37,404 bases of DNA from positions 1 to 37,404 of the forward strand of contig JAPKCC010000023.1 of the NCBI GenBank assembly GCA_028823105.1, read 5' to 3'. Made by a program: the position numbers and the translations under genes. This DNA is from Phycisphaerales bacterium (GTDB lineage Bacteria; Planctomycetota; Phycisphaerae; Phycisphaerales; SM1A02). Position 1 is the first letter of the stretch, and the number at the start of each line of letters is the position of its first letter. The notes under the pieces were generated by a model, which saw nothing but the letters and a program-made list of their open reading frames with translations, was not told the origin of the DNA and made no database searches. Of this stretch, positions 1 through 37,404 are shown piece after piece.

Positions 1-2
1 AC

Positions 3-1457
3 AACGACGGCCGGATCGACATTCTCACCGCGGATGACGGTCAGGATGCGTACATGATTAACCACGGCAACAACAGCTCAGGCATCGCCACCTGGACCCG
101 GTACACCATCGCCGACAGCCTCGGTGAGTTCGGCAACTCGATCCAGATCGCGGATCTCGATGGCGACGGCTGGAAGGATGTCCTGATCGCCGACGTCGAC
201 TCGGATCTCCCGCCGTTCTGCCCCGACTCGAATCGGCGGATGCACATCTACCGAAACACCCACAACACCAGTTCCCTGCTCGACGAAGACGGGCTTGTGC
301 TTCCCCTCTGGGCGCTCGACTCCACCTACGACGCGGCTCCGATCGACCTCAACAACGATGGCGCGATCGATCTGGTCATCGGTGCCTGCTACGGCTTCAG
401 CGTGTGGATGAACAACCCGCCGATCCGGCTTGAATTCGTCTATCCCTCCGGTCTGCCCGAGTCGGTCCTTCCGAATGTCGAGACTCCCATCGACTTCCAG
501 ATCGATGCAATCGGTTCGGACTTCGAGTCGGGCTCCGCCAGTCTCTGGGCATCGATCGACGGTGCCGACTTCACCGAACGCCCCGCAACCGGCAAGGGGG
601 GGACGCTCACCGCGACCCTTCCCGCAGTCGATTGCGGACAGACCCTCGAGTACTACCTCACGGCCAGAAACGACGCCGGAACGACCTTCCGAAATCCGGC
701 ATCTGGCGCCTACTCCGTCGACGTGCGAACCGATCTCGTCGTCCTCTTCGAGGATGACATGGAATCGGGAAGCAACGGATGGACCACCGAAGCTGATCCC
801 TCGACCACCGCGGGCTTCTGGGAACTCGTCGTGCCGGTGGGCACTGTGAACGGCGGCATCGAATTCGCGCCGTCGACTGATGCGTCAGCCAACGGAACAC
901 GATGCTGGGTGACCCAGAATGGAGCCGCCGGTGGAGCCGCAGGAACCGCGGACCTCGACAACGGCCCCGTCACCCTCACCTCGCCTTCGTTCGATCTCTC
1001 CAGCGGCAACGCGAACCTCAGTTTCAACTGGTGGCTCGTCAACGATGACGCCGGAACTGCGGCCGAAGATCGACTCTCCGTCCAGTTGACCAACGGTGGC
1101 CCCTGGGTCGAAGTGATGAACTTCACCAACGGCTCGCCGGGATGGAACTTCGCGTCCATCGACGTGGCCAGCCACGTCGAGCCGACGTCGACCGTCGCCA
1201 TTCGTTTCATCATCGCCGACGCCCCCAACAACTCGCTCACGGAATGTGCCATCGACGACCTCGTCATCGATCGAGTCGAGTGCGAGTCCGGCCCGATCTG
1301 CCCCGAGGACATGAACGGGGACGGGACGGTCAATGGTGCGGATCTCGGACTGCTGCTCGCCGCCTGGGGCACCGACGCTGGTGACTTCAACGGTGACGGC
1401 ACCACCAACGGTGCGGACCTCGGCCTGATGCTGGCGGCCTTCGGCACCGATTGCTGA
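3..1457 (+). CDS. Secreted FG-GAP/VCBS-repeat protein with C-terminal dockerin-like module (5' truncated)
   Basis: The frame is open to the left edge of the window, so the N-terminus, including any signal peptide, is missing; the ATG at 54 is an internal Met. The visible N-terminal part carries FG-GAP/VCBS-type Asp-rich loops (NDGRIDIL, DLDGDGWKDVLIADV, DLNNDGAIDLVIG) that normally bind Ca2+ in beta-propellers. A middle Ig/jelly-roll-like region follows (DDMESGSNGW, then a FNWWLVND stretch), of the kind found in extracellular adhesins and hydrolases. The last ~50 residues hold two DxNGDGTxNGADLGLxLAA motifs bracketed by Cys, resembling the dockerin-like tails frequent in Phycisphaerae exoproteins. 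The product is probably extracellular or surface attached. No catalytic domain is seen in the visible part, so its function is open. Confidence 0.85.
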   Translation, partial: NDGRIDILTADDGQDAYMINHGNNSSGIATWTRYTIADSLGEFGNSIQIADLDGDGWKDVLIADVDSDLPPFCPDSNRRMHIYRNTHNTSSLLDEDGLVLPLWALDSTYDAAPIDLNNDGAIDLVIGACYGFSVWMNNPPIRLEFVYPSGLPESVLPNVETPIDFQIDAIGSDFESGSASLWASIDGADFTERPATGKGGTLTATLPAVDCGQTLEYYLTARNDAGTTFRNPASGAYSVDVRTDLVVLFEDDMESGSNGWTTEADPSTTAGFWELVVPVGTVNGGIEFAPSTDASANGTRCWVTQNGAAGGAAGTADLDNGPVTLTSPSFDLSSGNANLSFNWWLVNDDAGTAAEDRLSVQLTNGGPWVEVMNFTNGSPGWNFASIDVASHVEPTSTVAIRFIIADAPNNSLTECAIDDLVIDRVECESGPICPEDMNGDGTVNGADLGLLLAAWGTDAGDFNGDGTTNGADLGLMLAAFGTDC

Positions 1458-1490
1458 ACGAGCCCGTCATGGTTCTCAACTAAAAACGAA

Positions 1491-1516
1491 CCCCCGCCGC
1501 GAGGCGGGGGTTTTTT
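1491..1516. terminator. Bidirectional rho-independent terminator
   Basis: A perfect 8-bp GC stem (CCCCCGCC / GGCGGGGG) with a GCGA tetraloop is followed by six T on the plus strand and preceded by an A-run (1482-1486) that serves as the T-run on the minus strand. It lies between two convergent genes ending at 1457 and 1554, so it can stop transcription in both directions. Confidence 0.92.
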
Positions 1517-1553
1517 CTTACCCGGACGATTGCAGAGACGCGTGAGAACGCCC

Positions 1554-3401
1554 TCAACGAGCGAAACGATGGCGACCTGGTTCGATCGGGCCTTCCACCG
1601 TCGTGACCTCGCCATCCGGCCAACGAATCTCGAGCCGATCAATCGCTAGAGCAGGGCCAAGTCCAAAGACTGCCACCGGTTCGACCTGTGAGAGATAGGA
1701 ACGGGTCGGCATGATCCGACGGATCATCCTGCGGTCGCCGACGGATGCGGTCAGCACCGATCCGATGCCGCGGGGGTTGCCGTCCGGCCCGTCGAGCCGG
1801 ACTTGAACCGACTCGAATCCGGTCGCATCATTTCGAAGCACCAGCGGTGGCCCGGCGACCTGGGTGATGACCAGGTCCAGATCACCATCAAGGTCGAGGT
1901 CGCCCGACGCAAGCGCACGCCCGACGACCGGTCTTGCCAGGTCTCCGGTCGCAGCCGACGGGACCTCGCGAAAACCGACGCCTTCGTTGGACGAGATGCC
2001 TCGGAAGACCTGCGCGGGCTGCCGATACCGTTGACTGGCCTGAACCCGTTGGATCTCTTCTTCCAGATGACCGTTCGCCTGCACCAGATCTTCGATTCCG
2101 TCGAGATCAAGGTCTGTGAACAACAGTCCGAAGGTGAGCGATCGACGACTCGGCCCAGAGATCCCTTCGCCTGCGGCGTCGTCGAAGAACGTCGACTCCC
2201 CTGCCCGGCGCACGAAGAGCGAGCTGGGTTCATTGGCGAAGTTGCCGATCGCGACCAACGTATCGACGCCGCCTCGAGACGGACGATTGGCCACGTCGAT
2301 GCCCATGGCTCCGGTGGCCGAACCCGAGCGGTCGAATGCCACGCCGACCCGTCGTCCCCGTTCCTCGAAATACCCGGTTCCGTCATTGAACCAGACCGCA
2401 TTCGGTGTGGTGTCGTTCGCGCCGATCAAGTCGAGATCACCATCATCATCCAGATCAATGATGGCCAGCCCGAGTCCCTTTCCCTCGTCAACATCGGTCT
2501 CGGGATTCAACTGCGTCAATCCACGTTCGCCGCCGACCTCCACGAATCGCCTCCGGCCTTCGGTCGTGTCATTGAGCAGAAGGAACGGTTTGGTTCCTGC
2601 GAATCCGATCGGCGGACCATAGGCACGGCCGATTCCGTCGAGCCGAAAGTCGACCGCCGCATCGGCCTCCGGCGACCACTCGACGTATCGAAGGCCCACC
2701 AGATCAAGATCCGAGTCACCGTCGAAATCGCCGAATCCCACCGCCGTACTCCAGGCCTCGTCGTCCGAGAGGCCGAACTCGTCGGTGCCATCGCGGAATC
2801 GAATTTGATCGAGGGACGACTCGTTCAGGAGCAGCCGATCGCGGCCGAGCATCGAGATATAAAGGTCCACATCGCGATCACCATCAACGTCGCCGGCGGC
2901 GATCCCCATTCCATGCCCAGGGATCTTCGGAACCCCTTCTACCACCCGATCGAACATCGTCGCACCATCGCCGTCGTCTCGATTTGCATAGATGACCACC
3001 CGATCACCGGGTGAGGCGTCGGTCAGATCCCCGCCATCGATGAAGACCAGCTCAGGTCTCCCGTCTCCATTCAGATCGACGATCGCGACGCCACCTCCGA
3101 CCGTCTCGGGAAGCAATTTTCCACCTCTGGCGCCATCGTCTCGTTGAAATCCGACGCCCCAGGCCTCCGCCATGTCGGTGAAGGGCATCGCCGCGTCAGT
3201 CACTTCCGGCGCCGGCTCGCGATCGACTTGTGGCGCTTCGACTGTGGTCTCGTCGACCGTCGGGGAGGAACCCGGACCCAGCAGCGAACGAGCGAGCAGG
3301 ATCCCGCCGATGGCGGCGCCACCAAGGCCTCCGATCCAGAGGCTGCGTCGGAAGACGACGCCGATGATCGCATCTTGGTCGCGTCGCGTCGGGTCGCTCA
3401 T
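1554..3401 (-). CDS. CRTAC1-family protein: FG-GAP repeats with C-terminal ASPIC/UnbV domain
   Basis: This 615-residue protein has an N-terminal hydrophobic segment (about residues 15-42, GGLGGAAIGGILLARSLLG) that acts as a membrane anchor or uncleaved signal. A linker leads into many FG-GAP/VCBS loops (DLNGDGRPELVFID, DVDGDRDVDLYIS, DFDGDSDLDLVG, DLDDDGDLDLIG, DLDLDGDLDLVI), predicted to form an extracytoplasmic beta-propeller. The last ~80 residues (NPRGIGSVLTASVG ... RLEIRWPDGEVTTVEG) match the ASPIC/UnbV domain that ends CRTAC1-type proteins. Its start codon overlaps the stop of the upstream multihaem cytochrome gene by 4 nt (ATGA), so translation is probably coupled. The pair most likely works together at the cell envelope; the biochemical role of this family is not established. 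Confidence 0.9.
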   Translation of the reverse strand: MSDPTRRDQDAIIGVVFRRSLWIGGLGGAAIGGILLARSLLGPGSSPTVDETTVEAPQVDREPAPEVTDAAMPFTDMAEAWGVGFQRDDGARGGKLLPETVGGGVAIVDLNGDGRPELVFIDGGDLTDASPGDRVVIYANRDDGDGATMFDRVVEGVPKIPGHGMGIAAGDVDGDRDVDLYISMLGRDRLLLNESSLDQIRFRDGTDEFGLSDDEAWSTAVGFGDFDGDSDLDLVGLRYVEWSPEADAAVDFRLDGIGRAYGPPIGFAGTKPFLLLNDTTEGRRRFVEVGGERGLTQLNPETDVDEGKGLGLAIIDLDDDGDLDLIGANDTTPNAVWFNDGTGYFEERGRRVGVAFDRSGSATGAMGIDVANRPSRGGVDTLVAIGNFANEPSSLFVRRAGESTFFDDAAGEGISGPSRRSLTFGLLFTDLDLDGIEDLVQANGHLEEEIQRVQASQRYRQPAQVFRGISSNEGVGFREVPSAATGDLARPVVGRALASGDLDLDGDLDLVITQVAGPPLVLRNDATGFESVQVRLDGPDGNPRGIGSVLTASVGDRRMIRRIMPTRSYLSQVEPVAVFGLGPALAIDRLEIRWPDGEVTTVEGPIEPGRHRFAR

Positions 3402-6304
3402 CGGTCGTCCACCTTGGCGGGCAGTACTGCGGTAGGAGGAGCCGCCACGTCCGAATGCAGTTCATAGATTGCGAGCGGCTCCGCCGCGTGATCCGCAATC
3501 TCGCTGCGGCTTCGGGCGAGTCGAATGGCGCGATCCCGTGCATTGTTATCCGGCCGAAGCAGTTCGAACTCGGCTTGAGCCTTTGCGGACCCGGCCGCAT
3601 CGCCAGACGCGGCGCGGATCGTGGATGCCAGGAACCAAGTCTGCGCGACCTGTGAGTTCAGTTCGAGGCTACGTTCAACCGCCTTGGTCGCTTCTTCCAA
3701 CCGCTCGGCGCTCGCGGAATCAGTCGGTGCCCGACGAGCCAGTTGGAACTGGATGGTGGCCATCTCGTTCCACACCCGCTCGTCAAGCGAGAAGTCATAT
3801 CCCCGCTCGACCGCGACGGGATATCGCGCCGCGATGATTCGTTCCAGTCGTCGCGCCGCTTCCTCGAGATCGCCGTTCTCCCGAGCCACCGCCGCGGCGT
3901 ACCAATCGACCGCCCATGGCCACCGAAGGTCTGGATCGTTCGCCGCCCGGGCGAGGGCCGAAGCCGCATCGTCGATCCGCCCCTCGACGAGCATCGCCCG
4001 CCCCTGATTGATTGCCCCATCGGAGAACCCGAGCCGCTCCACCGCAACGAACGCCTCGATCGCCTGGGCGAGCTGGCCCTTCGCGACGCCGCCCCCCGAT
4101 CCGGCCCGCACCAGTCCGATGCCGTAATCGTTCCATCGCTCCCACGCTGGCGCCACCAACGACGTGGTTGCGACTCGCTGGGTGGACGCGGAGCCAACGG
4201 GAATGACCACCCTGGTCTCCGCGAGATCGAGGATCGGAAGCGTCTTCAGAAGGCGAGCCCCCTCCTCGGCACCGAACGCGTGATCCATGAGCCGGGAGTC
4301 GAACTTTCGATAGCGGACGCGGCCACGGATCTCAAGTTCACCGACGGCGTCTTGGGGCACCCGGATTCGGTAGTGCGTGAGATCCGCGGCACCCGGAGGA
4401 ATCTGGTGGTTGTAGAGCGGAACGAAGATGTCCTCGGGATTTCGCTGTTCGATCCGTCGTCCCTCGCGATCGAGAAGCCAGACGCCGAGGAATTTCGCAC
4501 GAGGATCGACCACCCCGTCCGTACCGATCATCCCGCTCGCTCCGAGTGACCCCGTCGTTTCGGCGGGGCGAAGGCTCACCTCGATCTCAATCCAGATCTC
4601 GTTGGAGTCGGCGGTTCCCTGGGTCAAGGGATGCCCCAGGCGCAGCGTGCGGGTCACCGCCTCGAGCAACACGACCTCACCGGGCTCCACCCAGACTCGC
4701 GACTCGCCGATCGGCCCTCGGAATGGTCCGTCGACCTGACCCTCGCCCCGGATCCCGACGAGGTCGAGCCGGATTGCGTCCTCGTTGAACCGGGTGCACG
4801 CCTCCACCACCCGCTGAAGTCGCTCGGTCGCCTCGTCTCCAGGCTCCATCGCCGCGGCGATCGCGGCCAGGCCGGTGTTCGCGGCATGGAACCCGTGATG
4901 ATGGACCGTCGCCGCCCCGGATTCGTCGCGGATGTTCGCCGCGACGGTGTCACTCGAGACCAGGGGCATGTGGCAGTCGTTGCAATCGTCGCTGATCTCC
5001 CCGGGCCAGTACCAGGAACCGATCCCTCGCCCCGAGACGCCGGAAAGACGCCAGGTGTCATAGTGATTCTGCCCCGCCAGCCACTTGTATCCGTTGAGCG
5101 TCTCGGGGAGGAAGACCTTGTGACAAGCCCCGCAGAACTCGGCGGTCTGATGAACCGGTTTGAGGAACGTCCGCTTGTGGAAATCCGGCTTGGCGAGAAT
5201 GAGTTGGCGATTGACCCACTGGAGAAACCCGGAGTCACTGAATGCGAACGGATACCGCGGTGGATCACGGAAGGTAAAGGACGCGTTGCCCAACGTCGTG
5301 ACGTCCTCGATCCCGTGACAGACGATGCAGCCGATGCTGGCACTGCCCAGCGGGTCGATCGAAACAGCGTCGGCCAGGTCTGGGTCGGTCCAACGGGATT
5401 CGCTCCAGGCACCGGTCAAGAGAATCGCGGGATCATGACATCCGGCGCAGAAGCGGCTGATTTCCACGGATCCAAAACGATCGATCATCGCCTGCCGAGT
5501 GTTCCGTACGCTGAAGGCGTAGACCGGATTATTGAATGAACTCCGCGCGTGCACTGAGTCAGCCCATTGGGCGTGCGCGTCCGCGTGGCAACTGATGCAG
5601 TGGTCGTTTCCCAAGAGATGCGCGGGAGGAATGAGGTCATCGTGCGCCGTCTCTAGAAGCGATGGTGCGAAGTCCGCGTTGCTCGAAACTGCCATCGCGA
5701 CCGGCGTGGCATCCGCCGCGGGTATCTCCACCGGAGAAGCGAATGCGAATAGCAGCCATCCGGCGAGCGCGACCCCGCCACCGGACCAGGCCACACCGAC
5801 CCGCCATCGCAATCGCGGCCCGACCAGCCGATGAAGAATGAACAGCCAGATCGCGATCAGCGGACTGGTCGCATGAACCCAGAAGAGCACCGATCTTGCG
5901 AATGAGTCATCGATCCCCAGTCGCAGTCCGCCAACCTCCACCCGCACCAGTACCAGCCCGGTGACCAGAAGCGCGACCGCGATCCAGAGCAGGCCCCAGC
6001 CCACCGCGACGGCTCGTCGATTTCGCCGATGCCGACCACGTCGAGCGTGTCCGACGCCGTAGATGATGAAGGGCACGATCAGGAGGAGCCCAAGGCCGAG
6101 ATGGACGAGGAACGCCCAGAGGTAACGGCCGTCCTCCCGCACCTCGCCCGACCACCAGGCCGCGACGTCGGTCGCCACAAGGATCAAGCTGTCCACCATC
6201 AGCAGGCCGAAGAGCACGAACACGACCTGCAACCAACGCCGGAGGGCCGTGGTAATCACCGGTCCCTTGACGCGTCGGATTTCATGCTCGTGTGAGGTGT
6301 TCAT
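3398..6304 (-). CDS. Membrane-anchored pentahaem cytochrome c with C-terminal TPR region
   Basis: A 968-residue protein. Residues ~20-195 contain about five hydrophobic segments with charged loops and several His, which could be a membrane quinol- or haem-b-interacting domain (inference). The periplasmic part has five CxxCH c-haem sites starting at C236, C286, C326, C391 and C441, with extra His near the last (a THHHGFH-like cluster around residues 465-475) as possible axial ligands. This arrangement recalls cytochrome c554-like multihaem proteins. Residues ~745-940 are helical repeats with TPR-like Ala/Gly/Leu spacing. The ATG at 6304 has a good AAGGAAG ribosome site 5-6 nt upstream. The gene is translationally coupled to the CRTAC1 gene. 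A role in periplasmic electron transfer is probable; the electron donor and acceptor are unknown. Confidence 0.87.
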   Translation of the reverse strand: MNTSHEHEIRRVKGPVITTALRRWLQVVFVLFGLLMVDSLILVATDVAAWWSGEVREDGRYLWAFLVHLGLGLLLIVPFIIYGVGHARRGRHRRNRRAVAVGWGLLWIAVALLVTGLVLVRVEVGGLRLGIDDSFARSVLFWVHATSPLIAIWLFILHRLVGPRLRWRVGVAWSGGGVALAGWLLFAFASPVEIPAADATPVAMAVSSNADFAPSLLETAHDDLIPPAHLLGNDHCISCHADAHAQWADSVHARSSFNNPVYAFSVRNTRQAMIDRFGSVEISRFCAGCHDPAILLTGAWSESRWTDPDLADAVSIDPLGSASIGCIVCHGIEDVTTLGNASFTFRDPPRYPFAFSDSGFLQWVNRQLILAKPDFHKRTFLKPVHQTAEFCGACHKVFLPETLNGYKWLAGQNHYDTWRLSGVSGRGIGSWYWPGEISDDCNDCHMPLVSSDTVAANIRDESGAATVHHHGFHAANTGLAAIAAAMEPGDEATERLQRVVEACTRFNEDAIRLDLVGIRGEGQVDGPFRGPIGESRVWVEPGEVVLLEAVTRTLRLGHPLTQGTADSNEIWIEIEVSLRPAETTGSLGASGMIGTDGVVDPRAKFLGVWLLDREGRRIEQRNPEDIFVPLYNHQIPPGAADLTHYRIRVPQDAVGELEIRGRVRYRKFDSRLMDHAFGAEEGARLLKTLPILDLAETRVVIPVGSASTQRVATTSLVAPAWERWNDYGIGLVRAGSGGGVAKGQLAQAIEAFVAVERLGFSDGAINQGRAMLVEGRIDDAASALARAANDPDLRWPWAVDWYAAAVARENGDLEEAARRLERIIAARYPVAVERGYDFSLDERVWNEMATIQFQLARRAPTDSASAERLEEATKAVERSLELNSQVAQTWFLASTIRAASGDAAGSAKAQAEFELLRPDNNARDRAIRLARSRSEIADHAAEPLAIYELHSDVAAPPTAVLPAKVDDR

Positions 6305-6338
6305 GGCGGCTTCCTTGGATATCGACTACCCATCGCCG

Positions 6339-6393
6339 CGATCATCCGTCTTTCCGATCATCCGTCTTTCCGATCATCCGTCTTTCCGATCAT
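6339..6393. repeat. 16-bp tandem repeat, three and a half copies
   Basis: Three identical copies of a 16-bp unit (CGATCATCCGTCTTTC) start at 6339, 6355 and 6371, followed by a 7-nt partial copy (CGATCAT). They lie in the 139-bp gap between the ferredoxin stop and the start of the cytochrome gene, ending about 34 bp upstream of that ATG (6304), in its likely leader or promoter. Perfect copy identity suggests recent expansion or a repeated protein-binding site. Confidence 0.95.
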
Positions 6394-6443
6394 GCGGAAT
6401 CGATCTACCGCCGGCGACGTCTCCAGCACCACTTCGGGCCGTA

Positions 6444-6842
6444 TCAGTGCGGCACTTCCTTGACCGCATTCCGATTCCAAGCGGGCACCCGAACGGTGAG
6501 CGGACCCGTACCTTCGATCTTGCATTGACAGGCGAGTCGACTGTTCACCTGCAGTCCCGGGGCCTCTTCGACCCGATCCTCTTCGTCATCGTCGCTCTCG
6601 CTCACCTGATCCATGCCCTGTTCGACGTATACGTGGCACGTCGAACACGCGCACACCCCTCCGCAGGCATGCTCGATGTTGATGCCGTTTTCGATGGCGA
6701 GTTCGAGGAGATTCTCCCCTTCACCACCCATCAGGTCCCATTCGGACTGCTCGGTACTGGTGAGTCCTTCGGGGTCTTCTAGGACGAACTTGACGGGCAC
6801 GATCGGAGGACCGTGTTCTTCGCCACTGTGTTTCATATGCAT
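6444..6842 (-). CDS. ISC-type [2Fe-2S] ferredoxin
   Basis: A 132-residue soluble ferredoxin of the adrenodoxin/ISC class. The cluster ligands are C60, C66 and C69 (motif ACGGVCACSTC) and C105 (RLACQC). The spacing C-x5-C-x2-C-x35-C is that of the ISC-ferredoxin family. It has an acidic insert (SDDDEED, residues 83-89) before the fourth Cys, which could serve partner docking. This family passes electrons to Fe-S assembly or to oxygenases and P450s. No isc genes are adjacent, so the partner cannot be told. The start at 6842 is chosen because AAGGA lies 9 nt upstream; an ATG two codons later is further from that site. Confidence 0.93.
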   Translation of the reverse strand: MHMKHSGEEHGPPIVPVKFVLEDPEGLTSTEQSEWDLMGGEGENLLELAIENGINIEHACGGVCACSTCHVYVEQGMDQVSESDDDEEDRVEEAPGLQVNSRLACQCKIEGTGPLTVRVPAWNRNAVKEVPH

Positions 6843-7004
6843 CGATCAGAATCCTTGATCGGAGGGCCGATCCCGCAGGGTCGACGATCGGTGAGCGGAT
6901 AGGAAGACGAGAGGCCCGTCGGTCGGAGCCGAACCGGATCCTCAGGGGAGGAATCCCGTCTGATCCATCATCATAGTCTCAACCAGACGACGGTTCCCGG
7001 GAAG

Positions 7005-7032
7005 TTGACGGGGCCGGATGCTACGCTAATCG
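7005..7032 (+). promoter_or_regulatory. Candidate sigma-70-type promoter of the rlmN-like gene
   Basis: TTGACG (7005-7010) is followed after 16 bp by TAATCG (7027-7032), placing transcription start near 7039, about 19 nt before the ATG at 7058. The -35 box is good and the -10 box is weak. It lies in the 215-bp divergent gap with the ferredoxin gene. Confidence 0.4.
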
Positions 7033-7057
7033 ACTCAAGCCTCTTTTGACCCCTCCC

Positions 7058-8182
7058 ATGAGCCTCCCAAACTCCGACATTTCGGCCCCAGATCCGCTTG
7101 GCCTCACGGCCCAGGCGTACGCCTCGGCATCGGAAATCGCCGGTCTGACCCGAGGTCGAGGCGGTATCGAGACCTATCGTCGATTCCATCGCGAGGGAAT
7201 CGTGCCTCACGGAACTTCTCCGGCGACGCACGCCGTGGGCCGACGCGAGGTCGAAGGCGAGACCACCAAGTTCACCCTCACGCTCTCAGGCGGAGTCGAG
7301 ACCGAATCCGTTCTGATTCCGATGCGTAAGCGAGATGGCACGATCACTCGGACGCTCTGCGTGTCCAGCCAGATCGGCTGCGCGATGGGATGTCGCTTCT
7401 GCGAGACGGCCCAGATGGGACTGGTACGGCAACTTCGGACCGAGGACATCGTGGCCCAGTGGCATGCCGCCGCCCATCAGATCGGCATCAGGCCGAAGAA
7501 CATCGTCTTCATGGGCATGGGTGAACCAACCGACAATCTCGACGCGGTGATCCCGGCGATCCGAATCCTTGCCGACCACGACGGCCCCGCGATCGCAGCG
7601 TCGAACATCTCGGTCTCGACGGTTGGAAATCCGGATGGCATCCGCCGCCTTGGCGAACTCGCCGCGGAACCGGGTTTTCGTCGGCTAAACCTGGCCGTCA
7701 GTCTCAACGCACCCAACGATGTGATCCGCGCGGAGATCATGCCCGTCGACCGAGTCTGGCCGATGGCGGACCTCATGAATGCGATGCTCGGCTGGGCGGG
7801 CCGGCCGAAGTCTGCGATCTGCGTCGAGTATGTCCTCATTCCGGGGGTCAATGACGCTCACGAACACTGCGACGAGGTGTGCGAGTACCTCCGTCCCTTG
7901 CGGTGTTCGTTGAACATCATTCCCTACAACCCCCGCCGGAATTCGCCGTGGCCGGCGCCGATCGAAGCCGACGTTGATGCCTTCGTCGAACGCGCGGTGC
8001 GGCATGGCCAGTTCACCAAACGTCGTGGGACGAAAGGTCGAGACGTGATGGCGGCCTGCGGCCAGTTAGGGAATCCTGAGATCCGACGCCGACGATGGGT
8101 CGAGGACGGCAGCCCGATCTCGATCTCGGTCCGCGGCGAACGCCCTCCCGGCCAACTCGTCCCATCGGATCCCGAATCTTGA
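7058..8182 (+). CDS. rlmN: RlmN/Cfr-family radical SAM 23S rRNA methyltransferase
   Basis: RlmN methylates C2 of A2503 in 23S rRNA (and A37 of some tRNAs) through a radical SAM mechanism with a methyl-Cys intermediate. The [4Fe-4S] ligands are C108, C112 and C115 in SSQIGCAMGCRFC. The two extra catalytic Cys of the family are both present: C101 in LCVSSQ and C334 in the AACGQL tail. MGMGEPTDN matches the conserved segment after the SAM motif. The N-terminal ~60 residues do not resemble the usual RlmN accessory domain well, so a divergent RlmN or Cfr-like enzyme is possible. The start ATG at 7058 is preferred over an in-frame TTG at 7046. The stop overlaps the probable TTG start of the ABC transporter gene. 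Confidence 0.9.
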   Translation: MSLPNSDISAPDPLGLTAQAYASASEIAGLTRGRGGIETYRRFHREGIVPHGTSPATHAVGRREVEGETTKFTLTLSGGVETESVLIPMRKRDGTITRTLCVSSQIGCAMGCRFCETAQMGLVRQLRTEDIVAQWHAAAHQIGIRPKNIVFMGMGEPTDNLDAVIPAIRILADHDGPAIAASNISVSTVGNPDGIRRLGELAAEPGFRRLNLAVSLNAPNDVIRAEIMPVDRVWPMADLMNAMLGWAGRPKSAICVEYVLIPGVNDAHEHCDEVCEYLRPLRCSLNIIPYNPRRNSPWPAPIEADVDAFVERAVRHGQFTKRRGTKGRDVMAACGQLGNPEIRRRRWVEDGSPISISVRGERPPGQLVPSDPES

Positions 8183-10173
8183 CTCCGCCATCCACCAACC
8201 ACGAGACCATCGAACCTGACGACGATCCGCTCCTCCGACGGGGATCGAGCAGTCGGCGTTTCATCGCCTATCGAAAGATGCTCGCCCGCCGACGCGAGAA
8301 GGCCAAAACCACGGCCACGATGGTGAGTCGGAGCGGGGAAGTCCGAAGCCTCAAGAGATCGCGCGGCGCCCTCGAACTCCTTCGGGTCTTCTTCGGACTC
8401 CTTGGCCGACGCCGAAAACCTGTGCTCCTCGCACTCGGCACCCTGACGATCGCTACCGGTCTGAAGTTGATTCCGCCGGCCGCGACGAAGATCGCGATCG
8501 ACTACGCCTTCACGGGCGACGGTCTGCCCCCCGCCGCAGATCGTTGGGTGCCTTCTTCTTGGGGCATTGATGACGATCCCAAGCGACTTCTGGTGGCCAT
8601 CGGTCTGGCTTTGCTGGTCGTGGCCACCCTGTCCGTCTCGATCGGACTCTGGGGTCGATGGCAGGCCACGAAGGCCACCCGGACGCTGGCCGTCGATATT
8701 CGGCGCAAGGTCCTCGATCACGCCATCCGATTCCCCTTGCATCGGATTAACGAACTTCGATCGGGAGGTGCCTCCAGCATGCTCCGCGAGGACGCGGGCG
8801 GCGTCGCGGAACTGATCTTCGGCATGCTCTACAACCCTTGGCGGGCGATCATCCAACTGGTCGGCAGCCTGGTGATTCTCGCGGTGACCGATTGGCGACT
8901 CCTTTTCGGAGCGGTCATTCTCCTTCCCATGGTGTTCATTACGCACCGGACGTGGATCGGTCGGATTCGCCCCCTCCATCGCGACCTCCGGGTGCTTCGT
9001 TCCGAGGTCGACGCCCACGCAACTGAGGTGTTCGCCGGGATCCGCGTGGTTCGTTCCTTCGCCCGTGGCAGGAGTGAAACCGCTCGATTCGCACGCGGCG
9101 AGCATCTGATGGCCCGCCAGATGATCCACGTGTGGTGGTGGTCTCGAATCACCGAGACGGGGTGGGCCCTCGCGATTCCCCTGGCCAGCGCCGGCCTGCT
9201 CTTTTACGGTGGCATGCAGGTGATCGACGGGGTCATCACCACCGGCGATCTCGTCATGTTCCTCACGTACCTCCTCATGCTGCTCGGACCGATCGAGGCG
9301 CTCGCATCGAGCGCGACGAGCTTTCAGACCAACCTCGCGGGGCTCGACCGCGTACTTGACCTGCTTGAGGAACCGACGGAGATGCCCGATCGATCGGGTT
9401 CACGAAGCCTGATCCCCGCGAAGGTGACCGGACGAATCGAAGTTGACCAACTTCGATTCCAATATCCCGCGTCGGAGAAACCCGTTCTTGAGAACGTGTC
9501 ATTCGTCGCCGAACCCGGACACCTCGTCGCGTTCATCGGGGCATCGGGTGCCGGCAAGACGACTCTTTGCAACCTGCTTGCACGATTCTTTGATCCCGAC
9601 ACTGGAGTCATCCGACTTGATGGCGTCGATCTGCGAGAGATTCAGCTCGATTCCTACCGAAACCTTCTGGGCATCGTCGAGCAGGACGTCTTTCTCTTCG
9701 ACGGCACGATTTCCGAGAACATCGCCTTTGGCCGCCGCCATGCCACGGCCGCGGAAATCCGGGATGCCGCGGCGGCCGCGAACGCCCTCGAGTTCATTGA
9801 CGAGACCCCCGACGGCATCGACACCCTGATCGGAGAACGTGGCGTCCGACTCTCCGGAGGTCAACGACAACGGCTCGCCATCGCCCGTGCGATCCTCGCC
9901 GATCCGCAAATCCTCATCCTTGATGAAGCGACCAGCAACCTCGACTCCGCCAGCGAACGCCTGATCCAGGAGTCGATCAACCGTCTCCTCGTCGGCCGCA
10001 CCACCTTTGCGATCGCCCATCGGCTAAGCACCATCCGGCACGCGAACCTGATCGTGATCCTCGAAGGAGGCACCATCGTCGCAAGCGGAACCCACGACGA
10101 ACTTCTCGAACAGAGTGATCACTACCGTGACATGGTCGCGATCCAGACCGCGCCGGCCGAACCGATCAGATGA
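8179..10173 (+). CDS. MsbA-like ABC exporter (fused TMD-NBD half-transporter)
   Basis: About 664 residues. A basic cytoplasmic N-terminus (SSRRFIAYRKMLARRREK) precedes a six-helix exporter domain (about residues 75-380) and a nucleotide-binding domain. The NBD has Walker A GASGAGKTT at 454-462, signature LSGGQ at 558-562, Walker B ILILDEA ending at E583, and the H-loop His at 614 (AHRLSTI). It should work as a homodimer exporting lipid-linked or hydrophobic substrates; the substrate is not determinable from sequence. The start is uncertain: a TTG at 8179 overlaps the rlmN stop by 4 nt and keeps the basic N-terminus, whereas ATG codons at 8278 and 8320 would remove it. Translational coupling to rlmN is likely. 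Confidence 0.93.
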   Translation: MTPPSTNHETIEPDDDPLLRRGSSSRRFIAYRKMLARRREKAKTTATMVSRSGEVRSLKRSRGALELLRVFFGLLGRRRKPVLLALGTLTIATGLKLIPPAATKIAIDYAFTGDGLPPAADRWVPSSWGIDDDPKRLLVAIGLALLVVATLSVSIGLWGRWQATKATRTLAVDIRRKVLDHAIRFPLHRINELRSGGASSMLREDAGGVAELIFGMLYNPWRAIIQLVGSLVILAVTDWRLLFGAVILLPMVFITHRTWIGRIRPLHRDLRVLRSEVDAHATEVFAGIRVVRSFARGRSETARFARGEHLMARQMIHVWWWSRITETGWALAIPLASAGLLFYGGMQVIDGVITTGDLVMFLTYLLMLLGPIEALASSATSFQTNLAGLDRVLDLLEEPTEMPDRSGSRSLIPAKVTGRIEVDQLRFQYPASEKPVLENVSFVAEPGHLVAFIGASGAGKTTLCNLLARFFDPDTGVIRLDGVDLREIQLDSYRNLLGIVEQDVFLFDGTISENIAFGRRHATAAEIRDAAAAANALEFIDETPDGIDTLIGERGVRLSGGQRQRLAIARAILADPQILILDEATSNLDSASERLIQESINRLLVGRTTFAIAHRLSTIRHANLIVILEGGTIVASGTHDELLEQSDHYRDMVAIQTAPAEPIR

Positions 10174-10221
10174 GCCGAGCATCGTTTTTCCGCAAACACC
10201 TCTTCGAGCCCCGAGCCCACG

Positions 10222-10899
10222 ATGGCCATGCCGCAGGATCTTGACATCACGATCGCGAACGAGCCGGTGAAGCTCCTCGCGGAGCGGGCCGCCCTACTCG
10301 TCGACCGCGGCACGCTGGTCGTCGCCGATCTTCATCTCGGAACCCCCGAGACACACCGGTCTCTGGCCGTCTCCATGTCAGAGGGTCTCGCGGAGGAAGC
10401 CCTCGACCGACTGGAGCGGGTGGTGGCGAAGTGGCGGCCGAAACGAATCACGCTGCTGGGCGACCTCGTTCAACTCACCGGCGACCCCGATGATCCGCTG
10501 ATCCATACGTTCGCCCGCTGGCGGAATCGGATCAGCCTTCCCATCTCGATGATCGGCGGCCATGCCGAGGCGGCCAGCACCATTCCTGCTTCGTGGCGGA
10601 TCGATGACGACGGCGAGCATCGACGACTCGGCCACCTCGAACTTCGACATCATCCGAGACCGCGCGATGCGGCATCGACGGAGGACACCGCGACGATCAT
10701 CGCGGGGCACCTCCATCCCGTGATCTCCCTCGGTACCGGCTCCCGACGAACCCTTGCCCCGGCGTTCGTGTTCGGACGGGGCCAGCTGATCCTCCCCGCC
10801 TTCGCACCCTACGCACGGGGCGTGCGAGTCCGGCCGGATGGATCATCCGCCATATACGCGATCAAAGATGGCTCAGTGATCGAGATCCACGAGGGCTGA
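10222..10899 (+). CDS. pdeM: PdeM-like calcineurin-type metallophosphoesterase
   Basis: A 225-residue enzyme with the metallophosphoesterase metal motifs in order: DLH in VVADLHLGT, GD in LLGDLVQ, a GGHAE variant of the GNHD motif, and GHLHP. Length and the leading LLAERAALL-VADLHLG pattern match the ligase-associated DNA damage response endonuclease PdeM. In many bacteria that gene lies next to an ATP-dependent DNA ligase and an Lhr-type helicase; those partners are not here, so the family name is firmer than the role. The GNHD Asn is replaced by Gly. It follows the ABC exporter by 48 nt on the same strand. Start ATG at 10222, with another ATG two codons later. Confidence 0.8.
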   Translation: MAMPQDLDITIANEPVKLLAERAALLVDRGTLVVADLHLGTPETHRSLAVSMSEGLAEEALDRLERVVAKWRPKRITLLGDLVQLTGDPDDPLIHTFARWRNRISLPISMIGGHAEAASTIPASWRIDDDGEHRRLGHLELRHHPRPRDAASTEDTATIIAGHLHPVISLGTGSRRTLAPAFVFGRGQLILPAFAPYARGVRVRPDGSSAIYAIKDGSVIEIHEG

Positions 10900-10906
10900 A
10901 GAGAAT

Positions 10907-10931
10907 CCCGCCACCCGGAGCGAGTGGCGGG
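10907..10931. terminator. Stem-loop between convergent genes
   Basis: An 8-bp perfect stem CCCGCCAC / GTGGCGGG (10907-10914, 10924-10931) with a 9-nt loop lies exactly between two convergent stop codons. It has no T-run, so termination strength is uncertain. Confidence 0.5.
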
Positions 10932-13805
10932 TCAGTCCGCCGACTCCTCGATCTTTCGGTCGAGTCTCGACCCGAATCGAACATAGATCAGACTCGTCGC
11001 AACCATGAGGAGCCCGAGGCCGAGTGCCGAAATGACTCGATACACCGTGGCGGCACGACTCAGATCGAAGAACAGAAACTTCATCGCGGTCACCCCGAGC
11101 AGCAGAAGCCCGAGATGACGGATGATCGCAATACCGAAGAAGAACCCGCCCCCGATCAGGGCGATGGCGTACGCGGCCCAGAAGATGCTCAATGCCGCAT
11201 TAAACTCGACGCCATCCCGGCCGAAGAGATCGAGCAGGGCGAAAGAGCCGATCCACAGACCGACCAAAACGGACAGGAGTCCCGAAATCGGAACGATCTG
11301 ATCGGATCGTTCGGGCGACTCAACGTCGACCCTGGCCGCTCGCGGCCAGCACTTCGCCGTGAGCAGCGTCGCCATCAAGAGTGCCAGTCCGGATCCAAAT
11401 CGCAGGTTCATCCCGAAAGCGACCTCGTCAGCCTGGTTGGCGAAAACTCCGAAACTCTCGAGGATCGTAACCCCGAGCCAAATCCAGCTCGCGCTCACCA
11501 CAATCCAGCCGGCAAGCGAACGCCCGATCTTCCAAAAAGTTCGACCAGAGAGCACGATGAGCAGTGTCGACATCAGCGCCGCAGCAGCCGCCCCGGCGAA
11601 GAAATTCGCTACCGGCATCGCCCAGGGCGTCGCGGAGTTCACGAACCAGACCATGCTGCCAACGATCGCCGGTAAGACGAATTGAAGCGTGTTTAGATTG
11701 CCAACGATTCGTTGTCGATTCGGCGAGACACTACCGAAACTGCCTGCGGACAGCCAAAGCATCTGCAGAACGAGGAACGCGTATGGCACCATCGTCCAGA
11801 AGAAGATCGTCGAGAGCCCGATACCCTGGTTCACATCCGCGGCATTCAAATCGCCCCCCTGAACGAGAACCACCGCCTGAAAGAGCAGCAGCAGGGCGAT
11901 CAATGACCCCAGCCCGTTGAGGATCAATCCGGCGGTCCAACCTGCATGATCACCGCGGCTCCGTGCCACCAAGGTCGCCGCGAACACGGCGATCGATAGC
12001 ATCAGGACGAATGAAGCCTCGCCGCCAAATGGCGCCATGGTTCCGACAAAGAGCGGTGCCGCGATGAACATCGTGAGGCTGGGGCCGATCACCGTGGTCC
12101 GACTTCGCGAGGTGCGGGGCAAAGTGGGATTCGGCCAGAGCCGGGCGATGGCGAAGAGCACCAGAAGAACGACAAAGGGAAGCCATTGACTCGGCGATGC
12201 CGACCATGACCAGGGCGTCCGGTCGAACCAGACGGTCATCCCCGTCGCACGCCACTCACCCAGCACGATGACCATCGCCGCAAGCTGCCCGAGCGAAGCC
12301 ACCACCAGCGAGAAGATGGCGATGCCACGATTCTGCATTCGATGGGCGAGATAGATGGACGCAAGTCCAAGTCCACTCCATGCCACGGCGACGGCGGGGC
12401 CTTCGAGCAAGAGGCCCGCGGAGACGAGAAGCAACACGCCCGCCTCGATCCAGAGCACCAGCGACCACTGATTGAGGCAGCGATCGCGTCGACGCCGCGG
12501 CACTCGGTCGGCCGAAGGCGCGGCGAGGGCTTCCAACCCGGTGCCCATCTGGAAGATCGTGACCAGTGCGAACGCGGCGAGACCCAGAGGAATCCAGCCT
12601 TCCGGGGACGTCCAGTCTCCGAACGTACCACCACCGAAGGCGACGGAGGCGCGAATCCCCAGCGGAACGAAGATCGCGAAGACGGCCGTCGAGACAAACC
12701 CCAGTCCCTCATTCCAACCGCTCGCCAGACCTCGCGAAGCCATGTGCAGTGCCTGGAGGTGCACAATCAACCACCATGCGGACGCAATGATCAGGAGTAT
12801 CGTGGTCGCCCCGTCCCCGACGGCAAGCAACAACCACGGAACGGCGGCGATCAAAAGGATGACGAACGCCGGCATCCGAAGTTTGAGAAAAGGCCTCGGC
12901 CTGATGGACGCTGCCGCGAAGGCGATGACCAGAAGCGACGTCAGGTACATGCCGAGCACGGCCGGGCCGCCGTCACCTCCGGCAAGGTAGGGCGCCGCGG
13001 CACCGGCGGCGATGCTGACGACGCCGATCGAGACCGAGCCCGAGCGAGCGGTCAGAAGAATGCCAATCACCGTCACCATGGCCATCGCGATGAGCGCGTG
13101 GAGGGGTGAGAGGAGCCCGAGAACCGGTCCCGCCGACCAGGCATCGACGTACAAGGTTCCGAGGCCTGCAATAAAAAGCCCGACCGCGGCGGCACGACCA
13201 TATCGCCGGAATAGAAACTCGCCCACGCCGAGAATCGCAGCCCCGAATGCCGTGAGCGCGGCTGCCCGCGCCCCGGCGGGGATGTTCCCGATCCAACCCT
13301 TGTCGTAGGCCAGTTTCGCGAAGAACGCGGCGGCGATCACCACGATCACCCCGCCCACCAATGCCATCACCCGGCCGCCGATCAGTTGCTCGAGGCCACC
13401 TTGACGCGAACTGGCTCGCTCATCGGGAGTTGTGCCGTGATCATGTTGTGACCGCACAGACTCGGCCGTCGCGTCCCTGCCGCCCTGCAGAGGAAGGGGC
13501 GGAGGCGATGATCCCCGACGTTCCGAAAAAAGAGCCGCGGCCGACGGGACGGTCGGAGTCGCCTCGTCGGCCGCATCGGCTGCAGCTGTTGGAACGGACC
13601 GTTCAAGGCCCGCTGATTGTCGTGCGTCAGTTCCGGATTTTGAAGCTTCCTTGGCGAAGTCCTTCGAAGAATTCTGTGACTCATCGGATGATCCAATCGA
13701 GTCATTGGTCAACCGTGCCTTCTCGAGTCGATCGATTCGATCGATTCGATCGACCAAATCTTCAAGCCGTTCTTCAATCCGATGCAAACGTTCTTCGTTC
13801 GGCAC
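10932..13805 (-). CDS. DUF2339 polytopic membrane protein
   Basis: A 957-residue protein with an N-terminal coiled coil (HRIEERLEDLVDRIDRIDRLEK), then a ~100-residue polar Ser/Ala/Asp-rich linker, then more than 20 hydrophobic helices from about residue 145 to the C-terminus. The first block (GGLEQLIGGRVMALVGGVIVVIAAAFF) is the hallmark opening of DUF2339. The family is widespread and without an established function. It is read from GTG at 13805 with no clear ribosome site. The coiled coil is encoded partly by a 9-bp DNA repeat at 13732-13752. The gene follows the glycosyltransferase stop by 50 nt on the same strand, so it may sit at the distal end of the carotenoid transcript. Confidence 0.88.
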   Translation of the reverse strand: MPNEERLHRIEERLEDLVDRIDRIDRLEKARLTNDSIGSSDESQNSSKDFAKEASKSGTDARQSAGLERSVPTAAADAADEATPTVPSAAALFSERRGSSPPPLPLQGGRDATAESVRSQHDHGTTPDERASSRQGGLEQLIGGRVMALVGGVIVVIAAAFFAKLAYDKGWIGNIPAGARAAALTAFGAAILGVGEFLFRRYGRAAAVGLFIAGLGTLYVDAWSAGPVLGLLSPLHALIAMAMVTVIGILLTARSGSVSIGVVSIAAGAAAPYLAGGDGGPAVLGMYLTSLLVIAFAAASIRPRPFLKLRMPAFVILLIAAVPWLLLAVGDGATTILLIIASAWWLIVHLQALHMASRGLASGWNEGLGFVSTAVFAIFVPLGIRASVAFGGGTFGDWTSPEGWIPLGLAAFALVTIFQMGTGLEALAAPSADRVPRRRRDRCLNQWSLVLWIEAGVLLLVSAGLLLEGPAVAVAWSGLGLASIYLAHRMQNRGIAIFSLVVASLGQLAAMVIVLGEWRATGMTVWFDRTPWSWSASPSQWLPFVVLLVLFAIARLWPNPTLPRTSRSRTTVIGPSLTMFIAAPLFVGTMAPFGGEASFVLMLSIAVFAATLVARSRGDHAGWTAGLILNGLGSLIALLLLFQAVVLVQGGDLNAADVNQGIGLSTIFFWTMVPYAFLVLQMLWLSAGSFGSVSPNRQRIVGNLNTLQFVLPAIVGSMVWFVNSATPWAMPVANFFAGAAAAALMSTLLIVLSGRTFWKIGRSLAGWIVVSASWIWLGVTILESFGVFANQADEVAFGMNLRFGSGLALLMATLLTAKCWPRAARVDVESPERSDQIVPISGLLSVLVGLWIGSFALLDLFGRDGVEFNAALSIFWAAYAIALIGGGFFFGIAIIRHLGLLLLGVTAMKFLFFDLSRAATVYRVISALGLGLLMVATSLIYVRFGSRLDRKIEESAD

Positions 13806-13855
13806 ACGTGAACGCTACCCACACGAAGGACGACTCGTCAAGCCTGCGCGGCGCA

Positions 13856-15112
13856 TCAACCGGGTCGGCCGCGCCAGGTTCGACGTCCCGTGAAGTGCAA
13901 CAAGAGGCTCCACCACTGAAGCAATGTGAACACCATCAGCGCCGCCGGATGCAGCACCACGCCGGTCCAAGCCTGTTGAAATCGCACCGCAAGACACATT
14001 CGCTGCGTGATTTGAATGATGACTGCGGCTGATGCGAATCCCACCGCGGCCGCTGAAACGCCCGACGTCTCCGGCCCAACACCCTCAAGCACCAAGGCCA
14101 GACCAAGGACGAACCACGGAGCCACGTGCCCACCGAGATGAAGTACCGTCAGCAGAAGCAGCAAGAATATGTTCCCCAGGCCCTCGTAAGAGTTCTTCGC
14201 AAACCCCCGCCAGGTCTCGGCGAACCCGTGGTACATGCGGCAGTCAACGATGTCGGTGCCATCAAAGATGTCCGTGGCATGTCCGGCACGTCGAAAGATC
14301 CGGGGAAGTCGCACCCCGTCGTGCATCGAATTCCTGATCACTGCATGTCCTCCGACGTCCAGCCAGGCATCCCGCCGAGCGAGCACGAACTGCCCACACG
14401 CCGCACTTGCCGCCGGATCGAGCGAAGAACGCATTCGACCGATGGGCAGGTAACTCATGAGGATGAAGTGAATCAATGGGACGACCAGAGTCTCACCGAC
14501 CGTTCCGGTTCGTTCGCGAGGAAATGCCGAGAGCAATCCGATGTCGCCGTTCACGCCTCGCTGGGCTTGAACCGCGGCACGGGTGCGTTTCAGACAGTCG
14601 GGGGCGAACCGGACATCCGCATCGGTGAACAGCAACCAGTCTGTGTCGGCCTGTCGGCCCATGCGATCGCACGCATGCTGCTTCCCATTCCATCCCGATG
14701 GAAGTGGGTTCACACTGGCCCCGACTACTCGACAATCATCCTCTGCGAGCTTCGCGAGAATCGCCGGCGTCTGATCGTCGCTGGCGTCGTCGTAGACCAT
14801 GATCGTCGTCGATGACGCTGGATCAGCGTCGGCGGACTCCAACGCGCTCCGGACGCACGTTTCAAGGTTGGCGGCTTCATTCCGTGCCGGAATGCAGACG
14901 GTGATCGACCAGCCCTGATCATCTGGATCCATGGCTGCCGGGGCGCGGCGGAATCGACTCAGGTTTCGGAGGGAGATCAACAAGGCGATGACGGAGATGG
15001 CCAATGCCCCCGCCATCCACCAGGTCACCCAGTCAGGCGACGCCGACTCCGCCACCGGACTTGCGGTCTGAATCATGCCGAGCAGAAAGATGCCACCGAG
15101 CATCGAATTCAT
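13856..15112 (-). CDS. Family-2 glycosyltransferase, carotenoid-locus (CrtQ-like)
   Basis: A 418-residue membrane-associated glycosyltransferase. An N-terminal TM (TWWMAGALAISVIALLISL) is followed by a GT2 catalytic domain with SITVCIPARNEAANL, MVYDDASDD and the DxD-type LLFTDADV, plus an acceptor-side GWNGKQHAC stretch and C-terminal hydrophobic helices (LLLLLTVLHLGG, VLGLALVL). This is the layout of CrtQ-type enzymes that glycosylate a carotenoid carboxylate. The start at 15112 is chosen because its ATG overlaps the acyltransferase stop as ATGA; the frame stays open further upstream. With the adjacent acyltransferase, CrtI-family enzyme and aldehyde dehydrogenase it can complete an acyl-glycosyl carotenoid ester. 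Sugar and acceptor are inferred from context only. Confidence 0.85.
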   Translation of the reverse strand: MNSMLGGIFLLGMIQTASPVAESASPDWVTWWMAGALAISVIALLISLRNLSRFRRAPAAMDPDDQGWSITVCIPARNEAANLETCVRSALESADADPASSTTIMVYDDASDDQTPAILAKLAEDDCRVVGASVNPLPSGWNGKQHACDRMGRQADTDWLLFTDADVRFAPDCLKRTRAAVQAQRGVNGDIGLLSAFPRERTGTVGETLVVPLIHFILMSYLPIGRMRSSLDPAASAACGQFVLARRDAWLDVGGHAVIRNSMHDGVRLPRIFRRAGHATDIFDGTDIVDCRMYHGFAETWRGFAKNSYEGLGNIFLLLLLTVLHLGGHVAPWFVLGLALVLEGVGPETSGVSAAAVGFASAAVIIQITQRMCLAVRFQQAWTGVVLHPAALMVFTLLQWWSLLLHFTGRRTWRGRPG

Positions 15113-15918
15113 ACCGACTCCCGGGACGTGGATCGCCTCGCCGCGATGCCGCCGGACCGACCTCGAATTCGAAGCCACGCATCCATGAACGGATTGATCC
15201 GGTGCTTTCCCCCCACGAGGACCTCGAAGGCCGACTCATCGCGGGCGATACTCGCCGCGGCAAGATCCATGGCGCATCGACGCATTCCTTCTTCCATGGC
15301 TCGGTACCAGTCGGTGGTGGAACCCGCTTCCGGCGAGTCGCATGACCGAATCGCTACCAGCAGTTCAGGCCTCGCGTCCTGCCAGAACACATATTCGATG
15401 GAGATCACCAGCACGCGTGGCGACCGTTCGCAGGCCGCCGCAATCGCCGCCGCGCCGGGCCGAAGTCGGATTGGCTCGCGTGGATCAGTGAATCGACCCT
15501 GCGGCGTGAGGCCCAACAGCGTGTCTGGTGATCGCGAGAGACGCTGAAGCACATGACTCCGCATTCGAGCCATCGAGGTTGGATCATCGGGATCGATGCC
15601 AAACACCCCGAGACGGCGGAAGAACCGGAATCGCGAGAGTTGCTCGCTGGCCATCGGCATGAGAATGTCCCGGCCAGACATGAGCTTTCGCCAGAGCACG
15701 AGGCCGACTAGTGGATCCCACCAAGACCCATGACTGATCAGGGCGATCAGAGATCGCTCCTCGCTCGATGCATCTTCGAGGATCTCCCGACTTCCTTCGA
15801 GAAGTCTCAACGCGTGAAAGCGCCGCGACACGAGTCGAGTCGCGTACCACGCGAAGAACCGGCGGAATGCAGGTGACGGCCGATCCTCGATCAGCCCGTC
15901 ATCACTGGTTCCCGACAT
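15109..15918 (-). CDS. PlsC-like acyltransferase in carotenoid operon
   Basis: A 269-residue acyltransferase with an HX4D catalytic motif at H63-D68 (SHGSWWDPL) and a later TPQGRFTDP segment corresponding to the substrate-binding EGTR-like motif of PlsC-type glycerophosphate acyltransferases. Its position between a CrtI-family gene and a CrtQ-like glycosyltransferase suggests it adds a fatty acyl group to a glycosylated carotenoid rather than making phospholipid (inference). It is unrelated in type to staphylococcal CrtO as far as can be seen. The start at 15918 has an AGGAGGAAT ribosome site 4-5 nt upstream, and overlaps the upstream gene by 28 nt. The stop overlaps the next ATG by 4 nt. Tight coupling marks one operon. 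Confidence 0.85.
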   Translation of the reverse strand: MSGTSDDGLIEDRPSPAFRRFFAWYATRLVSRRFHALRLLEGSREILEDASSEERSLIALISHGSWWDPLVGLVLWRKLMSGRDILMPMASEQLSRFRFFRRLGVFGIDPDDPTSMARMRSHVLQRLSRSPDTLLGLTPQGRFTDPREPIRLRPGAAAIAAACERSPRVLVISIEYVFWQDARPELLVAIRSCDSPEAGSTTDWYRAMEEGMRRCAMDLAAASIARDESAFEVLVGGKHRINPFMDAWLRIRGRSGGIAARRSTSRESV

Positions 15919-17483
15919 GATTCCTCCTGCCCAGAACTCGAAGTTCGAGGATCACCGATCCCGAGATCCTTGGCGGCGGCGAGTGCGGCGGTGACGCCGC
16001 TCATGAGCACCATCGGAACCCCCGGTCCGGGATTGACGCTTCCCCCGGCAAGATACAGATTCTGAAGGACCCGACTTCGATTTCGCGGTTTGAACCCACC
16101 GGCCAGCCGGCCATGGCTCGCCAGACCGTAGATCGCGCCGCCTTCGGCGTTGTACATCCGGTCGATGTCCTGCGGCGTCAGATGGCGTTCGACGACGATG
16201 TGCGACTCGATGTCCTCCATGCCCATCCGCTTGATCTTGTCCATGACTACGGGCCGATACTGCTCAAGCAGACCGCCACGACCGTTCCATTCCTGACCCG
16301 GTCGGAGATACGGCGTGTGAATGAGCGCGTACAACGCCTCCCCGCCCTCCGGCGCCTGGCCGGGGTCGGTGCGACTCGGAACCGCGAGATAGATGGACGG
16401 ATCCCGGGCAGGAATCCCTCGGTCATAGATATCGGCGAACTCTTCTCGTGGATTTCCACTGAAGAGAAAATCGTGATGCAGCAGATGGTCGTACTGACGA
16501 TCAAGCCCGAGATAGAAGACCACACCACTGCAGGCGGGCGTGTACTTCCGGCCGATCTTCGCCTGTTCGTTGAGGGCCCGATCGTCGCCCATGAGATCCC
16601 GATAGGTTCGTTGGACGTCGCAGTTACTCACCACCAGATCGGCCTTGATGACTCGACCGTCTTCGAGTTCAACGCCGGAGGTCCGCTTGCCGTTGTGCAG
16701 GATCTTCTGCACCCCGGTGCCCAGGATGATCTCGGTTTCCTCTTCGCGAAGGATCTTCTCGAGGCTCCTGGCGACCATCCTCGTGCCACCCATCGCGTAG
16801 CAGCAACCGTGATCCACCTGCGCCGCGGCGATCAACGTGAGGATCGCCGGCGCCAGAAAGGGGCTCGACCCGACGTACTGGAGGAAGTGCTCACAGAGTT
16901 GGGCGACGTGTGGCTCTTGAACGTGCTTGTGAATCGTTGCCCCGACGTTGGAATGCATGCGCATCGCAAGCACATCCTTGAGGATGCCCGGCTCCGTGGT
17001 CGGAGTCGCCCGCATCATGTCGGGGATTCCCCCGATGTCCTTGTAGAAGAAGACCTTCTCGCTCAGTCCGTACATCCGCCGGCTGTACTTGATGAATGAC
17101 CGCCAGCCATCGCCGACTCCCTGCCCGGGATACTGCCGGTCGAGGGCCCCGGACATGGTCTCAAGATCGCCGCGGAGATCGAGGACGGTTCCATCCTCAT
17201 ACATGCAGCGCCACTGCGGGTCGAGATCGACGATGTCGACGTAGTCCGAAACCGTCCTTCCCGTCCGCTCGATGATGCCACGGATTACCTGGGGCATCGT
17301 GAGGATGGTCGGCCCCATGTCGAATGAGAACCCGGACTCCTGCAGGACGTTCATCTTCCCGCCGAGGTGGTCGTTTCGATCGATGATCGTGACGTCCAGT
17401 CCCCGGGTTCGGAGTTCGACCGCCGCGGCGAGACCGGCCAATCCGCCTCCCACCACCACTGCTCTGGTTCGTTCTGTCGACAT
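15891..17483 (-). CDS. CrtI/CrtN-family carotenoid desaturase or oxidase (minus arm)
   Basis: A ~530-residue FAD-dependent amine-oxidase-fold enzyme. The N-terminus has the dinucleotide fold VVVGGGLAGLAAAVELRTRG with the following acidic IIDRNDHLGGK motif. The C-terminal flavin motif is LYLAGGSVNPGPGVPMVLMSG, typical of phytoene/diapophytoene desaturases. DMGPTILTMP matches the substrate-side signature of the same family. It may introduce double bonds (CrtN-like) or oxidise a terminal methyl (CrtP-like); sequence alone does not settle which. The start at 17483 (ATGTCGACAG) is chosen for a GGAG site upstream; an in-frame GTG lies at 17522. It follows the aldehyde dehydrogenase by 83 nt and overlaps the acyltransferase gene, consistent with one transcript. 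Confidence 0.93.
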   Translation of the reverse strand: MSTERTRAVVVGGGLAGLAAAVELRTRGLDVTIIDRNDHLGGKMNVLQESGFSFDMGPTILTMPQVIRGIIERTGRTVSDYVDIVDLDPQWRCMYEDGTVLDLRGDLETMSGALDRQYPGQGVGDGWRSFIKYSRRMYGLSEKVFFYKDIGGIPDMMRATPTTEPGILKDVLAMRMHSNVGATIHKHVQEPHVAQLCEHFLQYVGSSPFLAPAILTLIAAAQVDHGCCYAMGGTRMVARSLEKILREEETEIILGTGVQKILHNGKRTSGVELEDGRVIKADLVVSNCDVQRTYRDLMGDDRALNEQAKIGRKYTPACSGVVFYLGLDRQYDHLLHHDFLFSGNPREEFADIYDRGIPARDPSIYLAVPSRTDPGQAPEGGEALYALIHTPYLRPGQEWNGRGGLLEQYRPVVMDKIKRMGMEDIESHIVVERHLTPQDIDRMYNAEGGAIYGLASHGRLAGGFKPRNRSRVLQNLYLAGGSVNPGPGVPMVLMSGVTAALAAAKDLGIGDPRTSSSGQEESCREPVMTG

Positions 17484-17566
17484 GCTGGCTTCGCTCCATT
17501 GTCTTGCCGGGTAATTCTTCACCCCGCGCTTCCAAAATCCTGATCCATGCGGTCAATCAGGTTCGA

Positions 17567-19075
17567 TCAGTTCGTGTCCGACGGTGGTGTGATCCCACGC
17601 CCCCACCGGCGGACCATGTTCTCAAGCATCCGCTTGGCGCGGGCGTCGGGTTCTCCCGCAGGTATCCGCAAGCGACCGGTTCGGGTCACCACCACCGGCC
17701 GGGTCATCGCAAGTAGGCCTTCGGTTCCTCGGCTGCTCCCCCACCCGCTGCCGCCTACCGGCGAAAGCGCCGCCGCGGGATGCGCACTGGGAATGACGGA
17801 GTCGTTGATGGTGACGAGTCCGCATCCGAGCGCGGAAATCAATCGATCGACTCGATGTCGATTCGCGGTGAAGACACTGGTGGCAAGGTGCTTCCCGCCC
17901 CGCCGATGCATGGCCAGAAGCTCGGCTTCGGTTCGCCAGGCACGGACGACCAGCAAGGGCCCGAAGTGCTCGGCGTCGAAGGCTTCCGCGTCGAGCGGGC
18001 AGTCGAGAATGACCTGTGGTCGCACCCGCCGTCCGTCTGCCGGATCGGCCACCAGGGCGGCGGGTCGGCCGCCACGTTGGATCGCATCTTCGACGAGTCC
18101 GCGATGGCGATCCGCCGCCGCGGCGTCGATGAGATTTCGCATCCCAGCGCCCGCCGCAAGCGGAACCAGCGCCGCAGCGAATGCCGCATGCCGGTCCGCA
18201 TGGACCAGTACTCGCCGCGGGGCCATGCAGGTCTGGCCGGCATTCATCGTCACAGACGCCCAGATGCTGCGAGCAGCGACAACCGGATCGGCATCGTCCA
18301 AGACAATCGCGGAATCACAGCCGGAGAGTTCAAGCGTGGTGGGAAGCAGTCGTCCAGCCGCCGACTCCGCCACCAATGTGCCAACCGCAGTTGAACCGGT
18401 GAAGACAACATGGTCGAGATGAGGTTCCTGCAGCAGTCGGCCACCGGCCATCCGATCCGACGACGTCACCACCATGTCCTCGCGGGGTAATCCGGCCGCC
18501 CGTGCGAGTTCGACGAGTCGACGCTGGGTCTTCGGCGATCGCTCGCTGGGCTTGACGACCACTTGATTCCCCCCGACGACCGCCTGAACGATCTGGATGC
18601 CGAGGAGTTGAATGGGATAGTTCCAAGTACCGATGATGCCCACTCGACCCAGCGGAACCCGTCTCACCAAGCCGCGTGTTCCCAGAAGCCACCATGGCCG
18701 GCCCGGAAGGCGGCGGTCTTTGAGGATGCGACCTGCTCGCCGTGCGTGCCAGCGGCAGGATGCGATCAGGGGCATCAGCTCCGCAGTGATCGTCTCCCAA
18801 GACGGTTTTCCGACTTCAGATTCGGCCAGCGAAGAGAGCGTCTCGAGATCCGCCGCCACCAATCGGCCGAAACGACTCGCCCACGCTCGACGCAATCGGG
18901 ACCCCGGGTCACCGAGGCCTCCGTTCACTTCTGCACGTCGGGTCGTTTGAGGGAGATCGGAGCTGGTCGTCGAATCAGCGGACTCAGCATCCACGGCGAG
19001 ATCCACCGCGTTTTGCAGTGTCGACGCTCGATCCGTTCGGGTTGCCGGTTGGTTGATGGTCGTCTCCGGGGGCAT
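17567..19075 (-). CDS. Aldehyde dehydrogenase, likely carotenoid aldehyde oxidation (AldH/CrtNc-like)
   Basis: A 502-residue NAD(P)+-dependent aldehyde dehydrogenase. Key parts are the nucleotide-fold IIGTWNYP segment, VVVKPSERSP, the FTGSTAVG Gly motif, catalytic base E249 in LELSG and nucleophile C283 in NAGQTCMAP. The C-terminus is basic and Arg-rich with some hydrophobic character (RMLENMVRRWG), which may aid membrane association. In C30 carotenoid loci an enzyme of this family oxidises a terminal aldehyde to carboxylate before glycosylation, and position as first gene of the minus arm fits that. A general ALDH role cannot be excluded. The start at 19075 (ATG, GGAG 7 nt upstream) is preferred to an upstream TTG at 19105. 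Confidence 0.9.
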   Translation of the reverse strand: MPPETTINQPATRTDRASTLQNAVDLAVDAESADSTTSSDLPQTTRRAEVNGGLGDPGSRLRRAWASRFGRLVAADLETLSSLAESEVGKPSWETITAELMPLIASCRWHARRAGRILKDRRLPGRPWWLLGTRGLVRRVPLGRVGIIGTWNYPIQLLGIQIVQAVVGGNQVVVKPSERSPKTQRRLVELARAAGLPREDMVVTSSDRMAGGRLLQEPHLDHVVFTGSTAVGTLVAESAAGRLLPTTLELSGCDSAIVLDDADPVVAARSIWASVTMNAGQTCMAPRRVLVHADRHAAFAAALVPLAAGAGMRNLIDAAAADRHRGLVEDAIQRGGRPAALVADPADGRRVRPQVILDCPLDAEAFDAEHFGPLLVVRAWRTEAELLAMHRRGGKHLATSVFTANRHRVDRLISALGCGLVTINDSVIPSAHPAAALSPVGGSGWGSSRGTEGLLAMTRPVVVTRTGRLRIPAGEPDARAKRMLENMVRRWGRGITPPSDTN

Positions 19076-19126
19076 CGAGGGTCTCCACGGCCCTTTCGAC
19101 CGCAATTAGGTTCGCGAGTAGTCTAC

Positions 19127-19144
19127 AAACGGATTCGTTTTTTT
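19127..19144. promoter_or_regulatory. Short inverted repeat in the divergent carotenoid promoter region
   Basis: AAACG-GATT-CGTTT (19127-19140) runs into four more T, in the 134-bp gap between the two diverging carotenoid arms. It could be an operator half-site pair or a weak hairpin. No convincing -35/-10 pair was found for either arm. Confidence 0.3.
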
Positions 19145-19209
19145 CTGCGTTCTTCGGCCACGACAGGCGCTTTTCGCATCCAGAAGTGATCTCAGACGAA
19201 ACGGTTGCC

Positions 19210-20793
19210 ATGATCGCCCCTCTCTCGCACTCGACATCCGCCGAACGGCCGAATATCGCCATCATCGGTGCCGGACCCGGGGGTCTCGCCGCCGGCATGC
19301 TTCTGGCTCGCGCCGGAGCCGCGGTGACGATCCATGAGGCGCAACCTGTCATCGGTGGGCGGACACGACGCACCGTCGTCGGCGACCACGCCTTCGATAC
19401 CGGGCCCACGTTCTTCATGATGCCCTGGGTGCTTGAAGAGATCTTCTCCGCCTGTGACCGCCGCCTGTCCGACTACGCAGACCTGCATCGCCTCGATCCG
19501 ATGTACCGGCTCTTGATCGGCAGACCTGACCAGGAGCCTCTGCAGATCGATGCAACGCAGGATGTGGAACGCATGGCCGCGACCCTCGATGCCATCGAAC
19601 CCGGAGAAGGCTCCGCGTTTCGTCGATTCATGCATGACAATCGACGGAAGCTCGAACTGATGACGCCGATTCTTCGCCGGCCGATCCGGTCCCCGCTTGA
19701 TCTTCTACGGATGGACACCCTGAAGGCCGGTCCCTCGATCAAACCATGGCAATCCGTCCATGGCCACCTCTCCGGGTACTTCAAGAACGAACACATCAGA
19801 CTGGCGCTCTCGTTCCAGAGCAAGTACCTCGGCATGAGCCCGTTCGAGTGCCCGAGCCTGTTCTCGATTCTCCCGTTTATCGAGTACGAGTACGGCGTCT
19901 GGCACCCCAAGGGTGGGTGTAACGAGTTGATCGCCGCGATGGCGAACGTCTTCACGGAGCTCGGCGGTCAGATCCACGTCGACGATCCCGTCGAAGGCAT
20001 CGAATTCGATGGCCGAAGAGCGACCGGTGTCCGGTCTCGAACCGGCGTCCATCGATACGACGAGATCGTGGTCAACGCGGATGCGACGTGGGCCCTGAAG
20101 AATCTGATTCCCGCGGGCCTTCGTCGAAAATGGTCCGACCCGAAGGTTGATTCCAAGAAGTACTCCTGCAGCACCTTCATGCTGTATCTCGGCGTCGAAG
20201 GCGAGGTCGATCTACCGCATCACACGATCTACACCTCCACGACCTATCGCGAGAACCTCGATGACATCGGGGCGGGGCGTCTGACCGACGACGCTTCGAC
20301 GTATCTCCACAATCCCTCCGCCATCGATCCGAGCCTGGCCCCTGCAGGATGCAGTTCGCTCTACGTGCTGGTTCCGACGCCCAATGATCGGGCCGACATC
20401 GACTGGAATTCCGAGGGCCCGGCACTTCGAAACGCGACGCTCAAGAAGCTCGAATCAGTGTTCGGCATCGAGGGTCTCCGCGATCGAATCAGAGTCGAGA
20501 AGATGGTGACGCCCGCCGACTGGGCCGCCGAACGAATCAACCATGGTGCCACGTTCAACCTCGCGCACGGCCTGGATCAGATGCTCCATCGGCGACCACA
20601 GCACAAACTCGAGGAAGTCGACGGCGTCTGGATGGTCGGGGGTGGAACCCACCCGGGCTCCGGCCTCCCCGTCATCTTCCTCTCGTCCCAGATCACCGCG
20701 GGCCTCCTGTGCGAGCGGTACGGGCTCCAGACACCGCATGCGTGGCAGCCGCTCGCCGAGGCAATCGGCGCGGGCGAGCCCAGTTCGTCGTAG
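19210..20793 (+). CDS. CrtI/CrtN-family carotenoid desaturase or oxidase (plus arm)
   Basis: A 527-residue FAD-dependent oxidoreductase of the phytoene-desaturase superfamily: IAIIGAGPGGLAAGMLLARAG with IHEAQPVIGGRT at the N-terminus, DTGPTFFMMPWVL near residue 65, and the C-terminal flavin motif VWMVGGGTHPGSGLPVIFLSS. It is clearly distinct from the minus-arm paralogue, so the locus has two enzymes that could split desaturation and terminal oxidation between them (CrtN/CrtP-like). Which does what is not determinable here. The start at 19210 (ATG) is chosen over a GTG at 19186; neither has a strong ribosome site. The stop is only 9 nt from the tryptophan dioxygenase start, implying co-transcription. 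Confidence 0.92.
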   Translation: MIAPLSHSTSAERPNIAIIGAGPGGLAAGMLLARAGAAVTIHEAQPVIGGRTRRTVVGDHAFDTGPTFFMMPWVLEEIFSACDRRLSDYADLHRLDPMYRLLIGRPDQEPLQIDATQDVERMAATLDAIEPGEGSAFRRFMHDNRRKLELMTPILRRPIRSPLDLLRMDTLKAGPSIKPWQSVHGHLSGYFKNEHIRLALSFQSKYLGMSPFECPSLFSILPFIEYEYGVWHPKGGCNELIAAMANVFTELGGQIHVDDPVEGIEFDGRRATGVRSRTGVHRYDEIVVNADATWALKNLIPAGLRRKWSDPKVDSKKYSCSTFMLYLGVEGEVDLPHHTIYTSTTYRENLDDIGAGRLTDDASTYLHNPSAIDPSLAPAGCSSLYVLVPTPNDRADIDWNSEGPALRNATLKKLESVFGIEGLRDRIRVEKMVTPADWAAERINHGATFNLAHGLDQMLHRRPQHKLEEVDGVWMVGGGTHPGSGLPVIFLSSQITAGLLCERYGLQTPHAWQPLAEAIGAGEPSSS

Positions 20794-20802
20794 CATTCCG
20801 GC

Positions 20803-21585
20803 GTGGAACTTACTTACGCCAGCTATCTTCGCATTCCCCAACTCCTCTCGCTGCAGGTGCCCGAATCGGATGGGCCCGAGCACGATGAGATGTTGTTCAT
20901 CATCATCCATCAGGTCTACGAACTCTGGTTCAAGCAACAGATCCACGAGAGCGAGGGACTCCGACATCGCCTCGATGCGGGCGACCTCGACGGTGCCGCC
21001 ACCACGCTTGATCGAATTCTCACCATTTTGAAGACGATGGTGAAACAGATCGACATTCTGGAGACCATGACGCCCGTCTCGTTCCTCTCCTTCCGGTCGT
21101 TCCTCGCGAACTCGAGCGGCTTCCAGTCGGCCCAGTTCCGCGAGTGGGAGTTCATGCTCGGGTACAAGCGACCCGGACCATTGAAGAACTACGCCTCGGA
21201 CAGCCCCGAGCATGCGGCCCTCGAACGCCGTCTGGCCGAGCCTTCGATCTGGTGCTCCTTGCTCCAGTTCCTTCGCTCAACGGGCGTGTCCGTTCCAGAC
21301 GAACTCCTCAAGGCTCCGATCGACGCGGCGACCGCATCGTGCCCCGAGTTCCAGCCCGAATTGATTCGCATCTACCGCGAGAATCCGACCTTGCGAAATC
21401 TCTGCGAGCGGTTCGTCGACCTCGACGAAGGCGTTCAGGAATGGCGTTACCGACACGTCAAGATGGTTGAGAGAACCATCGGGTTCAAACGGGGAACCGG
21501 TGGTTCACCAGGCGTCGCCTACCTCCGTGAAACACTCTTCCGGCCGCTTTTTCCTGATCTCTGGGAAATTCGCACCGAACTGTGA
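20803..21585 (+). CDS. kynA: Tryptophan 2,3-dioxygenase
   Basis: A 260-residue haem dioxygenase that opens the indole ring of L-Trp to N-formylkynurenine, the first step of the kynurenine route. The family residues are present: F32 and the proximal-pocket H36 in EMLFIIIHQVYELW, R113 in GFQSAQFREWEF (Trp carboxylate binding), haem-ligand-type H218 in YRHVKMVERTIG, and GTGGS at 231-235. Length is normal for the bacterial enzyme. The start is GTG at 20803, without an obvious Shine-Dalgarno, 9 nt after the carotenoid gene, so translation may be coupled. No kynurenine formamidase or kynureninase is nearby, so degradation or NAD synthesis cannot be assigned. Confidence 0.96.
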   Translation: MELTYASYLRIPQLLSLQVPESDGPEHDEMLFIIIHQVYELWFKQQIHESEGLRHRLDAGDLDGAATTLDRILTILKTMVKQIDILETMTPVSFLSFRSFLANSSGFQSAQFREWEFMLGYKRPGPLKNYASDSPEHAALERRLAEPSIWCSLLQFLRSTGVSVPDELLKAPIDAATASCPEFQPELIRIYRENPTLRNLCERFVDLDEGVQEWRYRHVKMVERTIGFKRGTGGSPGVAYLRETLFRPLFPDLWEIRTEL

Positions 21586-21689
21586 CCGCCCCGTGCCTCG
21601 CGGCCCATCCACGGATGCTCGCGGGACGTCCGTCGTCATGCGTTCGATGATCCAGTCGTCGAGTTCGAGGTCGACTCAGGACATTCCGG

Positions 21690-24600
21690 TCACCGGGTGA
21701 TACCGCCTTCGCCACCGAGAATTCGAATTCGTCCGGTCCGAAGATCCCACTGAACTCGTTCGGCCCGAATGGGGGTCGCGGCGCCCTTGGACTGAACGGT
21801 CACGACCCGGCCCGGGCTGGCCCGAAGCATCGCGATCTGAGTGTCGACGTTGTAGTCAAACTCCTGACATTCGATGTCGTGATCTGGGGTGCGGACGAAG
21901 ACGCGACCGATGCCTCGCACTCGAACCAGCTCTGCCGGTCCGCCGAGCTCCACGCCAGCAGCCAACACTTCCTTCTCCTGCGCCTCGTCATCCTTCTTGA
22001 TCGCCTCCGGCGTGCCTTCCGCCACCTTGGACGGCTCGGCATCCGCCACCGGTGATTCTCCGTCCGGTGCTTCAAGATCAGCCTCGGCCCGGTCTTGAGG
22101 ACGTTCGATCGTGACTTCGAATCGGTCCGCGGTCATCGAGAGCGTGTCGGCAGGATCGATGCCCGCATGAAGGACTTCGACGTCGCGCTCCATGATCACG
22201 AGGTACCGATCATCGACCTCGCGATTCATGGTCATCCGCCTGGCCCAGCGGAACCGGCTTGTCCCATCGATGCCGAATCCGGCGGTCGATGCGGTGCCCC
22301 GCTCGGCCTTGGGACTCGATGCAACGGGATCGTGCACGAGTAATCCCCCTGGACCGTCGACCAATGCCTCTCTTGACGCGACCGTGTATTCGACGTGATC
22401 GCCGTTCACCCGAAAGAGCCGGGGATCTCCCCGCCGGGCGGCGCTGTTCCAAGTTCGACTTTCCAGGACCGCCTCGCCCCGAGCGATCAATCGATCGAGT
22501 TTCTTGCCACCGTCCCTGGCGAGTAGCCCCTGGTCACGTTCGCCGGCTGGACGAACACCGCCGACCTCATTGGAGAGGTCGAGCGAGATGCGTCGAGCAT
22601 CGAGCCGGTCGCTGGTCATCGGGTCGGGCGTGCTTCGGACGCGGACATCACCTTCGAGATCGAGTCGGCCACCGCCCTGATTGGCGGCCTCGTTGTACAA
22701 CATCGACTGCGACCAGGTCGCTGCCAGAGATGTCCGAGTGGGCGGCGAAGGCCGGTCGATTCGCCCCTTCGACTCCGGAACGACGCTCTTGTCGTAATAC
22801 CTAAATCGACCCGGACCCGTACCTCGAACGGTGCGTGAGACGTCGTCGAACTGGACGTCTCGAAGACGGTCGGCGACCACGTTGGCGCGAAGCACCATCA
22901 CATCGTCACCTTCCAGTTGCAGCGTCCGATTGACCCCGTCACCCTTGAGTCGATCCGCGAAGACGCGGGCTCCCTCTTCCAGCCTGACCTGGACACCGTC
23001 TGCGGCATCGACAGTCGTGATTTCCACGGCGCCCACGTCGCCGCCTGCAAGTTCTCCAGTGATTCCCGTCGTCGCCGCGGCATCATTCTCGTCTTCGGCA
23101 CGAGGTCGGAATCGAACCACCAGCCGATTCGTCCAAAGCGTCTGACCGGGATCACTCGCTTCGACCTCGCCTTCCGCCACCATTGCGGTCGGAATGGTTC
23201 GCCCGTCTTCGGTTCGTCCCAGTGCCAGATCGATCGAAGTCGCCTCAAGCGAACCGATTTCCCCGACCCGATCCACCCGGGCGCCACCGGTCGCGAGAAT
23301 GCGTTCGATGGCCTCGCCATCGCCGCCCTCGGCGAATTCCACGACGAGCGCGTCGGAACCTAGTTTGAAGTTGTCACTCGCGACCTTGACGTCCCCGCGG
23401 AAGCGAGCCTGCTCCAGTCGTCCGTCTTCCTGAAGGTCATCAAAGTCGAGATCGACTCCGCCTTCCCAGATGATCTCCAGTCGGGGCGAGCCGGTTTCTA
23501 CCGGCGGATCATCCTGTCGAATCGCGGAGACCGCAGCGAAGGCGACCGCATGCTCCGCGCCGGGACCGGCCGCGAGCAGTGTCTTCATGCCCATCGCGTA
23601 GAGGTCGGCGGCGCTGCGGAAGGCGGATTGCACCCGCATCGCCCCGTCGTCTTCGAATCGCATTCGACCGGCGCCTACGAGCCCGCCCTCTCCATCGGCT
23701 CTCACCATCCAGAAACGCCCGCCTTCCAACGCAAAGCGCGGGCTCTCGATGATCAGCGGGTGTCGGTCGTCACCGATCAGATCGATTCGTTCGGACTGCG
23801 TGCGGTACTCCAGCCGGGCACAGGATCCAGTGGCGTCGTTGCCCTCGTCCGCCAGGGTGATTCCATCACCCGAAATCGACTCGATCACCACCTCGGCATC
23901 CGCCCGGCTCTTCATTCGAACCGCCGCATCCGGATCCGGCACCATCACCAGACGACCGGAAAAATGTACGCGGACCATCGCCGAGTCGGGCTCATCGAAC
24001 CTGGTCGCACGCACCGGACCGTAGGTCATCGCAGAGACGGAAATGAGGCTCGACGCAGTCAGAGGCATCGCCGACGCCGGAGCCGGCGGAACCGGGGAAA
24101 CCGATGCAAAAGATGCGTCGAGTCCGCCTTCACCCATCGCAAACGTGGCGACGAGCCGATCACCTTCGACCGTGCTGCGGGTGGCGACGCCGTCGGCGTC
24201 GAACACGAGTCGTTCGACAAGGACCTCATCCTCCAAGATGAGTCGATACCAAGCGTCGGGGTCGACGGCATCGGCCTTCTGCTGCTCAGTGTCGGTGTCG
24301 CGGTCGCGGTCGATCCGGACCCCGCCCTCGCCGGCATCACGATTCGCAGACCACGCGGACGCATCGGTGACGCCTGCTCGACCGGAAGGGTCTGCTGGAT
24401 CCGCGTTCCGAGCAGGTTCATCTCGAAGGTCCGTCGGCGGACGGTTCGCAGGAACCGATGTCGCGGTCGTTGAGGAAGGCGTCTTTGACGGGCGGATGAT
24501 GATGGGTTCGATCGCTCGTTCCATCGTCAATCGGGCGATTCGTGAGCCATCCGGTTCAAAGAAAATCCGGAGATCCTCTCCCGTGAACGATGCCTCCGAG

Positions 24601-25253
24601 GTCGTGACGCGAACCACGCTGGGACTGTGAATCTCCCCGGCCACCGCGTCATAGTCGGCCTCCTCGGCCTCGATCACCACGGACGGCGTTCGTTGATCCA
24701 GCGGAACATTCAGACCGTCGAGTTGTGGCTCGAAGATGCGGATTCGGACATCGCCCTGAAGCGTTCCGGATTCGATCGCCTGATCTGGCACCCGCATCTT
24801 CCCTTCGATCGCCTGCATCTCAACGATGCGGCCGTTCGACGGGTGAAGCCTGGCCCACGGACGATCCATGTCGACCCAGGAGTCGGGGAGCGGGTCGATC
24901 CGAACGGCGCCGTACTCTTGCGCAAGACGCCCGTCCTGACCGGCCACCTGTACGGATGCTCCATCTCGCAACGTGGCCATCACGTCACGGTCGAGATCGG
25001 TCGCCGGACGCGAAAGTTCGTCGGCGGTCGGCACCGACGGCACGGCGATGCGATCGAGATCGACCGTTCGCTTCAGAGTCGACGTCCCGCCCGGGCGATC
25101 AAGTCGCCAAACCACGACGATGAGCACTACGGCGACCAGGACGCCAACGCCGATCAGGAGAAGTGGACCTCTTCCGGCAACCCCACGTCGGTGACCCGGC
25201 TGACGAGATTCCACTGCAGTAAATGATCTATTTATTCCGGTTTCGATCCGCAT
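21690..25253 (-). CDS. Very large LptC/OstA-like LPS transport protein
   Basis: About 1187 residues. One N-terminal TM (about residues 24-46, GPLLLIGVGVLVAVVLIVVVW) is followed by a long periplasmic region that is almost entirely beta-strand repeats of the OstA/LptA-LptC kind (for example VVIEAEEADYDAVAGEIHSPSVVRVTTSEASF, here cited in part only by its start VVIEAEEADYD; also VRLEEGARVFADRL, LEGDVRVRS, MERDVEVLHAG). E. coli LptC and LptA are each under 200 residues, so this may merge membrane-anchor and bridge functions in one chain (inference). The gene directly follows kdsC by 34 nt, the same order as kdsC-lptC in E. coli, which supports the call. The start at 25253 has GGAGG 5 nt upstream. 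A Ser/Ala/Asp-rich linker lies around residues 250-330. No lptB is adjacent. Confidence 0.75.
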   Translation of the reverse strand: MRIETGINRSFTAVESRQPGHRRGVAGRGPLLLIGVGVLVAVVLIVVVWRLDRPGGTSTLKRTVDLDRIAVPSVPTADELSRPATDLDRDVMATLRDGASVQVAGQDGRLAQEYGAVRIDPLPDSWVDMDRPWARLHPSNGRIVEMQAIEGKMRVPDQAIESGTLQGDVRIRIFEPQLDGLNVPLDQRTPSVVIEAEEADYDAVAGEIHSPSVVRVTTSEASFTGEDLRIFFEPDGSRIARLTMERAIEPIIIRPSKTPSSTTATSVPANRPPTDLRDEPARNADPADPSGRAGVTDASAWSANRDAGEGGVRIDRDRDTDTEQQKADAVDPDAWYRLILEDEVLVERLVFDADGVATRSTVEGDRLVATFAMGEGGLDASFASVSPVPPAPASAMPLTASSLISVSAMTYGPVRATRFDEPDSAMVRVHFSGRLVMVPDPDAAVRMKSRADAEVVIESISGDGITLADEGNDATGSCARLEYRTQSERIDLIGDDRHPLIIESPRFALEGGRFWMVRADGEGGLVGAGRMRFEDDGAMRVQSAFRSAADLYAMGMKTLLAAGPGAEHAVAFAAVSAIRQDDPPVETGSPRLEIIWEGGVDLDFDDLQEDGRLEQARFRGDVKVASDNFKLGSDALVVEFAEGGDGEAIERILATGGARVDRVGEIGSLEATSIDLALGRTEDGRTIPTAMVAEGEVEASDPGQTLWTNRLVVRFRPRAEDENDAAATTGITGELAGGDVGAVEITTVDAADGVQVRLEEGARVFADRLKGDGVNRTLQLEGDDVMVLRANVVADRLRDVQFDDVSRTVRGTGPGRFRYYDKSVVPESKGRIDRPSPPTRTSLAATWSQSMLYNEAANQGGGRLDLEGDVRVRSTPDPMTSDRLDARRISLDLSNEVGGVRPAGERDQGLLARDGGKKLDRLIARGEAVLESRTWNSAARRGDPRLFRVNGDHVEYTVASREALVDGPGGLLVHDPVASSPKAERGTASTAGFGIDGTSRFRWARRMTMNREVDDRYLVIMERDVEVLHAGIDPADTLSMTADRFEVTIERPQDRAEADLEAPDGESPVADAEPSKVAEGTPEAIKKDDEAQEKEVLAAGVELGGPAELVRVRGIGRVFVRTPDHDIECQEFDYNVDTQIAMLRASPGRVVTVQSKGAATPIRAERVQWDLRTGRIRILGGEGGITR

Positions 25254-25287
25254 GATCGCCTCCATCAACGCCAATGCCGGCGGGAAC

Positions 25288-25812
25288 TCAAGCCTGGTCG
25301 GTGTAGAAATTTACGGACGCCTCCCAGGCGCCACGGGCTCGAAGAAGTCGCTCGACCACTTCACGAACGGCGCCACGTCCTCCAGGAAGACTCGTGACAT
25401 GACAAGCCACATCGATCACCTCCGGAGCGGCATCCCGCACCGCCACAGGGTAGCCGCACCTGGTCAGGATCGGCAGATCGGGAAGGTCATCACCCACCAT
25501 CGCTGCCTGCGATGCATCAAGGTGCAATGTGTTCAGAAGTTCGTCGAACACCTCCCCCTTCCGGCTCACGCCGTCATGGAGGTGGACGATGCCGAGCTCG
25601 GCCGCTCGTTTTTGAACCGCCGCCCCTTTTCGCCCCGTGATGATGGCGACCTCACCACCGGCCCGCTGCCACATCCGAATGGCCGTGCCGTCACGGACGA
25701 AGAACCGCTTGGTTTCGGTTCCCTGATCATCGAGCAGGATCGACCCATCTGTGAGGACGCCGTCCACATCGAGGCAGAGAAGTTGGATTCGGGCGGGATC
25801 AGGCGTTGGCAT
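25288..25812 (-). CDS. kdsC: 3-deoxy-D-manno-octulosonate 8-phosphate phosphatase
   Basis: A 174-residue HAD-superfamily C0 phosphatase that hydrolyses Kdo-8-phosphate to Kdo for the lipid A inner core. Motif I is LDVDGVLTDG with nucleophile D15 and acid/base D17; motif II is IITGRKG; motif III/IV is MVGDDLPDLP. The size and the missing cap domain match the tetrameric KdsC family. The gene heads a pair with the LptC-like gene, 34 nt apart, and the pair belongs to LPS assembly. Confidence 0.93.
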   Translation of the reverse strand: MPTPDPARIQLLCLDVDGVLTDGSILLDDQGTETKRFFVRDGTAIRMWQRAGGEVAIITGRKGAAVQKRAAELGIVHLHDGVSRKGEVFDELLNTLHLDASQAAMVGDDLPDLPILTRCGYPVAVRDAAPEVIDVACHVTSLPGGRGAVREVVERLLRARGAWEASVNFYTDQA

Positions 25813-25879
25813 GCGGGCATGCTACCCCTGCTCACGCCAGGACATCGAGTTGACCTCGACTTTCAGCCGGTGTCGTGGC

Positions 25880-26743
25880 TCATGCCGGGCGCTTGAGTTG
25901 ACGGGAGAGCCGATGATCGGCAGACATCGCCGCGAGATCCCGAAGACGGTCCGCCACGATCGAAAGATCACCAGGACGACGGGCCGGAGCCTTCTGGAGA
26001 CACGCGTGGACGAGTTCGTCGGCCTCCACGGGAAGATCCGGAAGCAGTCTTCGAAGTGACTCCACCGGCCTCTTGGCGTCGAGCATCTCGGTTGATCCGT
26101 AACGTCCGGTCAACTGCCGGTAGATCGTGGCACCCAGGAGAAAGGCATCCGTGCGGGCGTCGATGATGCCTACCGCGGCCTGCTCCGGCGCCAGAAATCC
26201 GGGTGTTCCTTGGATCCGCGGCTTGCGTTCACCGAGTCGGCACGCTTGGCCGAGATCGATGAGCGTCGCCTGTCCGGTCGCTCCGACCAGGATGTTTCCC
26301 GGCTTGAGGTCGGCATGGGCATACCCGAGCTGGTGGAGATGATGGAGTCCGTCCGCGATCGACGCGAACTGCCTGAAGAGCTCGTGCGGTGTTACCGGAG
26401 GAGCTTCGTCGAGGGGAACGCCATCGACGAAGTCCAGGATCAGTGACACCTCGGTGGTCCGGACGATCTCGCGGTATCGAAGGAGTTTCCGTGCGGATCG
26501 GACCGCTGGATGATTGACTTTCGAGCCGACTTCGTACTCCCGTTCGACCTGCGCCAGGAAACGTCGGGAGGCCGCATCACGGCAGCTCACGTGCTTGAGC
26601 GTGAAGAGGTCTCGGCTCCGCGGATCCGAGACCACATAGAGCCGGCTCGCGGCCCCCTCACCGAGTCGATCGATCACTCGATACCCGTGGATCTCCTTCG
26701 GACTTGTCGCCTGCCTGCTAGGTGTCGCCTGCCTGCTGATCAT
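25880..26743 (-). CDS. Eukaryote-like Ser/Thr protein kinase
   Basis: A 287-residue soluble kinase without a TM or sensor domain. It has the glycine loop GEGAASRLYVV, ATP-anchoring K50 in TLKHV, catalytic D145 in HADLKPGN (N150) and metal-binding D163 in DLG, where the usual form is DFG. The APEQ segment follows. The catalytic loop is HAD rather than HRD, a non-RD type variant. All needed catalytic residues are present, so activity is expected. The start at 26743 is chosen because GGAG lies 6 nt upstream. The first residues contain a repeated SRQAT motif encoded by an 18-bp DNA repeat. It lies 343 nt from a pseudokinase paralogue sharing TLKHV and the VVDRLREL-like tail. Confidence 0.93.
   Translation of the reverse strand: MISRQATPSRQATSPKEIHGYRVIDRLGEGAASRLYVVSDPRSRDLFTLKHVSCRDAASRRFLAQVEREYEVGSKVNHPAVRSARKLLRYREIVRTTEVSLILDFVDGVPLDEAPPVTPHELFRQFASIADGLHHLHQLGYAHADLKPGNILVGATGQATLIDLGQACRLGERKPRIQGTPGFLAPEQAAVGIIDARTDAFLLGATIYRQLTGRYGSTEMLDAKRPVESLRRLLPDLPVEADELVHACLQKAPARRPGDLSIVADRLRDLAAMSADHRLSRQLKRPA
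26705..26737. repeat. 18-bp-period direct repeat within the kinase start
   Basis: A 15-nt identical sequence (TGTCGCCTGCCTGCT) occurs at 26705-26719 and 26723-26737, an 18-bp period that is in frame and gives two SRQAT blocks at the kinase N-terminus. Confidence 0.85.
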
Positions 26744-27086
26744 GACTGTCTCCGTTCCTTCTGAATCGCCGTTGTTCGCACGATCGTCCTTCGCGGTTTC
26801 CGTATTCTCTGGAATCCACAACCTTTGAGACGCTCTCTTCCCTCGCGTGCCTCGCGTGCTCCGCATGAACCCGCCGAGGCCTCATGCTGCCTGACCCGAC
26901 CGTCGGATCCAAGGTTGGAAACCGACACTCGATCGAGCGGGAGATCATGACGCCGTTCCACCAAGATCCGGTGTGGACTTCCAACGGAGTTCGTGAACTC
27001 CTCAGAGAATTCACTGGGACCGCCGAGCCTGTTCACGAGTCAATACGCCGTTCCACGGACTTCTTGCGAATTCAATTCCCCTAATT
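26744..27086. other. 343-bp non-coding gap between kinase and pseudokinase genes
   Basis: No gene is supported here. It contains a 9-bp direct duplication (CTCGCGTGC at 26842 and 26851). The low codon quality of its short ORFs argues against coding. The kinase promoter is probably here but no clear -35/-10 pair was found. Confidence 0.6.
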
Positions 27087-27986
27087 TCACGCTGCCCGAC
27101 GGCTATCCTGCCCACGTTGCCCCTGATCGCCAATCGCCTTCAGTTCTCGGAGTCGATCCACGACTTCATTGATTCCCACGGGCCGGCGGGTCGGATCCGG
27201 ATGAAGGCACTGCTCGAGCAGTCGGTGTATCCCCTCGGATCCGCATCCGTGACGAAGCAACTCGCTCCAGCTTTGATGGAGATCGAGCCAATCGGCCGCA
27301 TTCCGCTCGGACGCGTTGGGCATTTTGAGTCGGGCCCGAAGGATCACCGCCGTGATCGTTGCGGCAAAGCCAAACACATCGGCCCTCGCGGTTCGGACGC
27401 CACCCAAGAACTGTTCCGGGCACGAATAGCCCGAGTTGCCGTGGCCGCCGGGGAAGGCCGTACCCGCCTCCGCGGTCTCCGCAAACCCGATGATCCAGGG
27501 TGAGCCGTCATCGCCTACCAAAATGTGCCGTGGGCGGATGGCGCCGTGCACGAGGCCTTGATCGTGGACGTGCGACAACGCCTCGCCGACCCGCTCCATC
27601 AACCCGAAAATCGCGTCGATGCTCGGCACGTCCCAGCGATCGAGGGTCGGCCCATCGACATACTGTTGAAAGAGCCCAACTTCATGAACTCGGAAGCCTT
27701 TTCGCCCCCGACGTAACCTTCGAACCTGACGAATGCAGGCGTGCTCCAACCGCCGGCCGATCTCGTATTCAGCAGCGAGACGCCGGCAACGCTCTTCATC
27801 CTCGGCGGTGTGCCGTTGGACATGCTTGAGTGTCTGGAGAGTTGCGTCCACCGGATCCGCGACCAGATAGGTCGTGACCAGATCCTTGTGGCCCAGCTCT
27901 GCGAGGACTCGATGCCCCATCAGGTTTCCTCGCCGTATGGGCGTGGCGGGGCGTCCTGACCTCTTATTAAACTTCATATTCGGCAC
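27087..27986 (-). CDS. Pseudokinase, paralogue of the adjacent Ser/Thr kinase
   Basis: A 299-residue protein with protein-kinase fold signals but missing catalytic residues. K54 is kept in TLKHV, yet the glycine loop is degraded (AELGHKDLVTTYLV), the catalytic loop reads HGAIRPRHI so Asp is Ala149 and Asn is His154, and DFG is replaced by G167-F-A. A CPEQF segment equals the APE motif region. Catalysis is therefore unlikely, and a scaffold or allosteric role toward the neighbouring active kinase is plausible (inference). The start is taken as GTG at 27986 with GGGGAG 8 nt upstream; an ATG at 27977 is the alternative. Confidence 0.85.
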   Translation of the reverse strand: MPNMKFNKRSGRPATPIRRGNLMGHRVLAELGHKDLVTTYLVADPVDATLQTLKHVQRHTAEDEERCRRLAAEYEIGRRLEHACIRQVRRLRRGRKGFRVHEVGLFQQYVDGPTLDRWDVPSIDAIFGLMERVGEALSHVHDQGLVHGAIRPRHILVGDDGSPWIIGFAETAEAGTAFPGGHGNSGYSCPEQFLGGVRTARADVFGFAATITAVILRARLKMPNASERNAADWLDLHQSWSELLRHGCGSEGIHRLLEQCLHPDPTRRPVGINEVVDRLRELKAIGDQGQRGQDSRRAA

Positions 27987-28136
27987 GATCTTCTCTCCCC
28001 TCGCACGAGCCTTATGCCCGTGACCTTGAATCCTCCAGACTCTCGTTAACAACCGACCCCGAGGCAAGTACAGCTCCAGACCGTGTGCCGTCTCGAGTCC
28101 GTCTGGATCGGTTGTAGGAAGTCCGCGGCCGGATGC

Positions 28137-29021
28137 TCATTCGGTGATCGATAAGGCCAGGAGAACGACGAACACGTCGTAGACCGCGTGGGTCGCCGCC
28201 ACAATGCCGAAACCACGAAGAATATAGACCATCGAAAAATAGGCTCCGCTCGCGAGATAGAACACCGCCAGCCCAGAAAGCAGGCCACCTTCTGGGCCAT
28301 GGATCGGGTGGTAGAGCATGAACGCGACCGCCGAGATCACCACCGCGAAGAACACCGTCACGCGATGCGATACGCCGAACCCGTCGACCAGCAGGGCATG
28401 AACCGTCGCAATAATCGCCCAGCGGAAGATCAGTTCCTCGTAGAGACCAGCCCCGATGCCCATCGCCATCCGTTCGGCGATGGTCTCACTCACCGGGACA
28501 CTCGCCGCCAGTGGTGTCGCACTCGAGTTCAGGAGGGCTGCGATCACGACGATGGGGATCACGAGGATGAACGACTCGATCCACATCAGGCCGATCGTTC
28601 CCCAATGAATGGCCCAAGGATTCCGGCTCAGGACCTGCCAGACGAAGAGCAGGATGACCAGAAGGAGTCCCGGAAGCCCGAGTCCGAAACCCGTAATTCC
28701 CATCGCTGAAAACAGGTCAATGATGTATTTGTGCGCGAGATTCGTGACCAGAACCCCGCCATCCTGCCGCAGGATGGCGATAAGACCCAGTTCGTAGATC
28801 ACGATCAAAGGCGCGAGGAGGAGCAGGATTTCAAGGGGACGCTGGGCGCGTTGCCAATATGGGCCGGTCCAGAACGGACCTCCCGCCGCGGGGCCGAACG
28901 GATCCGAGGACGAGCGAACCGGTTTCGCCATGGCAGCGTCACCATCCTTGTTCTTGTTCTTGTCCTTGTCCTTGACCCTGCCCGTGACAGTCCCCCGTGG
29001 CGTTTTCGGCCTCGGCGTCAT
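28137..29021 (-). CDS. CPBP-family intramembrane metalloprotease
   Basis: A 294-residue polytopic protein of the CAAX-protease/bacteriocin-processing family. Motif 1 is LYEELIFRW (EExxxR), motif 2 is FMLYHPIH, and motif 3 is HAVYD near the C-terminus. About six to eight hydrophobic helices run from residue ~65. The N-terminus (residues 17-28) is a KDKDKNKNKDGD run encoded by five 6-bp repeats at 28948-28977. The start at 29021 is supported by GGTGAGG 8 nt upstream; an internal ATG at 28931 would remove the charged tail. The substrate is unknown. Confidence 0.9.
   Translation of the reverse strand: MTPRPKTPRGTVTGRVKDKDKNKNKDGDAAMAKPVRSSSDPFGPAAGGPFWTGPYWQRAQRPLEILLLLAPLIVIYELGLIAILRQDGGVLVTNLAHKYIIDLFSAMGITGFGLGLPGLLLVILLFVWQVLSRNPWAIHWGTIGLMWIESFILVIPIVVIAALLNSSATPLAASVPVSETIAERMAMGIGAGLYEELIFRWAIIATVHALLVDGFGVSHRVTVFFAVVISAVAFMLYHPIHGPEGGLLSGLAVFYLASGAYFSMVYILRGFGIVAATHAVYDVFVVLLALSITE
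28948..28977. repeat. Hexanucleotide tandem repeat in CPBP protease N-terminus
   Basis: Five units of a TTGTTC/TTGTCC/TTGACC hexamer in frame encode an alternating Lys-Asp/Lys-Asn tract. Such repeats can change copy number without breaking the frame. Confidence 0.85.
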
Positions 29022-29072
29022 GGGCGTAGCCTCACCAGCGTGGAACCGTGAAGCCGTGCGAGAGGGCCACGA

Positions 29073-29348
29073 TCAGGCTGCTGCGGACTTGAGATCACGC
29101 AATCGTCGCGAGAGTCGGCTCTTCCGACGCGCGGCGGTGTTGCGGTGGATCGTGCCGGAGCATGAGATCTTGTCGAGAACCGAACAGACCTTGCGGAATT
29201 CTGTTTCCGCGTTATCGACGTCCTTGTGTTGGACCGCCGAAAGGAAGTTCTTGATCTGGTTCTTGACGCGACGCTTCCGCCAATTGTTAATGGCGCGGCG
29301 TTTTGCGTTCTGACGAACGCGCTTCTTAGCTGATTCAGTATTCGGCAC
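29073..29348 (-). CDS. rpsT: 30S ribosomal protein S20
   Basis: A 91-residue basic helical protein with the S20 pattern: PNTESAKKRVRQNAKRRAINN at the start and HRNTAARRKSRLSRR at the end. It binds 16S rRNA during 30S assembly. The start is GTG at 29348 with GGGAG 9 nt upstream; the longer upstream frame is not S20-like. Stand-alone rpsT is normal in bacteria. A good promoter lies just upstream. Confidence 0.97.
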   Translation of the reverse strand: MPNTESAKKRVRQNAKRRAINNWRKRRVKNQIKNFLSAVQHKDVDNAETEFRKVCSVLDKISCSGTIHRNTAARRKSRLSRRLRDLKSAAA

Positions 29349-29381
29349 GAGGCCAGCTCCCTGCAAGGATTTGAGCCGCGC

Positions 29382-29409
29382 ATTATCGCCAGCATCGCTC
29401 AGGTTGCAA
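29382..29409 (-). promoter_or_regulatory. Candidate promoter of rpsT
   Basis: On the minus strand TTGCAA (29409-29404) and GATAAT (29387-29382) are 16 bp apart, giving a start near 29375 and a ~27-nt leader containing the ribosome site. TTGCAA is also the core of a 10-bp palindrome GGTTGCAACC at 29402-29411. Confidence 0.65.
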
Positions 29410-29469
29410 CCCCAAATCCGACGAATCAGGGGGGGAATCACCGGGATCGGACCGCTATCATCGTTTTTA

Positions 29470-30672
29470 ATGCACGCACCACCCACCGAATTTCAGACAA
29501 AGGTGGTCTCAGACCGCCATGCTGATACCCGCACCGCCGCCTTGAGCCTTGCCGGATCACTTCGAGACGAACTTCAGGGACCTCCGGCCGCAATTCTCGT
29601 GGCGGCGAGTTTTCATCATTCCGCAGCCCTTCCTGAGGCCGTTCGGACTATTCGTGATGCGCTCGATGGTCCTTCCTCTATCGGATTCACCGCCCGGTCC
29701 GTGATGGCGGGGGCCGAAGAATGGGAATCCGGACCCGCCATGGTCGCCATGGCGATCGGCGGCCCTCGACTACGAATCCGCACCTTCCAATTCGATCATC
29801 GCGATGGCCCCCCGGAAGCCTGGTCTCGAGAACTGGTCCGAAGTCGACTTCGGCCGATGTCACCTCCCCGGGGACTTCTGGTCTTCGCCGATCCCTTCAC
29901 CGCAGGGTCGGATGCACTGCCCACCCGGCTGGCAGCAACGCTTCCGGCCGGTACCCCAATCTCAGGAGGACTCCTGAGCGGCGCGAGTCAGGCCGGAGCC
30001 AACGTCCTGGTGGCGGATGACGGCGTGTCGATGTCCGGCGCCGTGGGGCTCATCTTCGAGGGCGACATCGAGCTTGAGACCATCGTCGCCCATGGCTGTC
30101 GGGGCGTCGGCGACACGATGATTGTGACGGGTGCAGACGGCGGTACGATCACCAGCCTCGGCGGTCGACCGGCCGCCGAAGTGCTCGACGAAATTCTCGG
30201 CAATCTCTCCGGCGGGGATCGAACGGCCCTGGCGAGGACCCCGTTGATCGGAATCGCCGCCGATGCCGCGAAACCAATCAAGGGCCGTGGCGATTTCCTG
30301 ATCCGTCCGATCGGTGCGATCGATCGATCGAGTGGCAATCTGCTTCTCTCCGGCGGCGCCCCCCGCGGCTCCACGGTCCGTTTTCAGGTTCGTGACGCGT
30401 CGATCGCCGCCGAGGACCTGGGCATGTCCCTCGATCTCGCGGTCCTCGATCATCGCCCTGCCGCCGGCGTGATCCTTGCCAGTTCCGCTGGCCGAGGGTC
30501 ATCGCTCTTCGGTTCACCCGGACATGACGCCCGGCGGATCCATGAGCGTCTGGCCGAACCCCCGATTCTCGGTTTCGTGGCCGCCGCTGAGATCGCAAGA
30601 ATCGGTGGACGAGCGCGACTGGCCGGACTCGGGCTTTCCGCAGTCGTGCTCCGAGGCCTCCTCCCGACCTAG
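29470..30672 (+). CDS. FIST-domain sensory protein
   Basis: A 400-residue soluble protein with FIST N-terminal and C-terminal parts. Supporting segments are AAILVAASFHH and SSIGFTARSVMAG early, GLLVFADPFTAG and PISGGLLSGASQAGANVLV in the N-domain, and the ILGFVAAAEIARIGG...AVVLRGL ending of the C-domain. The family is thought to bind small ligands in signalling proteins; here it stands alone with no kinase or receptor domain. The ATG at 29470 begins right after a T-rich stretch (CGTTTTTA), 121 bp divergent from rpsT. Confidence 0.85.
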   Translation: MHAPPTEFQTKVVSDRHADTRTAALSLAGSLRDELQGPPAAILVAASFHHSAALPEAVRTIRDALDGPSSIGFTARSVMAGAEEWESGPAMVAMAIGGPRLRIRTFQFDHRDGPPEAWSRELVRSRLRPMSPPRGLLVFADPFTAGSDALPTRLAATLPAGTPISGGLLSGASQAGANVLVADDGVSMSGAVGLIFEGDIELETIVAHGCRGVGDTMIVTGADGGTITSLGGRPAAEVLDEILGNLSGGDRTALARTPLIGIAADAAKPIKGRGDFLIRPIGAIDRSSGNLLLSGGAPRGSTVRFQVRDASIAAEDLGMSLDLAVLDHRPAAGVILASSAGRGSSLFGSPGHDARRIHERLAEPPILGFVAAAEIARIGGRARLAGLGLSAVVLRGLLPT

Positions 30673-30922
30673 ACCCGCCGATATACCGATCCATCCCCTC
30701 GGTGAACCCAGACGGCCTCTCCCCGGTAGAAAATCGTCGTGACCAAGGAACTGGCCCGATAAGGTCTTGAGGCCGACGTTCGCCGGCAGGGAACGCGGAA
30801 TCAAAGGCAGTTTGCGTTGGTGTCCTGACGCGAACTAAGGAAGATGGGTCGGCAGTGATCCGGATCGGTGTGGAGCCGCCTGAGGCCACGCCTGATTCAC
30901 GTGAGCAGATTGAAGTGAAGGA

Positions 30923-32605
30923 ATGCACCGCCCCATGGGTATCGGCACCATTCTCGTCGAACGCGGATTGATCACCGAGCTTGAGCTCGACGAGGCTATT
31001 CGTGAACAGAAGCGGACCGGCGAGCGACTCGATCACGTGCTCGTTCGGCTGGGGCATGTCGCTCAGGACGCGGTGCTGGAGGCCATCGGACGTCAACTCG
31101 ACATGGCCATCGTCGATCTTTCCGAGATCGAGGTCGATGACGAGACGCTTCGAACGCTGCCTTCCCGGCTGGTGTTCAAGCAACTGTGCGTTCCGATCAG
31201 TCGGACGGAGACCACCCTCCAGATCGCGACCTGTGATCCGTTCGAACTCAGCACATTCGACGAATTACGGCTCCTCACCGGACTCGGAGTCGAGCTCGTG
31301 CTGGCCGACGAACGCGATCTCCGTAAATTCATCCGATCCCATTATGGCGTGGCGGGAGACACGCTTGATGCCCTGTCGACCGACGATCCTGCCGAAGGCG
31401 ATCTCATCCTCGACGTCTCCAGCAGCGAGCTCGATGCCGACGAGGAGGCCAGCGTCATCAAGCTGGTCAACGATCTGCTTCTGGAGGCGATTCGAGAGCG
31501 AGCGACGGACATCCACATCGAGCCGTACGAGGAGGAACTGACCATCCGCTATCGGATCGACGGCGTGCTGAGCGAAGCCGGCGTCCCCGCATCGGTCAAC
31601 CGATTCCGGAACGCGATCGTCAGTCGCCTCAAGATCATGGCGGCGCTAAACATCGCGGAAAAAAGGAAGCCGCAGGACGGCCGGATCACCCTCCGACACA
31701 AGGGGCGGGAGTTCGATCTTCGAGTCTCGATCATTCCGATGATCGCAGGCGAAGGCGTCGTACTCCGGGTTCTCGACAACAGTGTGGCGAAACTCGGACT
31801 CGATGATCTCGGCATGCCCTTGGCGATCATGGAGCGATGGGACACCGTCATCACCCGCCCGCACGGCATCCTCCTGGTCACCGGTCCGACCGGATCCGGA
31901 AAATCGACCACGCTCTACGCGTCGCTCAACCGCATCGTGAGCGAAGCGGTGAAGGCGATCACGATCGAAGACCCCGTGGAATACCACGTCGAGGGTGTGA
32001 ACCAGATTCAGGTGAACGCCGCGACCGACATGACCTTCGCGGCAGGCCTGCGGGCCATTCTCCGGCATGATCCGGACATCATCATGATCGGCGAGATCCG
32101 AGATCTGGAGACCGCCGAAGCAGCCGTACAGGCATCGCTTACCGGCCACCTGGTCTTCTCCACGCTGCATACGAATGATGCGGCCGGTGCGACCACTCGC
32201 CTCCTCGACATGGGGATCGAACCATTCCTCGTCGCCTCGAGCGTCGAAGCGATCCTCGCACAGCGACTGGTCAGAAGAGTCTGTGAATCATGCATGCGAC
32301 GACGCGAGATGACCGCCGCCGAGCTCCCGGAAGGACTGGTACCACCGGCAGACGGCCTGGTGGTGGAAGCCCCGGGTTGCCGGGAGTGCCGCCGTACCGG
32401 CTTCCGAGGACGGGTCGGCGCGTTCGAGTTGCTCCGAATGACCGATACGATCCGCGATCTGGTGGTAAACCGTGCCGATGCGACGCGAATCCGGAAGGTC
32501 GCCAACGCCGAGGGTGAGATCGATCTTCTTCGCGATGCGGCGTGGGATCTGGTGCGAGCAGGCATCACCACGCCTGCGGAAGCCATGCGGGTCGTCCGAA
32601 TCTGA
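30923..32605 (+). CDS. GspE/PilB-family secretion or pilus assembly ATPase
   Basis: A 560-residue traffic ATPase. An N-terminal MshEN-type domain (GIGTILVERGLITELELDEAI, to about residue 150) is followed by the ATPase core with Walker A GPTGSGKST (321-329), Asp box (ITIEDPVEYHV), Walker B region IIMIGEIRD and His box GHLVFSTLHTND. A zinc tetracysteine module is present: C454, C457, C486 and C489, typical of GspE/PilB rather than PilT. It powers type II secretion or type IV pilus assembly. No other gsp/pil gene is nearby. ATG 30923 has AAGGA immediately before it, whereas ATG 30935 would have it 12 nt away, so the start is ambiguous. Confidence 0.94.
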   Translation: MHRPMGIGTILVERGLITELELDEAIREQKRTGERLDHVLVRLGHVAQDAVLEAIGRQLDMAIVDLSEIEVDDETLRTLPSRLVFKQLCVPISRTETTLQIATCDPFELSTFDELRLLTGLGVELVLADERDLRKFIRSHYGVAGDTLDALSTDDPAEGDLILDVSSSELDADEEASVIKLVNDLLLEAIRERATDIHIEPYEEELTIRYRIDGVLSEAGVPASVNRFRNAIVSRLKIMAALNIAEKRKPQDGRITLRHKGREFDLRVSIIPMIAGEGVVLRVLDNSVAKLGLDDLGMPLAIMERWDTVITRPHGILLVTGPTGSGKSTTLYASLNRIVSEAVKAITIEDPVEYHVEGVNQIQVNAATDMTFAAGLRAILRHDPDIIMIGEIRDLETAEAAVQASLTGHLVFSTLHTNDAAGATTRLLDMGIEPFLVASSVEAILAQRLVRRVCESCMRRREMTAAELPEGLVPPADGLVVEAPGCRECRRTGFRGRVGAFELLRMTDTIRDLVVNRADATRIRKVANAEGEIDLLRDAAWDLVRAGITTPAEAMRVVRI

Positions 32606-32909
32606 CCCGGCGACCCCATGGATCGTCGCCGAGTCGATCGAGAACCTCGATCTCGGGTCAGGATCGACCGCCCCCCCGAATCCCGACGTCTCTCCTCCGG
32701 GCATTGTTCCAGCGGGCTGGGAACCACCGAGGGGCCCACGACGAACCGAGTGGCTTGACGGCAACCCGTCATCGGCAGACACTATGCCTCCCTTCACGCG
32801 GCGAGGAGCCCGTGAGCCCGGTTCTGACCCGCAATGGGCGGTCCGGATAGTCGATTCGCGAAAGCGGACAAATGGCCTTCGTCAAACACGAAGGCGTGGA
32901 GATTCCCCA
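32606..32909 (+). other. 304-bp gap with two stem-loops
   Basis: No gene is supported. A 7-bp stem CGGCGAC/GTCGCCG (32608-32614, 32625-32631) directly follows the ATPase stop but lacks a T-run. A second, 8-bp hairpin GCCTTCGT/ACGAAGGC with a CAAAC loop (32875-32895) lies just upstream of the ribosome site of the next gene. Confidence 0.5.
32875..32895 (+). promoter_or_regulatory. Leader hairpin upstream of the coiled-coil gene
   Basis: A perfect 8-bp stem GCCTTCGT/ACGAAGGC with a 5-nt loop ends about 3 nt before the GGAG ribosome site and 14 nt before the ATG at 32910. It could modulate translation or protect the mRNA end. Confidence 0.4.
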
Positions 32910-34280
32910 ATGGCCCGAGGTTCTGGTGCCGGTACCGGCGTGATCGTTGCTCTGGTCGTCAGCGTGGTCTGCAACGTAGGCCTGTTGACGATCACGTTCA
33001 TGATGTACTCCGGCAAGGCCGAAGCACTCGAGAATGAGGCGAAGGCTCAGGCCGAGATGACACAGTTCATCAAGCCTTCGGATCGAACCAACGAATATGA
33101 ACGCCAGATGGACGCGGCGAGGAGCAACCAGAAGTCGCTCCACGCCCACCTTCAGGACAAAAAAGGCGAAGTCGCCGCATTCGTCACCGGCAATCCCAAC
33201 GCCGACTTGACCGAAATGCGGAGCAGCCTTGGTCTGGGTGAAGGCGACGTCGTGCGAAGCGAGATGACGGACCTACGTCGCCAACTCACTGCATCGCAGA
33301 ATGATGGGGCGAGCCTCGAACGTCAGCTCACGGACAGCAAGTCGACCAACGACGGGCTCCGCGATCGAAATGACCAGAACGAAAAACTAGGACAAGAAAA
33401 GGTCGCTCAAGTCGAGCTGGAGTTCAGCGGCTACAAGACCGCAGCGCTTCGATACCAGCAGGAAATCGAGCAGGCGATCCAGAGCATCGAGGAGAGTCGA
33501 GTCAAGCTCGACCGAGATTACCGCAACCGTCTCGCCGATCTTCAGAGCCGCCTCGACCGATCGAATCAGGACAACAGCGTCTTCCGCGCCCAGATCGAAG
33601 AACTCCGTAAGAAGACGGAGAACTACCGAATCAAGCCCCAGAGCCCGGCGGAACTCGTCGATGGCCGGGTGATCAGTGTTCCGGGTACGGGTGGTCAGGT
33701 CTTCATCGATCTCGGCCGAAATCAGCGAGTCATCCCAGGTATGACCTTCGAGGTCTACGAGGATGCCACGTCGATCCGTCCCGACCCGCGGACCGGTGAG
33801 TACGTGCGAGGAAAGGCCAGCATCGAGATCATCAAGGTCGCGGCGGACACCTCGACCGGACGAATCACTCGGGAACTCACCGGACGCCCCGTGGTCAAGG
33901 ATGATGTCATCGCGAATGCGGTCTTCAATCCCGACTATCGCTTCAAGTTCCTAGTTCACGGGCTGTTCGACGTGAACGGCGACGGCCGACCATTCGAGGA
34001 TGAAACCGACTACGTACGACGTCGAATCATCGAATGGGGCGGTGAAATCGTCGAAGGCGACACCCTCACTGGCGACCTCGACTTCTTGGTGCTCGGTGCC
34101 CAGCCACCGATGCCTGCCCCACTGCCCCCTGATGCCGGCGACGATCAGTTCCGTCGCTTCCTCAAGCAGCGTGAAGCCCGCGAACAGTACGAACGACTCT
34201 TCGATCAGGCGACCGACGCCCAGATCCCTGTACTCAACTGGAACCGGTTCGAAATGCTCACGGGTATGAATCCCCGCTGA
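32910..34280 (+). CDS. Membrane-anchored coiled-coil protein with C-terminal BRCT-like region
   Basis: A 456-residue protein I do not recognise by name. An N-terminal TM (residues ~9-32, GVIVALVVSVVCNVGLLTITFMM in part) leads to a long coiled coil (about 35-245). Next comes a beta-rich segment starting VDGRVISVPGTGGQVFIDLGRNQRV, resembling small SH3/OB-like domains in envelope proteins. The C-terminal ~120 residues contain FLVHGLFDVNGDG, RRRIIEWGGEIVEG and DLDFLVLG, a spacing similar to BRCT domains (weak, by eye). The ATG at 32910 has GGAG 8 nt upstream. It ends in a very strong terminator, so it closes its transcription unit. A structural envelope role is plausible. Confidence 0.75.
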   Translation: MARGSGAGTGVIVALVVSVVCNVGLLTITFMMYSGKAEALENEAKAQAEMTQFIKPSDRTNEYERQMDAARSNQKSLHAHLQDKKGEVAAFVTGNPNADLTEMRSSLGLGEGDVVRSEMTDLRRQLTASQNDGASLERQLTDSKSTNDGLRDRNDQNEKLGQEKVAQVELEFSGYKTAALRYQQEIEQAIQSIEESRVKLDRDYRNRLADLQSRLDRSNQDNSVFRAQIEELRKKTENYRIKPQSPAELVDGRVISVPGTGGQVFIDLGRNQRVIPGMTFEVYEDATSIRPDPRTGEYVRGKASIEIIKVAADTSTGRITRELTGRPVVKDDVIANAVFNPDYRFKFLVHGLFDVNGDGRPFEDETDYVRRRIIEWGGEIVEGDTLTGDLDFLVLGAQPPMPAPLPPDAGDDQFRRFLKQREAREQYERLFDQATDAQIPVLNWNRFEMLTGMNPR

Positions 34281-34309
34281 TCGGCTCGTCCCGCCATCCT
34301 TGCTCTTCT

Positions 34310-34351
34310 CCGCGGACCGGACCGGCATGACGGTTCGGTCCGCGGCTTTTT
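34310..34351 (+). terminator. Strong rho-independent terminator
   Basis: A 15-bp stem with a single G-U pair (34310-34324 with 34331-34345), a GCATGA loop and a CTTTTT tail. It follows the coiled-coil gene by 30 nt and precedes the acyltransferase GTG by only 16 nt. Confidence 0.93.
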
Positions 34352-34367
34352 CGGATCTTCGTCCACG

Positions 34368-35423
34368 GTGAACGCGACCCAGCAGAACCTCTTCGACGAC
34401 CCTGTCCGCGGGCTCAGAGACCTCGCGGAGTTCCTGCCGCTCCGAGCGCTGGGAGCCGCGATCCAGTGCGTCGATCCTGAACAGAATCTGCGCACTGCGG
34501 CAACCTTCGGGTCGCTGTACGCAAGAATCGCCTCGAAGCGGACCGCCCGGGCCAAGTCGAACATCCTTCGGTCGCTCCCCGGAACGACGGAGACCGAGGC
34601 GGAGCGACTCGCCATCGAATCGATCCGATACATGTTTCGGTTGTTCCTCGTCGACAGCCTCGCCATGCCGCGTCTCGTGAACCCTTGGAGTTGGCAGGAG
34701 CACGTCGAATTCACATCCTTCGCCCGGGGCGCAGAGCTTCTCGCCTCCGATGAACCAGCCCTGTTCATCACCGGACACTGTGGCAATTGGGAACTTCTCG
34801 GCTTCACGCTCGCCGCCATGGGTTTTCCGATGACCGCGCTGGCACGGCCGCTGGATAATCCGTACCTCAACCGCTGGCTGCTCGGACTCCGTGAGGCCCG
34901 GGGCCTTCGAGTGCTCACCAAGTGGGGCGCCACCGATCGAATCGTCTCCATGATCGAAGGGGATGACCCCGCGGGCCGACGCATCGGCTTCATCGCGGAT
35001 CAGAATGCCGGGGAGTCCGGATTATTCGTCCCGTTCCTCGGCCGCCTCGCCTCGACCTACAAGTCGATCGGACTGCTGGCGATGCGATACGAACTCCCGG
35101 TCATGGCCGGTTTCGCTCGGCGGATCGGAAATCGCTTTCAGTACCGCTTTGAGATGGTTGATTACTTCGGGCCGGAGGATTGGTGCGATCAACCCGACCC
35201 CTTGTACTACGTCACCGCGAGATTCAATCGAGCGATCGAGAAGATGGTCATCTCCGCCCCGGACCAGTACCTTTGGATCCACCGCCGATGGAAGAGCCGT
35301 CCGAAGTGGGAGGTTGAAGGCCGGGAGATGCCCGCCTCGATGCGGACTCGATTAGAAGGACTTCCTTGGATGGATCAGCCAACCTTGGACAGAATCCTCT
35401 TGGATGGGAGCGCTTCCAGATGA
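34368..35423 (+). CDS. LpxL/HtrB-family lipid A acyltransferase
   Basis: A 351-residue late acyltransferase for lipid A. The catalytic HX4E motif is H137-E142 (GHCGNWELLG), followed by ADQNAGESGLFVPFLG and the YLWIHRRWK ending seen in LpxL/LpxM enzymes. It transfers a secondary acyl chain at the inner membrane. With kdsC elsewhere in the window it indicates a lipid A-containing outer membrane. The first usable start is GTG at 34368, without a ribosome site and 16 nt after a strong terminator, so its promoter must overlap the terminator or the start is otherwise unusual. The stop overlaps the response-regulator start (ATGA). Confidence 0.9.
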   Translation: MNATQQNLFDDPVRGLRDLAEFLPLRALGAAIQCVDPEQNLRTAATFGSLYARIASKRTARAKSNILRSLPGTTETEAERLAIESIRYMFRLFLVDSLAMPRLVNPWSWQEHVEFTSFARGAELLASDEPALFITGHCGNWELLGFTLAAMGFPMTALARPLDNPYLNRWLLGLREARGLRVLTKWGATDRIVSMIEGDDPAGRRIGFIADQNAGESGLFVPFLGRLASTYKSIGLLAMRYELPVMAGFARRIGNRFQYRFEMVDYFGPEDWCDQPDPLYYVTARFNRAIEKMVISAPDQYLWIHRRWKSRPKWEVEGREMPASMRTRLEGLPWMDQPTLDRILLDGSASR

Positions 35424-35806
35424 CCAGCAACGGGCGATTCTCCGGCCAACGCATCCTCGTGGTCGACGACGACCAGGACATCTTGGATTCGACGGCACTG
35501 GCCTTCCGGGCGGAGGGCGCGGAGGTGATCCTCGCCGCCGATGGAAACACCGCCGTGTCCCTGTTTCTTGCCGAGCGACCGGACGGCGTCGTGCTCGACA
35601 TGATGCTCCCGACCAGATCCGGCTTCCTTGTTCTCGAGAAGATCAGAGCGACGACGGATCCACCCCCGGTGGTGATGGTGACGGCCAATCAAGGAAGGCG
35701 GCACTTGATCTACGCCGAGAATCTCGGAGTCTCGGCGTACCTCGTCAAGCCGATCCCGCTCCAGCGGCTTCTCACGACCCTTGGTGACTTGATGGAGCTG
35801 AAGTGA
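35420..35806 (+). CDS. Receiver-only response regulator
   Basis: A 128-residue single REC domain. Acidic pocket D16-D18 in LVVDDDQ, phospho-acceptor D60 in VLDMMLP, Thr in VMVTANQ and K110 in LVKPI are all in place. It has no output domain. It is translated from an ATG that overlaps the acyltransferase stop by 4 nt, so it is coupled to lipid A acyltransferase synthesis. No histidine kinase is nearby. It may act by protein-protein contact or as a phosphate shuttle. Confidence 0.9.
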   Translation: MTSNGRFSGQRILVVDDDQDILDSTALAFRAEGAEVILAADGNTAVSLFLAERPDGVVLDMMLPTRSGFLVLEKIRATTDPPPVVMVTANQGRRHLIYAENLGVSAYLVKPIPLQRLLTTLGDLMELK

Positions 35807-35882
35807 AACTCGATCCCTTTTCACGAGTCGTCGCCTCGTCTCGCTCGTCGTGGATGCTATTCTCGGGGGCCGAAAGGTAGTC

Positions 35883-36221
35883 ATGGCGAAGTTGACCCAA
35901 TGGCGAATTCACAGTCCCAAGCCTCCCGACGCCGATGGCCGAGCCGCGGTGATGGCGACTCGCGCCGAACTGGCCGAAATGCTGGCCGGATTCAACATCG
36001 CCCCGGAGCGAGAAGGCGCCGACTTTGAAGTGCTCCACGGCCCCGGCATCCGTATTCACATGCCCTTCGAAGATCCCGTTCGTCAGGTGCTCGTCGAGGA
36101 AGACGATGATTCGATCGCCGCGTTCGTGTTGATGGCCATCGCGAGGCGATTCGACTGGAAGTTCACCGACGTCGATACGCAGCGAACCCTGTATCTCTTC
36201 CGAAGGAAGGAAGCCGAATGA
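35883..36221 (+). CDS. Small protein of unknown function
   Basis: 112 residues, not recognised. It is acidic in the middle (VEEDDDSIAAFVLMAIARRFDWKF) with an alpha/beta look and no TM. The start at 35883 is supported by AAAGG 6-7 nt upstream; the longer reading from 35850 has no ribosome site. Its stop overlaps the following ATG by 4 nt (ATGA), so the two small proteins are probably made together and may interact. Confidence 0.75.
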   Translation: MAKLTQWRIHSPKPPDADGRAAVMATRAELAEMLAGFNIAPEREGADFEVLHGPGIRIHMPFEDPVRQVLVEEDDDSIAAFVLMAIARRFDWKFTDVDTQRTLYLFRRKEAE

Positions 36222-36598
36222 GCAGCGAAGATCCAGTTGGTCTCGTCGTCCAAGGGACCACCATTGCTGGAGACGATCCGGAAATCGTCCGAATCGCATT
36301 GGATCAAGCATTCGACTATCGCGGCGATGTGACCATCATTCGACGAGACGGAACCGAGGTCGAGGGATATCTCTTCGACCGACGGAGCGAGCGGACACTG
36401 GAAGCATCGCTGGTCCGGATCATGCCGACCGATCCGGCAGTCGGCCGGATCGAGATCGCCTACCCGGACATCGCCGAGATTCGATTCACCGGTCGTGATC
36501 CGGCTGCAGGGAAGACTTGGGAGAACTGGGTTCGCCGATTCGCCGAGAAGAAACTCGCCGGAGAAAAAGCGAGTATCGAGAGCGATCGCCTCGACTGA
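36218..36598 (+). CDS. Small protein of unknown function (coupled partner)
   Basis: 126 residues, not recognised. The visible pattern is a beta-rich core with VTIIRRDGTEVEGYLFDR and a later IAEIRFTGRDPAAGKTWE segment, then a basic helix (NWVRRFAEKKLAGEK). The RRDG-EGY loop resembles small SH3/Sm-like folds (inference). No TM or signal. Translationally coupled to the preceding gene. Confidence 0.75.
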   Translation: MSSEDPVGLVVQGTTIAGDDPEIVRIALDQAFDYRGDVTIIRRDGTEVEGYLFDRRSERTLEASLVRIMPTDPAVGRIEIAYPDIAEIRFTGRDPAAGKTWENWVRRFAEKKLAGEKASIESDRLD

Positions 36599-36623
36599 TC
36601 GGGATATCCGACTCGAGTCCCGA
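36599..36623 (+). terminator. Weak stem-loop after the small-gene pair
   Basis: A 6-bp stem TCGGGA/TCCCGA (36599-36604, 36618-36623) starts at the first base after the stop codon. A T-rich stretch (TATTTTATTT) follows 11 nt later, so termination is uncertain. Confidence 0.3.
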
Positions 36624-36644
36624 CCCCGACACGTATTTTATTTC

Positions 36645-36732
36645 CATGATCCCATGATCCCATGATCCGGTGATCCGGTGATCCGGTGATCCGGTGATGC
36701 GGTGATGCGGTGATGCGGTGACGCGAAGATGC
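36645..36732. repeat. 8-bp tandem repeat, 11 units in drifting blocks
   Basis: Eleven contiguous octamers: three CATGATCC, three GGTGATCC, three GGTGATGC, then GGTGACGC and GAAGATGC. Neighbouring blocks differ by one or two bases, as expected for stepwise duplication plus mutation. It lies between convergent genes (36598 and 36757). Confidence 0.97.
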
Positions 36733-36756
36733 GGAACGCCCCGGCAACCCTCTGAT

Positions 36757-37140
36757 TCACGGGCGCCGAATCAGCGTCTCGACTTCGGCGTCGATTTCGA
36801 TGCGCGATGCATTTCTTCGGGAATCGATCTCGTTCAACCTGGCATCGACCGTCTCCAGCAGGTCCATGGTGGCCTGAGAACTTCGGTCGAAGGCATCTCG
36901 ACCAGTGACCGCTCGAATCGCATCCTGCCGACCCGCTCGCTCCAGCCTGGCCCGGATCCCGATGGCCTCCTGTTGATTCGTGGCAAGCGTCCTGACCAAC
37001 TTCGCCCGGAGTCCCAGCAGGTCCGCCTCTTCCTCGGTCACGGGCCCTGCCGTCGTGCCTGCGAGCCGAAGGCTCGGAAGCGTTTCGTCGGGCGAATCGT
37101 CGATCACCGGCGGCGGGGAGTTGGTAGTGGCATCCGTCAT
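36757..37140 (-). CDS. Small coiled-coil protein of unknown function
   Basis: 127 residues, not recognised. The first ~40 residues are polar and Pro/Asp-rich (SPPPVIDDSPDETLP), then Glu/Arg/Leu heptads (EEEADLLGLRAKLVRTLATN; LLETVDARLNEIDSRR) form a helical coiled coil. No TM or signal. The ATG at 37140 lies ~10 nt downstream of a good -10 box, which suggests leaderless translation; there is no ribosome site at the expected place. Confidence 0.75.
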   Translation of the reverse strand: MTDATTNSPPPVIDDSPDETLPSLRLAGTTAGPVTEEEADLLGLRAKLVRTLATNQQEAIGIRARLERAGRQDAIRAVTGRDAFDRSSQATMDLLETVDARLNEIDSRRNASRIEIDAEVETLIRRP

Positions 37141-37149
37141 CTGCCCGCA

Positions 37150-37178
37150 ATTATCCCCGCTGCGATCAACTGAGGCAA
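37150..37178 (-). promoter_or_regulatory. Promoter of the small coiled-coil gene
   Basis: On the minus strand TTGCCT (37178-37173) and GATAAT (37155-37150) are separated by exactly 17 bp. Nine bases separate the -10 box from the ATG at 37140, so transcription would begin at or within a few bases of the start codon. Confidence 0.7.
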
Positions 37179-37404
37179 GCGAAGCCGAGGGTACGGAACG
37201 ATCCACGTCCCCGATATGGAACACATCCAGCATGCTCCCGGTATCGGCGGACTCACCTGTTCTCCGCGAACGACTCGGGAGAATCATCTCTCAAGATTTC
37301 AAAACCGCTTTATTACCGGACTACTTGTGGTCGCTGAGCGGAGAGAATGACCCGACTCTTGGAATGGCTAAAAAGTGATTCAGCCGTCAGGTCCAACCCC
37401 AGAG
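37179..37404. other. Right-edge region, mostly non-coding
   Basis: The 226 bp beyond the coiled-coil gene's promoter show no complete gene. A stretch at 37290-37330 is AT-richer than the rest and may hold a promoter for a plus-strand gene running off the window. Confidence 0.5.
37347..37404 (+). CDS. Possible 5' end of a gene running off the window
   Basis: An ATG at 37347, preceded by GGAGAGA, opens a frame of 19 codons (MTRLLEWLKSDSAV...) that has no stop before the window edge. The ribosome-site spacing is short and the sequence is too little to recognise a family. Confidence 0.3.
   Translation, partial: MTRLLEWLKSDSAVRSNPR

Follow-up and report, generated by a model that had tools for sequence, protein, structure and literature searches.

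A membrane cytochrome with predicted di-haem-b and pentahaem-c domains and its ASPIC propeller partner in Planctomycetota: a candidate quinone-linked electron-transfer complex

Two multihaem cytochromes of Geobacter sulfurreducens are among the described systems closest to the present locus. CbcL is an inner-membrane quinone oxidoreductase that combines a six-helix di-haem b domain with nine c haems (PMC9129911, PMC6295460), and ImcH has three transmembrane (TM) helices, seven haems and a NapC/NirT-like region (PMC6295460). Propeller genes also occur beside genes for haem proteins: in clades I and II, an FG-GAP gene annotated as CRTAC1 family is reported together with genes for hydrazine synthase (HZS)-like subunits, and in clade III an FG-GAP gene lies upstream of such genes (PMC12758564).

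The window, that is, the whole 37,404-nucleotide stretch of Phycisphaerales DNA that was analysed, constitutes an entire contig (C114) of a 3.35-Mb assembly that is 97% complete. The nearest relatives of the locus, 76-79% identical in the best segment, come from MAGs labelled Phycisphaera, Phycisphaerales, Phycisphaerae and, once, Planctomycetia. The gene pair and its immediate surroundings are as follows.

3398..6304, minus strand: P0001, a 968-residue membrane cytochrome with a 5-TM domain, a pentahaem c domain, a beta-rich domain and a TPR tail
1554..3401, minus strand: P0002, a 615-residue FG-GAP/ASPIC (CRTAC1-like) partner with a predicted N-terminal membrane anchor
3398..3401, minus strand: ATGA, the 4-nt overlap of the P0001 stop and the P0002 start
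1488..1513: terminator-like stem of 11 pairs read on the plus strand and 10 on the minus strand, between the P0002 gene and the convergent gene at 54-1457
54..1457, plus strand: convergent FG-GAP protein gene, apparently truncated at the contig end
6444..6842, minus strand: 2Fe-2S ferredoxin (Fer2) gene upstream of P0001, from a cluster found in 11 of 49 loci compared

The earlier note had P0001 stopping across the start of a membrane-tethered FG-GAP/ASPIC protein, and this is borne out by the 4-nt ATGA overlap and by the single N-terminal hydrophobic segment of P0002. Among the 51 pairs for which sufficient sequence exists, 27 could overlap by exactly 4 nt. Terminator-like sites in positions 1400-7100 number six against 3.1 expected, the stem at 1488-1513 being the longest of them, and the connection of the ferredoxin gene to the cytochrome-ASPIC pair is uncertain.

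P0001 is composed of four successive parts, all encoded on the minus strand.

5735..6262, minus strand: TM domain, residues 15-190
4865..5692, minus strand: pentahaem c-type domain with a cytochrome c554-like start, residues 205-480
4196..4777, minus strand: beta-rich domain, mostly strands predicted, residues about 510-703
3500..4147, minus strand: TPR solenoid tail, residues about 720-935

Hydropathy analysis places the five TM segments within residues 27-189, and a weak extra peak at residues 310-328, inside the haem region, was not taken as a TM segment. That five TM segments, five CxxCH sites and a TPR tail are joined in a single 968-residue chain had been noted from the DNA before, and hydropathy, motif positions and TPR evidence agree on it. 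The tail of the window protein itself stays under the Pfam cut-offs; TPR_16 matches 26 of the 31 scanned tails of the family (E<=0.01), and the model of residues about 718-921 aligns with TPR proteins at Z 14.2-16.6, so that by profile and model the tail is a tandem TPR. In the whole-chain AlphaFold model, built like the other predicted structures from an alignment of nine rows, the TPR part is usable and the haem domain is poor, with pLDDT mostly under 50. The beta-rich domain, whose best match in the PDB reached only E 0.27, carries an invariant histidine (H558) within a block, GH...GT.DSN..W, that is conserved in class A, the class of P0001. No match to a known reductase complex was found, neither P0001 nor P0002 reaching the cut-off of any NCBIfam model and the TM domain having no good Pfam or PDB match. 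Since full-length relatives of P0001 at about 40-80% identity retain the haem sites, with the partner adjacent in nearly all of them, the P0001-P0002 arrangement is not a product of chance.

P0002 is a CRTAC1/ASPIC protein, with FG-GAP repeats (FG-GAP_3, 71.8 bits against a cut-off of 26.9) and a C-terminal UnbV_ASPIC domain (59.9 bits against 23.4). To our knowledge, there is no consensus on what ASPIC/FG-GAP proteins do in bacteria.

3279..3335, minus strand: N-terminal hydrophobic segment of P0002, residues 23-41
1587..1769, minus strand: UnbV_ASPIC domain of P0002

Four histidines stand out in the TM domain of P0001.

6101..6103, minus strand: codon of H68, TM2, predicted periplasmic side
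6047..6049, minus strand: codon of H86, TM2, predicted cytoplasmic side
5873..5875, minus strand: codon of H144, TM4, predicted periplasmic side
5831..5833, minus strand: codon of H158, TM4, predicted cytoplasmic side

Aligning 72 distinct class A sequences, the window included, shows all four to be invariant, and the same positions are invariant in a divergent alignment of 25 rows drawn from nine class A, seven class B (L113-L119) and nine class C (L120-L128) cytochromes, in which the class B and C rows share only 14-27% TM identity with the window. Only seven TM residues are invariant in all 25 rows, namely H68, G72, H86, G102, G116, H144 and H158. The mean net charges of the successive loops over the 72 class A sequences (+2.4, -1.0, +4.1, -0.2, +4.0 and -1.7) alternate as the positive-inside rule describes, which would place H68 and H144 at the periplasmic and H86 and H158 at the cytoplasmic face and would make the c haems periplasmic. 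Thus, the TM histidines are predicted to lie two per membrane face, an arrangement that fits two stacked bis-His b haems.

The fold evidence for a b-type cytochrome TM domain, resting on models and profiles, is weak. Modelled alone, the TM domain reached a mean pLDDT of 70.3, and the top Foldseek match of this model was FdnI, the di-haem b subunit of formate dehydrogenase N, with a probability of 0.99 but an E value of 0.1. Among 50 rows from VIA, designed and other helical bundles ranked above cytochromes b and FdnI was absent, while cytochrome b6 and bc1 chains appeared at Z 7.4-8.0, a level that helical bundles reach by chance. Comparison by hhalign with bc1-type cytochromes b (17 family sequences, shallow profile; probability 0.5%) and with E. 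coli FdnI/FdoI/HyaC/CybB (shallow profile; 0.8%) gave nothing significant, and the control comparison of the 17 family cytochromes b with the same E. coli set was likewise not significant (0.4%). The H-x3-G of TM2 and a TG motif of TM3 line up with FdnI in hhalign, again not significantly. In FdnI, TM1 contributes one of the haem ligands; in P0001, two of the predicted ligands come from TM2. A search of PDB sequences with the TM-domain profile returned a single match, to a photosystem subunit (E 0.063). When 41 TM domains of the family were scanned against Pfam, that of the window gave no match over the cut-off; among the others, the best E value was 2.8e-4, for UPF0182 (three members), and the commonest match was DUF7139 (16 members, best E 0.0037).

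On these features, considered with the gene pairing described below, we regard it as moderately probable that P0001 and P0002 form a quinone-linked electron-transfer complex of the cytoplasmic membrane, its di-haem-b/pentahaem-c chain cooperating with a TPR/ASPIC assembly that docks a redox partner. The four TM histidines would ligate a pair of b haems, one close to the periplasmic and the other to the cytoplasmic face, and the fifth helix would bring the chain into the periplasm, where the five c haems would extend the electron wire. Electrons would most likely pass from quinol through the b haems and then the c haems, reaching a partner in the periplasm or the outer membrane; quinone is the presumed substrate, and the direction may also be the reverse. 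The TPR tail and the ASPIC propeller, the latter anchored by its own TM helix, may together serve as a docking platform for that partner, P0001 and P0002 presumably being in physical contact; many relatives encode a third TPR/FG-GAP chain just upstream.

The five c-haem sites of P0001 lie at the following positions.

5585..5599, minus strand: haem c motif 1, CISCH, residue 236
5435..5449, minus strand: haem c motif 2, CAGCH, residue 286
5315..5329, minus strand: haem c motif 3, CIVCH, residue 326
5120..5134, minus strand: haem c motif 4, CGACH, residue 391
4970..4984, minus strand: haem c motif 5, CNDCH, residue 441

Five CxxCH motifs are present in 70 of 72 orthologs, and the remaining two have four together with a longer fifth motif; all 25 divergent rows have five haem sites, the first being Cx4CH in eight of the nine class C rows. 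The start of the c domain (residues 236-331) matches Pfam Cytochrome_C554 (PF13435) at 22.8 bits, above the cut-off of 20.8, and profile matches of the domain were to c552 (E 2.3e-6), MccSep (3.2e-6) and c554 (0.0016) chains. The best NCBIfam match of P0001 is ExtKL (NF040886), below threshold at 30.1 bits against a cut-off of 250, and identification with ExtKL was rejected on that score. In the Pfam and profile comparisons, the stretches that score best are confined to the first haem motifs of P0001 and leave out its TM, beta-rich and TPR parts.

Outside the TM domain and the haem motifs, the only histidines invariant in the 25 rows are H252, H376, H470 and H558. With five c haems and four such histidines, one haem may be without a fixed sixth ligand, and an enzymatic role is therefore possible, in which that haem would reduce or oxidise a small periplasmic substrate while the b haems exchange electrons with quinone and the ASPIC and TPR modules hold the assembly together. 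The c554-like start of the c domain and the sub-threshold preference for ExtKL are in keeping with such an enzyme, as is the replacement of two further histidines, at positions 385 and 414, throughout the 16 rows of classes B and C, position 414 being E or Q there. In class A, however, histidine occupies position 385 in 71 and position 414 in 70 of 72 sequences and could complete the ligands of all five haems, and the CxxCK motif occurs in none of the 72 orthologs. We consider a catalytic function unlikely, although it is the strongest competitor of the electron-transfer complex proposed above.

CbcL is most likely the working analogue of P0001, by the analogy that a single chain joins a TM di-haem b domain, predicted in P0001, to a periplasmic multihaem c domain. 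The order differs, nine c haems preceding six TM helices in CbcL whereas five TM helices precede five c haems in P0001, and P0001 further has a beta-rich domain, a TPR tail and an ASPIC partner, unlike CbcL. Identity with CbcL was rejected on the five rather than nine haem motifs and the reversed domain order. As to the HydC/FdnI-like di-haem b membrane domain of CbcL, the signs in P0001 are mixed, with four invariant TM histidines and the Foldseek match to FdnI on one side and the lack of FdnI among the VIA rows and the non-significant hhalign comparison on the other. ImcH resembles P0001 in having an N-terminal TM part followed by a C-terminal multihaem c part (PMC6295460), but its three TM helices and seven haems contrast with five TM helices bearing four invariant histidines and five c haems in P0001, and identity with ImcH was rejected on the TM and haem-motif counts. 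The FG-GAP genes beside hydrazine-synthase-like genes hint that propellers accompany haem complexes more widely; in that report (PMC12758564), their partners resemble HZS subunits and not a TM di-haem-b/pentahaem-c chain. Among the papers listed by a literature search that covered mostly open-access articles, no description of the cytochrome-ASPIC pair was found. The pair itself thus seems to be undescribed, but the earlier note's view of the locus as a candidate for an undescribed system needs tempering in that CbcL is known as a working analogue.

Given the general plan shared with CbcL, predicted di-haem b plus multihaem c in one chain, P0001 might be the CbcL/ImcH-like start of an extracellular electron-transfer route that leads to an outer-membrane conduit and minerals. 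The wider neighbourhood bears on this. Neighbours were counted in 49 loci with flanks of varying length, using our own gene caller and blastp clusters, and these counts depend on the caller, since gene calling in some GC-rich loci settled on antisense ORFs or misplaced starts. In 22 of the 49 loci there is a gene for a TPR/FG-GAP protein of about 1143 residues, directly upstream of the cytochrome in 15, and on sequence inspection the versions in L010 and L097 have a lipoprotein-like start, as might suit an extracellular route. However, no porin-cytochrome conduit was recognised among the 13 neighbour clusters present in at least five of the 49 loci (at least one member of each was Pfam-scanned, and one cluster gave no match), and the haem number and domain order are unlike those of CbcL. 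A route to extracellular minerals appears improbable to us.

The same loci hold a carbon-nitrogen hydrolase (14 of 49), a di-haem oxidoreductase (DHOR; 12 of 49) and the convergent FG-GAP cluster (16 of 49, mostly downstream on the opposite strand). Contig C106 of the window's own genome ends in a DHOR gene and the start of an FG-GAP gene, which by gene order would suit the stretch missing to the left of the window. The frequent third gene upstream, the four TM histidines and the beta-rich domain at about residues 510-703 are features that the earlier note did not contain. Replacement of complex III by P0001 was considered and rejected, the own genome having both a cytochrome b N-terminal domain (bc-type) and an NrfD protein on contig C144; P0001 is thus not the sole likely quinol route. 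Across 61 genomes of the family, the cytochrome b N-terminal domain is found in 28 and NrfD in 56.

Co-occurrence of the two genes was scored in 294 sampled genomes of the phylum, with adjacency taken from tblastn and genome-search positions and not from gene callers. The counts exclude ASPIC rows below 244 bits and, apart from two contig pieces, cytochrome rows below 200 bits; by inspection of the table, none of the excluded ASPIC rows lies beside a counted cytochrome. Class A cytochromes above 500 bits were found in 46 of the 294 genomes, two of them split across contigs, and a P0002-like protein is present in all 46. The partner lies directly downstream of the cytochrome in 43, 40 of which were recognised by script and three by inspection, namely G274 (723 nt, ASPIC aligned partially) and G177 (L015) and G281 (L022), in which ASPIC is truncated at the contig end. 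In G251 (L025) the partner lies about 3.4 kb downstream with one called ORF between, and in G024 (L037) and G087 both genes are present and unlinked. The possibility that the pair is rare elsewhere, raised when the locus was first noted, is therefore not supported. Conversely, P0002-like proteins above 345 bits occur in 44 genomes, 43 of which also carry a class A cytochrome; G085 is the sole exception, having no cytochrome match at E<=1e-10, and the P0002-like matches of G177, G274 and G281 are weaker or contig-truncated. The hypergeometric value for co-occurrence is 7e-47, a figure that ignores shared ancestry.

In a separate set of 67 loci, partly redundant with the 294 genomes, the partner was found in 64, the exceptions being L025, L037 and L064 (contig end), and an ASPIC match lies within 4 kb downstream in 52 of 53 loci. 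A mirror-tree comparison of 51 pairs, these 53 loci minus L083 (no adjacent ASPIC) and L090 (incomplete), gave r 0.89, uncorrected for the species tree. The two trees have 20 of 48 splits in common and the same nearest neighbour in 25 of 51 cases, and five proteobacterial ASPICs cluster together while their cytochromes do not; we give the correlation little weight as evidence.

Of the 61 genomes sampled from the window's family, its own included, 50 carry a class A cytochrome above 500 bits, making the cytochrome a common trait of that family; in another family, 56 of 81 genomes have one at E<=1e-100. Beyond these, class A cytochromes above 700 bits occur in eight of the 274 genomes in the class that includes L010, the record of which is titled Gammaproteobacteria. 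The ASPIC partner is adjacent in five of these eight loci; at L149 the contig end follows, at L145 the remaining 717 nt contain no ASPIC match, and at L147 no ASPIC partner was found within 20 kb.

The more distant relatives show how the modules are distributed between the chains. Class B cytochromes (225-303 bits) were found in 29 genomes. In 13 of these the script places a P0002-like match (E<=1e-60) no more than 600 nt away, and reading of the table adds four at 603-685 nt; of seven class B loci examined, five have the partner adjacent, and L118 and L119 have other genes there. In class C, nine of 34 places were examined (L120-L128), and all nine have an adjacent ASPIC gene, the copy in L124 being broken into several ORFs. 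The class C cytochromes stop at or soon after the part matching P0001 residues 590-710 and are therefore too short to carry a TPR tail. Beside such cytochromes, TPR-less by length, the ASPIC chain itself bears TPR in L123 and L128, and at L122 a TPR/FG-GAP gene lies next to the pair. The solenoid is not always present, as neither of the two class C ASPIC chains scanned, those of L120 and L121, contains one. In two proteobacterial class C loci (L150, L151), the ASPIC chain carries HEAT repeats and its gene lies upstream, the ORFs still overlapping, and in G085 (L129) ASPIC, TPR and FG-GAP are joined in one chain of 1656 residues. The occurrence of TPR on either chain argues for one complex, and this exchange of solenoid and propeller modules, read from sequence, is the best evidence that both modules may act together.

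The alternative that the genes are merely co-transcribed, with ASPIC a separate surface or adhesion protein outside any complex, draws on the facts that ASPIC proteins are not unique to the pair, the window's own genome encoding three, and that G024 and G087 carry the two genes far apart. (Each of the two other ASPIC genes in the own genome is directly preceded by a TPR gene.) Against it stand the cytochrome in 43 of the 44 genomes with the P0002 type above 345 bits, the placing of TPR on the cytochrome or the ASPIC chain, and the overlap of the ORFs in L150 and L151 in spite of their reversed order; we think there is little chance that the pairing is one of transcription alone. The earlier suggestion of one envelope redox complex keeps its core, being in line with the synteny, the gene overlap and the TPR on either chain, while its description as pentahaem falls short of the two additional b haems now predicted. 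An assembly or redox-sensing factor, such as a cytochrome-maturation helper with a CcmI/NrfG-like TPR, is very improbable, since the weak matches of TPR_CcmH_CycH to 10 of 31 tails (best E 5.2e-5) are among many generic TPR matches in the list and none of the 13 recurrent neighbour clusters was recognised as a cytochrome-maturation gene.

The quinone-linked electron-transfer complex thus remains our preferred reading of the pair. More tentatively, and with somewhat less confidence than in the complex itself, we propose that these proteins may represent a new family of membrane electron-transfer complexes, common in Planctomycetota and found in some Gammaproteobacteria, that unites three modules: a di-haem-b/pentahaem-c chain, an ASPIC propeller of integrin-like type and an alpha-solenoid, the last being TPR on one or other chain or HEAT on the ASPIC chain. 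If this is true, bacterial ASPIC/CRTAC1 propellers would, at least in part, not be adhesins but regular subunits of redox complexes. The near-strict pairing across the phylum gives one group of ASPIC proteins a testable role, and P0001 is likely a respiratory or redox component that family models have missed.

A perfect tandem repeat (6339-6393; 16-bp unit, 3.4 copies) sits a short way upstream of the start of the membrane cytochrome P0001 and is possibly regulatory. The flanks of the cytochrome and its FG-GAP/ASPIC partner carry the following genes:

54-1457, plus strand: FG-GAP gene at the window start
6444-6842, minus strand: 2Fe-2S ferredoxin, upstream of the cytochrome and on its strand
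7046-8182, plus strand: radical SAM protein, RlmN-like by our reading
8095-10173, plus strand: ABC exporter, its ORF overlapping that of the radical SAM protein
10932-13805, minus strand: DUF2339 membrane protein, 957 aa
13856-19105, minus strand: consecutive glycosyltransferase, acyltransferase, amine-oxidase-type flavoprotein and aldehyde dehydrogenase genes

Among the 49 cytochrome loci compared, the ferredoxin cluster is present in 11, the radical SAM cluster in 13 and the ABC exporter cluster in 10.

Within P0001 itself, residues 91-196 of the transmembrane domain weakly match Pfam DUF7139; the match recurs in 16 of the 41 family members whose transmembrane domains were scanned (best E 0.0037) but is too weak for use.

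ASPIC chains were also found in other settings. Two lie in succession at locus L129 of genome G085, in which a search of 294 genomes of the phylum gave no cytochrome match at E<=1e-10:

L129:6487-11457: giant ASPIC-TPR-FG-GAP fusion
L129:11423-14998: second large FG-GAP/ASPIC protein

At the proteobacterial class loci L150 and L151, an ASPIC-HEAT chain is located upstream, not downstream, of a class C cytochrome (a distant P0001 relative), and the two ORFs overlap.

The FG-GAP gene at 54-1457 and a partial gene ending another contig of the same genome (C106; L112:13976-15202) seem to be two parts of one gene divided between contigs. Past the C106 piece, gene calls place di-haem oxidoreductase, TPR and ASPIC genes, and the gene order resembles that of L097, a relative's locus. 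Farther along the window, the gene row at 13856-19105 is reminiscent of an acylated glyco-carotenoid pathway.
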